The notes beneath the pieces are model-generated. The model saw only the letters and a program-made list of their open reading frames with translations. It was not told the DNA's origin and did not search any database. DNA of 64,000 nt from Diplocarpon mali (taxonomy: Eukaryota; Ascomycota; Leotiomycetes; Helotiales; Drepanopezizaceae). The translations under genes and the position numbers were made by a program. Of the stretch, positions 1-64,000 are shown one piece after another; positions within the stretch are counted from its first letter, which is position 1; each line of letters begins with the position of its first letter. The stretch spans positions 496,001 through 560,000 of the forward strand of contig JAENRP010000001.1 in assembly GCA_024741835.1 (NCBI GenBank), read 5' to 3'.

Positions 1-192
1 TCTACTTTATTCGAGGCATTGGAAACACTGCTCCGGGTATTTCCCTATTGCTAAAACTCGCTTAATGCTGTTACATCCTGGCGCCAGAGAAAATAAACTT
101 CACCAGTTACAACGTGACCTCGCAACCTCGTAAATACATCGCAGAAACGTGTCACCAAAGCCCGCGATACTACGCGCTTTTCCTCTCACGCA

Positions 193-1242
193 ATGTTTTC
201 ATATCGAAGCCGTCGAAAAGCCAAGCTCACCGTCAACGTTCTGGTGACAATCGTCATAATCCTGTACATTCACTTTAGCCTTTTGGCACCAGTGAAATAC
301 GATCCTAAATATGGTACTCTTAAGGAAACTTCAGCCTCGTCTCGGTTCGCCATCGCCACTTTCTTGTGCGAGAATTATGTGGAGGGAGCACCGGATTTCT
401 ACTTCACGGGTGCGAGGCTGCTGAACTACCAGCTTAACCATGCTCTAAAAACGAAGCTGAATCGTACCGATGTATCTTTCCTTGTATTGGCCACCCATGC
501 TGTGTCGGACGCGAAGACACTAGGGTTGGAGCGAGATGGAGCGAAAGTCGTTGTTGTGGACGATGTCCCGTTACCATGGTGGGTACGAACATACGTCAAG
601 AAATGGAAGGATCAGTTTGTAAAGTTTGTTCCAATAATCACGAGACCAAGGAGAAGCACTGATCATCCGTCCAGGCTTCGCCTTTACGAAATGGTAGAAT
701 ATGAACGTATCTTGTTTATCGATGCAGACACCCTGATTACCCGCCCTATTGATGCCATTTTCGATGAGAAGATAGTTCAGCTTCCCGCTGTAACAATGAT
801 CAACAACACGCGGATCAAGAATGATGAAGCCATGCTCCCTGCAAATTACATGTTCGCTGCAAGATCCGATAACGCAATTACTGGAGAGCGAGAACACCCC
901 TATCCCCCCATCCCAACGGAAGTTTTCTCGGCGGGTTTTTGGATGGCAGCTCCCTCGCATGAGACGTTCGCATATCTCATGTCAGTCATGCGGCACTGGC
1001 GACGATTTAACCCGGTTGCGATGGAGCAGAGCTTGCTCAACTACGCATTTCGGAGAGATGGGCCTATGCCGTGGTTCGAGCTTGATCCGCAGTGGAGTGC
1101 GACTTGGCCGAACATGAGGGATCGGAACGCAGGCGTCGCAACGCTGCACGAAAAACTGTGGAATGTTGGGCCGGATGAGTTGAGGACAGAGTGGAATAGC
1201 GTTAGACTAGAGATGGAGCAATATTTTGGGAGCAGGCATTGA
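193..1242 (+). CDS. GT8-like type II membrane glycosyltransferase
   Basis: The single-exon reading frame starts at an ATG and encodes 349 aa. Residues 12-32 form one N-terminal membrane anchor after a basic stretch (RSRRKAK), the layout of a Golgi type II glycosyltransferase. The luminal part carries a DxD-type metal and nucleotide-sugar site, FIDADTL with D177 and D179, preceded by YERI. Downstream, FSAGFWMAAPS and the EQSLLNYAF segment fit the glycogenin/GT8 fold, in which a conserved acceptor loop follows the DxD. I infer transfer of a sugar from a nucleotide sugar to a glycan in the Golgi. The donor and acceptor cannot be read from the sequence. Fungal relatives are often named GNT1-like N-acetylglucosaminyltransferases or glucuronosyltransferase-like, but I cannot choose between these. 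The gene has no neighbours of obvious related function. Confidence 0.8.
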   Translation: MFSYRSRRKAKLTVNVLVTIVIILYIHFSLLAPVKYDPKYGTLKETSASSRFAIATFLCENYVEGAPDFYFTGARLLNYQLNHALKTKLNRTDVSFLVLATHAVSDAKTLGLERDGAKVVVVDDVPLPWWVRTYVKKWKDQFVKFVPIITRPRRSTDHPSRLRLYEMVEYERILFIDADTLITRPIDAIFDEKIVQLPAVTMINNTRIKNDEAMLPANYMFAARSDNAITGEREHPYPPIPTEVFSAGFWMAAPSHETFAYLMSVMRHWRRFNPVAMEQSLLNYAFRRDGPMPWFELDPQWSATWPNMRDRNAGVATLHEKLWNVGPDELRTEWNSVRLEMEQYFGSRH

Positions 1243-1483
1243 CGATATCTTCGATTGAGGGCTTCTGACTCCCCGCTGTTCTCGTAGACTTATAAATACA
1301 CTGATCAAGCATTGGGCCAAAGCTTGTACAGGCAACAACTCCTTTTCAGGGACAGCTGGCGGTAATCTCACCATTGACCTTTCTCAGCGTCTTCAATATC
1401 TTCCCGGTGTATATGCTTCAAGTCTGACCACTGTACGCTGCATTTTAACGTGTGAACTGAGCTTCTACCCGAGGTAGCTGCTA

Positions 1484-2038
1484 CTAATTACAACGATCCT
1501 GCAAAGAAAACCACCGAAACGGCCATCTTCCCAACACGAGCACCTTCGCACCTTGACAGGGAGGGATCTTTCGAAGCCTATCGTAAATTCCCTCGGATCC
1601 ATCATACTTGTACAGCATGACTCGCTCAGCATCATTCAGCAGAGCCAAACAAACTGCTACATTCTTATCTGATTTCTCTACCTCTTTGCAATTATCAACG
1701 CGCCAAATCTTGGCCCATCCCTCGGTGAATACATAATCGCCACCCTTCCCTGGTACGCTGCTATTGAGTCGGCATCTCAACATCGGGTTGGCACGAGGGT
1801 CGACGATGCCGGGTGCGGCACTGAACTTCAATGCCTCGTGCAACGAGTCCCCCATTGATTCAATTCGCCGGATTTGTTCGAGGTTGACGTAAGAGTTATT
1901 CTCCAGCGACGGGACGCACGTGTAGATTGTCTCGTAGGATCCGTAGGTGAGCTTGGTCTCGCATCTGAGGATGGGGTTGTTGGTATTATCGCGAAAGCCG
2001 ACGTCGATCTCTCTGGTGATCAAGGTGTATCCATTCAT
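1484..2038 (-). CDS. Uncharacterised cysteine-rich protein, 5' end unresolved
   Basis: The minus-strand frame from the ATG at 2038 gives 184 aa. The frame stays open upstream to about 2101 without another ATG, so the start is not settled. The protein has two similar segments, NNPILRCETKL and NPMLRCRLN, and further Cys residues near the C-terminus (DNCKEV, VCLALL, PCQGAK, RCN), suggesting a disulfide-bonded, possibly secreted fold. I do not recognise the family. Open minus-strand frames at about 2049-2309 (Thr-rich) and 2302-2682 could be upstream exons of the same gene, since plausible donors (GTAGGT near 2168) and acceptors (CAG near 2065-2085) exist. No ATG with a signal peptide could be joined convincingly. 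It may therefore be the last exon of a longer gene. Confidence 0.45.
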   Translation of the reverse strand: MNGYTLITREIDVGFRDNTNNPILRCETKLTYGSYETIYTCVPSLENNSYVNLEQIRRIESMGDSLHEALKFSAAPGIVDPRANPMLRCRLNSSVPGKGGDYVFTEGWAKIWRVDNCKEVEKSDKNVAVCLALLNDAERVMLYKYDGSEGIYDRLRKIPPCQGAKVLVLGRWPFRWFSLQDRCN

Positions 2039-4050
2039 GAAACTGGGCTCAGGAGGCGCATTTGAACTGATGGGCTCTGTTGGTAGTTTGGTAAACTTCA
2101 AGTTTCATGAACGGAACTTGTGCGGCGCGATCTGTGGGGGAAAATGTCGCAGATACGAGAAACCTACCAACATTTTCCTTGACATCACGGATCGAGCTGC
2201 TCGTCACAGGATTCTTGGTGGTTGTTGGAGTAGTGGTGGCTGCGGTTGTCGTATCGAAACAGATTTCAGAGCGTCTGTAGATCGGAAGGTTAGCCAAAAT
2301 CCTAAACAAGCTGTAGAGACCACAAGCTTGGAAGAAACACGCACGATGGAAGTTTCTTGTTTGAAGAGAAAGTTTCTAATGTTTGCGCCTTGGCTGATCT
2401 GGCCAGATTCGGAGGATCCCTCAGAGATGATGTACTTGAGATGCCAATCTCCAGGAGATACAAGATTAAGAGAGCTGCTTGGCTCCAGCTTAGTAGTACG
2501 ACGTCAGATATCCGGGGTTCAGTGGTTGCATGAGAAAAAGAAGAGGGGAGAGTCGCTTGATAGTGCGTAGCCAGATTGTGATTCAACTGAAAATTAGGCG
2601 ACAATTGAGTGTTATTTGCGCCACTATTTCTCGTGTATGGAGGCCAAAGTCTCAGTTTTTTCCGACTATCGCCTAGGCTCACCGCCGGGCTTTTCGATAA
2701 GGTTTTTTATATTGTATTAGAGAATTATCGAGATCGCCAGTACATAGCCTGCGAAAGTAAACAAACTCGGTTATCAAAGTCGCTTTACTAGCTTAGACAA
2801 TTAGCCTCCGATTCACCGCAACTTCCACCAGAGTCATAGGAAAATTTTGTTGGGGAAAATAATAGAGAGTATCCAGATCTCAGTATCTGAGGTGGAGAGC
2901 ATTTTCAAGAATTTCTCTGCATAACAGTATGCCATACCTTTGTTGCACATTTTGCGTGCACTCGTGTAGTGAAATCACGCAGCACTCTGATCTTCTGCAT
3001 TGAGAAAATTCTCTTCGGGATCTAGGAGTCTACGACGAGCCCGGGTGCGACAATTTGACCGCAAAACACGGTACAGCCGCTCTGCGGTGGAAAACACCGC
3101 GTAGTATTTTCGCAGAAACCGTATTTTAAACCTCGCTGGTTACCATGACCATTGCTTACCTTATTGTTACTCTTCGAACGGCCAAGTTGAGCTGTTATTT
3201 CTAAGAGCACTCTATATAATGTGATATACGGCCACATTATTTTCCTTATTGTTATTTGAGAGCTTTTATCCCAGACCAAAGAGTTGATGAGGGAGGTGAG
3301 ACGGCAGATATATTAGCTTAATCAAGTGGTCAAAATACAGCAACGAAACTCTGACTGGACGTCACTTTGGATTACTAGCTTGTGTTTTCTCCTGAGAAGG
3401 GGTGACTTAGGTGCAAAAATCGAGCGACCGAGGATGAAGGGATATTTTGAAGCATGCTAGGCAGTATTCAACGAGGCAGAGACGGATTCGACATCCCAGG
3501 CCCAGAAATTGCAAAACAGTAATGGGGTACAATACATGCGTCCGTGTCAACAATGTACCTGTAAACGTCCCGGGAAGTGGATGGAATGCTGAGAAGTCGC
3601 TTTAGTGTGCATCTGATTAAAAGCCCGAATCAACTTGAAGCTGATCAAAAGAACTACTGTGTAAGTTAGCACCCAGATTTCACGGACACTTTGGCGAATA
3701 TAGATTATGCAGAAAATGAAGTAAAAGACGATCCTCCGATGTTGGATATGAACTGCCCCTTAAGCGAGTCAAGTAGCCTTAGGAGATACGCCAAAGAACC
3801 CCACTTCAGCCACATCAAAAGAATTTCCACTAGAAGAGTCATCTTGAACATAGCAACCGCCCACTCTCCGGGGTACTCGACCCTAAATTCCATCAACCTC
3901 GACCATCTATTAGAATATCGAACGCTCGAGAATGTGCAGCACATACAAATTGATATTCACAGGCCCTTCTAAGCGTAATAATCGTAGGATACGGCGATAA
4001 ACACACTGGCATTACCCGTCCGTCGAAATTTGGCACGTTCGGTTTTTGAG
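2039..4050. other. Intergenic, no supported gene
   Basis: Apart from possible 5' exons of the preceding minus-strand gene (to about 2680), I see no gene here. A 93-codon frame at 3691-3972 begins with TTG, has no recognisable domain, and is overlapped by an equally long antisense frame. The stretch is moderately AT-rich but not visibly RIP-mutated. Confidence 0.5.
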
Positions 4051-5430
4051 ATGGCTTCGAGCAATAGGAGCCTCGCGCAAACGCGTATTCTGAAGGTTCA
4101 TAATGGGAGTCTAGGAAGTTTCAGGGATACTAAGACCCTTGAGACATGGGAATTGCCTACGGTCACTAAGGAGCTGGAGCCTCTGCGAGAAGCTGCAAAG
4201 GAGCTGCGAGGAGGAAGTACGCCAGTCGGATTCCCTACCGAGACTGTTTACGGGCTCGGCGCAGATGCGACGAGGAGTGATGCAGTGAAGGGGATTTACA
4301 AGGCGAAGGGCAGGCCGTCAGACAATCCTCTCATAATTCACATCTGCGATCTCACGATGTTGCGAAGCCTGCTGGGGCAAGGGGAAGAAACAAACAGGGA
4401 TGTGATTGCGGATCCTATACCAGCAATCTACAAACCTCTCATTGAGAAATTTTGGCCCGGACCTCTCACGATTCTTCTCTTAAACTCGAAGCCCAGCAAA
4501 CTGGCTCCGGAGGTCACAGCTGGCCTCCCAACCTTCGGCGCGCGAATGCCTGATTCTCCTCTGGCTTTGTCTTTGATACATCTCGCAGGTGTCCCACTCG
4601 CTGCTCCCTCCGCGAACGCGTCTACGAAACCGTCCCCAACAACTGCTGCACACGTGATGAACGACTTGAACGGCAAGATCCACATCATACTTGATGGTGG
4701 TCCATGTCTCGTTGGTGTGGAGAGTACCGTCGTCGATGGTCTATGCGATCCGCCCGTTGTCCTTCGACCTGGTGGAGTGAGCATCGACCGAATCCGTGAG
4801 TGTGAGGGCTGGGCTGGAGTTGTGGAAGGCTACAAGGACGCTAGTGAGATTGGAGCCAGTGCCCCCAGAGCTCCAGGCATGAAGTATAAACACTACAGCC
4901 CCAAGGCCAGAGTTGTGCTCTACGAAGCTCCTGTGAAAGATGGGCAGCGCCAAAATGGAATCCCACTTGAGGAGGTATGGCGTGTCGTAGATGCACAGGA
5001 ACAGCGTATCTCGCAGCTGGGATACGAGAAGATAGACCATTTCCCAAAGATCGGGATCGTGAGCACAAGGACATGGACTACTTGGGCAGGCTTCGGTAAC
5101 GCAGAACGAGGCGGCACAGGTGGTGTCAAAAGCAACTTTACCCGAGTAAAGTCTTCACAGGGCATGGATTCGAGTGATTACTTCTTCGCTGTGCAAGAAG
5201 GGGAGCTTTACGGGAATTCCTCGAGCAGAAAGCTGGGGCATGTCATCGAGGTGTCATTGGGCATTGAAACGAAAGATATTGCTCGTGGACTATTCTCCGC
5301 TTTGCGACATCTAGATCAGCGGGAGGTTGATGTGATATATGTCGAGGGCGTAGAAGACGAGGGTGGTATTGCTGCGGCGGTGATGAACAGGCTTCGGAAG
5401 GCCGCTACGAAAATACTGGGATATGAATAA
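4051..5430 (+). CDS. SUA5: Threonylcarbamoyl-AMP synthase (Sua5/YrdC/YwlC)
   Basis: This single exon encodes 459 aa from the ATG at 4051; the frame extends 21 nt upstream but only to a TTG. Sua5 makes threonylcarbamoyl-adenylate from threonine, bicarbonate and ATP, the first step of the universal t6A37 modification of ANN-decoding tRNAs. The N-terminal YrdC domain shows the signature FPTETVYGLGAD (residues 61-72) and the nucleotide-binding KAKGRPSDNP (84-93), which gives the conserved K-x-R-x-S-x-N pattern. GARMPDSPLA, APSANAS and ESTVVDG are further family landmarks. After a linker (about 285-330) a C-terminal Sua5 domain follows (KIGIVSTRTW to the end), distinguishing it from YrdC-only proteins. 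The length is close to yeast Sua5. A mitochondrial pool is possible but no clear presequence is visible. Confidence 0.92.
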   Translation: MASSNRSLAQTRILKVHNGSLGSFRDTKTLETWELPTVTKELEPLREAAKELRGGSTPVGFPTETVYGLGADATRSDAVKGIYKAKGRPSDNPLIIHICDLTMLRSLLGQGEETNRDVIADPIPAIYKPLIEKFWPGPLTILLLNSKPSKLAPEVTAGLPTFGARMPDSPLALSLIHLAGVPLAAPSANASTKPSPTTAAHVMNDLNGKIHIILDGGPCLVGVESTVVDGLCDPPVVLRPGGVSIDRIRECEGWAGVVEGYKDASEIGASAPRAPGMKYKHYSPKARVVLYEAPVKDGQRQNGIPLEEVWRVVDAQEQRISQLGYEKIDHFPKIGIVSTRTWTTWAGFGNAERGGTGGVKSNFTRVKSSQGMDSSDYFFAVQEGELYGNSSSRKLGHVIEVSLGIETKDIARGLFSALRHLDQREVDVIYVEGVEDEGGIAAAVMNRLRKAATKILGYE

Positions 5431-5685
5431 AGTCAACGGCATATCGGCGAGAATACCTTGTGCACTTTTCAAATTTTTCAACCTTTAGGAGTGATGATAG
5501 ATCTCCAGTCCCCAACCAGGCAACACTGTATGCCCAAACTCCACGTTGACTCCGAGGCGTTGCTATAGCCTGTATACCATGCTGCCCAGCATTTGCACGT
5601 CTCGCTCAAATTTCCATAGCTTCTGTCACACCAGAGTCCCAAGGCTGATATGGTTTTACCCGAGATATCTCGCAGAAACAGATAC

Positions 5686-6440
5686 TCACAAGCCCTGCCT
5701 CAACCAGTCTCCCAGCTTTGCCTTCCCAAATTGCGCAAGATTATTCATTCCCTGCTCGCTCAGATCAATTCCCTTCAATTGCGCGACATCCTGCGTGGGT
5801 GCTTTGCTAACACGTTGTACGATGATAGTGGGATCTGTCTCGAGGATGATGCCGTCGTCGACAATCTCGTCCATGGCGAGAGAGACTAGGTCGTAATTTT
5901 CGATAATAGTGCGCTTGTCAACCGATTGCCTATTTCCCCAGGTCAGCGAATCAATCTGTGCCTAGCTTTTTATGCCTTGCTTTTGAAACGAGACTCTAGG
6001 AGTGTATGGTGGGTACATACTTGAAAAGCAGATGAAGCGAATCCCGCATGGCAAGAATGACATTATATAGCATGATCTCGTTCTCGTCTACACCGCCTAC
6101 TACGTACATCATGACGTCGCTCTCGCTCTTGTACAGCACAATCCGGTTGTCGTAGAGGATGATGTCTGCGGTCTGCTTGGCGGTCTTTTCCAGGAGCCCT
6201 TTCTCAAAGACCTTTTGCGATTTTACGTCGGCGTAGGGTGCGCTTGCGGAACCTTTCATAGCGATTTGATTTAGCCGCTTCCTGTTTGCAGGAATTGAAG
6301 GGGGGCTTACTCGATGTATGGCCAGTTCCGGTTGTTGCGTGGTGGGGCGAGTCATAATATTTGGCAAACACGCGGGAGCCGTCTTCGGCATTTAGAATCA
6401 AAATGGCGTTTACCGCGAAGAGGGACATAGAAGGCGCCAT
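5686..6440 (-). CDS. RET3: Coatomer (COPI) zeta subunit
   Basis: Three exons read on the minus strand: 6311-6440, 6021-6252 and 5686-5929, giving 201 aa. Zeta-COP is a small subunit of the COPI coat that pairs with gamma-COP and drives Golgi-to-ER retrieval. The sigma/longin-type fold is recognisable: the N-terminus SLFAVNAILILNAEDGSRVF and AKYYDSP, the middle KTAKQTADIILYDNRIVLYK, MMYVVGGVDENEIML, and the C-terminus IVDDGIILETD with QRVSKAP, ending DWLRQGL as in yeast Ret3. Intron 1 (6253-6310) runs from GTAAGC to GAAAG with a CTAAAT branch site. Intron 2 (5930-6020) runs GTATGT to TAG. Both joins keep phase and rebuild the expected protein. This is the last intact gene before the RIP block, about 1.8 kb from the first LTR. 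Confidence 0.9.
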
Positions 6441-8270
6441 ACTTGCAACTATGTGATGGTGAGGAGGGGTTCTTTAAGCTGAGCTTTCGAATTCGACAAA
6501 GGTGTTGTCTGGAGTTAGGCCTCAGGCATTTAGTCTCCTGTGATCTGCCTCAGGCCTCACTTGGGTAGATCTACAACTTTCCTACGAATCTTGTGAATCT
6601 TGTGACTTTTGTCAGAAATCGAATTATAGCTTAATTGAGCTCTAGTCTAATATATATAGGCTGCTTTGTATATTTCTCATACAACTGTAGGGAGAAGTGA
6701 GTTTATCTTACTACGCGGTAGCAGAAACATTTGTTCTTGCCCTACTCACTATATAGCTAGGTGATAGCCGGTTCTGCTGTAATGCGTCTACTTTTCTGAA
6801 ATATTATTTCGTGAACCTCGCACGCTCAAACTGCCTCCTGCCTCATTGTGCAGCTTTTTCCTGTAAACTGCACGCACCAAAAATTGCAAAAATTAACAAG
6901 GACTAAACACTACTCTCACTAGCTTATATTCTACTATAGCAGATCTCTTGATAACATGAATAAAGCTTAATAGCCACCTTCTAACGAGGCATTCCGTGAC
7001 CTGGGAGGCTGGGATTTCATTTGATTAATTGAGAGCCTAATTGCATCTTTATCTGACGAGTAATCTGAAGTGATATACTACGAGAGAATGAAGTAGGTGA
7101 AGAATTTACAGAGCTTTTATGGAGCTATTTTAGAGCTAGCGGTATAGAAACCATTAGAGGTGAAGCTCTTAAAAGTAAAAAGATATGTACGCTACAGTGT
7201 ACGAATATTTTTACATAGATTCAGATATATATATAGCTTCGGCATATATGCCCTGACGTACGCCGATTGGAAATCTTAATACCTAGTATAAGGCGGCCGG
7301 TGGTTTTCTGTAGTTGAAGTATACATTTTTTTTTTTGAAAGATCAAGACATACTGTGGTACAGCAGATAGCTCTTTTATCTCTTGTTGATAAGAATGTCC
7401 CATAACATTTGTTTTCTATTATATATTTCTTACAATTATTAGAGGAAACTCAGAAAAGACTTAGCTCTCATTATAGACTTTGGTTTAGCAGCAAATAAAA
7501 TCGTTGTTTTTCCCCGTAAAATTATAATTGATATGCCAGAAAAGAAGAAGCAAAGAAAAAAAAATTGTAAGAAAAGGAAGAAAGCAAAGATACGTGCTGT
7601 ACTGTAGTTTAAAACTAACGAACAAGGAGACGACGACTCAACACCTATACATAGTATCTCTTATGAACTTGCAGATCGTTTGGTTTCTTTTAAGGAGTCT
7701 GCAAAGCCGAGATTAAGTCATTTCGACTACGAAATAATCAAATCCTAAGACGAATAAAGCTAGCATTTTTTGAAAGCTTTAGAATATAAATTTTCTCCTT
7801 CTACCTCTTTTATAACTACCCTTGACTTTCAACTTCTATTTGTATACTCTAGGATTGTTTTAATGAATACCTATTATTAGAGGAAAGGCTTTATAAGGAA
7901 TTGAGAGGGGGAGAAGGTAGGTTATGATTATTATAGAGGAAGAGGAAGGAAAGGATATATTCTAAAAATTTATAAAGTTGGTAAGAAGAGTTATAATCGA
8001 GAGCTGCTGCCTACTATTTAGACGCTTAATTAAATCAAATAAATAGCCACTATTAGTATAAAGGCCTGTCCTAGAATAGAGAACCTAGGGTAACTCTATT
8101 TATTAAGGCACCTTTCGAAATCGTACTCGCTTAGGACTTAAAGGGAATAACTATCAACTAAGGCATAAGTTAGACTCTTACATAAGGAACTAGGAGTATA
8201 AGCATACTAAGCTAAGCAGTAAAGATGTAAGTAGCTCTTGTACCAGTTTCTCCTTATATATAAAAATATA
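6441..8270. other. AT-rich decayed DNA at the edge of the TE block
   Basis: Base composition becomes strongly AT-rich from about 6.55 kb onward, with abundant TpA. Short frames (such as 7528-7716, Lys/Arg-rich) have no recognisable domain. From about 8130 to 8270 lies the left part of an ~180-bp repeat interrupted by Copia A. The rest looks like old RIP-decayed sequence without identifiable coding content. Confidence 0.6.
8130..8270. repeat. Left part of an ~180-bp LTR-like repeat split by Copia A
   Basis: This stretch (AAAGGGAATAACTATC ... CTCCTTATATA) matches the sequence at about 47387-47563. The copy resumes at 27187-27236 (TATAGCG ... TAGAGCTAATACA) on the far side of Copia A. Differences between copies are mostly transitions. 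It is probably a solo LTR of a fourth element, because its right end is CA-like, but no target-site duplication could be found. Confidence 0.6.
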
Positions 8271-8510
8271 TGTTGCAGGAATGCCTGTCACATGTTTGTC
8301 ACATGATCTGTCATATGACACATTATACATATGATGTGTTATATGACTTACCATATGACTTAGTAGCAGCCCTTGTTAAATAGCTTATAGTTAGAGAGCT
8401 CTTATAAATTAAGACATAAGATACCTAATATCGTCGTTTGCACCTTATACTTCTTTATACCCTCTTCTAGTTTACTATCAAGTTTACTATTAGAGAACCT
8501 CCTTATTATA
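8271..8510 (+). repeat. Copia A left LTR (240 bp)
   Basis: It aligns end to end with 26947-27186. This copy keeps more CpA/TpG dinucleotides (CTGTCACATG versus CTATTATATG), so the right copy has taken more RIP hits in its 5' half. Confidence 0.92.
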
Positions 8511-8530
8511 GGTTATAAGCCTCGCATGCC
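8511..8530 (+). other. Copia A primer-binding site, half-tRNA type
   Basis: GGTTATAAGCC lies immediately 3' of the LTR. The unmutated form would be GGTTATGAGCC, complementary to the anticodon-arm sequence GGCTCATAACC of initiator tRNA-Met. The same word follows the Copia B left LTR at 11375. Confidence 0.6.
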
Positions 8531-8899
8531 TATAAATAGCATTCGACAAATTCCATCGATCAGAGTCTCCCTTATAAACGAAAAGGCTAATTGATATTTT
8601 TGAGTTTTATTCAACTAACGATATATAATAAGCGTTATTTTAATAATAAAACAGTGGCTACTCCCCTTCTAAAGCGCTATGCAATAATCTAAGCTTACGC
8701 AAGATTCGTTACTATAGCTAAATCATTAGGACTGATAGCTGAGATTATTAGCTTAATTGCTAAAAGTACTCTACTGCCTGAATCACCTATTTTTAAAGGG
8801 ACTAATATATAGTACCTTAAATTCGAATTCAATAGTTCATCTCCTCCTCTTCCTCCTTCTCCTCCTTTCGATAACTCTATATATATATATATAAATAAG

Positions 8900-9320
8900 A
8901 TATTGTTATTATCTTCGGCTGCCCTTAGCCTCCTTAAGTCTCAAAAGCTTAAAGGCGCAAAGGACTATAGCTAATAGAGGAATAAGGTTTTGAACTTTGC
9001 AAAGTCAAACGCTTTAACTATATATCTTTATATAAAAGCTAGAATATATGCTCCACTTAAGGTTGATTTATAGGACCGTTCTATTACAAATGAGGAAAGG
9101 GATAATTAAGTTAAATGGGAAGCTAAGGAATCTTAGATAAAGCTTGCTATTACACTTAATTGCAAACCAGGCCTACTAGCTTATATAGAAGGCGATAAAT
9201 CTGCCTTAGATATATGGAAAGCTCTTTAAAAATAGTACGAAGGATCTGGAATAGTACTTAAATATAACGCTATCTAGACCTACGTTACTATTAAATATAA
9301 CGACTTCAACTCACTTAAAG
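8900..9320 (+). pseudogene. Copia A gag, 5' part, broken by Gypsy insertion
   Basis: The translation with RIP stops reads through KGAKDYS, NKVLNFAKSNALTIYL, VKWEAKES and ALDIWKAL, typical of Copia Gag (UBN2-like) proteins. It ends at the Gypsy target site (FNSLK). The frame resumes after the Gypsy at 22652 with AYVIAFRLSITKLK. Several TAA/TAG codons sit where CAA/CAG or TGG are expected. Confidence 0.7.
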
Positions 9321-9575
9321 TGTTACGGCCGCATCATATGCACGGTTATATCATATATCGGTCAGGTGCACGAAGTCAGGTGTATACTAAGGTAGCGAGG
9401 TGGCTGGATCATGTGCACGCTAGTAAAGCACCTGTACTTATTCTAAAGGAGCTCTATTAAAGACTCTCTCTTCTTCTTTATCTTTTCTTCTCAATTATAT
9501 AGCATACCTCTTAAAGTAATATAGTTAGCGTTATTCAATTCTTGCCTTCTATACGCTTAAGAGCAAGTTATAATA
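9321..9575 (+). repeat. Gypsy left LTR (255 bp)
   Basis: It begins TGTTACGGCCGC and ends GTTATAATA. It pairs with 22392-22646, and differences are transitions. Confidence 0.92.
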
Positions 9576-10577
9576 TAAGAAAAGATCAACTCAACCTTTG
9601 CTAAGAAGCTTAATATTTACTACCTTTAGAATCGTTATTTCGAACTACCTTAAGTAACTTGATCTCTCGATCTCGACTTCTATTATAAACTGCCCTAAGC
9701 AACTCGTACGTAGCGCTTAGATCTTACTAATCTAGTTTTTAAAGAAAGCTGAAAAACGACCTTCGAATATAAGATTAGCTCGTTTTTTCGACCCCTTACC
9801 TCCTCTATTTCGCAAATAGAAATTCACCTTTAATTTCAATTCGAAAAAATTTTTTATTCACTATACCTTCGCTTCGCTAGTATAAGCTGCTACTTAAAGC
9901 AGTATAATAACTTTTCTCTTTTTGATTTTCTCCCTCCCTTACAAATACTCTATACTACTCTTTTTTATAGACCTTATACTTATTAATAATATACTTATTA
10001 ACAACTCTCCTTATACTCTTTAAAGCTCCTCCCTCCTTCCTTCGAATACCTTAAATATAACTCGACTCCTTAAAGACCCCTCCTTGCGAATAAGTTATCG
10101 ACCTTTGCTATACTTCCCGTCGACCTATACTCGTCGACTCTGCCTTATACTCTTCGAAGTTCCTTACTCCTTCCTTCAAAACACTTAGGTATAAAACTAA
10201 GGGACCTATACCTATATATATATATAAAGACTTAGCTAGCCTTAATAGGTTATACTATACCGTTTAGGACTAGGTCAACCTTAGTAGAGTGATAAGCTTT
10301 AGACCCTACTTCCTTGGATTTGCATAGCTACCTCCTTAAGCAACCTTATTGCAACTCCTAATTAGTAAAGAGACGTAATCCCGAAGTAAAACCTTCTTTC
10401 TTAAGATCTATAAACCTATAATACCTTAATATATACTCTACTAAAAGGCTTTAAGAACGTATATAGCTCCGCCTATACTAATCTTCCCCCTTTTGAATAG
10501 GTCACTATTTAGCATTAGGTCCCTTTAGACTAAACCAGATAATATAAGGAGAGTTAGTACTTAGGACCTCTAATCTT

Positions 10578-11174
10578 ATGCCACTTAAGAGAAGTGAAAG
10601 GTTAATCGTACCTCTACTAGGCCATACTGCTACTAGTTCTCTAGGCCTTACTGCCAACCCCAGTCCTAAAGATATTCCTCCTCCTAAGCCTACTTAGGAA
10701 GCTACCTCCCCTAGTATAGATTTTACTCCTAGGCCTAGCCTACGAGTAGATTCTCGAAATACCCTATTACCGTCGATTGAAGTTAAAGAAGAAGATATAC
10801 TCTCCCTAATAATATCTACCCTTACTATATCAGCCCCTCTCTTTTCAGCTGCCTAGTAGGCCGAAATCGCGAACCTTATTAGCGCTGCTATAGCCGCCGC
10901 TTTTTAAAATAATACTACTGCCCCTTCCTCTTTAAGTGCTAGTCCTTAGAACACTCGGTCCTTTACCGCCGACTTACTACTTCCCTTAGACTACTACCTT
11001 TTGATTATCCGACCTTTAGTCTTAGCCGTCGACCCCTATTAGATCAAATACCCTTAAACCTATTTTAATAACTACTAAGGCGAAATCACTTATAACGCTT
11101 AAAAGATAGCTATAAAGGTATTTATTTAAAAGTACTTAGGCAACTTCACTTTAGAAGAGGACTAGATTACTATC
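10578..11174 (+). pseudogene. Gypsy gag, N-terminal part, interrupted by Copia B
   Basis: An ATG at 10578 opens a frame (MPLKRSERLIVPLL) that continues with RIP stops to the Copia B target site. It includes the peptide DFTPRPSLRVDS encoded by a copy of the 23-nt palindrome. The C-terminal end here (YLGNFTLEED) belongs to the retrotransposon Gag core, which resumes at 17388 (YIIGKA, YIDPIF). Confidence 0.75.
10725..10747 (+). repeat. 23-nt palindromic motif, Gypsy gag copy
   Basis: It starts ACTCCTAGGCC and ends CTACGAGT. It is read in frame as TPRPSLRV within Gypsy gag, between a Pro-rich N-terminus and the Gag core. Confidence 0.8.
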
Positions 11175-11179
11175 TACTT

Positions 11180-11374
11180 TATTAAGATGGGTGATATAGC
11201 TATCACTCCGATGTATTATTATATGACCCTATTGCTTAGTCAGTAGGATATTGATACGTATATAGCTATAGGGAAGAAAGGGGTAACCTTCCTTCCTTAA
11301 CTCTTACTAATATATCGACCATCGACCTTTAGAAGTTTCCTATACCTACTGCGCCGACTTATTTAAGCTTAATA
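11180..11374 (+). repeat. Copia B left LTR (195 bp)
   Basis: It contains the palindrome GTGATATAGCTATCAC near its 5' end and pairs with 17188-17382. TSD TACTT lies just outside. Confidence 0.92.
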
Positions 11375-13201
11375 GGTTATAAGCCCTAGATAGACTGATA
11401 ATAGATTATTAACTTCCCTTAGAAAGCACTTGCGCTGTAACTATTAATAGGAAGTTGAATAAGACTTATAATAAGAGGCGAGCAATCGGCGAGTAGGAGG
11501 TATAATTCCCTATTTAGCCAACCTATATTGTAAGAGGTGTGATTCCTTACTTTATAACCCTTTAGTACTATAAGAGGTATAATTCCTTGCTTTACTATGT
11601 TTTATAAGAGGTATGATTCCTTATATTATAGCTTAAAAAAACCCTTTTCGATAAGAGGACTTCCTCCCTATTTAATACTTCTATAATACCTACTATTTAA
11701 TCATTTCAACTTTTCGATAGAAGGAGTGCCTTTAACTATTTAATTTATTTGATTTTAAACGCAATTCTATTCGAAACGGCAATGGCTTCCGATTCCAATT
11801 GAAATACTAGACCTAGAGACCTCTAACTCTCTTAAAAGAACTAGCAATAATAGTTCAACGATTTAGAGCTTTACTTTAAAAGCAAAGGCATTAAAATAGC
11901 AATTTAAAAGACACTTATTAAATATGTAAGAATAACCTCTTATACTCTCTCTACTAATTCGTCTACTTCTACTTTAATAGTTAATACAACTGCTAAGGAT
12001 TTGCCAAATATACTAAATAAGCTTAGCTTAAGAGCTTTAATAGATAATAATTAAGAATCCTAAAGGCAGATTTTAAATATAGAAAAGGAGAAGGAGTATA
12101 GGCTAGCCTTAGCTAAATATAAGCTTAAGATTAATAAAGGTTTAAGCGATAAAGACCGAGATTTTATTTGAATTTATAATAATGCGAAGATAAGATAGGA
12201 TACTTTAAAGGTAAAATACTTTTAAACAATTGCCCTTAATACCTAATATCTATTATAGCAGATTACTTTATTTTAATATAAAAAAGATAAAGATAGTAAG
12301 GATATAGATATAAATATAAACTCTACCTAATCTATACTATATAAAGTAAGAAGGAGAGTAAGAGCCGCAGATCCTAAGATAGCTATAACTTTTAAGGAAA
12401 CTTAGCTTTTTAGTTTCCTATTTAATAGCCTCCTTCTTAAGTTTGCTATTATAAAACAATCTCTTCTTATCCAACCTAACCTTAAGATCTATAAGAAGAT
12501 CGACCTCCTTTAAACTATTAAGTAAGACCTTAAAGGATGCTTTAAATCGGCAAATGCTATATTATAAGGTAATAATAAGCTTAAAAAGAGGAAGAAGCGT
12601 AGGACGAGCCCTTAAGCTTATTAGGGATACTACTTCTATAATAGTACTTATAATATTACTAATTATAAAGTTAAAAGGCAATTAATTAATATAGTCGCTA
12701 GCTTTAATATTAAGAAGCAATCGAAGTAGAAGTTAAGAAGCAAACTGCCCTTATCCTACTAAAGGCTATAATTACTAAGGAAAGGCAAAGGAAAAGGCTA
12801 TTTAATTAAAACTTTAATAGATACTTTTAATAATAATAGTAGGTTATCTAAACTTAAATCTACTTCTAATAATTTAGATAATAATTATAATAAAGATGCT
12901 TATATCTTAAAAGCCGATCTTTATAAGATCTTTAAATCCAACTAATATAGTCATACTAATTATATAATATATATAACTAATAAACCCTACCTATTTAAAG
13001 GCCCGCTTATTAAAATAAAAAGGCGCTCTATTAAAATTAATAGTAGAAAGTTATATATAGACTTAATAAGTATAGTAGAGATAAATATTGCTAGCGTTTC
13101 TTTCCTTTTATAAAATATTTTCCTTATACTTAGCTTAGGTATTAATCTTTTATTTAACTATAAGATCTATATAAAGTTAAATTATATAAGAGTTTTTAAT
13201 A

Positions 13202-13216
13202 NNNNNNNNNNNNNNN
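13202..13216. other. Assembly gap (15 N)
   Basis: Fifteen undetermined bases lie inside Copia B, just upstream of the 23-nt motif array. The repeat may have caused the gap. Confidence 0.99.
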
Positions 13217-13319
13217 TAATTAATTTATATAATTTATAAATAATAATTATAAAATGATCTTTAAGGCTAAAATCAAAGATAGACTTTATATTATCTTAAA
13301 GGTAATATTATAGAAATTG

Positions 13320-13789
13320 ACTCTTAAGCTAGACTTATAAATGGATTCCTTTAAGGAAAGTGCACTCTTCGCCCTAATATAATTAAATAAGGATAAGGAG
13401 AATAGATAGACTCTTAAGCTAGGATCGCAAGTAAAATTCGCAAAAATGACTCTTAAGCTAAGACTATAAGTAGATTGCAAAGTATCCTTAAAGGTGACTC
13501 TTAAGCTAAAATCATAAGTGAATTTAATAGAAATAACTCTTAGGCTAAGATTGCAAGTGAATTCTATAAATTTATTAATAACGACTCTTAAGCTAGGATT
13601 GTAAGTGAAATTCGCAGAAATGACTCTTAGGCTAGGACTATAAGTGAAATTCGCAAATTCGTTAAAGATAACTCCTAAGCTAGGACTGCAAGTAGATCTT
13701 ACTATTTCTAAGAAATCGACTCTTAAGCTAGGACTGCGAGTAAATCTTACGGTTTTATTAAAAACGACTCTTAAGCCAGGCTTATAATT
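13320..13789 (+). repeat. Tandem array of ten degenerate 23-nt palindromic motifs
   Basis: Motif starts are at 13320, 13410, 13449, 13497, 13536, 13584, 13623, 13671, 13719 and 13767. Intervals are 90, 39, 48, 39, 48, 39, 48, 48 and 48, all multiples of three and largely alternating 39/48. Each unit reads ACTCTTAAGCTAGGACTGCAAGT with RIP-type variation, encoding TLKLGLQV-like peptides in one frame. It lies between the protease and integrase parts of Copia B, where a linker would be expected. Confidence 0.88.
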
Positions 13790-16700
13790 GGAAAACGGTA
13801 AACCTTAAACTACTATTACTAGTCCTTTTTAGCCGCCGATAATAAAGTATCGATTAATAATAGGCTACTAAAGCTATTAGAAGCCAAAAGCCTATTAAAG
13901 TATTAGCTAATATATAAAAAATTTATATATTTAAGACTAAAGAAATTAAAGGGCTTGCATAAGGTCTTAACCCTAAAACAGAAGATCTAAGTACTAAAGG
14001 ATCGCCTAGTATACTGAATTTACAAGTTAATAAAGCTTTAAAATCAGATACAAATTAAGCTTAATCTATAGAAAGATTCAATATTAGTACTAATATCTAT
14101 TAATACTACTAGACTATTTATAACTTTAATTAAAGGAAATAATTAGTTTTCTTAAATAGTAAATAACTCTACTTAGCAGATATAGACCATTTGCGCTAAG
14201 ACCAAATCTAAGCTTATAAAAAAGCTAGAAATTTAGAAAGTGATAGAGGAACGCTAGACCTAGTTAAAGCTAATAGCTATTAGGTCTAATAACGCATTAG
14301 AGATTAAGGCAAAGCTTAATAAATAGGTAAAATAAGGAGTTTATTATAAACTAATTATAATATATAAAGGTTCTTACTAAAATGGCATCGCTAAGCGAAG
14401 CATCTAATAAGTAGAGACTAACTATTGCGCTCTATTATAAGATGCCGACCTACTATTAGAATTCTAGGACCTTGCGGTTAAGGTAAATATATACTTGCAA
14501 AATAGAATAGGTAGTAGACTAATAGTTAATAGCATTTGAATATTACTATATAAGGCATATTTCGAATAGAAACTAAGCCTAGACTATATCTGCGTCTTTA
14601 AAAGCGTCTACTACTCTTATATTAGCCCAAAGTCTTAGCCTATAGGTATAAAGAGCAAAAAGCTAATAGACTAAGGTAGAGAGTATATATTTATTAAGTA
14701 TATTAAATAGATAATAAAGTAATAAATAGTATATACGCTAGATCTAAGGTAAGTAATTATATCCTTAGTAGTTGAGTTTAATAAATCTTGAAATAAAGGA
14801 GAGCTATCCTTAAAGCTCTATATACCTAAAGATTCGCAAGGTATACTACTTAATAGTAATACTATTAAGCCGAACTAATAACCCCTTTCTCTTAACTTAG
14901 GCATATTAAGCGCACCTGCTAATCGACGACCTACTAATCGCCTAAAGGCCGAATAGACTATTCCTATCGTCTGCAAACTACTTAAAGTATAGAATAACTT
15001 CGATATTATTATCCCTTTAGTTAAAGCACTTAAGGTAAAGGATATTCCTAAAATAGGTATAAGTAATAATAAGCCTCTACTATTAGAAAGCGGTTCCTTA
15101 GATAATAAGCCTATAGAACCTATAGCCGAACCTACGTCTTTAAAGAGGAATAGAGACCTAAAACTAAAAGATACCTTAAATAAACGTAAGTCTAAGTGTA
15201 TCTAAGCTATAATAGCATATAAGATCTATAAGCTCGAACTTCAATAGAGCTTTAATAAAGATAATACATTCTTAGCCGCTAAGGGAATAATGAAAATCTC
15301 TCTTCTAAAGATGTATAATAAAGCTATCAACGATCTAAAGAATAGAGTAGTATAAAGTAAGGCAATCTAAGAGGAGATAAGCTTTCTTACTATAAATGGT
15401 ATATAAATAGAGGAACCGACGCTAAAGGATATGAACTTAGTATTAATAAAGTGGGTCTTTATAATCAAGATATATGCAAATAGAACCTTAGAGCGTTATA
15501 AGGCAAGGCTTATAGCTAAGGGCTTCTCTTAATAGTATAAAGAAGACTACTTCAATATATTTGCGCTAATAGTTCGTATAAATACCCTTTGCATATTTAT
15601 AGTAATAGTAGCCGCTAAAGACCTTAAATGCAAATAGTATAATATTAAAAATGCATTTACTAAAGCAATTATAAAGGAACGGATTTTTCTCTCCTGACCT
15701 AATAGTATTCTTATACGCGCTGGCCACTCTCTTTATATACTCTGCAGTATCTATAGGCTTAAATAATCAACTTATAATTAAAACTTCTTATATAGCTCTA
15801 CTTTAATAGAAATGGGATTTGTTTAAAGCCTAGCTAACCCTTATCTATTTACCTATACTAAGCGTAGAATCAAGTTACTATTATATATTAATAATATTGC
15901 TATAGCTGCGAAAACAACTACTTAATTAGATTAGTTCTTTATAATAATTCGGAAACGTTTTAATATTAAGGATCTAAAGGGAATTCATAAGATCCTTAGC
16001 ATCTGCGTTATAAGGAACCGCTCTACTTAAGAACTCTAGTTAAATTAAGAGCAGTATATTAAGAAGATCCTAAACTGAATAGGACTCTCTACTTATACTC
16101 CCAACTTTAAGCTAAAGCATACTCTAATTAAAGGAAAGTATAATAAGTTAGAGCCTGCTAATAAAAATAAGTAAAGAGAAGATCTAAAGAAGTACTAATA
16201 AGATATTAAAGCGATTATATATACTATAGTATATATAAGACTAGATATTGCCTTTATTACTAAGCAACTTAATCAGAACTTAAAGGATCTAACGATTTGA
16301 TATAAGAATATAGTCAAGCGATTTAAAAGGTACCTTCAATTGATAATTATATAAAAGGTAAGATACAGACTAACGAAATATATAAGCGTAAAGCTTAAGG
16401 TATATACTAATTCCAATTAAGCAAATATAAAAGGTTGGAAAAGTATATTTAAAAGCGTAGTAGTACTATATAGCAGACCTATATTATAAGGAAGTAGGAA
16501 GCAGAAATCAGTAGCTACTATAAGCACTAAGGCCAAATATATATTAATATTATTAAATTGCAAATAAGGATTATAAATCGCTTAAGTTTTAAAAGATATA
16601 GGTTTCGCTAAGTATATTAAATAAGATAGGAACTATATTAATCTTTAAGTAGATAATATAAGGGTAATTGCACTTATAAAGAATCCATACTTATATAAGC

Positions 16701-16960
16701 GATCGAAATATATTAATATTACCTACTACTTTATCTATAACCTTATTATAAAGAATAAGTTATTAATTACTTATATCTTAACCAATCGAATAGTAGCAGA
16801 TGGATTTATAAAGCTACTAAAGACAGTTGCAAAGTTTAAAGCATTTAAAGATATGCTAAGGTTATAAAAGATAGTAAGGGCTTAGCAGGCTTAAGGACAA
16901 CTCCTAGGCCCGCCCTATAAGTTAGGTTATATAGTCTTATAAAAGAAAGTTTTTAAATCG

Positions 16961-17049
16961 ACTCTTAGGCTTAGACTGCAAGTTAAGTCATATAGTCTTA
17001 TAAAGGAATATCTTTTAAGAAATTTGACTCTTAGTCCTGCTTTATAAGT
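16961..17049 (+). repeat. Two 23-nt motif copies at the 3' end of Copia B
   Basis: Copies begin at 16961 and 17027, 66 nt apart, downstream of the RNase H domain and before the right LTR. Both are decayed (ACTCTTAGGCTTAGAC, ACTCTTAGTCCTGC). Confidence 0.75.
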
Positions 17050-17187
17050 AAGATTAGTGATTTTAATAGAGGTTACTATTAATTGATTGTTTTTAATTTA
17101 AAGAGATACTTAAGAATTGGATTAGCGCAAAAGGATAGTTATTATTTTCCTAACTGCAAGTCAATCGGAGTAAGGTCTAAGTAAGGG

Positions 17188-17382
17188 TATTAAGATAGGT
17201 AATATAGCTATCACTCTAATATATTATCATATAACCCTACTGCTTAATCAGTAGGATATTAATACGTATATAGCTATAAGGAAGAAAGGGGTAACCTTCC
17301 TTCCTTAACTCTTACCAATATATCGACCATCGACCTCTAGAAGTTTCCTATACCTACTGCGCCGACTCACTTAAGCTTAATA
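17188..17382 (+). repeat. Copia B right LTR (195 bp)
   Basis: It is the same length as the left LTR and differs by transitions. It ends AAGCTTAATA and is followed by the TSD TACTT. Confidence 0.92.
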
Positions 17383-17387
17383 TACTT

Positions 17388-18150
17388 TAAGTATATAATA
17401 GGTAAAGCTTAGAACTTGATCCTATAATATATAGATCCTATCTTTACTAATAAGTTTATATGTGCTGCTAATATCCTTAGGGTCTTAAATCAGAGGTTCT
17501 TTAACTATAATTATATTCAATCCGCTAAGCTTAAATATAATAAGCTAACTATAGGTTTATTATTATATAATAAGTTCCGATTTAAGTTCGTTACCTTTGC
17601 TATAGCTAATAAGATCGACTAATCTCGCTAGTTCGATAACATTTATAAAAAGGTCTCCTTAGCCTTAAAGAACGACTTTTAAGTAGAGAAGTATAAAATA
17701 AATAATAATTATACTACTTTAGATAAGTTCTTAGCTATTGCAAACCGCAAGGCTTATAATATTAAGTAAGAAGAAGCCTATAACGCTTAATAAGTCGCCC
17801 TTGCTATCGCGTTCTTCCCTTTAAAGGACCGCGTCCTTAGCATATTAAAAAGGGAGTTATAGAGACCTACTATTATAGCTACCTCCCTAGCCCCTTGCAC
17901 TTGTTCCTCTTTACCGGCGGCCTATTGAGAAGGGTCTGCCAGCCTAAAGCCGTCGTCTAGTCTCTACTATAATTGCAAAGTCCCTAATTACTATATAATA
18001 GACTGCCTTAAGCTAAAGAAGCAGGGCGAGTTTATAGTAGCTAAAGTTGAGATAGAAAACGACCTACTATTAGGAAACTGCTAAGCTATAGCAAAGACTC
18101 TTACTATAGTATAGGTTATAATTTATAAAAAGACTTAGATTTTGATTCTT
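17388..18150 (+). pseudogene. Gypsy gag, C-terminal part with zinc-knuckle region
   Basis: The Gag core continues from the Copia B site (FICAANILRVLNQRFF, KFRFKFVTFAIANK). It ends near YYNCKVPNYYIIDC, where CxxC-type knuckle spacing is still visible, followed by LKLKKQGEF. It contains multiple RIP stops. Confidence 0.7.
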
Positions 18151-18719
18151 ACCTATTAATAGGCGGCCGCCAGTTCTTAATTCCTATAGAACTAGCTTAA
18201 AATAGATTATTTATTAAAACAGTTGCCTATATTAATAGCAGAGCTAATATTTTTAGTATTATTAAAATATCTTTAATATACTAGCTTTCTTAAAGACTTA
18301 AGGTGAAGTTTATTAAGCTGCTTAAACCGATTACTCCTATTAGCTATAATAGCCTTAAAGGAGAAACCATTCAATTTGCCGTCTTACTTACCCTTATAAT
18401 TAATAGGCGATAAATAAACTTCCTTTTTTTAATTATAAGCTTAGGAGTAACCGACATTTTAATCGGTAGGAAGTTCCTAAAGCACTATAACCTTAAATAG
18501 TCCTATAAAAGGGGGAAAAATAGTATCTCTTAGCCTAAGGATATGCCTACTATCCCTTACTTTAATTAACGCGTACTAATCGATCTCTTATAATTAATAA
18601 GACCTCTAATAGCCTAATAAGACGTCAATCGTCAAGCAGCTATAATAGACGCTGAGGATAAAGACTTAAGAATGGCCTAAGCCTAGCTCTCGGTACTAGC
18701 AAGCAATAACTCGAATCCT

Positions 18720-18787
18720 ACTCCTAGTCCCAGCCTGCGAGTGAAAACTGCAAATTCGAATCCTACTCCTAGTCCTAGCCCGCGAGT
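18720..18787 (+). repeat. Two 23-nt palindromic motifs between Gypsy protease and RT
   Basis: Copies start at 18720 and 18765, 45 nt apart, and both are in frame. The second encodes TPSPSPRV. They sit in the spacer between protease and RT, ahead of a hydrophobic-basic stretch (18830-18990). Confidence 0.82.
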
Positions 18788-20666
18788 GGCCTCTTATAGA
18801 CTTAGGGATAGCAGTTTCTTTAAAGACTTAAAAAAAGATCTGAACTATATAAAGAAGGCCTTGCTAAGAGTACTAGACCCCTTGCTTCCTCTTTTAGTAA
18901 AGAGGAACGCTCCTTTAAAGCCGGCTTACCAAATCAGCCTGATCTTAGCCTTAGTAATCGGCGCCCTCTACTACCGCTTTACAATTAAGGTAAAATAAGC
19001 TATATAAACTTAAGAACTAGCACCTAAAGAGTTTATATTCGTAAGCTCTATTTACAATCTAGATTAAGAAATCAATCGCTAAGAAGTCAATCGCCAAGAA
19101 TCGGTTAAGCAAGCTGAAATTAGCTCCCTTAGCCTTAGTTTGGCATTGCAAGCCAAATATAAGAGTAATAATAAGCTAATAGATTAAAAGCTCTTACCTT
19201 AATATATTAAATTTAAAAACGTTTTCAATCGCTAGGCCTTTAATCAACTGCTGGAACCTAGGCTAAGGGTAGATTATAAAATCGAGCTAATAGGTAAGAA
19301 CAACTTAATAATCAAACCCTTTTGCCGCCTTACCGACGAATAGCTCTTAAAAGTCAAGAGCTATATTCTTAAGAACTTATATAAAGGATTTATCGAAGCT
19401 TTAAGTTCTCCTTAAGCAGCCCTAATCCTCTTTATTAGAAAAGCTAATAGCTCCTTACGTCTATGCGTTGACTACTGGAAACTAAATGCCTTAACGAAGA
19501 AAGACCCCTACCTAATTCCCTTTATCGATAAGATAATAGTACGCATATCGAAAGCTTGTATTTTTATAAAAATCGATATATAATAAGCCTTCTACCGTAT
19601 CTGCATATCAGCTAATACTAAGGACCTAACTACCTTTCGCATATATTACAAGACCTATAAATATAAGGTTTTACTATTCGGACTAATAAATAGGCCTGCT
19701 ACCTTTTAAAGGTTTATTAATAATATTCTCCTTAAGTACCTCGACGATTTCTACTCTACTTACTTAAATAATATTCTAATCTATTTAGAAAACTCCTTTA
19801 ACTATGAGATCTATATTAAGAAGATCTTAAGAATTCTCTAATATTATAACCTGTAAGTAGATATTAAGAAAAGCGAGTTTGGGGTTATTAAGACTAGGTT
19901 CCTAAGGTTTATTATCAGAGTTTATAAAATTGAGGTAGACCCTAATAAGGTCTTAATCATTTAAGAGTAGAAATACGCTAAGAACGTATATAGCGTATAG
20001 AGCTTCTTAAGGTTTTGTAACTTCTATCGAAGGTTTATTTAAGGCTATAGTCGCATCTGCCGACCTTTAATAGCTCTTATAGGAAATGTTCCTTTTGATT
20101 TTAATAACGCTTATAAAGAAGCTTAGGAAGCTTTGCGCTTAAGCCTTTAAACGACTCCGATTTTATACTATTATTACCTTTAGAGGCAGATAAGGCTTAA
20201 GACCAATGCCTCTGATAGCGTAGTCGCTAGCGTACTCTTTTAACTTTAAAAAGACGATAACTACTACTTAATTAGGTACTTCTCAAAGATAATAAATAAC
20301 GCCGAGCTGAATTACCCTATTTATAATAAGGAGCTCTTAGCGATTTTTAAATCGTTCTACTAGTATAAGGCAGAGCTACTTAAGGCCTAGAAAACAGTAT
20401 ATATATATATAAATCATAAAGCCCTTAAGTACTTTATAATAACTAAGGACTTAATAGCCCGGCAGGCTTGCTAAGCGGAGTTCTTTGCTGATTTTAACTT
20501 CCTTATTATATACCGAATAGGCATAACGAATACGCTGGCTGATATACTCTTACATTAAGACTAGAAGCTAACCCCTCTTAAGGCTAGGAAACGAGCTTTA
20601 TACTACTAGCAGCTCTTATCTAATGATAAGCTCTCTATAGAAGTACTCGCTATTAGAGGCGTTTCC

Positions 20667-20734
20667 ACTCCTAGGCCCGGCCTACGAGTAACTTTAGTAC
20701 AGATCAATTCCACTCCTAGGCCTAGCCTACGAGT
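20667..20734 (+). repeat. Two 23-nt palindromic motifs between Gypsy RNase H and integrase
   Basis: Copies start at 20667 (ACTCCTAGGCCCGGCC) and 20712 (ACTCCTAGGCCTAGCC), again exactly 45 nt apart. They are the best-preserved pair in the window. Confidence 0.85.
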
Positions 20735-22391
20735 AACGATTGTGCCTATCGCGCTAATAGAGGCACCTGCCGACCTAATGTCTAAGGTCGAATATAATAT
20801 AGCGAACTACTACGTTATTAATAAGGTCATTTAAGCTAATAAGACCTCCTTTAAGCTATAGAAGTTCTGAGATAAGGCGTAAAGCTATAGCCTCGACTAT
20901 AAACTTAGCTAAGGCAAACTCTTCTTTTAAGGTAAACTTATTATACTATCCTAACCTTTTAAACTGCAAATAGCCCTAATTTATTATATGTATAAGTAAC
21001 CTTGCGTCGCATACGCTGGAATCGGGAAAACAAGGCTTCTAGTAGGAAGAAAATACTACTAGAAAAGCCTTAATAGCGATATTAGCACTTATATTTAAAA
21101 CTATTATTATTTAAGAATAAAAGCTTATTATAATAAGACCCTAGGTTTCCTATAACCCTTACCAATTCCTAAATAAGCTTACTAATACTTAATAATAGAT
21201 TTTATAAAGCTTCTGCTTAACGAACTCGGTTATAATTTTACCTTTATAATTATTAATAGGTTATTAAAAAAGGCAGTTTCGATTCTATATTATAATTCGA
21301 TCGATGTAAAAGGCCTTATAAAGTTGTTTTTAATTCATTAGATACGCCATTTTAGTATACTTGACTTAATTCTATTAGATAAGGGCGCTTAATTCGTCTC
21401 TTCCTTTTAAAAAGAGCTCTATTAAATACTAGGTATAAAGGTTAAGCTAACTATAGCTTATAATCCTAATATCGACAGCTAAACTGAGATTATAAACTAG
21501 TACTTAAAATAATACCTTAAACCGTTCTACTTATATTATTAAGATAATTAGAGTCGTCTCTTACCTTTAATAGATATTGCCTAATTAACCTTACCTTACA
21601 AATCGCTAGGGCAAATTTCCCCTTTCTAAGTGCTAAACAGCTATAAAGCTCGCTTCTCTTAGAATTTGATTAACCTAAAGCCTTTACAAATAGCAACTAA
21701 GAGAGTAAATCGTAAAATAGCACTCCGCATAGCTATTAGAGCTTAAAAAGTAGTCTAATTCGCTTAATCGTCTCTCTAAGTATAATAAGCTAAAATGAAA
21801 CGGCTTGCAGATCTCTACCGCTAGCCAGTTGATTAGACTATAAGAGATAATATGCTAATTAGTATTAAAAATTGGAAATTAGACCGGCCGAGCCAAAAGC
21901 TCTCTAATAAGTAGTACGGCCTAGTAAAATTGCTAGAAAAGCTAAGAGAAAGCTAGAAGCTATAATTGCCTAATTCGCTGCGTTCAATCTACCTTATATT
22001 CTACTCCTACTTACTGCGGAAATACGTTTCTAACCCTCTGCTAGGCTAAGCTTAGGAACCTCTTACCCTAATTAAGATACTACTAGAATAAGAAGAGTAA
22101 GAGATAGAAGATATAATTGGATCTTATATTTAAGCTAAGAAGCTCGAATATCAGATTAAGTAAAAGGGAGCTAATAAAGACCTCGAATGGTACCTATGCT
22201 CTAACGCTATAATAGCACCGCATGCTATTCGAAATTTCCATTTAAAGAACCTTTAAGCTAAAGGGCTACTAAGGGCGCTAGCAAGCTAATTGAGGTTATA
22301 TAATAATAGAGTTAACGATTATAGGGACCTAGAGGATAATACGCCTATAGATATAATTGCGCAGGCGCAGTTTTTCAAAAGGGGGAGGTAG

Positions 22392-22646
22392 TATTACGGC
22401 CGCATTATATATACGGTTATATCATATATCAGTTAGGTATACGAAGTCAGGTGTACGCTAAGGTAGTAAGGTGGCTGGATCACGTGTATGCTAGTAAAGC
22501 ACCTGTACTTATTCTAAAGGAGCTTTACTAAAGACTCTCTCTTCTTCTTCATCTTTTCTTCTTAATTATATAGCGTACCTCTTGAGGTAATACAGTTAGC
22601 GTCATTCAATTCTCGCCTTCTGTACGCTCGAGAGCAAGTCGTAATA
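22392..22646 (+). repeat. Gypsy right LTR (255 bp)
   Basis: It is preceded by the polypurine tract at about 22377-22391, ends CGTAATA, and is followed by the TSD CAAAG. Confidence 0.92.
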
Positions 22647-23298
22647 CAAAGCTTACGTCATCGCCTTTAGGCTTTCAATCACTAAATTAAAAGCTCTCGA
22701 CTCTGCCCCTCCCTCTTATTAGCATTCTATTATATTTATTATTAGCTGTTTTAATAGATGGCCTATTTAAGCAGATCGATAATATTCTAACCTTCGCTTA
22801 GCTATAGCAGCTGGACGAAAATCAAAGATTACGCTTAAAGCTTTTATTAAAGATATTATTAATAAAGCTCGAGCCTTATAGAGTTTAAAAATGAACGGAA
22901 CCGTTTTATATAGTAATAAATCGGCTAGTAAGTCGCATTCCTCTAACTATAAGAAGTTAGAAAATAAGAAAGGTTTCAAAGACTTAAAGAAGAGCACCTC
23001 TAGGAATACTACTACCTTCTCCCCTAACTCCCCCTATCCTTATTGCAAGCAATTAGAGCTATACTATAAGGCAGAAGATTGCTTCGCAATTAATAAATCG
23101 AAGAGAGAGGCTTAGGAAAAGGACTTAAGGAAGAAGTACGTATTCTATCACTTTAAAGGCAAGGACGATAAGTCCTTATTATTATTATTATTATCAAAAG
23201 GCAAGAAGCCTTTTAAGAAGACTTAGAAGGAAGACGAAGAGTCAGATAATGACCTCTTTAAGCATACTATGCTATTACTAACCCTAGGGCCAATTCTC

Positions 23299-23375
23299 AC
23301 TCGCAAGCCGGGCCTAGGACTCAATTCAGACTCCTCCCTAAGGCCAATTTCCACTCGCAAGCCAGGCCTAAGACT
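23299..23375 (-). repeat. Two 23-nt motifs in reverse orientation in Copia A
   Basis: Copies at 23299-23321 and 23353-23375 (54 nt apart) read ACTCGCAAGCC...AGGACT on the + strand, the reverse complement of the usual form. They remain in frame with Copia A gag-pol, giving LTRKPGLGL and STRKPGLRL. Confidence 0.82.
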
Positions 23376-24765
23376 TAGTTCTTCTACCTCCTACTTCTTA
23401 TTAAAATTAAGGAATCGTTAGCTATATAATATAAGTGCTAATAAGTACATCTCTAATAATCTCTTTAAGTTCACTTCTTATACTACTTAAGACAATCTAC
23501 CCTCCTTAAGTATAGTTAATAGATCTATTCAACCTCTTAGCATTAGCACTTATAAAGTCAACGCACTTAAATCCAATAGAAAGGTATATATTCTTAAGTT
23601 AATTAATACTCTTTATATACCTTAATTACCTATTTGCCTATACTTAGGTAGCAAACTTAATAAAATCAAAGGCTTCTATCGAAATAGCAAGCTATTCCTA
23701 TCTAATAAAAAGGAAATTTACACTATCGATAATAATATATATATTAATAAGGAATAGCCTTCTACTAACTCCTTTGGTTATATAAGTGGATATGCTCTCT
23801 TAGCTGCTATTAAGAATAGACCTCTTAATATTAAGCTCTAGTACTATCGATTAGGCTATGCTAGCTTATAAACGGTTAGAAAGACCCAATCTACTATTAC
23901 TAATATACAAATTAAGGAAATAAAATCAAAGAAGACGCGAATTTGCGCCTCTTATAAGAAAGGCAGACCTCTCTAATACGTTAATAAACGTTTAGCTCGC
24001 CTTTAACCTATAAAGGCACTTAACGAGCTATATATCGACGTAGTTCATTTAAAGCCAACTAGTCTTAATAGCTACAAATACGCTTCTATCTTCACTTATG
24101 CAGCTATAATAGCTAGATAGGAATAGACCTATATAAACAAATCTAACGCCTTTAAGGTAAATAAGAAGATAATCAGCCTCTTATAAACCTAATATAATTG
24201 TATAATTAAGCAATAAAGAACTAATAGAAGCAAAGAGTACTCTCTTATACAAATATAAATACTTATAGAAAACCTTAGTATAATTTTAAAAGAATTTACT
24301 CTATATACATTAGAATAAGATAGCAGATCGGAACGATCAATTCGTATACTAATAGAAAAGTTGCGAATAGCTATAATTGACTAAAATATCCCCTCCTTTC
24401 TCTAGCCTTACCTTCTTCTTTCGATAATATATATTACTAATCTTACTGCCTTTAATATTCTAAATAGTAAGACTCTATATAAGGTCTTTTAGGATAATAT
24501 CAAGCCTAATAAGCCTTATACTCCTTTTATTAAGTATCTTTAAGTACTAGGCTATTGCGTCTATATACTAATTGAGAAAGAAAGGCAAACTTAAAGCAAT
24601 AAACTCGCTTTAAGAGTAAAGGTAAGTACTCTTATCGGATTTAATAGTAGAAGTATCTATTAGATTTATATACTATTATAAATAGGTGAAAAGATTATTT
24701 AATCATTTTATATTTAATTTGATAAAGACGGCCTAATTATAAAGCCGCAATTAAGGGGTAATTTG

Positions 24766-24881
24766 ACTCCTAGTCCGGAACCGCAAGTTAATTCTCACTC
24801 TTACGATTTTACTCCTAGGCTAGGACTGCGAGTTAATACTAACTCTTATAATGATTTTACTCTTAGGCTAGGACTAGGAGT
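24766..24881 (+). repeat. Three 23-nt motifs between Copia A integrase and RT
   Basis: Copies start at 24766, 24811 and 24859 (spacings 45 and 48) and encode TPSPEPQV, TPRLGLRV and TLRLGLGV in one frame, separated by Asn/Ser-rich linkers. The position is a typical inter-domain linker of Copia pol. Confidence 0.85.
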
Positions 24882-26763
24882 CAATTCTGATTTAAAAGAA
24901 GCTAATAAAGCTAAGCTTCTAACTTTAAGAAAGAGAGGAAGACCTCTTAGTTTAAAGAACAAGGCTTACCCTTAGCCTTTTGAGAAGAGAGCTACTTGCT
25001 CTACTGCTCTTAGATTCAAAGCTAATAACTCTAATAATAAAGAAGCCTATTTAAGCGCCTTCTATATGGCCTTACTTAACTCTCCTTACTTAAATAACCC
25101 GAAAACAGTCGAATAAGCCCTCTCTTATACTAATGCCGATAAATAGTAATCTATAATTAACTTTAAGTATAATTCCCTCGCTTATAAGAATATATAGGTA
25201 GTAGTAAAACGCTTAGAACTCTTTAAAGACAATAGAGTACTTAAATCGAGGCTTATCTTTAAAACCAAAAGAGACTAAAATAGGGAAATCTCCTAATAGA
25301 AGGTCAGATTCGTTATATAAGGCTATATATAATAATAAGGTTAAGATTACAATTAGACATTTGCTAGAGTTTGCAAATCTGCGATTTAAAAGATCGCAAT
25401 TGCGCTTATAGCGCTATATAACTTTAAGCTAGATCAGTTTAATATTAAGATAGCTTTCCTTAATTTAGAAGCTGACTTTAATATTTATATCAAGTTACCT
25501 CTTAGATATACTTAAGTTAAGGTCGTTCTTTTACCTTAAGACTACTGTCTTAAGCTTCTTAAGGCCTTATATAGCTTAAAGCAATCTTTATAACTATAGT
25601 AAGAAAAGCTATAGTCTGAGCTATAAAAGCTCGATTTTCAACTTTTTAATACTAATAATTACATATATATTAACCGCGCCTCTCGGATTCTTATTATTAC
25701 CTATATTAACGACTTCCTTATAGTAGTAAAGAAGGGTAATATATATAATAAGTTTAAGAGAGATCTTTGCAACCTCTTTAAGATTATAAGTAGTAAACCG
25801 GCTAACTACTTCTTAAAAGTACGTATAGTTAGAGATCGATAAAATAGGACGATCTCATTTTATTAAAACGCCTATATTAATAAGGTTCTTAAACGTTTTT
25901 ATATAACTAATTATAAAAGCGTACTAACGCCTTTTACTAATAGCTATAAAGTTCATATAGTCAAATTTAAAGGCTAAGCCACTCTATAGGAAGTGAAGCT
26001 ATACTAGAAGATCTATAGTTCTTTATAGTACCTTACGTACTATATGCATTAAGATATACTATACTATTGCTCTATTCTTAGCAAATTCCTTACTAACCCT
26101 TTGCTATAATATATAGCGGCTTTAAAACGAGTTTTATAATACTTGCAAGGAACGCGATTCTATTATACTACCTTTAGAAGTAAAACAACTAACCTAAAGC
26201 TTTAGAAATTGCATAGCTACTACGATTCTAATTAAGCAGGTAATAAAGGAAGTAGAGCCTTTTATTCTAAGGCCGTCTTCTTCCTTAATAATAGGGTAAT
26301 TACCGCCTCCTTTAAGCGATAAACTATTATCGCTCTCTTATCTATAGAAGTAGAGTATATCGCTATATGCAAATTCGCATAAGAGGCCTTTTAAATACGC
26401 TAAGTACTTAAGGAAATAGGCTATGCTAGCGACGATGCTACTAAAGTCGAGATGATCTGCGATAACTAGAAAGCCCTTTATCTTACCGAAAATCCCGAAT
26501 ATTATTAAAGAATAAAGCATATTAATATTAAGTTCTATTATATTTAATAAGAGCTTCAGAAAGGCTATTTAAGCCTCTAGTATACGAATACCAAAGACAA
26601 TGCCGCTAATAGATTAACTAAGAGCTTAAATAGCTCTAACTACGCCGCTTTTATTAAATTGTTAAATATAAAGGTTCTGCACCTCGATTAAGGGGTGATT
26701 TTTTTTTTATACCTCTATTATAAGGTGATTTTTTTTTACACTTCTATTAAGGGGTGATTTTTT

Positions 26764-26786
26764 ACTCCTGGGCCAGGCCCGCGAGT
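26764..26786 (+). repeat. 23-nt motif downstream of Copia A RNase H
   Basis: This is a GC-rich, little-mutated copy (ACTCCTGGGCCAGG...GCGAGT). It follows three ~45-nt repeats, each containing the word GGTGATTTTTTT (26693-26762), in the untranslated tail before the right LTR. Confidence 0.78.
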
Positions 26787-26946
26787 TGATTTTAACTTAC
26801 TAAAGGGTAGATTTCGCGCTAGCGAACTCTACTCTATTTCCTATATCTGCAGGTTGATTTTTCATACAAAACTGTAGATTATAACAAAAGTTATAATATC
26901 ATATATATTGCTGCCAAGTACCTTTAAAGGTCTCCCCAGAGGGGTA

Positions 26947-27186
26947 TATTATAAGAATGCCTATTATATGTTTATCATATGATCTATTATATAATATATC
27001 ATATATATAATATATCATATGACTTACTATATGACTTAGTGGTAGCCCTTGTTAAATAGCTCATAGTTAGAGAGCTCTTATAAATCAAGATATAAGATAC
27101 CTAACATCGTCGTTTGCACCTTATACTTCTTCGTGCCCTCTTCTAGTTTACTATCAAGTTCACTATCAGAGAACCTCCTTATTACA
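26947..27186 (+). repeat. Copia A right LTR (240 bp)
   Basis: It is preceded by a short purine tract (AGAGGGGTA), ends ATTACA, and is followed by the TSD ATATA. Confidence 0.92.
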
Positions 27187-27236
27187 ATATATTATAGCGT
27201 CCCGCTTATACTATATAGTTTAGAGCTAATACACGT
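27187..27236. repeat. Right part of the ~180-bp LTR-like repeat split by Copia A
   Basis: It continues the repeat left at 8270 and matches 47520-47563 (TATAGCG ... CTATATAGTTTAGAGCTAATA). Confidence 0.6.
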
Positions 27237-27605
27237 GATTCAAGGATTAAGAAGTTGCCTGAGTAAGTTTGGTATATATTGGCTTAAGTATGGGTCGATT
27301 AGATGGTCATAAGGCCACACGTCACTCCTAGGCACACACGCACACACAGCCCCCTTGAACGACCCAGATTTAGTATAGCCTTATATTCCCTGCCCATCTT
27401 GTTTTAACGACTTTGCATTTAGTAAACTCGGCTTATTTGAACAAAGCTGAAGCAAGTAATGGAAAGATACAATCTCAGTACCTTTGAAGCTAGTTTGTCG
27501 TACGCTGAATAAAAACCACTTTAGTACTTGAACAAGGGTGGATATCTAAAGGGTCTGCTAGGTTAAATATACTTTCATATGGTGCGTGTTTGGCCTGCGA
27601 CAAAG
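27237..27605. other. Intergenic between Copia A and the MITE cluster
   Basis: No coding frame was found. It contains a short CA-rich microsatellite (about 27330-27348). Composition is returning toward the genome average. Confidence 0.5.
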
Positions 27606-27885
27606 TACTTCGTATAGGGTGTAATAATCTGAGGTTCCCTGTCTATGCATACTAGATTCTTGGCAATGTTGCTTTTATTAAATTCCTTAGTATTTTATAT
27701 AGCCACCTTTTGCGTCAATTACTACTTTATATCTATTTAGCATTTTCCTAATCAAATCTCTAATTATCTCAACTGTTATTAATTCCTAAGCTTCAATTAC
27801 CCCCTATCGAAACCCCTGTATAAAAGAAAGTTCTAGTATAGTATATAAATAGAAAACCTCAGATTATTTCCCTATGGACTAAGTA
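27606..27885 (-). mobile_element. 280-bp Tc1/mariner-derived MITE, copy 1
   Basis: The element is bounded by TA and has ~55-bp terminal inverted repeats (TACTTCGTATAGGG...AATAATCTGAGGTT at the left; the complement ...CCTCAGATTATTTCCC...AAGTA at the right). The minus strand retains the C-terminal tail of a Tc1/mariner transposase at its centre (a KAV-I-A-x-GG pattern before a stop), which identifies the parent superfamily. It is the same length as the copy at 29092. Confidence 0.8.
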
Positions 27886-28200
27886 TACTATTATATATTT
27901 GCTTTTGCCACATTTCGGAACACAGCCCTCTAATAAAAGTAAGTAGCTATCTAGGGTATTTGCACCCCAAGCTCTCGGGTAAACATCACGTGACGTGGTA
28001 GTTTACTAAGTTCAAACAGCTCTCAGTCACGTAGGCACATAGAGAATAGTCAACTGAAAAGTAACTTCCGTACGTACAATATATTACGTAGAATGAGTCT
28101 GGTTCTACTCTAAACAAAAGTGCCTTATGCCGGAGCGCCGGGAGGTAGGTATAACACCGTAAAGCCCGAAAGCCAAGGTATACTTAGTACAGGGTGGAAA

Positions 28201-28657
28201 TACTTAGTACATGCCCGAAATAATGTACAATTGCTGTCTGTGCGTAGTTCTACCGGTTTCCATTAACAGGGCTCATATACAGGGGGTATAGCTAATGATT
28301 TATCTATAACGATTCGCCGCTTTTTGCATTAAAAATCAACGCTTTCAATATGGATTCTTCATTTAGTATACCGACTCCAAAGACACCTACAAAACAGACC
28401 TCTCGTGACGAACGAGTACGCTATTAGACTCTTTATTTTAATGCCGGTTGGACTCAAGATCAGATCGCCCTTTAATTGAACCTTACTCGATGTCTAGTAT
28501 AATACGCTTTAATCAGGGTAATGCTAGAGAGATGTAAAGCTGTGATCGCAGCAGGAGGAGGCCATACAAAATATTAAGGAAATTATAAAAGTAGCATTGC
28601 CAAGTATCTAGTGTGCACGGCTTAGAATTGTACATTATTTACCCATAGTACGAAGTA
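28201..28657 (+). mobile_element. 457-bp internally deleted Tc1/mariner element
   Basis: It begins TACTTAGTACATG...AAATAATGTACAATT and ends with the inverted counterpart (AATTGTACATTATTT...GTACGAAGTA), with TA at both ends. Its single reading frame joins the transposase N-terminus to its C-terminal tail. The right arm forms a near-perfect palindrome with the adjacent inverted element. Confidence 0.72.
28350..28577 (+). pseudogene. Tc1/mariner transposase remnant, internal deletion
   Basis: An ATG at 28350 opens MDSSFSIPTPKTPTKQ, followed by the helix-turn-helix start LYFNAGWTQDQIAL. It then passes straight to the C-terminal tail ERCKAVIAAGGGHTKY and a stop, all in one 75-codon frame. The catalytic DDE core is missing. 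Three in-frame stops (TAG/TAA at likely CAG/CAA positions) suggest RIP after the deletion. Confidence 0.75.
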
Positions 28658-28888
28658 TTCCACAATTCTAGACCGTGCACTCTAGATACTTGGCAATGCT
28701 GCTTTTATTCTTTTCTCTAGTATTTTGTATACAATCTATAGTAAAAGTGTTGATTTCTAGTGTAAAAAGCGGCGAGTTAATATTATTATATCATTGGTAG
28801 TACCCCTTGATCAAGGCCCCTGTTAGTAGAAACCTCTAGAATGGTGCACAGACTATGAATGTGGAATATTTTCAACATGTACCAAGTA
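28658..28888 (-). mobile_element. Inverted relative of the 457-bp element, tail to tail
   Basis: Read on the minus strand it has the same left end (TACTTGGTACATG...), the same AACTCGCCGCTTTTT-like block (left element: GATTCGCCGCTTTTT) and the same GCATTGCCAAGTATCTAG 3' end as 28201-28657, but lacks most of the coding part. Together they form a large inverted repeat centred at about 28650. Confidence 0.65.
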
Positions 28889-29091
28889 AGTCGTCAAAGC
28901 TGATTAAGGGTAGCAGGGACTAGAGCGAGGCTTGGTTTGAGGCTGTAAATGCAGGTGTGCCTTTCGGCCACATGGGTAGGTACGGAGGTACGGAGGGTGT
29001 GTTGTCTACCCAAGGTTTATTTTATTGACTTCGAAGTTTCTGCGGCGATTCTAGCTTTTCCTATATACAACACACCGATCTTGTCAGATCA

Positions 29092-29371
29092 TACTTCGTA
29101 CAGGGCGTAATAATCTGAGGTTCCCTGTCTGTGCACACTAGATTCTTGGCAATGCTGCTTTTATTAAATTCCTTAGCATTTTATATAGCCACCTTTTGCG
29201 TTAATCACTGCTTTATATCTATTTGGCATTTCCTTAATCAAATATCTAATTATCTCAACTGTTATTGATTCCTAAGCTTCAAGTACCCCCTATCGAAACC
29301 CCTGCACAAAAGAAAGTTCTAGTATAGCGCACAGATAGAAAACCTCAGATTATTTCGCCATGGACTAAGTA
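29092..29371 (-). mobile_element. 280-bp Tc1/mariner-derived MITE, copy 2
   Basis: It has the same length, orientation, TIRs and internal transposase tail as copy 1 at 27606, with more CpA/TpG retained (GTGTGCACACTAG versus a TA-richer copy 1). The minus-strand frame ends MPNRYKAVINAKGGYIKC then stop. TA flanks both ends. Confidence 0.82.
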
Positions 29372-30515
29372 CCAAGCAGTCGACTCTATCGGGGCTGCCA
29401 GGGGCTGCTAACCACTCAGAACAGTGCTTCAGTTCTCGGTCCGGTTTTAACACGATTCTACATCTGTTCCAAGGGAACGGAGAGGGAGGTTGTGGTGGAG
29501 AATGAACTTGAGCAAATAAGAATATACTTCCTCCAGGTACGTGGCGTGTTAGTACTCGTACGTTGTAGTCCCGAATTATCAAATATTAATATAATCGACC
29601 TTGACTTGAAACGAGCCACCACCCGTAAAAACCGGGGATCACGGGAATGCTTATGCGCTGGTATCGAAAGGAAGTATTCTGCATACTGTAAAGCGGCAGT
29701 TTTGCGGGATTAAGCACGAAATGTCGAGACATGCAAGGGGGGACTCGACATCAAATGCGACAGGAAAGATCGCCAGTGGAGTTGTTTCTGCGGCTTTTGT
29801 GGGCGACGAAGTAGAATACGAGTATGGCTCACCCTGTTTGCGAGTCCATCGTCGACCCACCAGGGTATGTTTTAACAGCAGAAAACACAAGTACTTCGTC
29901 GGAATACTATATCCGACGAGGAAGAAAAAGGCTATTTTTAATCTCACGTATCAAGAGAAACGATGCCTCCATTCCCTTCCACTCTAAGCGCACCTTGCTT
30001 ACAGAATAGCGACTCGTTTCCATGAAAACCGCCATTCTTCCATTGAACGTCATCCGAAACCCGATAGTCTGATAATGGTAGTGAAGTGCGAGTCATAAAA
30101 GACTGTGGTTTAAGACTACCTCGAATCTGAGGCTGGGAAAGCAGAAGGGCTCTGGGGGCTAATGCTTAATTCTCGTAAATATCTACGATCGGCGGCAGGC
30201 CAAGAATCTCCGACGACGTCACACCCTGAGAGCGCAGTGCTGAGTTCGACGGGAAGTACGGGGCAAGGCGGGCTTACACTTTGTGCCAGAAATAGATACG
30301 AAAAGCTGCATGATGCTCGATGAACAAGATCATGTGCCGTAGCTGGGCTGGCGGGCTGGCCTCGAAGGGTATAAAGACGTCTGTGTTCCCAAGCGTGGAA
30401 TCTTCCTTCACCATCACATCAATCAATCACCATCTAATACTACTACATACATCTTTCCATCGCCTATCTTCCTTCGCCGACCTATAACCATCCATTTCCA
30501 TCTGTATCATTCAAG
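29372..30515. other. Intergenic, upstream of the cerato-platanin gene
   Basis: Composition is normal again. Several short overlapping frames on both strands (29492-30009) show no domain or convincing start. The last ~150 bp hold the core promoter and a C/T-rich leader of the next gene. Confidence 0.5.
30370..30376 (+). promoter_or_regulatory. TATA box of the cerato-platanin gene
   Basis: TATAAAG lies 140 bp upstream of the ATG at 30516. It is followed by a C/A-rich leader (ATCACATCAATCAATCACC), usual for highly expressed fungal secreted proteins. Confidence 0.5.
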
Positions 30516-31081
30516 ATGAAGTTCCAACTCGCCGCGACCCTTCTTTCTATTGCCACACTGGCTAGCGCTATCAGAGTGGTACGTCTCTACAGCCTGTCTT
30601 GTGATGACACGACTGACCCATTTAGTCCTACGATTCTGGATATGACGATAAGGATCGAGATCTGAACTCCGTCTCATGCAGCGACGGTGACAACGGCCTG
30701 AAGACAAAAGGCTTCACCACCCAGGGTAGCCTGCCACGCTTCCCATTGATTGGAGGTGCTTCAGTCATTGGCGGATGGAACGACCCAAACTGTGGAACAT
30801 GCTGGACCCTCACAAACGGAGAGTACTCAGTCACGATCTTAGCTGTCGACAGAGCCTCGGAGGTAAGCACCACAAAATCGGAAGAATTTACCAGGGGCGA
30901 GGAGGGGACACGGTCCCTTCGTGTCTGGGAAAGCTTGGAGACCTTTTGCTGATGCCTCAAGCAGGGTTTTAACATTGGCAAGGAAGCGATGAACCAGTTG
31001 ACCGGCAACCGGGCTCAGGAAGTCGGGGTCGTTGATGCGCAATACGTCAAGGCCGATGCTTCCGCGTGTGGACTTTCATAA
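30516..31081 (+). CDS. Cerato-platanin family secreted protein
   Basis: Three exons (30516-30578, 30626-30862, 30965-31081) encode 138 aa. Exon 1 is a signal peptide (MKFQLAATLLSIATLASA) with probable cleavage after residue 18. The mature part begins VSYDSGYDD and shows the family hallmarks SCSDGDNGL, GSLPRFPLIGG, GGWNDPNCGTCW and GFNIGKEAMNQLTG. Cysteines at 39, 77, 80 and 135 give the two conserved disulfides. Both introns (47 and 102 bp, GTACGT and GTAAGC donors) fall between codons. These small proteins bind chitin and chitin oligomers, self-assemble at interfaces, and can act as elicitors or effectors in plant-associated fungi. The role in this species is not shown by sequence. It is the first intact gene beyond the TE block. 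Confidence 0.93.
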
Positions 31082-32737
31082 GCTACCAAGTATGTGGGGG
31101 TGATGGAAGCCTATGGGCATAAGTATTTCGGGCATTTACTCGCATGGTACATGATAAAGCTTGATGCATGATGATATAATAGAATCTACTCTGACTCGGA
31201 AAATTTCCACTTATCATTTGATCATTTATAAATATGCCGATTTATAGTGGCTCCATCGTCGTATTTCTGATTATTTCACACTCCATTCTGAGTAAAACGC
31301 CTCTCTCATTGAACTTGAAGTGAACGCTACATAGACAGTACAGCCCTTTTCTTCTGATGACTTTCGTTTTTATGTTTGATCAACTCTGCAAGGCCGAGGA
31401 TCCAAGTGTGCTATCGCAGGTACCCGATCCTACAACATAACATGAATTTACCTGGTGTTTTACTCAAGAAGTATATGAAGAGCGATGAGATTTCTCGTCA
31501 AATCCAAGCAACCAGCAATTAATTAAACTCCTGGTCTACTCTCTCTACTACTGGATTTTTTTTTTCACATGGGTGATCGCCAGCACGGATCCGAAGACAC
31601 AGCTACCTACCTAGGTAAGGAGCTACTTCTAATATCAAGTAATGAGATAAGCGAGTAGAGCTCCCGTGAGAAGAGCTCCTGTGCAGACCTACTCCCGACT
31701 AGAAATTGTCAGCACACGCTCGTCTCTACATCAAATCCTTTTGTCTAGTCATCCTTGCTCGCTATACAAGTATTTCATAGTTCATACAGACGAAGCAATG
31801 ACTTCAGCACAGAACAGGCGAAACTTTATAGCATAGCATACCTCACGCATGCTACCAAAGGTTTACGCGAAGTAAAGAGCAGGTCCAGGTCCTGGATGAT
31901 TATGAGGAATACTGCATCATAATTAGAAGCCGTTTAGAGAAAAATATGTAGAAAATCTGTGGCAGGCCCTCGGGCGTCAAGTCAGGCATCACTAGCAACA
32001 GCATTCTTCACCTACCAGAGGGTACAAGCCCCAGTAACAAGGGACTTGAGCTTCAGAGCTTTTGATTTGCAGGATGACATGTCAATGTATCATTCCTTCG
32101 AGACGTAATACGTGCTGAGGTTTTGTTATGCTTGTTTTCCTAATAATAGGGCCGCAGACTAGACAGGGGATCCCTCCAAAGCGAGGGCCCGTCAAACTTG
32201 GCGAGTAGTTGCTGTCGGACGAAAGGGGGTGTAAAGTGACAGAGTCTAAAAGGTGTATATATTCCGAGTTCTACGGAGCTGCAGGAGTATATATACAAGG
32301 TATGCTTACTGAGCCTTAATCTCCGATCCTTGTATATTTCTAATATAAAGAAGTGTAAAGAAGCAGTGGAACTCGTGCAGCCCCAGAAGGCGGTGAGCTT
32401 CGTCAACCCAATCAAGTTAGTGTAATCATACGGCGGAGAGGAGGGGCACGATTCTTTCTGCTGACCCCCTTTTCGTACCTGGATCTTCGTAAACAATTGA
32501 TCAGTACCGACCAGCATTTTCGTTCCTGCGCACTGCACCGCTTGCGTGCAACTATTCTGTCACCCTGAGACTCTCACATGACATCCCATCCATGGACATA
32601 ATCAAAAACAAGAGACATTTATGCTTCCGCTCATAGTTCTGATAGGCTCAATGCTTTACAGACCCTCAAGCGAGGACACATCAATCAGCTCGCGGCACGC
32701 AAATTATTCTGACCTATTATTCAAACTAAATTCAGTC
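31082..32737. other. Intergenic, no supported gene
   Basis: It contains the 3' flank of the cerato-platanin gene and the 3' flank of the next minus-strand gene. A 132-codon minus frame (32140-32538) lacks a recognisable domain. A T9 run lies near 31557-31565. Confidence 0.5.
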
Positions 32738-34096
32738 TCAGGGCCACATACAGCCACTCGATTCCACATAGCTTCTTCTAACGCCATAAAGCTTACTAAA
32801 TGAATCTTGATAGACCCCAGATTCCAGCAGCATCTTTCTCACCCCGTCATCCCCCATCTCATGCCTCTTCATCATCACATTCCACGAAAAGCTCGAGTGT
32901 CCCACCCCTGCAAACTCCTGTCCTTTTAACAACACCAGATAGTCCACCAGCGCTCGCTGATCCCACTTGAGTCGGTCCAGCTCGTCCTTCCATTTTCCCT
33001 CCAACAGATCCTCTTTGTGTGTCACAGCAACGTTGCTTTTACTGGCTTCGGCGGCGAATTTCTTCACTTCCGGCAGGTTGCCAGATGCGACGTACATGAT
33101 GGGTATCTTTGCAGTGGTCGCCTGTTCAATGTATGCTGCAGCTTGGGCAGAATAGTGACTGTAAGTCACGTCTACCACATGGCGCTTCTCTGAGACGAAC
33201 GGGTCCTCGGTCCCAAGATGCACCCCTATGAAAGAGGGGCTTATGATGGGCTCCGAAAGATCAAACGATTGCAGCTCGTGCCACTGCCCAAGGTTCTTGA
33301 GGATTGTGGTTGCCAAACGCCGGATATCTGGACGGAATTTCAGAATGTGACCGAACGTGTGGGCGACTTGGCGCCCGTCGGAGTGCGTTGGGTAGTGAAG
33401 AAACGATTGTTCGAGATCGATGATGACTGGCTCGGCAGCTGGGGTTTTGGCCATCCACTTGTCAATCCAGACACTGAGCTTATCAGACCATTTATCCGGA
33501 CGTTCAATTCCACTCGCAGGAATGTTCTCAAAAAGACTTTCGGGCAGGAGTCCTCGTCGGCGATCGCTGCTCGTCTGCTCCATATGCCGGATGAGCACCA
33601 ACTCTGGACACGACTTCCTGAGAGACTCGACGAAATGGTTCTTGTCGAACATATAATCCATCTCTCTTCTCCCCGGCCCGTGTCTCCTCTGCACTTTCAC
33701 CTCCTGTTCCTCGTCCTCCAAAGGCCCCGGCTCCATGTCGTCCACATCCCGCAGCGCAATACTCGGCAACACCAACGCCCCGCCAGCACCGATCGCGTAC
33801 CTCACACAGTTCAGTATCGAGTTCCTGACATGTCCAATTCCGCCGTGGTTGTTGTCGCACGTAAATACCAAACTCGAGTTCCAGTCTGTAGTCGAGCAGA
33901 TCTCTCTCAGCTCCCAGGAGTCGAGAAGAGGGGTGTTGAAAGCGTCGTTCTCGAGCGTGGACTGAGGCTTGCCGATCGCCCATTGGACTTGTTGGGGAAG
34001 CTCACGGTCACCAGTAGTCGACCATAGCAAGAAGGTGAGAATACCGGCACCTCCCAGGATCATATATCTGCGATTCACGACGCCTCCGAGCTGCAT
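32738..34096 (-). CDS. O-fucosyltransferase-like membrane protein
   Basis: A single exon encodes 452 aa from an ATG. Residues 11-26 form an N-terminal membrane anchor. The segment NHGGIGHVRNSILNCVRYA (84-102), followed by ALVLPS, matches the first GDP-fucose-binding motif of the O-FucT fold (GG.GN.R.......A..L...LVLP). Later parts fit the second half of that fold: the FIGVHLGTEDPF segment, in the place of the HLR-type motif, and IPIMYVASGNLPEVKKF, then a terminal ALVDYLVLLKGQEFAGVGHSSFSWN, the usual 'cell surface/not visible to others' motif region of such enzymes. I infer a secretory-pathway glycosyltransferase probably using GDP-fucose. Fungal members of this family are largely uncharacterised and the substrate is unknown. 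Confidence 0.72.
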   Translation of the reverse strand: MQLGGVVNRRYMILGGAGILTFLLWSTTGDRELPQQVQWAIGKPQSTLENDAFNTPLLDSWELREICSTTDWNSSLVFTCDNNHGGIGHVRNSILNCVRYAIGAGGALVLPSIALRDVDDMEPGPLEDEEQEVKVQRRHGPGRREMDYMFDKNHFVESLRKSCPELVLIRHMEQTSSDRRRGLLPESLFENIPASGIERPDKWSDKLSVWIDKWMAKTPAAEPVIIDLEQSFLHYPTHSDGRQVAHTFGHILKFRPDIRRLATTILKNLGQWHELQSFDLSEPIISPSFIGVHLGTEDPFVSEKRHVVDVTYSHYSAQAAAYIEQATTAKIPIMYVASGNLPEVKKFAAEASKSNVAVTHKEDLLEGKWKDELDRLKWDQRALVDYLVLLKGQEFAGVGHSSFSWNVMMKRHEMGDDGVRKMLLESGVYQDSFSKLYGVRRSYVESSGCMWP

Positions 34097-36858
34097 TTTG
34101 GAGAATTAATGGAGGATTCAGGAGGACGACTGGAATCTGGCATGAGAAAATGCATTTTAAATTTCTCTTGTGGCACAATGTCTCTGTTGAGTCTGCTGAG
34201 GCGATGGTTGCCGCGGTCTTGTTTGATAGTTCAAATGTTGACGTTTGATGTTGGCCCTCTGGTCCGTTCGCGAAGAAATAGCAGGGGTCGCCTCCTGAAG
34301 CGAATCTTGTGTTTACAACGCTATAATCCGCTTCCCAAAACCTGGGCCGAGATCAGGGTAGATCCCGAACAACGGGTAAGACAATGCTTTATATATTATC
34401 TTAAATTCATTCCTCTAAGTTGTAAAGTCTCTAGTACTAGGTAAATTGCAGACATGTGGCGTATATTGTTTCATAATGAAGCTTGAAACCAACGGCCCTC
34501 GAACGCATGGCTTTCCTCTAGTCCCCTTACATTTTCCAATTCAGCTGCTTCTAGATCTGTCAAAAAGAGGCTACAACTCCTGATGCTGTTCAACTATATT
34601 TTCTACTTGCTACTTTTGCTATTGGCTACTCGGGGCGAAGACGACGTGCGCCCTACACGGTGGCAACGCCAGTTTACCAAAGATACTTCGTGACAGGCCA
34701 AATAAACAGCACAAGGAAGAAAATTGTGCCTGGTATACGCAATGCCAAAAACTCTTGAAAGTATGCTGATGCAGTATTTGTTTGGCCAGAGCCGAAGAAG
34801 TAAACTGATTGTACAAGTTCAGTCAGTGCACTAAGTGTACGAAACTATGCCATGCAAATCATGGGCTTGGCAGCAGCCACTTCATAACAGAAAAGCCCCT
34901 GGCGCAGCTGCTCGGAAGCCCTCAGCCTCGTGCTCTTTGTCTTCCAATTTGTCCAGAGATAGTGACAGTTCAAAGCTTACTTCCCGCGCTCTTTGAGCGC
35001 CCACTAGACTCAGCATTGGGAATTGAGTTGAATGGAGTTGATTAGTGGCTACTACTCAACTGATCCGATGATTTTTATTACAGCTCAACTCAGCTTCAGC
35101 AGTGATACCAGCGTACTCGAATAATACCTGAGTAGAGTTGAGTTGTAGCTAATCAAACTTTGAAAGGTCTTTTTATCCAAATGATTTAGTAAAGAGTTTG
35201 TTGATCAGTAATCGTATTCCTACTTCATATCATAAATCACAGATTGTGAATCGTATTATACCATATATAATAAAATTACTTATAGGTAGATGTAGAGGGT
35301 GGATTTGGGCCCAAGGTATATATTCTATGATCCACATCATCAGGAAACTCAAGCTAAGCATCTAAAGAATCACTATTTCTACACGTACTCTAATACTATT
35401 CAGATATCGATAGAGTTCAATTACGAATAAGTAGAGCTCTGTCTAAATTGGTGGACGACACATTCAGGTAAATTCTCTCGATACATAACGAAATAGTAGC
35501 AAGGACGTAATCCAAGTCAGATACTCTGATATTTCTCCAGTATTTATTCAACTCAACTCCATTTAAGACAAAAACTTATTACTCAACTCTACAACCGCTA
35601 GTAGTGGGGGTGCAGGTTGCCGAATTGACCGGTTTACATGGGTACGTCCATTTGCCGCTTATTATCGAAATCGTTCTCACTGGTGCTGTCCGTAGCGTTC
35701 GGGTTTCCGGTACTGGGTAACGTAGTGGTTTGGATGTTAGGATGGCGCCAAGATATAGGTCATGAGGGAGCGCAATTGAGGATTAGCGGCTCTGGGTTTC
35801 TCGATAACTTGAATTTAGTCAACTCCACGGGATGAAGCATTTGGATTAGCTTCGCTGGTCGGAATGAAGGTCTCATTGGAATCATCCATTATCACATTCG
35901 TAGTGAACTAATCACAAAATATGTCAGAGCTCTCAACAAGAAATTGGGACGATCAAGTCCACCTCTTAGGCGTACCCCGAGTCTCAGAGCGAGCCATGAT
36001 GCCAATTAAGGCTTGTTTCGGGTTTGAATAGGTGACGAGGAAGTGCAGCGACAACCTGGAGTCATTCGGAAGAAAAGTGACACTGTGACACGCACCAGAG
36101 GCCTTAGAACAACAGAGGCCATGCTGTTGTGTTGTGTTTATTTTGAAAGACGAGGTATCGATCGCTCGTGGGTTTAAGTGGTCTGTCATTTTGAAACCAC
36201 GCGGACTCGACCTCGGATGGGACACTCGTTACACCTTTATTTTCGGTTACCCGATTAAACTTCTTGTCCAAGCAGACCGGGCAAAATAGAAATCTGGCGG
36301 CTGTAATACAGAAAGTGTCAAGGAATATACAATGTGTATCTTGGAATATGATCTTTCATCGACGCCCAATTGACTGTTAGGAAAGCATGGTTGGACATAG
36401 TATAACTCAGGAACTTCGTTTAAAGATAGAGCGGAACACTGATCAAGCAGATACGGAACAGATATGCCCTTCATGAGCATGAAAACACAGAAAGCTCGAG
36501 GTGAATGAAAACAGACCAAACTGTATCTCCGGTGACTTGATAAAAGAAAGATCTCGAAAGAAGCAGCCTAATCGAGGCAGAATTCTTTTGAAACCCGTTG
36601 TTCCCGACAGCATCCAGCGTCATGACAATAGTGTTTTTGCTTATTGTGGGACATTCAGAGAGTTGACTGTGTCGTCCATGAAACCCTTTCCTTACTTTAA
36701 AGTGGTGGTTGCATTAGCGTTATTTAGCGTGTTCTGACGCGAGAAGCCGACGCGACCGCGATTCTTGATTATCTTCTTCCAGTTGTAGACAATTGTCACT
36801 TTTTTCCTCGCCTCAACCAGCTCACCATCGGGGGCAAAAAATCACAAACACCCTCAGA
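34097..36858. other. Intergenic 2.8 kb with inverted AACTCAACT repeats
   Basis: No convincing gene was found; short frames (34109-34444, 35638-35835, 35953-36225, 36247-36519) have no recognisable domains. Between about 35025 and 35600 the words GAGTTGA/TCAACTC recur in both orientations at the two ends of an AT-richer ~570-bp stretch, suggesting a decayed inverted-repeat element. The last ~150 bp are the MCM4 promoter and leader. Confidence 0.45.
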
Positions 36859-39800
36859 ATGTCGTCGCCTTCTCATCGTCGCCAGCGCAGTTCGCAAAAT
36901 ACGCCGCGCAGAACATCGGCCAGGAACTCCACTCCTGCTGTCCCAAGCAGCCCTCCTGATGCGGCCGCAGCACAATTACATTCGGAAGCTGCATCCTCGC
37001 AGGAGGGCAATGGAACTTTTCGAAGAGGTGCTCCTTCGTCTCCCTCTCCTATGAATCACCGCTCTTCAGCAGATATCGCCCGGATGAACCACGAACGAGA
37101 TGTTTCCTCACCCCTGAGGCAGATGACCAACACCCAAACAACTGAGGAAGATGGCGAGAGAACACCCAGAGCGAGGAATAGTGGCCTTGCTGGAGGCAAG
37201 TTCAGGACACCAGAGGATACTTGTGACATTGAAGCTGACAATAATCCGAGATTCGTCTCCAATCCGATATGCGCCAAGTTCCAGCCCTAGCGGCACAGGA
37301 TTTAACGCCCGCCAACAATCCATACTTTCAGATATCCGCAGTGACAGCAGTGGCCTGTTCGTCAGAAATCGCTCTGCTCGACCTGGATCGTCGGTCAACA
37401 TCTCTCGACGTGGTGACATTGGCTCGGATAACATTAACACCCCTCGCTCCAGACGCCGCATCTTTATGGATGAGAGTGGAAGAGTTCTTAGAGATATTCC
37501 TGCAGATGGATCCGAAGCCCCAAGTTTCTCAAATATTGATCCTACGACATCTGATGCGCAAGCGATGGGGGGTAGCTCTACGCTGTGTATCTGGGGAACC
37601 AATGTTTCGATCAATGATACCCTCAGTGTATTCAAGGAATTTCTCCGGAACTTTACGAAAAAGTATCGCATGTGGAGTGATGGACTGTCCGAAGACGAGA
37701 CAAGAGAAGACCCTGACGCGGAAACCAAGGAGTATGTCCAGATGATGCAAAACATGTTAAATCTCGGCGTCACTAGCCTGAATCTTGATTTCCGTAATCT
37801 CAAGGCGTATCCGCCAACCAAGAAGCTCTGGCAACAAGCTCAGGATTACCCTCAAGATATAGTCACCCTCATGGATCAGGGTATCAAGGATGTCATGTAT
37901 GAGCTCGCAGAGACGGGAATGGCCAAGAGCAGACAGTCACAAAGCTCTCAAGGACAGGCTTCTCAGCGTAGCAGGACCTTGAGCTCTGAACCTCCTGTGC
38001 CTAGTTCCGATTGCGACGAGCCAGATCCACAGACGCCGCGTGCAGACCAAGATCCGAACGAGATCGACCTATGCCAGGAGGTGCAGAAGCGATCTTACAG
38101 AGTCCGACCATTTGGTCTCGATGAGACTATCAACATGAGAGAGCTCAACCCGTCTGGTTAGAAAACCTCCCAAATCCATTCAGCAGGGTGTTCGCTGACT
38201 ACTGTTAGATGTCGATAAGATTATTGCCATCAAAGGACTTGTCATTCGAACCACTCCTATCATCCCAGATATGAAAGATGCCTTCTTCCGATGCCAGGTC
38301 TGCAACCATACAGTCAAGGTTGATATTGACCGTGGCAAGATCGCGGAGCCAACAAAGTGCCCTCGACCAATCTGCGATTCTCCAAACTCCATGCAGATCG
38401 TCCACAATCGTTCTGGGTTCATGGACAAACAAGTCATCAAGCTCCAAGAGACTCCCGACTCGGTACCAGCTGGTCAGACGCCCCACTCGGTCTCTATGTG
38501 TGCTTACGATGAGCTGGTTGATCTTTGCAAGGCTGGTGATCGTGTCGAGATAACCGGCATCTTCAAAGCAAGCCCAGTCCGAGTCAATCCCAGACAACGA
38601 ACACTCAAGAGCACCTACAAGACCTATATTGATGTTCTCCATATTCAAAAAGTCGACAAGAAGCGTATGGGTATCGACGTATCGACCATTGACCAGGATA
38701 TCTCCGAGCAGGTTGCTGGCAATATTGAAGAGACCCGAAAGGTCAGTGAAGAGGAGGAGGAGAAGATCAAAGCTACTTCGGCGAGACCTGATATCTACGA
38801 GCTCTTGTCTAGGTCTTTGGCACCTAGCATTTATGAGATGGACGACGTCAAGAAAGGGATCCTGCTTCAACTTTTCGGAGGCACCAACAAGTCTTTCGAG
38901 AAGGGCGGTAGTCCAAAGTATAGAGGAGACATAAATGTCCTTTTGTGCGGTGATCCTTCCACTGCCAAGTCACAGATCCTCCAATATGTCCACAAGATCG
39001 CTCCTCGGGGTGTCTACACGAGTGGTAAGGGTTCTTCGGCAGTTGGATTGACTGCATACGTGACCCGAGATCCGGAAACTCGTCAGCTGGTACTCGAATC
39101 TGGTGCCCTGGTTCTGTCCGATGGAGGTGTCTGCTGTATCGATGAGTTTGACAAGATGTCCGACGCTACTCGATCAGTCCTTCACGAAGTCATGGAACAG
39201 CAAACCGTATCGATCGCCAAGGCGGGTATCATTACGACACTAAATGCCAGAACGAGTATTCTCGCCTCCGCCAATCCAATTGGTAGTAAATACAACCCTA
39301 ACCTGCCAGTCCCCCAGAATATTGATCTTCCACCAACCTTGCTCTCTCGTTTTGATCTCGTCTTCCTGATCATGGATCGCATAGATGAGACTGCGGATCG
39401 GAGATTAGCCAGGCATTTATTGAGCATGTACCTGGACGACAAGCCACAGAGTGCGTCAAGCGGCATGGAAATATTGGTAACCCCTCTTCATCATCGCTCA
39501 AATACAGAAGCTAATAAGACATAGCCGATTGAGTTCTTGACCTCTTATATCTCTTATGCCCGCACCATGTGCCAGCCACGCATCAGCTCCGAAGCCTCCG
39601 AGGAGTTAGTCAACGCCTACGTCGAGATGCGCAAACTTGGGGAGGACGTCCGAGCTGCTGAGCGCCGTATCACAGCCACGACGCGTCAACTCGAGTCTAT
39701 GATCCGTCTAGCAGAAGCTCACGCCAAAATGCGACTCTCTGAAATCGTCACTCGCGATGACGTCAGAGAAGCTGTACGTCTGATCAAGAGCGCTCTCAAA

Positions 39801-40109
39801 CAAGCGGCCACAGATGCCCGAACTGGCCTCATCGATATGAGTCTTCTCACAGAGGGGACCAGCGCCAGCGAGCGGAGAAGGAAAGCAGACCTCAAGACTG
39901 CCGTTCTAGCATTGCTGGATGAGATGACTAGACAAGGTCAGGCTGCGCGGTACAGCGAAGTCGCGAAGCGCATTGGCGAGCAAAGCAGCGTACAGATCGA
40001 CACTGCTGAGTTTGCGGAGACGATCAGAGCGTTGGAACAGGAGGGCAACGTTATGGTAGTTGGGGAGGGAGCGAGAAAGGTTATCAGACGTGTTACTGGC
40101 GTTGCATAG
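36859..40109 (+). CDS. MCM4: DNA replication licensing factor MCM4
   Basis: Four exons (36859-37195, 37251-38156, 38209-39476, 39525-40109) encode 1031 aa. Mcm4 is one of six subunits of the MCM2-7 ring, the replicative helicase motor in the nucleus. The N-terminal ~200 residues are Ser/Pro-rich and disordered, the region targeted by DDK and CDK kinases. Then come the MCM N-terminal domain, a zinc finger (C443, C446, C465, C470), Walker A GDPSTAKS (662-669), Walker [10 protein letters not shown] (D726), and the arginine finger SRFDL (R795). A C-terminal winged-helix part follows. Intron 1 uses a GC-AG pair (GCAAGT donor), and only this join rebuilds the family-like [17 protein letters not shown]. 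Introns 2 and 3 are 52 and 48 bp. It is convergent with the PNGase A-like gene. Confidence 0.95.
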
Positions 40110-40624
40110 GTGAATCGGGGTTTTTATGATTGGAAGGAATGAAGGTGGCGTTTTGCAGGCTGTCACATTGGTTTTGGTATTTGAATTGAGTTGAGTGGGA
40201 CATCTTGAATGAAGCAGGACGATGGGAATGGTTGGTGATGATGATAGATGACAATTGGCATAATGGTATACGCAATGATATGTGTTCTTCGGTTTCAAGG
40301 GGAAGGTCAGTGTAATTGTGCGTGGCTAGCGATACTGACCAAGACTCGACAGATGCAAGATCTCGACTATCGAGCGCACACAACATTATCGTCCTTGCAA
40401 CCTGTGCATCACACGAAACGAAATATTCATTTCATTCGGCCGATCCTCGATTGCGTTACTTTGCGATTTTTTCAAGCGAGCCGATACGTCAACGCCGTCC
40501 CTAATCAGCCTCTCTGTAAGCGAGCTCCGGAGTCAATATAGTCTACATTTTACATTTTAGAGAATGTGACATCCCCCGAAACCCACTTGACACCAAACAA
40601 CAATACCACTATTACAATCAATTT
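40110..40624. other. Convergent intergenic region
   Basis: This is the shared 3' space of two convergent genes. No coding or RNA feature was recognised. Confidence 0.5.
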
Positions 40625-43051
40625 CTATTCCTTTCTCATTCCTATCCGCCCCAAAAACCTACTTACGCCTGCAATCCCCTGGTCCACATCCACAGCAGTC
40701 GCAGGCCCGTCAATCACAACATTAAGCCCCGCCATAACACCCTTCTTATTAAGTCTCTCCACATCCTCCCTCACCGTCCCATTGACGACGCTGACTTTCC
40801 TGAACCACAGCTCCTCATCGGGTTGCATCCCGATAACCCCCTGCCCACTACGGCCGCCCATGCGCATCTCGCTCCTCAGCGCACCGAAGGCCATCGCGGC
40901 AATGCCGGCACTGCCGCGGTTCAGCACGAGCGTCGCGTTCCCGCGCTGACTCTCCGCCATCGTCGTCCCCTTGAGCGTCTTCACGAGCGTGGCGCTTTCG
41001 GGGAGGGAGGCGAAGGGCTGCAGGCCCGAGGGCGCAACGCCCTGGCCGTCGATCTCGACGATGCGCGAGCGGCTCAGCTGCGCGGAGAAGGTGGTCGTGC
41101 CGTTGGGCAGCGTGGAGCCGGTGGAGTTGACGGTCAGGGGGTACTGGTACGTGTTGGTGTAGGGGGCCTCGACGCCGCGCAGGAAACTGTCCATCCCTGT
41201 CGTGGTGTGGGCGTTATGTTGAACCTGTCCTTGTTGCGTGAGGGAGTTGTTCGTGATTTGACCCAAGGTCTGCGTCCACACCATGTTGCGGCCGTTCGGG
41301 TACTGTGCTGTTCTGATGTTGGACGTGATAGTGAGTGTGCGGTGTACGGAGGTGCTGTAGATCAATGTGTCGTTTCCACCAGTGGCGTCCTGAGTTACGG
41401 ATTGCGAGACGGATATGGCGGGAGGAGGGGCTTCGATCTTGGGCGCGCTGCCGGAGGTTGCTGAGGAGTTGGAGGAGTCGGTCCAGATGAAGAGTTTGCC
41501 AGAAACGACCCAGTTGCTTCCCACGCCCTGACTGAGGACAGCTGTCATTCCAGCATCGTCGGAAAGACCAACCACTCGCATATCGAAGGTGTGCGCCTTG
41601 CCGTCACACAACACCCCTAGCCAAGGACTGACATCCACTTCCCCATCTGCCAAGTCAAATGCTTGGGTCCCGACCATGGGGCTCCAGAAAGCTGGAACGA
41701 TTCCGCCGGTGAAAATCACAGGGTATGGCCAGACTACACCAGCCATCTGTCCGTCAATCATGAGTTGCACTTCGCGGAATGTGCTGTTGCCAAAAAGAAG
41801 TCCAGCAGACGAGTTGTACGTGGCCACCGCCGAGGAGAGTGTGTTCTGCCACCAGAACTCTTCGTCACCTTGCCCAGTAGCGGCGATAGTTACAATCGCC
41901 CTGATTGCATTCCGTGGAATTGATCCAGCCGGCACGACCGCCGAGGCATTGGCAGAAGACACAGTAAACGCACTCGGTTGCGAGGCATTGACTCCTTTTG
42001 CAGCCGAGAGGGGCAAGATGACATTTGCAGCATTGACAGCTTGTTGAGCATTAAAAAACGTAGCCGTCAGAGTCGTCACATACGTCCCCGTCAAGTTCGC
42101 CGTTGTTTGGTTGGGAAGGTCGAACAGGACTTTCTGCGGCGTCTTCCACATCGCCATCAGATGTGACATGTCTTTCATGTACGTCCATGAGATCCCGGCC
42201 TGCCTTGGCTCGGCGGTCGACGTGCGGAAGACTTCTGTGTCGCCGAGATACATAATAGCGAGACGGTCAAACTGGGTGCCTTTGCTGTGGACAGTCAAGT
42301 TCATCATAACTGTGTTGCTATCGCTCATGCACGCCGGCGGCGTAAAATTCCCCACAAATGGCTTGCCAAAAGAGTCTCTGAACTCGAATTGCATCAGTGT
42401 GACTTGACACAGAGCGCCATTGCTTCCGGTCGTTGATCCCACATCTGCTGTCATATATCCAAGTCCGTCGTCTAGAAGGACTCGCCTAGCACCCATGATT
42501 GGCGGGTCGAGTTGGAAGACTTGGAGCACCGACGCAGGCGTCGGCATTCCCGTAAATGTAGATGTTTTCGTCAAGATCGGAGTTGAGGTCGATATCGTAG
42601 ATGTTGATGTTGACGTGAACATCGACATGGACGCAGGGAGTTCTTCAGGAATCGGCGACGGCGAAGCGGACGAAAAAGGGGAGCTATGGTCCTGGCGAGG
42701 CTTGATCCCAGGAATCTGGCGCGCATGATGAGGATCCAATATCGCCTCTTCGACGGATTCCGCATTCCCTTGTATCTGGTGTGGAGAGAAATATAGTACC
42801 CAGCCAAGCAGCGCCAGACAAATACCCATTATCGCCGTTCCCTTCAAAAGGGCCATGTTATCTGTTAGCTCGTCGGCTCCTTCATTATTTTCAAACAACT
42901 CCTTGCCCCATCGTTCAATTTTCTGAGCAAGTGACCATTTTTCGTCCCATCTCTCTGTATCCTCAGCTAAAGACCCATCTCCGACTGATCTTCCATGATC
43001 TACTCCTAGACTTCGCGGCTCGTCCTTGTGCGAATCCAAAGATCTTCCCAT
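40625..43051 (-). CDS. Peptide N-glycosidase A-like protein (PNGase A domain)
   Basis: A single exon encodes 808 aa from an ATG. An acidic, charged ~65-residue cytosolic head precedes one membrane segment (about 68-88, ALLKGTAIMGICLALLGWVLYF), then a Pro/Ser/Thr-rich stalk, so it is a type II membrane protein. The luminal part begins LQVFQLDPPI and shows the PNGase A family features CQVTLMQFEF, FDRLAIMYLGDTEVFRTSTAEP, GISWTYMKDMSHL and FDLPNQT. Plant PNGase A cleaves N-glycans from glycopeptide Asn residues. Most fungal members have not been assayed, so activity is inferred only from family. The C-terminal ~250 residues are Asn/Ser/Thr-rich with several N-glycosylation sequons. Its cytosolic head is unusual in length compared with secreted plant forms. 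Confidence 0.85.
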   Translation of the reverse strand: MGRSLDSHKDEPRSLGVDHGRSVGDGSLAEDTERWDEKWSLAQKIERWGKELFENNEGADELTDNMALLKGTAIMGICLALLGWVLYFSPHQIQGNAESVEEAILDPHHARQIPGIKPRQDHSSPFSSASPSPIPEELPASMSMFTSTSTSTISTSTPILTKTSTFTGMPTPASVLQVFQLDPPIMGARRVLLDDGLGYMTADVGSTTGSNGALCQVTLMQFEFRDSFGKPFVGNFTPPACMSDSNTVMMNLTVHSKGTQFDRLAIMYLGDTEVFRTSTAEPRQAGISWTYMKDMSHLMAMWKTPQKVLFDLPNQTTANLTGTYVTTLTATFFNAQQAVNAANVILPLSAAKGVNASQPSAFTVSSANASAVVPAGSIPRNAIRAIVTIAATGQGDEEFWWQNTLSSAVATYNSSAGLLFGNSTFREVQLMIDGQMAGVVWPYPVIFTGGIVPAFWSPMVGTQAFDLADGEVDVSPWLGVLCDGKAHTFDMRVVGLSDDAGMTAVLSQGVGSNWVVSGKLFIWTDSSNSSATSGSAPKIEAPPPAISVSQSVTQDATGGNDTLIYSTSVHRTLTITSNIRTAQYPNGRNMVWTQTLGQITNNSLTQQGQVQHNAHTTTGMDSFLRGVEAPYTNTYQYPLTVNSTGSTLPNGTTTFSAQLSRSRIVEIDGQGVAPSGLQPFASLPESATLVKTLKGTTMAESQRGNATLVLNRGSAGIAAMAFGALRSEMRMGGRSGQGVIGMQPDEELWFRKVSVVNGTVREDVERLNKKGVMAGLNVVIDGPATAVDVDQGIAGVSRFLGRIGMRKE

Positions 43052-43895
43052 GACAGCGATGAAAAGCTGGGATCGATAATGTCATTTTTACCCTCCTGGG
43101 AAAGCATCGAGAGAAGAGACAAGCTTATAGTAAGAATCTGCGCATTGTATCCTGTTTTAGGCGATAGGGTCATAGCTTGAGACGGCCTTAGTAACATCAG
43201 AGTAGCAGATCTCCTGCCCATAGCTCCGCGCAAGGTTCTCTCGAGTCTCGACAATCCCGTCCGAGAGTAATTTGACTTTTCTCGCCTAGGCCGTGACTTG
43301 CTTCAACATCTGATGCCAGTGCTTATTGCTAGACTTGAGCATACCATTCGAAACTGAGGAATAATAGTAGAGACAAACTTTTTTAAACCGTCAAAAGAGG
43401 AAAGAAAATACCGGATAAAANNNNNNNNNNNNNNNNNNNNNNNNNNNNNNNNNNNNNNNNNNNNNNNNNNNNNNNNNNNNNNNNNNNNNNNNNNNNNNNN
43501 NNNNNNNNNNAATTTTCGCGGTGCTCAGTTTGATGTAACGACGTCCGGTACACAGACTGAAATCGATACAGGCCAGAGTAACATAAGAAATTACTGCAGT
43601 TGGCTGTAACGTTCTGCTACAATCAATCAAAATCGAAAATGGCAAGACCAAAGAAAGACATGAGACAAATAATCAGTGTTCGGTTTGTGGATTATAGGAT
43701 ATATATTCCTGCTCTTCAAACGGCAATCTGTACGTTTGTACATTCGAGTTCAGTCGGAATCTGTACCTCCTACTCCCGTTAGAAGCCAATGCAAGCCAAG
43801 CTAAGCCATGCTGCCAAAATGTACAAACCGTGACAATTATTTACCCCCTCGACTCAACCAGCCGATGATACGAACCAGCTATACTCGCATTGAAT
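43052..43895. other. Intergenic with assembly gap
   Basis: No gene was recognised on either side of the gap. The frame crossing the Ns (43391-43651) is an artefact of translating undetermined bases. Confidence 0.5.
43421..43510. other. Assembly gap (90 N)
   Basis: Ninety undetermined bases lie in non-coding DNA between the PNGase A-like gene and VTC4. Confidence 0.99.
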
Positions 43896-46458
43896 TTACC
43901 ACCACAGCACTGGCGCATACTTATCCCACAAGCCCCTTTCGCCGACTTCCCACCAAGCGTTAAGCACGATCGCAACAAACAGCGTGCAACAAAGTACCGT
44001 TGGTCCAAAAGCATCATGGTACTTGATGGCACGCCTGCCACGGATGGCTTGGCTGCGGTACAGGTAGATGCCAACGGAATACAGTAGCGACAAGATCGCG
44101 ACGGCCGTAAAGGCGAACGCGGCGATGAATGAGGAGCGTGTGGGCTTTTCGCCGAAATTGAGCACTGTAACAGCGATTGTTCCGATGTAGATTGAGTTTT
44201 CGAGCTAAAGAGATGGATCAATAGGGTTCAGACAGAGAAAAGGGTAGTGAGCAGAAGATGGACATACCCAAGATAAGAATGTTCGCTCAGCGGCAAAGTA
44301 AACTTTAGGCTCTACTCTAACCAAGACGTGAATTCTTTTCCCCTTTGGAGCCTTGAATTTCTTGCTGGTTATTGGGCCAACACCCAGAGCCGGCAGATTT
44401 CCATTTTGATTTTTGGGAATCGCACTTGGGCGTTGCAGTCGATCGATAACATTCACAATTTCACGTGCCATCAACTTGGTCTTAGTCTTTACGAGTTGCG
44501 AGTAGTACGTCCAACCGCCGACCTGTCTCGCCGTCTCGAGTCTGTCCTCCTCGGTATCTTCATCATCAGAATCGTAGATAGGGTAGGCATCATCGAGGTC
44601 AAGTGGCTCTTGGCCGACCTGTTCTTCAACGTCAAGATTGTTTCTAGGAGCACGATGTTCTGCATCGCGTCCGCGGATACGAGGCACGTTAACATCTGAG
44701 CTGGCGAGGGCGAGGGTGGCCGGAGGATCTTCTTCAAGCTCTTCTTCATCAGAGTCATCGTCATCATCATCGCTGGTTGTGCTTTGGTTGGAATTTCCTG
44801 GGCGCTGAATACCGAAATGTTGCGTGACCGGTTTCCGGATATCGACATCCATCTGTGGCATCCAGAATGGCAAAAGCTTTATCCGAGTTGGAAACAGGGT
44901 CGCAGTGCCGTGGATGAACTTGGAGAACTTGGGGACAGCTTCGACTAGATGGCTTGCAATGAGTTCGCGGACCCATTCAGGTGGTTCTTGACCAGCTTGG
45001 GTCTGTAGCTTGACTTCTAGGACTGCGTATGGGAAACGTTCAATATCTTCGGCAGGTAGCTGGGAGAAAGGGTAGTCAATTCCAATGTCCATTCGTCTCC
45101 AGTTATTGCCGGCTCTTTGCCGTCCGTCGAGATTATCCTCTCGGATCATGGTGAGCTCCGTATCGAGAGAAATGCGAACTCGAGCATCGGCTGGCAGTTG
45201 GAAAGCGGTTCGGTTATAGAATGAGCGGCATACGGGGACGTATCCCTTCTTGATAACCGAGTACTGAATCTCCTTGGCAAGTCGTTCATCTTCATCAATC
45301 TGCTTTGCAGGCTTCTTTGCATCCTTGCGAGCCTTCTCAAATATTGCCTCTGGGAGCAGCTCTCCACGGAGATAAGCATTCATGTTCTTTTCTTTCAGCG
45401 AGAAGCGCGCCTTGACGGACTTCTCTCCGGTCCAATCTTCGCGATGTGTCTTTCTTTCGACGAAGATGGTCTCGGTATCCATTCCCCCATACCACCTCAT
45501 CCGAATAGCCTCTGCGCCTTCGGTCTTCTTCAACCGACCCTCGTATAGATCCCACTTCTCTGGGTTATCGTAGTAGATCGATGTAATGGCGGAGTCCTTC
45601 TGGTCGAATTCCTTATTGGCGTTGAAAACTAGAACTGGAAGATGCTGAAAACGGGTCAGCAGGGGTCAGTGAGCCAGTAAATTTAGGCGCCCACCTTCAA
45701 AATGATGAGCTTCACTTCCGTGATGTTGTCTGGGTGGACCCAATATTTGGTGGTATTGCGAATGAAATTGCCTTGGCTTCCTCCAGCAGCACTGTCACCC
45801 TTGACCGGGTTTCCTCTAGTCCGCACGATGTCATAAAGCTTCGAGAGCTTGACAATATCCGCATCGTAATTATCCTTGAAGAATGGCCTCGCCTTTAGTC
45901 GGGTCGCAAAGACTGGCCTGAGCATCCATCCGGTTTGTTTCTATGCCAATTAGCCCCAATCCCCTCCTCCAATGATATGTTCCTACTTACATCGTGCTTC
46001 TTAATAATCTTCTGAAATCCCGTATAATTCAGCTGCACAAATTTTGCCAGGTCATGCACGTCGGCGATGATGTCACTGAGGTCCTCCTCCAGCATCATGA
46101 ACTCCTCCTCGGTCGGCGCATCGTCGTTGTTGCTGTCCCCCTCTCTGCCGATCGGGCCTCTATTATCTAGTCGCGACACCACATCCCTGACCTCCTTCTC
46201 GCTGTTGCCGATGCGTCTGCCTATCTCAATGGCCTTGACCTTCTGTTTGGTGTGCACCTTGTCGAGCTCCTGCTCCAGGCGATCCAGGAACGTGCTCTCG
46301 TCGGATTCGCTCCATTCACGCCGCTTGCCCTTGGGCTCCGCCTTGGTCGGGGGTGTCACCCATTCGGTCTTCAGTTGCTCCTTGAGCTCGTCGTATGCGA
46401 TGTAGTACCACTGGTACTCCTTGATAACGCTAGTGCGCAGCTGCTCGCCGAACTTCAT
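43896..46458 (-). CDS. VTC4: Vacuolar transporter chaperone 4, polyphosphate polymerase
   Basis: Four exons (45991-46458, 45695-45940, 44268-45644, 43896-44204) encode 799 aa. Vtc4 is the catalytic subunit of the VTC complex, which makes polyphosphate from ATP and passes it into the vacuole. The start ATG opens [20 protein letters not shown], the SPX domain (about 1-155), which binds inositol pyrophosphates. The frame extends upstream but this is the conserved family start. The catalytic VTC tunnel domain follows (about 190-510), with RKTHRED near 302-308 and [10 protein letters not shown] around E448/K450. An acidic linker (residues 530-544, D/E run) leads to the C-terminal three-helix membrane domain (from [15 protein letters not shown] to the end). 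Introns of 50, 50 and 63 bp all lie between codons. Phosphate regulation is expected from the family, but no clear site was identified upstream. Confidence 0.95.
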
Positions 46459-47901
46459 GACGACCAGGCCCGGGCCAAATCTGTATCGTCCGCGAGATCC
46501 GGCTGTTTGCGTTTTCCAGTATCGGGTCTTTCTTTTCAAATCTTCGACAATTAGTATCGGGGCATCATTCTGGGATGCGGGGGACGAGGGAAAGCCGGGC
46601 CGCGTTCGCTGAAGAGGACGTGAGATTTTACTTGGGAACTCAACTAGCAAGGGCTGATGAGCGGTAGTGCTGATGATGACAGTGGTGTTATATCTCGAGT
46701 GCTATTGCAGCTTATACACAGGAGAGAAATACCTGGAGAGAGGACATGCGATGGGGCGAGACGGGAGCGTGATCCGAAAAGAACAAAGTCTGTGTCTTCC
46801 CCCCCTGGCAGCTGCAGGATCGGACTGGACTGGACTGGATTGGATGGATTTCTTGCTGGAACTCTGCGTTACAAAGTATGAAGGAGGTAGGTATTCTTCT
46901 ACCGCGCGCATAGCAATAGCTCAAGCAGTGAACGAGCCGTAGCACTGAATAAGGCGATGTGCCAAGCCCAACTTTAGTCGCAGCCGAAGATGCCGTAAGG
47001 TAAATATATAACTTCGTAGGCAGTTTCTATGCCTTGTGGCCTCATGCCATTTTACTCGATTCCATGTTATCAGTTGCTAGGAACTCCATCTACCTCGACA
47101 TCTACTTACCTCTCTCCCGCAGCAGGGACGCGTGGAGCGGAACTGAGGATAAACTGCACGAATGGATGTTCGCAGCTACCGCTGAATTTACCGGCGCAGT
47201 TCTAACCAGCACCCGCAGCAGTTAACTACCTCTATTATTGCCTAGGGATAGACACAGTTAGACTCATTTGTTGCAGTCCAGTCTGACCCTGACATTCATC
47301 GCTAACAGGATATTTCAGTACGCCTCAACTTGACCCCCAATTGACTCTTCTGCTAATTTCAATCCGGAGATGTGGTTTGCTCAAGACCTAAAGGGAATAA
47401 CTATCTACTAAGATATAGGTCAGACTCTTATTTAACGAATCGGGAATTATAAATATAATAGGCTAATTACTAAAGATATAAGGAGTTTTTAAGCTAGTCT
47501 CTCCTTATATACAATTCTGACTATAGCGCTTCTCGCTTATGCTGTATAGTTTAGAACTAATATAGTATATTAAAAGGAGGGAAAAAAGGCACCAATTCAT
47601 CCAAAAGCGGCTTGGGCAACCTTGACTGGATATGGCAACAATGACTGTGCCCCTCACTTAGAACAACAATTCCAAGAGCAAGAGATGCGCCCTGGTTGAT
47701 TGTTGAAATCCATGTATTGTTATATCCATTGTAAGCGATAATTAGGGATTGCTTTTTATAAGAGACTCAGCTTGCTATACTAATTTTTATAAAAATTAGA
47801 CATCTGAAATCGGTCTACTACTCGAGACAACCCACAAGCTAAATCCCTACCAACAAATCACCAGCAAAACGTGCTTCTGTTCCCCTCACAAGAAACCGAG
47901 C
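46459..47901. other. Intergenic upstream of VTC4 with a repeat remnant
   Basis: It holds the VTC4 promoter side (46459-46950) and an LTR-like repeat at about 47387-47563. No other coding region was recognised. The short frames at 46657-46942 and 47034-47225 lack domains. Confidence 0.5.
47387..47563. repeat. ~180-bp LTR-like repeat, uninterrupted copy
   Basis: It matches 8130-8270 joined to 27187-27236. Shared words include AAAGGGAATAACTATC, AGACTCTTA, CTCCTTATATA and TATAGTTTAGAAC. It is AT-rich and RIP-like within otherwise normal DNA. It is probably a solo LTR, although no flanking duplication is visible. Confidence 0.6.
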
Positions 47902-48651
47902 TCAAACGTCCACCTTGCCTTCCGCCTCTACCCCTTCGGCCATCAACAACAAGGCATCATCCCGCCCCTCATATAGCTCACAAGAAAAAGACGCGAGATT
48001 CAAATCCTCCGGAGTAAGATTCTCATACTCCCCCCCACCCAAGGTAGAGAACACATCTCCTTCACAATCCATCGTCGCGAAGAACGAGCAGTACCAGATC
48101 CGGTCCTCCAGCCTCGCAGAGAGGACGCGGTGCCGTGAGTTGGTGGATAGATTGTAGCATCTATGACCAAGGACCTGGTACCCTTTCTCGTCGCCTTGGA
48201 AGTTAAAGTCGTCGAAGAAGAGGATTCTGCTCGCGGGCAACCTTCGTAAGCAGATATGGAGAGAGGTTGGAGAAAAATCAATATTCATAAGAAATGCGGC
48301 ATTTTGTCTTGGGCCGCAGAGTGCTGAGGTGGCAGCGATATTGAGGGTCATGGTTTTTCAGAGAATCTGGTAAGAGACTTACTCTGCGATGTCGCTGTGA
48401 TTTGGATTATCAGTGGAAAAAAGGAAGTTGCTCGCCCTGATTCCCGTGGTGGCGCTTTTCGAGCTGGGAATGAGGTGACTTTCATCATCCTTGGGGCCCA
48501 AATGGTAGTTCTCGTGGGTGTGCTTCTCGGCTTGTTTCTCTGGAAATGTATCTTCTGATATTCGGATCAAAAGATCAAGACTACGGGGCTTGCTGAGGGC
48601 CCGGTGGAAGACTGAGAGTAAGACGACAAGGATGGGAAAAGAAAAGTGCAT
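47902..48651 (-). CDS. Putative small secreted protein, splice site unresolved
   Basis: An ATG at 48651 opens a clear signal peptide (MHFSFPILVVLLSVFHRALS), followed by a polar stretch (89 codons, exon 48383-48651) that ends at a strong GTAAGT donor. An open frame of 149 codons downstream (47902-48351) continues with FFDDFNFQGDEKGYQVLGHRCYNLS, Cys residues at intervals, and a long acidic C-terminus. An acceptor AAG at about 48308 would keep the phase with a ~75-bp intron; the more usual CAG 15 nt earlier would not. I therefore give the span rather than a firm join. The family is not recognised. Signal peptide, Cys pattern and size fit a candidate effector or extracellular protein. The two frames could also be separate genes. 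Confidence 0.45.
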
Positions 48652-49608
48652 CGTGATTGAGTGCTAAGAGCTAAACAATAGCTCGGAAGAATCCCTCGCG
48701 TGATGGAGAAGGAACGGGTCTTGTAGTAGAAAGAAGTCCAGGTGTTGGTACTAGTGATCTCGTTTGCGAAACCCGTCTGCCCAAATTGAATAATAAATAA
48801 TGGCTCACTTGATGGGACAGGAGGAGACGGTTCCAGCCACGCTATACAGTATGCATTCGTACTGGTATTAAGTGAATTGGAGATTATTGTTGACTCAAAG
48901 CATCCTACCAGCGTCAAGATCTTCGCTTTTGAGGAACGTGTAGATGAGTACAACAGTGCAAGTACCCATGTAGTGCGACTGCACTGCTTGCCACCAAATT
49001 TTGAACTGGCTTTGCGCAGAATAGGATCTGCCAAGCTCTGAGGATCTTCCCATGTAACCAATATCTGAGGTGACCCACAGGAGTACTCCTTCTGGGAAGC
49101 TCGGCATACACACTGATAAAAAATTACAAGCTTCTATTTGCCACCCGTTTGATCCCTGTGACTAAATACAACAAGCTCATAATTGATGAGCCATGGTAAA
49201 ATATCTTCATTCTACAGCACATCTTCAAGACTTTGTTAACCACAAAATAAAGATATTTCAAAGTTATAAGAGAATAATAATGGAAATGGAATAAATATAT
49301 GACTTGAGTAACAATTGAGCCTCAGAGCTATACAGAGTCTTGCGAACAATCCCCAGCAATACAATTGCCGGCAGGCAGTTCATACCATTATCTCCATAGG
49401 ATCCGTAGGATGTATTCAGCTACCCGACCACATGTAAACAAATACTCGGTTGCTCTGCTAGTCGCAAAAAGGGGCCGACATCACGTGTATACGGGGGGCT
49501 GAAAAGCCGTGCATTCCAGGCAGCCTTTGGGCTTCAACCTCCCATACTTATTATCAGACTCAAATGCCACACCCCTGATTCTATCGACCGAAAGCCGTCT
49601 CTCAGGTT
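48652..49608. other. Intergenic, no supported gene
   Basis: The overlapping minus frames at 48567-49113 have no shared codon logic or domain and no convincing start. The region 49130-49340 is AT-rich. An ATCACGTG site is at 49480. Confidence 0.45.
49480..49487 (+). promoter_or_regulatory. ATCACGTG (Cbf1/CDEI-type E-box) upstream of the SGNH gene
   Basis: The site fits the RTCACRTG consensus and lies 122 bp upstream of the ATG at 49609. Binding is an inference from the word alone. Confidence 0.3.
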
Positions 49609-50575
49609 ATGCGGAGTATTTCCAAGATGCAAGATAGGTTTAGCACCCCCAGGCCAATCCACATCCTCTGTTTCGGGGACAGTCTGACAGCGGGTTACTC
49701 AATGTATGGGATGAAATTCACGCCGTATTCCGCCATTATGAAGAAGACGTTAGAGGGAACCATTGGTGGGAAGGGAGAGCTACATTTTCACGTTGATACG
49801 AATGGCGTCAGTGGACAGCTCGTTACGAACGGGTTTCGAGAACGGATAGCAAATTTGTGTCCGTAATTAGTCTTATTGATGTTCTCTCCGCTCTTTTCTT
49901 TTCGGTATCTTGATCATTTTCTACAATAGCTTATCCTACAGTAGGGCTAACGGGTGGACCAATAGACACCGCAACCCAAGCACGGGAATGTCCCTACGAC
50001 TGGGTCGTATTTCTCGGCGGCACAAACGACCTCGCTTACAGCAATTCCCCTACGAAGATCTACCAGGAGATCAAAGCCATCACAGATATTCCCCTTGCGA
50101 CAGGGGCGCGGGTCCTGCTGCTAACAGTTCCAGAGTGTGAGACCAAAAACGAAAAGTTGGATCGAGCGCGAGGTGACTTGAACGGACTGCTCAAAAGTGA
50201 TGCGAGGGATGGCGTGTGAGTTCTCTAATATATATGCTCACCTATTCCGGGAACCAAGGATCGCCTTGATTTCAGTAATTCCATAGAAGGTTGTGCACTA
50301 CGGAGACAGAGAAGAAGAAGAAAAGGGGGATGGAGGCGAATAGCTGACTGCAAAAAAGTTTCTCACTTGATCTGTACGCCAAGATTCCATACCATGACAT
50401 GCCCGAGGAAGAACGTGAAAAGATCTGGGATGACGGGCTCCATTTCACGCCAGAAGGCTACGAAAGAGTTGGAAGCCTGGTTGCGCAGCAGCTAGCTGAG
50501 ATCTTGAATGACGATGTTGGCAGTGGCATCAAACAAGATCCAAGCGTCGGGAGTGCTAAAGCGGAAAATCCGTAA
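49609..50575 (+). CDS. SGNH/GDSL-type esterase or lipase
   Basis: The protein is read from three exons: 49609-49858, about 49945-50215 and 50359-50575. Block I is HILCFGDSLTAGY, with the nucleophile S25. Block III is VVFLGGTNDLAYS in exon 2. Block V is DGLHFTPEGYE, giving the Asp-His pair of the catalytic triad. These define the SGNH hydrolase superfamily. There is no signal peptide, so it is probably intracellular, and the substrate is unknown. Intron 2 (50216-50358, 143 bp) is firm: GTGAGT donor and phase restored as V-F-S-L-D-L. For intron 1 the donor GTCCGT is weak, and two acceptors three bases apart (CAG at 49941, TAG at 49944) both keep the frame, so one residue there is uncertain. Confidence 0.8.
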
Positions 50576-51588
50576 CTTTAGGCTGGCGTTCAACAAGTGA
50601 ATATGACTGGGCCATTGTCGGGATTTGGAAGCTACACGTGCGGCTAGATAAGTCTTGAATTGTGTCGACTGTGGCGATCATTCTTCGCTATTCGGTTATA
50701 CAAGACTGGGATAGGTCCCGAGTCAAATACTAGAGCATAGTTACTATCTCCCAGGCCAGAACACTACTCGCCTTACAACCAAAATCTTCCAATCCAAACT
50801 TCTAGGCTGTTGCTACAGCTGCCTGCTCGGTATTTGTTGGCTAATTATATCCCTGAGATCATACTCGGGGACTTTGGCACGAAAACTTCCATTTCCGAAG
50901 CACTTTGAGCAGGTTTAGTTGGCAGAGAATAAATATTGCTAACATTGTACCTCTTCTGATCAAAAAGGTGTTTTTCAAAGCCACCAACATCCTTATAACC
51001 CCCACTTGGATTCGTTTCGAGAAACCATTATATGTGTCCGACATCAAGAAAGAAAGGAAGTCACAAATGCTAGTTCCAGCTGAAATACCAAGCGAACCGC
51101 AGAATCGTGCATCCCCAACATTTACTGGTTTATCACGCTCAAGTGTCCTTATCGATTTGCCTCACTTAAACTTGGAGTGAATCAACAATCGGGTTTTATT
51201 TCGTGATATCGATATACATGAAAGCGTGGATCTCAATTCCAGCCGACGTTTTGTCTGGTAGGTCGTGAGGGAAAGGATTTAGGCTGTTAAAGAGCTCGGT
51301 AAACATCACAGGGGTTGCTAGCGAGATGTCATTTTTCTCGCTGCCATATGACCATGATTTTGTCGTGGTAAGTACCCAGCTATAGAAATAACATCAATGA
51401 ATGAAAGAAGTGGTTGCTACATATTGGGTTCATGACAATAGCTGCCGCTGGGGAGTGCTTGCTAGTGTTACATGACATCATGATCTAGAATTTTAGTCTC
51501 GCCCGGAAATGTTTGCATTTACCTATATACAGGCCATTACAGCTCCGACAATCAGCAAGATGTATCATCCTATCAGTATACCGACAAA
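50576..51588. other. Intergenic, no supported gene
   Basis: A 91-codon frame at 50905 starts with TTG and shows no domain. Nothing else was recognised. Confidence 0.5.
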
Positions 51589-52301
51589 ATGCCAGTAACC
51601 ACCCAGCCGGCGCATACACCCTCCCAACCGCCAGACACGTCCCAACAGCCTCTAATCCTAACCCTCAGCCTCTCCCCGCAGACCACGAGCCTACTCACCC
51701 ACCTGCGCACAAAGTATTTCCCTACGCAGCGCAACCACCTCTCCGCACACATCACGCTCTTCCACGCCATCCCCGCCCCGTCCCTCGCCACCCTCTCCCG
51801 GATCGTGAGCAGCGCGTGTTCTGCCACGACACCCTTCACGCTGGGGATCAAGAGCCCGTTCATGCTGGGCAGGAAAGGGGTAGCGCTGGGCATTTCGTCG
51901 TGGAAGCTGAGGGCGTTGCATGAGCAGATCCTCTGCGAGTTGGAGCGGGACGGGGTGCAGCTGACTGAGCAGGATATGAGGCTGGGAAGGGCGCATGTTA
52001 CCGTGCAGGTATGCCCTTGTTTTCTTTTGTTGTAGGAGCATCGGCTGAGCTTGTTGCGATTTTTCTGGATCTGATGGTTAGGCTTCTTGAGATTGTGATT
52101 GAGGCGGTGCTCAGCGTGGAAAGAGGGCTGACGATGGGCTAGAATAAAGTCGGTCAAGAGGTAGCGAAGCGGACACTGGCGGCTCTGAAGCAGGAATGGG
52201 AGGAGTGCGCAGGTCGGGCGGAGGGACTGGGTCTCTGGCGGTATGAAGTTGGTGGTACATGGACACATCTGCAGGAATTTGCGTTCACGGGACGATCGTA
52301 A
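51589..52301 (+). CDS. 2H phosphoesterase (2'-5' RNA ligase-like)
   Basis: Two exons (51589-52008, 52143-52301) encode 192 aa. The two hallmark motifs of the 2H superfamily are present: HITL at H54-T56 and HVTV at H136-T138, separated by a spacing typical for the bilobal fold. Intron 1 (134 bp) begins directly after the second motif (V-Q | N-K-V-G-Q-E-V) and lies between codons. Members hydrolyse or form 2',5' or cyclic phosphodiester bonds in RNA or nucleotides. This size class in fungi is annotated as 2'-5' RNA ligase family without assigned substrate. No targeting signal is visible. It is convergent with OST1. Confidence 0.8.
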
Positions 52302-52717
52302 ATTGGAGTCGACCCAAGAGCTGGTTGTACAACTTCTTGATTCCTTGTGAGAAACATCAAGCCACTTGCTAACAACCAGAGTTAAACGCGCAGTCCTGGT
52401 ACGAGTAACAGTAAGATTAAGAAAGAGAAGCGAAAGTCAATCAACACGATATGAAAAGCTCGAGGAGGCGGGTAAATGTGCACTCGCATCTTTTCGCGCG
52501 AATGGAGCACGCTCGGTATATAGTAATCTGATCTGATCTGATGTGACAGCGAAAGAAAAGTGACAGTTTAATGTTTTTCCACTTTTGGATAAGTATAGTG
52601 CGAAAAAAAGTTGGGCCACTTAGCCATATCAGCCCACCGAAGAGAGGCAGAGAAGACATCTGCCAAAGAAATCAAGTTTTTATTCTACATAGCTTTACAC
52701 ATCCCAATTATCCATAT
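52302..52717. other. Convergent intergenic region
   Basis: This is the 3' space shared by the 2H phosphoesterase gene and OST1. It includes a short ATCTG repeat (52528-52542). No gene was seen. Confidence 0.5.
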
Positions 52718-54291
52718 TTATTTTCTGCCGCGGATGCTCACATCCAGCCCTCCGATCGCCCACGCGGCGAAGAACAAGCTCATAAATGTCGTAAAAATTA
52801 CAAGGGGCTTCCTCAAGCCGGCGAGCAGGGGGTAGTCGTAGGTGACGATGAGTTCGCGATCGCGGAGATCGTCAACGATGTTGATCGCTTTCAGAGTGAG
52901 ACAAGTGCGACCGGTGGTGTCCATGAAAGTGCGGTGGAGGGAGATTCCGGCGCTGGCCACGGGGACGGTTGTGCTGTAATGGACATTTCTGTTGTATGGT
53001 TAGTAGTAATTTGGTCGAGGGTGAGAAAAACGTACTCAGCGCCTTCTGGGAGGATAACACGGAGCTCGACGTGTTCATATTCGATTCCCTCGGGTTGCTT
53101 TGGGCCCTCGAGGAAAGGAACGTTCAAGACGTACCCATCACCAGTCTTTAGCTTTCGCAGAAATTTCTTGAGATCCGCATCCCATCCCACACGGAATGGG
53201 TAGTTCCAGCCTCCAAAGACGGGGTATCTCGGCTTGATCTCCAAGTTGGCCTCACGCTTGTTGCTTCTGAAGCGGGAGGTGGAGACGTTACCGATGACAT
53301 CGGTAAAGTAAGGTGTCAAGCTTCCAACTCTCAACGGAAACTTCAGGTCCCGAATCGCCGTCGTAACTGGGCTGTAGTACGATTGAGAAGTCCACTCCAC
53401 GCGAGAGAACTGTTTCGTGAGGTTCGCAGCACGGTTATGCAGAGTGTATCGGTCCTCGAATGCAACGTTTCCTCCCCAGTGGCTGACCTCGATATCCCTC
53501 TCCAGCCGAGAAACGTGGATCAGTGGCTTCGTGAATTCGTATCTGACCGTCACAGGCTCAAAAGCCCCAGCTGGGAGCTCAGCGTACGGGCCGTATGTAA
53601 ACTTCGAGCCCTGCTTCAGTGGCGATTCTGCACTGCCCTCATCCCCCGGCAGAATTGTGTACTCTGGGACGTTAGGTCCTGGGAACTTGACCTCGGTCTT
53701 CTGCTTCAGGGTAGGATATAAAGACGGGCAGAACGCGGAGAACGTGTAGACCAGAAATTGCTTGTCCTTTTGGGAAATGGCAGCAGGGAGAGGATCGAGA
53801 GCCGATAGGTAAGAGTAGGTTATGCCGAGGGTTTGTTGTGCTTTCGGGGCAAGGGGCGTGGGAAGACGAATTCGGTAGAATTGTATGTCACTGAACTTTT
53901 AGCTCGATGTCCAAGCAATATCATAGGTCAGGCCCTACCTGCCGGGGTCGTATTCGACTGCTTCCACCTCGAACAAACTTCCGTCTGGATCCTTCCTGTC
54001 CTTCACTTCCAAAGCTCCAATTGTCTCCATCTGCCGAGATGTGAACGGAAGGTAGTATTCATCCTTTGCGAAGCCGGCCACGTTCTCTATCAATACATTG
54101 ATGAACTCCTTCGGGTAGCTCTTCTCTAGGTTGATGATATGTACCAAATTGACATTTTTAAAGTCCTGCGGCGGCGCAAAATCTTTGGGTAAAGTCAATT
54201 TCGAGGTAAGTGGTTTCGTGAGATTGCTCTGAACAGAGAGAGCTATAGAGGCGAAAGATAGGACAGCGGATGCAATCGCCAAGGGCCACAT
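52718..54291 (-). CDS. OST1: Oligosaccharyltransferase subunit alpha (ribophorin I)
   Basis: Three exons (53939-54291, 53036-53890, 52718-52988) encode 492 aa. Ost1 is a core subunit of the ER oligosaccharyltransferase that transfers the lipid-linked glycan to Asn-X-Ser/Thr. The ATG at 54291 gives a signal peptide (MWPLAIASAVLSFASIALS). The frame reaches further upstream only to a TTG. The luminal ribophorin I domain includes NVNLVHIINLEKSYPKEFIN, YYLPFTSRQM, HVSRLERDIEVSHWG and YPVFGGWNYPFRVGW. One C-terminal membrane helix (PLVIFTTFMSLFFAAWAIGG) ends in DVSIRGRK. Introns are 48 bp (GTAGGG donor) and 47 bp (GTACGT donor), both phase 2 and both rebuilding conserved sequence. It is divergent from hexokinase, with ~650 bp between the two start codons. 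Confidence 0.94.
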
Positions 54292-54944
54292 GGCGAAGAG
54301 CAGGTAGGCCAGCCGTGGGATCGAATGCAATGGGCCTCGAATGGGAGTACTCGCGAATCGGCGCCGGTGATGTTGGAAGTGCAGAAATGCCGCCGTCTGG
54401 AGCTCTCTAACTCGTCTCTTGGATCTGTCCTTTGACAGGGACGGCCTCAGCCACCGCTAGTCCCGAAACGGACGTGGGCTTACTGTGGCTGGTGTGCTGA
54501 CATTCTTAGCCTTGTCACAATACTGATCTGATTAATTCAATTGCGCTCAAAAACATACTTGACTGACTTTCGTGCCCAAAAGATAATCATGAGCATAGCT
54601 TAAAGGGTCCGTATCTAGCGGTATGCTTCGTAAAATGTTTGAGGTATTACAGATCACGTGCATCTTGGCGTGTCGATCGCAAGGTTGGTAGGTATGTATG
54701 TAGGTACAAGAAAACACCTGCTAGCTTCCCCACCACAAGAGAGGTTCAAACCACCTCCTCCAATTTTTCACAAATCTCACCTTTGGCCACAGCCACCAGA
54801 AACTCCTTTCCTGCCTCACCTCTACCTGTCTTTAGTATATTCTCATAAATTTCAGCTTTGTACGAGCACATTGAAGGAGCTTCCGTCTTTCGGCCACTAC
54901 CCCACTATACCCCTCCTTCAAGCTTTTCCCAAACAACAGAAACA
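54292..54944. promoter_or_regulatory. Bidirectional OST1-hexokinase promoter region
   Basis: The two divergent start codons are 653 bp apart. The hexokinase side is rich in C/T tracts (54725-54925), usual for strong fungal promoters and leaders, and holds an ATCACGTG site at 54653. Confidence 0.5.
54653..54660 (+). promoter_or_regulatory. ATCACGTG site upstream of hexokinase
   Basis: It fits RTCACRTG and lies 292 bp upstream of the hexokinase ATG. A second related site, GTCACGTG, lies at 55626-55633 inside the long intron 2. Function is inferred from the word alone. Confidence 0.35.
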
Positions 54945-57307
54945 ATGGTGGGCTTAGGGCCTCGGTGTGTTTACCTTCAGATTGCTTTCTCGAACCCAGC
55001 TGACATGATCCAGCAAACCGCCATCCCGCAAGGGTATGTAGTCTCTCTCAGCTGCCTTCTGTTGCTTCTCATCATACGATTGTCCAAGTGAATTCCCAGT
55101 AAACTCACTGTGCGACTGTGCCACTATTGTTTGTATCTTCACAGGAACCATATTTCGAATATGTGAAGCTCCATACAGCCTCAGACTATGGATAGGGAGT
55201 TTATTTTTCCCTCTTTTCAATTCACTGTCTGGTGGCTGTATCACTCACTTTCTTTAACTATTTGTACAAGGACCCCTTCCTCTTCTGGGCAAGCAATTCC
55301 CAATTTCCACACAACCTACCACTACAGCTACAACACCATTATTCGTTTCGACACAACACGACAGATAGGCTGGCAAATATCCAACTTGTCGTTCCTTCAT
55401 CAACAAGAGTACAGAGAGTCTAAAGGTCAAATACCCAGCCTCTTACCCTCAGGATTTCGACTTCCAGATCAAGTTGAAGCATAGTGTGTTTATGACCTCG
55501 GCCTCAAAGTCTTGAGGTTAGGAACTTCATATGTCCTACGAATCATCCATGTTCCTCCTGACCCCTTGTTCTACATTGAAGCATTGTATACGTTTCTTGG
55601 TCATAAGATGAAGAAAATCACTACAGTCACGTGAAAGTAACATGCCTGTTAACTGACAACTTCTTTTCTTGTGTTGACTTTTAGTATATTCGAGCTGATA
55701 TCACTATAGACCTATGCTAAGAGAAACTACAGGATCCATGGCCGATGTTCCCAAGGACCTCTTGGAGGAGATCAAGAGATTGGAGGACCTCTTCACAGTG
55801 CCAAAAGCCAAGTTGAAGGAAATCACTGATCACTTCGTCAAGGAGCTGACCAAAGGTATGTATCCCTGCCTCGTTACCGCAATATATACTAACATGTCGA
55901 GGTCTCACCGTCGAGGGTGGAAGCATTGTAAGCAGCATATCCGTCCTATCTGTATACCAAACTAAGCTACCCAGCCCATGAACCCAACGTGGTGCATGTC
56001 CTTCCCGGATGGACACGAGAAGGGAACTTTCCTAGCCCTGGACATGGGTGGAACTAACCTCCGAGTATGCGAGATTATCCTGACCGACGACCAAGGTGAA
56101 TTCGACATCCTCCAGTCCAAGTACCGCATGCCCGAGGACCTCAAGACCGGCAGCGCCGAGGAGTTGTGGGAGTACACCGCCGACTGTCTCCAGCAGTTCA
56201 TCGAGTCTCACCATGGTGGCGAGAAGGTTGGCAGCTTGCCTCTCGGATTCACTTTCTCGTACCCTGCTACGCAGGATTACATAGACCATGGCGTTCTTCA
56301 GCGTTGGACCAAGGGCTTTGACATTGACGGCGTCGAGGGCAAGAACGTCGTTCCCATGTTCGAGGCTGCCATAGCTAAGCGAGTGAGTGCCTCGCTCTCT
56401 TCTTTTCTACGCTTCTAACACATCCCAGGGCGTCCCCATCAGACTCACCGCATTGATCAACGACACCACTGGCACTCTGATCGCCTCAGCCTACACCGAC
56501 ACCAAGATGAAAATTGGTTGCATCTTTGGCACAGGCTGCAACGCAGCCTACATGGAGAATTGCGGCTCTATCCCTAAGCTCGCCCACATGAATCTCCCCC
56601 CAGAGACCCCCATGGCCATCAATTGCGAGTGGGGCGCTTTCGACAACGAGCACGTCGTTCTTCCCCTGACTCCCTATGACATAATCGTCGACAAGGAGTC
56701 CCCCCGCCCAGGCCAACAAGCATTCGAAAAAATGATCGCAGGCCTGTACCTAGGCGAGCTCTTCCGTCTCGTGCTGGTCGACCTGCACGACAATAAGGAG
56801 GTACACATCTTTGAAGGTCAAGCCATTGACAAGCTGCGTAAAGCCTATACGCTGGACTCCTCTTTCCTGTCCGCGGTCGAAGAAGACCCCTTTGAGAACC
56901 TGCAGGAGACTGGCGACTTGTTTCAGAACAGACTGGGCATCAGCGCCACACGCCCAGAGCTCGAACTCGTGCGCCGACTTGCGGAGCTGATCGGTACCCG
57001 CGCTGCGCGTCTGTCTGCCTGTGGCGTCGCTGCTATCTCGAAGAAGAAGGGATACGAGAGCTGCCACGTTGGTGCTGATGGGTCCGTATTCAACAAGTAC
57101 CCGCATTTTAAGCAGCGCGGTGCTCTGGCCATGAGAGAGATCCTCGATTGGCCGGCGAAGAAGAGCGCCAAGGAGGAGGATCCTATTGAGATTCTGGCTG
57201 CCGAGGATGGGTCCGGTGTTGGTGCTGCATTGATCGCTGCTTTGACGTTGAAAAGAGTCAAAGAGGGAAATATGGCCGGTATCTTGCACCCAGAGAATTT
57301 CAAGTAG
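54945..57307 (+). CDS. hxkA: Hexokinase with microexons
   Basis: Six exons: 54945-54964 (20 nt), 55014-55033 (20 nt), 55733-55855, 55902-55927 (26 nt), 55975-56382 and 56429-57307, encoding 491 aa. The enzyme phosphorylates glucose and other hexoses with ATP at the entry of glycolysis. The microexons are needed to rebuild the fungal N-terminus MVGLGPRKPPSRKGSMADVP. Other motifs are FLALDMGGTNLRV (phosphate loop, 83-95), LGFTFSYPATQDYIDHG (sugar signature, 153-169), the catalytic Asp in LINDTTGTLIA (D211) and FGTGCNAAYME (adenosine side, 232-242). Intron 2 is 699 bp; the others are 46-49 bp. A shorter start at 55714 or 55738 would lose the conserved N-terminus. The length matches Aspergillus-type hexokinases, so I prefer hexokinase to glucokinase. 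Confidence 0.95.
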
Positions 57308-57679
57308 ACTTATCTTTGTGACTGTTTATTTGGGATCTGGAGGGTTCATTATGCCGTGTTACATAGTGCGGATGAAACTGGAATTTTTTGACACGAGAGC
57401 TGCTAGAAATTCATGAAGTATATGAAGGGTACTCAGCTGGAATTTTCGTTCCTTACCTCTGGAACATTCACTTGGACGTACAAATATCCCGGTCTAGCCG
57501 TGTTAGCTAGCTAGCCTAGTTCTCGCTGCCCAATTCATGACAGTTTTGACCTCACAGACATACTGGTGTCGTCTAAACATCTTATATAGGGCAACAGGTG
57601 TCCCGGCTCTTCAGCTACCTTTTGTTTTGAACGCCTGAAGAAATGCAGCCCTGGGTATCATTCCTCCCCTCTCCAGTTC
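57308..57679. other. Convergent intergenic region
   Basis: This is the 3' space of the hexokinase and RMT2 genes. It contains a TAGCTAGCTAGC run near 57506. No gene was seen. Confidence 0.5.
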
Positions 57680-59029
57680 TCATCCTAAAAAGCGACATAC
57701 AGGCAGCCGATACTTCTCAAGTACCCAGTACCTCCTCCTAACTCCATTCCACTCCCCCTCCCCCTCTTTACCCATATCCTCCACGGGCACCTCCACATCG
57801 CTCCACTCAACATCGCATCCCGCCTCCATAAGATGCATCTCCACCACCTTGCAGTAGACATCATAACACACCCTCCGATCCGCCCCCAGTCCATTGAACC
57901 ACCCAAACCTGCCCTCTCCATCCATCAGTCCCGGCAAGAACTCTGTGAAGAAGAATTTTAGCTGCGCATAATCTTCGCCGAATGTGTCGAAATATATTGC
58001 GTCGAATATTTGCCCCTGTTGAAGCAGTAGTGGACAGACATCTTGCCACCTGCCAGGATGAACTTTATACTCTCCTCCTTCCGGCGCACTCTCTTCCCAA
58101 GCAGCCCCGAAATCGTTACCGGGAACTTGCGAGGAGAGTTTAGAAAGGACGGCAGGATGCGCTTCGATGATATGGTGGCTACGCGGTTTTGTGTCTCGAA
58201 ACATCCGGTCGATAATCCCCATCCCGAAGCCGATATTCAACACGCGCGCGCCCGGGGTGAGGGAAGGGAGGAGCAGGTCGACGGTTCGGCGCATGATGGA
58301 GGTTTCCCAGGACATCATCACGCCGTTGTTGTCTGAGTCGAGCAGTCTGTCAGCTGTGAAGGTGAGGGCGGAGGCGAGGTAGTCGGCGGAGTTGACGTCT
58401 TTCTTCTCTTCTGAGGCCAGTGCTGTTGATCTATGTGGTGTGAGGAATATTTCGTGCTCTTCCGCTGTTCCGCTACCATCGCCATCCACCTGTACTCCCG
58501 AATGCTGTACTTCATTCCCGACCTCGGCATCTTTGTCTTCCTCGCTCCCCTCGCCCTCAAGCTCCTCGTACCCCCCCATCAGCCCAAGCAGAAGCTCCGC
58601 TCTGACGCCAGCATTCACACACATCTCGTACAATTCCATCTGCCCCAGTCGATACGCCATACATCCTGGCGTCTCATCGTCGCTCGAGAGATCGTTCCAG
58701 ATGGCGCCGCTGAAGAAGAGCTCTTCAATGACCTTTTTGGCTTTTGAGAGATCAACTTCCTCTAGTGCCCCATTCTCCCCTCGCGCAGATGCGTCTCCTT
58801 CTATACCAGACGTAAGATTCTGGTCTATGGAATTGGATGAGGCAGACGCAGTCCCGCAGGCAGCAATAGCAGCATGCAACGGCGTGAGCCCCGTTTCGGG
58901 ATCTTGCACGCTTGCGTTCCCTGGGACGCGCAGAAACGGTTTCAGGGCTGGAAGGTCGTGGTTCGAGGCGTGGAGGAGGATGGTTTGAGTTGTGAGGTCT
59001 ACTTCGGGGGCAAATGCCGGGTCGTTCAT
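57680..59029 (-). CDS. RMT2: Protein arginine N5-methyltransferase 2
   Basis: A single exon encodes 449 aa from an ATG. Rmt2 transfers a methyl group from S-adenosylmethionine to the delta nitrogen of arginine; the known yeast substrate is ribosomal protein Rpl12. The N-terminal ~150 residues carry an ankyrin-like unit (DPETGLTPLHAAIAACG). A long acidic, low-complexity linker follows (about 150-205). The Rossmann methyltransferase begins at DYLASALTFTADRLLDSDNNGVM, with the SAM motif VLNIGFGMG at 263-271, IIEAHPAVL after it, and FDAIYFDTFGEDYAQLKFF. The layout (ankyrin plus methyltransferase) and length match fungal Rmt2. It is divergent from acetoacetyl-CoA synthetase and convergent with hexokinase. 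Confidence 0.94.
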   Translation of the reverse strand: MNDPAFAPEVDLTTQTILLHASNHDLPALKPFLRVPGNASVQDPETGLTPLHAAIAACGTASASSNSIDQNLTSGIEGDASARGENGALEEVDLSKAKKVIEELFFSGAIWNDLSSDDETPGCMAYRLGQMELYEMCVNAGVRAELLLGLMGGYEELEGEGSEEDKDAEVGNEVQHSGVQVDGDGSGTAEEHEIFLTPHRSTALASEEKKDVNSADYLASALTFTADRLLDSDNNGVMMSWETSIMRRTVDLLLPSLTPGARVLNIGFGMGIIDRMFRDTKPRSHHIIEAHPAVLSKLSSQVPGNDFGAAWEESAPEGGEYKVHPGRWQDVCPLLLQQGQIFDAIYFDTFGEDYAQLKFFFTEFLPGLMDGEGRFGWFNGLGADRRVCYDVYCKVVEMHLMEAGCDVEWSDVEVPVEDMGKEGEGEWNGVRRRYWVLEKYRLPVCRFLG

Positions 59030-59796
59030 TGTTTGCGTGCCTGTATTTATTGCTGGAATGGTTGTCCGCGCAGATATATGCTTAAGGTATGGAGGGGTCG
59101 TCTGTTTGGGCGGGGTGAGCGGTGAGAAGGGGCAGAATAGGACGTATTGAGAATGTCTATAAAACTCCGCCCAGGAACGCCGTCACGGGAATTCGGCTAC
59201 CAACTTTCGTGCAGCGGACTTTCGTATATCCAAACCAATTCAATGCCAGCATTTGTACTGTTTTCGTTTATATTCGAAGTTGTAGGGCGGCACGAGGACA
59301 ATCCAAATGTTACTTCCAGTGGATCGAAGCTACCACCACGGTCGCAATGAGTGACGCTTCTTCCTCTTCCCGTTGACACAGATACCATTCTGATTATCTG
59401 TGGAGAGCTTCTTCTTCCAGGGGCCGCTGTCAAGGCAATTCTTGTTATACTTACGGTAAATGCATCCGACCCTACAGTTTGCGGGGTCTCTCTACTCATA
59501 AGTCACAGTTTGATCTGTCCGCGTGGGAATCCCGCCCTTCCCCCGCATCTGCCCACTGGATAGATGTGGGCAAGCGAAAGCCCCTACTGCCGCTCGAGAC
59601 ATCCGAGCAGATGCTGCTTAAACGAAAGGAGACTTCCATCGTTGGACGAAGAAGATAACATGGTCTATATTCCTTTCCTCCTTGTAACCCTCACCACCCA
59701 GATACCATCTCCGGAATCGATTTTCGGGTCGACCGGAAACAGATTCAATCAGAACCTTTAAATATCCTTCTTCCCTCCTCATCACAACCATCAATC
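59030..59796. promoter_or_regulatory. Divergent RMT2-acetoacetyl-CoA synthetase region
   Basis: The 767 bp lies between two divergent starts. TTTAAATAT at 59757 is a TATA-like word 40 bp from the second ATG. Small frames here have no recognised domain. Confidence 0.45.
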
Positions 59797-62212
59797 ATGG
59801 CACCCATACCAATATGGCGGCCGCCAACTCCCTCTGCGGCCTCCATAACCACATTCCTTCACTCTGTCAACCGTCGCTACTCTCTACACCTCAAAACCTA
59901 CGCCGACCTACACGCCTGGTCCATCACCAACATCCCCCAATTCGCCGAGTCCCTGTTCATTTTCGCGGGCATCAAGACCTCGTCACCCTATACCGTCCCC
60001 GTCACGGGACTGGAATCTGGAAAGATGTATCCTCCACCAACCTGGTTCCCTGGTGCGAGGCTCAACTATACGGAGAACCTACTCGCGGCTGGCTTGGCAC
60101 TTAGACCCGACGGTGTGGCTGTCACCGGCTGTGGGGAGGGCGGCGAGGAGGAAGATCTGACTTGGAGGGAGCTGGAGAGAAGGACTGCCGTGTGGGCGGA
60201 TGTGCTGAGGGGTTGCGGCGTAGGGGTTGGGGATCGAGTTGCTGGTAAGTCCTCTTATTTGTCCTTGTGTTCATCAGCCTCACCTATGCGCTTTGGATTT
60301 GCTGGCCGCCCGAGCGTTTTGGAGGAACCGGCTGTGTGTACCATCAACTTAACAGCAACTTGTAGTCATCCTCCCCAACCGCATTGACTGCCTTCTCATC
60401 CTCCTGGCCACCGGCTCCATCGGGGCTATCTTCTCCTCCACCTCCCCAGATATGGGTGCTACAGGCATCGTAGAGCGGTACAGCCAAGTAAAACCCAAGA
60501 TTCTAATCTGCGACACCATCGTCACCTACGCGGGCAAGAAATTGGACCTGCGAAAGCGGCTAGCCGAGGCCAACGACCAGCTTCGCGAGCACATTTCCGA
60601 GCTGCGGCACACCTTGGTTGTTAACGGCCCTCTTTTCCCCGGCGCCAACGTAAAGCTAGCCTCTACCCTTCTCGCTGCTTATGCGCCGAAGGCGGCGCCT
60701 GTGTATGAGCAACTGCCGTTCGATCACCCGATATACATCCTGTATACATCCGGCACGACGGGAGCTCCGAAATGCATCACGCACGCCGCAGGCCGAGCGT
60801 TGCTGCAGCAGAAGAAAGACCATTTGCTGTCTGGTGATGTTAATGCCAACAGCACGTATTACCAGTATACGACGACTGGCTGGATGATGTGGAACTGGGT
60901 GGTGGCGGTGCTCAGTATTGGAGGCAGGATTGTGCTCTTTGACGGGAGTCCGTTGTGGCCCAGTCCGACCAGTCAACTGGAGTTGATTAAGAAGCAGTGG
61001 TGAGTTCAACCCCCCCTGGACCGCAGAAACCTTCTATCGATGCATCGAGGGGGGGGGGGGCGCTGATCCGAATGCTGATGACTGTTTTCTTTCGCTTAGT
61101 GTCACACACTGGGGTACGAGCCCGAAATTCCTTGCTGCACTCAAACAGCATGGTCTCCCGGAGGATATGAGCCTCCCGAGTCTGCTGCATGTCGCCTCAG
61201 CCGGCTCACCACTCAGTGCTGAGATGCACTACTGGTTTGCGGACAAGTTTCCCAAGGGCGTGGGTCTGTTCAGTGGATCTGGCGGAACAGACCTCGTCAG
61301 CGGTAGTAAGCTCATCCCCATGTCACTCCACTCTTACGTGCACACGCAGAGCACCGAGCAAGACATCTAATACATCCCAGTCGTATCTGGGAGCCCCATC
61401 ACCCCTCTCTACCCCGGCGAGATCGCCGTCCCTGCTCTCGGCATGTCCGTCCAGATCTGGGACAGCTCCGGCCGGGACATCGCGTCTAGCGGCTCCAAAG
61501 GCGACCTCGTGATCACGAAGCCGTTCTTCAGCATGCCGCTCGGCTTCTGGGGCACAGATGGCGAGAAGAAGTACCAGGCGGCGTATTTTGAGCAGTTCCC
61601 GGGTGTCTGGTACCACGGCGATTTCATCCGACGGATTCCTGCCACCGGTGGATACGAGATTCTGGGCAGAAGCGATGGTGTTTTGAACCCGGGAGGTAGG
61701 TTGCAAGTCTCTTTTTGCTTCTGCTTTATCGCCCAAGAAGAATCCCCTCCCTCTGGTGCATCTCGACTCGTGCAAGCGTTCTCGCGACGCCGCGCTAACG
61801 TGCCAAACCGACAGGCGTTCGATTCGGCAGCGCCGAAATCTACGCCATCCTCGAACGCCTCCCCGAACTCACCGACTTCCTCTGCGTCGGGCAAAAGCTA
61901 CCCCCGTCCTACACCGACGAGCAGGTAGTCCTCTTCCTCAAGCTGCCGCCGGGGGCTACGCTCACCCCGCCCCTCGCTTCCCGGATCAAGAGCGAGATCA
62001 CGCGCGCGCTGAGCCCGAGGCACGTGCCGGCGGCCATGCACCAGGTGCGCGACATCCCGTACACGGTCAACGGGAAGCGGATCGAGAACCTGGTGCGGGA
62101 CGTGCTGGCGGGGAAGGAGATTGGGGAGGCGAGGACGGCGAGTAATCCGGAGTGTCTCGGGGAGTACCGGCGGTTCGCCGTCGGGGGATCGAGGGGGGGG
62201 AGTAAGCTGTGA
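59797..62212 (+). CDS. Acetoacetyl-CoA synthetase
   Basis: Five exons (59797-60244, 60366-60999, 61100-61305, 61381-61695, 61815-62212) encode 666 aa. This ANL-superfamily enzyme activates acetoacetate with ATP and CoA, feeding ketone bodies into acetyl-CoA and sterol pathways. The N-terminus shows PTWFPGARLNYTENLL, typical of acetyl/acetoacetyl-CoA synthetases. The AMP-binding motif is YTSGTTGAPK (276-285). It is followed by TTTGWMMWNWVV, SGSGGTDLVSG, WYHGDF, GRSDGVLNPGG joined to VRFGSAEIY, and a C-terminal NGKRIE with the catalytic Lys at 622. The family-specific GTDLV (rather than acetyl-CoA synthetase's WWQTETG) favours acetoacetyl-CoA synthetase. Introns of 121, 100, 75 and 119 bp all restore phase. 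At intron 3 the donor GTAAGC is preferred. Intron 2 carries a 12-G run. Confidence 0.93.
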
Positions 62213-62690
62213 AGATGCGCCGCCGGGGAGGTGGGCTGGGGCTGGGGGCGAGGATCTGTGGTGTTGGAAGGTCACGTAGTCTCGCCCTGTTGACCAGAGG
62301 GCGAAGTGGGATTCGAGCCGCCAAGCGACGGTCTGGCGAAAGCAGAGACCTGCGCTCCACGGGCAGGGTGACTATCAGACGCAGCGTCGCAGCATCGGGG
62401 AAGGCCTAAGCCGCTCAGACTCGGGAGAATTCTCTGTACCAAGCTCTCAAGCCCAGCTCGATCGACTCGCTGTCACCATGATTCGTGATAATGCTTCGTC
62501 CCAAGCGGTCGGACTCTGAACCCCAGCTCGATACACTCGCTCCTCACCCCGTCGCACGTCGTTCCAGCTTCGCTCAGACGCCAGGTACGGACGCAGCGCG
62601 CAGACCCGTGCTCAGAGGCAGCCCTTTGTCTCACTGTCTCCCTCTGTCTCCCTCTCCCCCCCCCCCTCACGTGTCTGACCCGAGAAGAGC

Positions 62691-62699
62691 CACGTGATC
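62691..62699 (+). promoter_or_regulatory. CACGTGATC site, first of three
   Basis: The same nine bases occur at 62691, 62889 and 63867. The complement, GATCACGTG, fits the Cbf1/CDEI-type consensus RTCACRTG. Further CACGTG words are at 62668 and 62877. Confidence 0.35.
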
Positions 62700-63020
62700 T
62701 ACCCCGACCCGTTGCCGCGTTCGGCACGCCCCTCTCCAGCTCTTGGAGATCCCGAAGCCGATCGGCACGACCGGCACCGCCCACGGCGGCATCCGGGCCA
62801 CCCTCCACGGGGACCTCGGGCTCCTCCTCTTCCCTCCCCTCCCCTCCCCTCCCCCGAATCTCGAGCCGCGCTGGAGCACGTGTCGCCGCACGTGATCCCC
62901 GTCCTCCCGCCGTTGCCTCGCGGGGGAGTTGGAGCTCTCACGCGAGTGCTCACTCTCTCTGGAGAGGCCTACCGGCTTTTGGCTCTGTGTTCCTCTTCTC
63001 TTCTCTCGTTTCGTTGCCCT

Positions 63021-63130
63021 TCTTTTCTTTTCTCTTCTCTGCTTTCTTCTTTCTTTTCTCTTCTCTGCTTTCTTCTTTCTTTTCTCTTCTCTGCTTTCTT
63101 CTTTCTTTTCTCTTCTCTGCTTTTCTCTTC
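63021..63130. repeat. 26-bp pyrimidine minisatellite
   Basis: The word GCTTTCTTCTTTC recurs with starts at 63041, 63067 and 63093, followed by GCTTT at 63119. The period is exactly 26 bp and the unit is almost pure C/T. Confidence 0.9.
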
Positions 63131-63352
63131 TCCCCTGTTCCGTCCTCTTCGTGGTCCCTCGGGAGGGCTGCCCGAGGAGGATGCCCTGATTACTTCTCTC
63201 TCGCAGGGGGTCGGCGCCACTTGGGAACCGACGATTCGCAGCGCGATCCGCAATCCCACAGGCCGGGATGGGGGGGTCGACGCTCGGCCTACACGGTATG
63301 CAAGGGGTGCTGAGATTGGGGTGTATTTGTTGATTTATGTATTCGTTGATAT

Positions 63353-63490
63353 GTGGAGGGGTGTGTGAAGGGGTGTGTGGAGGGGTATATGGAGGGGTGT
63401 ATGGATATTCATAAGTATGTATATATGTGTGTATATATGTGTGTATATGTATTTATACACATATATACACATACACACATATACATGTAA
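63353..63490. repeat. GGGGTGTG-like repeat followed by a TA/TG hairpin
   Basis: GGAGGGGTGTG-type units repeat at ~14-bp intervals (63353-63403). Alternating TATATGTGTG then follows, switching near 63453 to the complementary ACACATATATACAC, so 63418-63488 can fold back on itself. Confidence 0.8.
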
Positions 63491-64000
63491 AAATCTATGC
63501 ATCCAACTTCAAAAAAAGAAAAGAGGGCAAACTACAAAGGAGAGTGCTCTTCGGCGGGTTTGTGATCTCTCCCTCCCCGGCCCGCCGTCCTCGTCGCGCG
63601 CGAGAGCATCCGCGGCGACGGCCACGGCGAGGCGCCTCTCCTCTTCCCTCGGGTCCACCGCCGGAGGAGCGGCCGTCAGTCGTGACTCGCGAGAGCGTGG
63701 GCGCCGCGTGGGAGGAGCGGCGAGAGGCATCCGGTCGACGCGGTCAGCCACCAAGCCGAACTCTCTCGCAGCGTGGCTCCAACCGCCTGCCTCTCTCTGC
63801 CCGTCGTGCCCGCGCCGAGGGGAGGGTCTCTCCCAAGGGGTCACGCGCAGGAGAGCGGTGGGGGGACACGTGATCCTCTCGCTCGTGGACGGGTGTCTGC
63901 GGTGTCGAGCTGCCAACTCTGCCTCGCCCGCTATCCTCTCCCTTCTCCACCGTCTCGGTGCTCTTCCTCTTCCCTTTCTCCGGCTTCTCCGGCTTCTCTG

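Follow-up and report, generated by a model that had tools for sequence, protein, structure and literature searches.

The mobile GC clusters of yeast mitochondrial DNA include a main family of 42 nt (GC42), as described in PMC4478555. Rickettsia palindromic elements are palindromic units carried in frame in coding sequence, where they are tolerated as an added peptide (PMC10969869). PARCELs are likewise palindromic DNA units in coding sequence, with in-frame tandem repeats, in the account given in PMC2996958, and inverted repeats occur within coding sequence in the mitochondria of Nematomorpha (PMC6649704). Among filamentous fungi, MUSE1 of Podospora (11 bp) and the PstI palindromes of Neurospora mitochondria are ultra-short or GC-rich repeats considered mobile, as presented in PMC7218506.

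Here we describe a 23-nt palindrome in the window, a 64,000-nt stretch of the Diplocarpon mali assembly (contig JAENRP010000001.1), and across that genome. It shares with mitochondrial GC clusters the character of a GC-rich palindrome present in many copies within AT-rich surroundings. Like the Rickettsia elements, it lies within coding sequence with the frame kept, at a core size of 23 nt versus about 100-150 bp. We recognised no nuclear equivalent in a literature search, and the term 'palindrom' is absent, by term search, from the paper of 2024 on the D. coronariae genome.

Sequence and abundance of the palindrome

The least mutated form of the motif is a near-perfect 11+1+11 palindrome, ACTC[C/G]CGGGCC-N-GGCCCG[C/G]GAGT, which is 23 nt long, GC-rich, and free of both CpA and TpG. 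Because neither dinucleotide occurs within it, RIP mostly passes over the palindrome. RIP also leaves CpA-free sequence as conspicuous islands within decayed elements. None of its six frames contains a stop codon, and the motif can be read as a Gly/Pro linker peptide, TPGPGPRV.

Across the genome we counted 250 exact strand-hits versus 0 for a reversed control, and 4588 versus 18 when up to three mismatches were allowed; reversed-pattern controls in further genome-wide motif scans also gave 0. All 17 strand-hits in the window at up to three mismatches fall within 10.7-26.8 kb, and ten second-order Markov simulations of the window gave 0 matches in each. The abundance of the motif is far above chance, with some 2,300-4,600 recognisable places in the genome. 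A search of the assembly for COX1 found nothing, so these counts refer to the nuclear genome; the copies read are on nuclear contigs with LTR elements.

The 23-nt core is kept across 21 site representatives, and no information is left at the positions directly beside it, -1 and +1. Within it, pair 5:19 is mismatched at 15 of the 21 sites and pair 9:15 at eight. Predicted hairpin energies for two unmutated forms are -12.7 and -16.0 kcal/mol, and the form found in the long array described below has a predicted fold of just -2.6 kcal/mol. Covariation was dropped as proof of RNA pairing, since RIP alone yields paired transitions and these two pairs often mismatch. No known RNA family matched window positions 9000-29500 at E 0.1.

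Copies in retrotransposons of the window and the genome

An initial annotation had reported the motif in frame, between domains, in three unrelated retrotransposon families. Motif-like sequence is present at every coordinate that it gave, and one further copy, at 16900, had been overlooked. Gypsy 1 (9319..22649, + strand) has a 260-nt direct repeat (88%) at its ends, and nested inside it is Copia B (11180..17391, +) with a 204-nt direct repeat (91%; 11180-11383 and 17188-17391); we read both repeats as presumed LTRs. Neither of these two pairs holds a copy of the palindrome. The window elements are decayed, with only three stop-to-stop frames of at least 90 aa in 9-29 kb, so "in frame" here refers to the ancestral frame.

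Gypsy 1 carries a single copy in its presumed gag region (10725..10747, +), with AGATT on both sides. Two copies 45 nt apart follow the presumed protease (18720..18787, +), at a site where relatives L074, L077 and L080 have 2 or 3, and two more, also 45 nt apart, lie downstream of the presumed RNase H (20667..20734, +), where relative L083 has 3. The window piece at the presumed protease had no Pfam match, and RT_RNaseH matched at only E 0.092. Copia B contains the ten-copy array (13320..13789, +) already noted in the initial annotation, with spacings of 90, 39, 48, 39, 48, 39, 48, 48 and 48 nt. It is placed between a Pol_BBD-like region (E 1.7e-4 in relative L011, below the cut-off) and a presumed GAG-pre-integrase domain. 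Three more copies, at 16900, 16961 and 17027 (16900..17049, +), are directly upstream of the presumed Copia B 3' LTR and are therefore presumably in the 3' UTR.

In Copia A, two inverted copies 54 nt apart (23299..23375, -; relatives L066 and L082) lie 5' of what we take to be the protease, a piece that had no Pfam match. Three copies occupy the integrase-reverse transcriptase linker (24766..24881, +), the integrase side of which has an SH3_retrovirus domain in relative L042 (E 1.2e-18). A single copy in the presumed 3' UTR (26764..26786, +), with GATTT on both sides, is closely 5' of an AAAGGG/AAGGGG polypurine stretch. The matching site in L042 comes after the stop that ends the RNase H frame, and the indels around it do not keep to multiples of 3, so the window copy is presumably beyond the ORF. 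Across nine relatives plus the window, all indels in the linker are multiples of 3, versus indels of other lengths in the 3' UTR. The linker holds 2 or 3 copies among the ten aligned elements, and gaps spanning its middle motif are 27, 45 and 48 nt, with no single fixed size. Overall, the arrays look like local tandem duplications.

These data modify several features first ascribed to the motif. Spacing in multiples of three holds for the array and the coding clusters but not for the three copies from 16900 (61 and 66 nt); an in-frame position between domains fits the linker copies but not 16900-17049 or 26764, in presumed 3' UTRs; and orientation is not uniform, given the inverted copies at 23299 and 23353. 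The presumed translated copies of the window do share one codon phase, as do 7 of the 8 site classes whose frame can be read (P 0.008 if all phases were equally likely), yet this bias is not a fixed rule: a second Gypsy family (Gypsy 2; L056, L059, L060) uses another phase, with L056 reading "...TRLASPACES...". A protein search with the Copia A integrase-RT piece, restricted to proteins of similar length, found three, one of them from Podosphaera aphanis, and none with the peptide, an absence whose meaning is limited by the hypervariability of this linker. A Gypsy 1 piece, searched in the same way, matched three proteins, each of them a fragment from Diplocarpon coronariae.

Across the genome, the copies read group into about 21 contexts that recur. 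These contexts belong to at least four groups of LTR retrotransposons and include both orientations. The contexts come from the stricter transition-tolerant scan, a looser version having yielded chance contexts; merging by hand reduced 40 script clusters to 21, with chance rows (such as C28, C38 and C39) excluded. We counted 127 least-mutated places, and all 50 of those listed share flanks with another locus. As 40 further loci added at most one context (L143), copy number appears to derive mainly from retrotransposon amplification, and the palindrome does not look like a unit that spreads genome-wide. No copy with up to three mismatches turned up in other DNA, of which some 98 kb, a small sample, was covered. 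The likeness to Rickettsia elements proposed at the outset extends to the tolerated in-frame linker, and in this sample we saw no sign of insertion into host genes. What stands is a palindromic DNA unit that unrelated elements have in common. It occurs in both orientations, mostly in non-matching flanks, in coding linkers as well as presumed 3' UTRs, and can be read as a linker peptide. Copies in apparently non-coding sites are conserved equally well.

Proposed insertion and spread, and rival explanations

Insertion of the palindrome with target repetition appears to be partly shown by the flanks of its sites. RATTY-like blocks surround the core at -6..-2 and +2..+6, and a single empty-site comparison, made within an element for the 3' UTR of Copia A, gives TGATTTT on both sides. 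Together with the AGATT pair at 10725, these blocks are what would be expected of a MITE-like element in which two 11-bp terminal inverted repeats are fused and which a putative transposase or integrase would mobilise in trans, duplicating a 5-bp RAWTY target. The flank similarity within a site is direct, and inverted similarity is not significant, for which reason a palindrome extended through the RATTY flanks was rejected. However, the direct repeats are often inexact, agreeing at 5 of 5 positions within small shifts at 4 of the 21 sites versus 8.8% of cross pairs. The same-site excess, which bears on the short direct repeats that flank mitochondrial GC clusters, has p 0.004-0.007, with many length and offset combinations having been tried, and is not significant once transitions are allowed (p 0.51). 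The 5-bp target duplication is only suggested. An exact 25-bp unit with a 5-bp duplication (30 bp) was also discarded, as the linker gaps do not support it. No clean empty site was found in a related element or species, and blastn at E 1e-5 matched none of the motif-free Copia copies L041, L048 and L052 to Copia A. Our scans for the 23-nt unit brought up no longer element with these ends. Given also that all copies seen lay in retroelement-like repeated contexts, with the host offering the larger target, we consider a MITE-like origin unlikely.

Conservation of all 23 nt across different element families, with multiple sites per element, could instead reflect a selected functional site acquired or kept by several families, either for a dimeric DNA-binding protein or as an RNA packaging or dimerisation hairpin. 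The CGG-N7-CCG layout resembles fungal Zn2Cys6 binding sites. Such a function is distinctly improbable for a motif whose positions vary by family and include coding linkers, whose orientation and linker copy number also vary, and which the presumed LTRs of the window lack. Tandem duplication is clear within clusters, as it would be if a palindrome that originally belonged to one family had undergone ordinary minisatellite expansion and passed between elements by recombination or gene conversion. Longer flanks are shared at the duplication-related sites CopB a/b and E_C24/Y, and upstream only between the linker and the 3' UTR of Copia A; right-flank scores lie at the margin of the null, with 10.5 for Gypsy 1 18720/20667 and 9.0 for 10725/CopB array (null 95% 9.0, maximum 11.0). 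Most site pairs nevertheless have unrelated flanks and share just the 23-nt core and RATTY-like blocks, unlike repeated conversion tracts, and there are single-copy sites (10725, 26764) and spacers that differ between arrays, rather than tandem units with a common spacer only. We regard this explanation, which the initial annotation had itself set against its proposal, as very doubtful. The position of copies between domains and their prevailing phase could point to a feature selected at the peptide level where domains meet, for instance the motif TPGPGPRV as a protease cleavage site or flexible linker. We give this hardly any credence: the same DNA is found in presumed 3' UTRs, inverted copies encode another peptide (TRGPGPGV), and Gypsy 2 reads the motif in another phase. 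The inverted copies and those in non-coding sites already go most of the way to refuting peptide-level selection.

The reading that we prefer, at a probability of about one half, is that a minute GC-rich palindrome family entered the ancestors of retrotransposons, multiplied with them, and moved during the retroelement cycle. Palindromes would have entered the ancestors of at least four Diplocarpon LTR-retrotransposon groups at roughly 18-21 places, in both orientations and at AT-rich flanks of RAWTY type, after which retrotransposon amplification would have multiplied them. Survival of copies in 3' UTRs and between domains of the polyprotein may be owed to the lack of stops in all six frames and to the Gly/Pro linker that the unit encodes; copies in translated linkers would have grown into arrays through tandem duplication that kept the frame. 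We infer that retroelements gained the unit, and that it passed from site to site, within the retroelement cycle, with no transposase acting on chromosomes, and that it was probably copied into retroelements during reverse transcription. Folded as a hairpin in RNA or cDNA, the palindrome may provoke template switches by reverse transcriptase. In Copia A, the linker site and the 3' UTR site have ATTAAGGGGTGATTT in common upstream and differ in the downstream flank, the pattern expected from a template switch near the palindrome.

Relation to known palindromic systems

The palindrome is best read as a nuclear analogue of mitochondrial GC clusters. More specifically, and tentatively, it is possibly a hairpin parasite of reverse transcription with no coding capacity, which would pass between retrotransposons by provoking template switches, owe its copy number to their amplification, mostly evade RIP by having no CpA, and be harmless to the polyprotein through its lack of stops in every frame; if so, we know of no earlier nuclear counterpart of the mitochondrial GC clusters. 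Ultra-short palindromes could then act as retrotransposon passengers in a nuclear genome and seed linker peptides within translated polyproteins. With many copies, arrays and non-coding controls in one genome, the movement of GC-cluster-like palindromes becomes testable through strain and species comparisons or a reporter retrotransposon.

The known systems differ from this one in size, sequence and genomic setting. Nematomorph palindromes reach 284 bp, are gene-specific and have arms that encode conserved protein; as characterised in PMC6649704, they form no single dispersed family. PARCELs are 75-nt units that encode amphipathic domains of membrane proteins in bacteria and other microbes (PMC2996958). 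MUSE1 and the PstI palindromes are mitochondrial (PMC7218506) and are compared here by description. Rickettsia elements measure about 150 bp and occupy bacterial genes and intergenic DNA (PMC10969869), whereas the 23-nt unit has so far appeared only in retrotransposon-like contexts and forms arrays via tandem duplication. Yeast GC clusters (PMC4478555) are mitochondrial and of other sequence, whereas the Diplocarpon palindrome is nuclear, resides in LTR retrotransposons, and is partly translated.

Occurrence and unmutated form of the palindrome

The palindromic motif was found at every position where the initial annotation had placed it in the window. Searching with ACTCCTAGGCC-N5-TGCGAGT at up to 3 mismatches gave 17 strand-hits there, every one within 10.7-26.8 kb, versus none in any of ten second-order Markov simulations of the window. 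Across the 49.4 Mb of the genome (676 contigs), 250 strand-hits matched the pattern exactly, against none for its reversal; the gap was allowed to range from 3 to 12 bases, yet the match spanned 23 nt throughout among the matches listed. At ≤3 mismatches there were 4588 strand-hits (reversed control, 18), which correspond to about 2,300 to 4,600 places because the motif is almost self-complementary.

The genome is RIPed, as seen from C-to-T changes in ten Copia A copies at 42% and 35% of CpA positions (two strands), 21% and 17% of CpG positions, and 4-7% of CpC and CpT positions. The palindrome lies within 1 mismatch of its unmutated form at 127 places, with loci L042 and L047 among the least mutated copies. 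The least mutated reading is ACTCCCGGGCCNGGCCCGCGAGT, or ACTCGCGGGCCNGGCTCGCGAGT at other sites, an 11+1+11 palindrome with few mismatches. CpA and TpG are absent from all four unmutated forms tested. This absence is unremarkable in itself (12% of same-letter shuffles also lack both), but it is part of the reason that the palindrome forms a conspicuous GC island within elements that have decayed. None of seven unmutated forms has a stop codon in any of the six frames, so the codon phase is not set by stops within the palindrome.

Positions in the elements, reading frame, and arrays

Gypsy 1 is bounded by a direct repeat pair, presumably its LTRs (9319-9578 and 22390-22649). Nested within it is Copia B, with its own presumed LTRs (11180-11383 and 17188-17391, also direct repeats), and Copia A follows. 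Domain labels given without an E-value are presumed from motifs; Pfam returned no match for four of six typed fragments. Copia A carries inverted copies upstream of the presumed protease, copies in the linker that joins integrase to RT, downstream of an SH3_retrovirus domain (E 1.2e-18 in the relative L042), and a copy past the stop ending the RNase H frame, seen in L042. In Copia B an array follows a region resembling Pol_BBD (below the cut-off at E 1.7e-4 in L011), and a trio lies directly upstream of the 3' LTR. Gypsy 1 has copies after the presumed protease and after the presumed RNase H (RT_RNaseH E 0.092 only), and a single copy closer to the 5' end. In Gypsy 2, a second Gypsy family (L056), a copy separates RT_RNaseH (below the cut-off at E 2.5e-4) from Integrase_H2C2 (E 2.1e-14).

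Among the eight site classes whose frame can be read, seven share the codon phase that had been described as constant (P 0.008; one class, L096, was counted as coding on its open frame alone), but the Gypsy 2 RNase H-integrase site differs. When nine relatives were compared with the window, indels in the Copia A linker were all multiples of 3 (6, 9, 15, 24, 27, 45, 48), as were those in RT-RNase H (3), and those in the 3' UTR included 1, 2, 7, 14, and 17; the longest 3' UTR gaps contain alignment ends, and the comparisons all use the window sequence and hence are not independent. Copia A linkers hold two or three palindromes in ten copies, and spacers are alike within one array, which together indicate that arrays grow through tandem duplication.

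Several other features were recorded. In the Copia A integrase-RT linker (L042:1997-2761), the basic stretch PRKRGRPPSSKNK weakly matches a model of an RNA-binding region (PF17208; E 0.002, below the cut-off). Three public D. coronariae models of hypothetical proteins, PZA11_007750, PZA11_008024, and PZA11_007752 (P0124-P0126), match the part of Gypsy 1 that follows its presumed protease. A 280-nt direct repeat (27606-27885 and 29092-29371; 91%, 1.5 kb apart) perhaps represents the LTRs of a short non-autonomous element, and between its two copies is an inverted pair (28577-28716) whose arms are 64 nt long. On the minus strand of another locus (L010:2265-3023), a 253-aa open frame ends in near-repeats of the type LEYTSNTPRILFEY. 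The PNGase A encoded at 40625-43051 in the window shares 99% identity with Diplocarpon coronariae PZA11_005546 and 80% with D. rosae, which makes the host D. coronariae (Helotiales) or something very close to it. In a published D. coronariae assembly, Copia elements make up about 20% and Ty3 elements 6% (PMC11527701).

Recurring contexts, flanks, and acquisition

Strict flank clustering gave 40 clusters, reduced to 21 contexts by merging array members and shifted versions by hand and dropping chance rows. After 40 further loci, 242 copies (reference copies counted in) were placed in these contexts; of the 20 rows left outside, most have truncated flanks, are chance hits, or vary a known context, and L143 may be a new context. 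Each of the 50 least-mutated places listed, of 127 counted, matches another locus in its flanks (RY identity ≥0.85 across both sides). No hits at ≤3 mismatches were found in ten 5-kb stretches placed independently of the motif (one chance-like hit at 4 mismatches, L034) or in the window outside the motif cluster, some other repeats included. With the density estimated at its lowest, 46 per Mb, these 98 kb would be expected to contain about 4.5 hits (Poisson P about 0.01, optimistic given the clustering of copies). Recurring contexts and the lack of hits in this other DNA indicate that copy number derives mainly from retrotransposon amplification from a few founding sites. Loci L024 and L079 (contexts E_C20, E_C24, E_C25, and E_C26) represent a repeated element with at least four palindrome sites.

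A column-by-column comparison of 21 site representatives shows ACTC and the terminal AGT unchanged in all of them and no information at positions -1 and +1. Beyond these, -6..-2 and +2..+6 resemble RATTY (0.3-1.2 bits), and columns farther out are low (maximum 0.52 bits at +18). As direct repeats at the RATTY offset, same-site flanks scored 2.76 versus 2.2 of 5 for cross-site flanks (p 0.004, 36 combinations computed; 0.007 in a second test), an excess lost when transitions were tolerated (p 0.51); as inverted repeats, same-site flanks showed no excess over cross-site ones. Flank similarity exceeded every null maximum for CopB a/b, E_C24/Y, and two tandem Copia A gag-protease copies; Gypsy 1 18720/20667 scored 10.5 and two further pairs 9.0 (null 95% 9.0, maximum 11.0). 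The ungapped comparison overlooked ATTAAGGGGTGATTT, which occurs upstream of both the linker site and the 3' UTR site of Copia A. About 18 founding sites are taken as having unrelated flanks.

The Copia A 3' UTR at L051 contains tandem units of ~29 nt made up of ATTAAGGGGTGATTTTTTTTT and either ACACCTCT or a variant; they are followed by a last unit that runs TGATTTTTT, palindrome, TGATTTT, GACTTACTAAGGGG. Its right part aligns to an unoccupied unit with a score of 23.5, reached by 0.5% of shuffles. We interpret this single case, which lies in a low-complexity context, as a putative empty site within the element whose target is repeated.

A transposase may have worked on the palindromic ends, or the palindrome may be a selected binding site or RNA site. 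We favor acquisition within the retroelement cycle, because every copy seen was in a retroelement-like repeated context, even though host DNA offers a far larger target. Hairpins stall reverse transcriptase and favor template switching. Predicted hairpins have energies of -12.7 and -16.0 kcal/mol for two unmutated forms, -10.6 for a linker form, and -2.6 for a decayed array form. Under acquisition in the retroelement cycle, the hairpin would stall reverse transcriptase and provoke a template switch; in Copia A, the linker site and the 3' UTR site share their upstream flank but not the downstream one, which fits a switch near the palindrome.

Relation to known palindromic elements

No description of this palindrome was recognized in searches of an open-access library. 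In-frame insertion is tolerated as in Rickettsia palindromic elements (PMC10969869); PARCELs (PMC2996958) and the coding palindromes of Nematomorpha (PMC6649704) are more distant. Mitochondrial GC clusters are GC-rich palindromes flanked by short direct repeats, and their mechanism is unsettled (PMC4478555). By analogy, the Diplocarpon palindrome appears to work most like these clusters, but it is a member of neither them nor the Rickettsia elements, because it is nuclear, 23 nt long, and so far found only in retrotransposon-like contexts.
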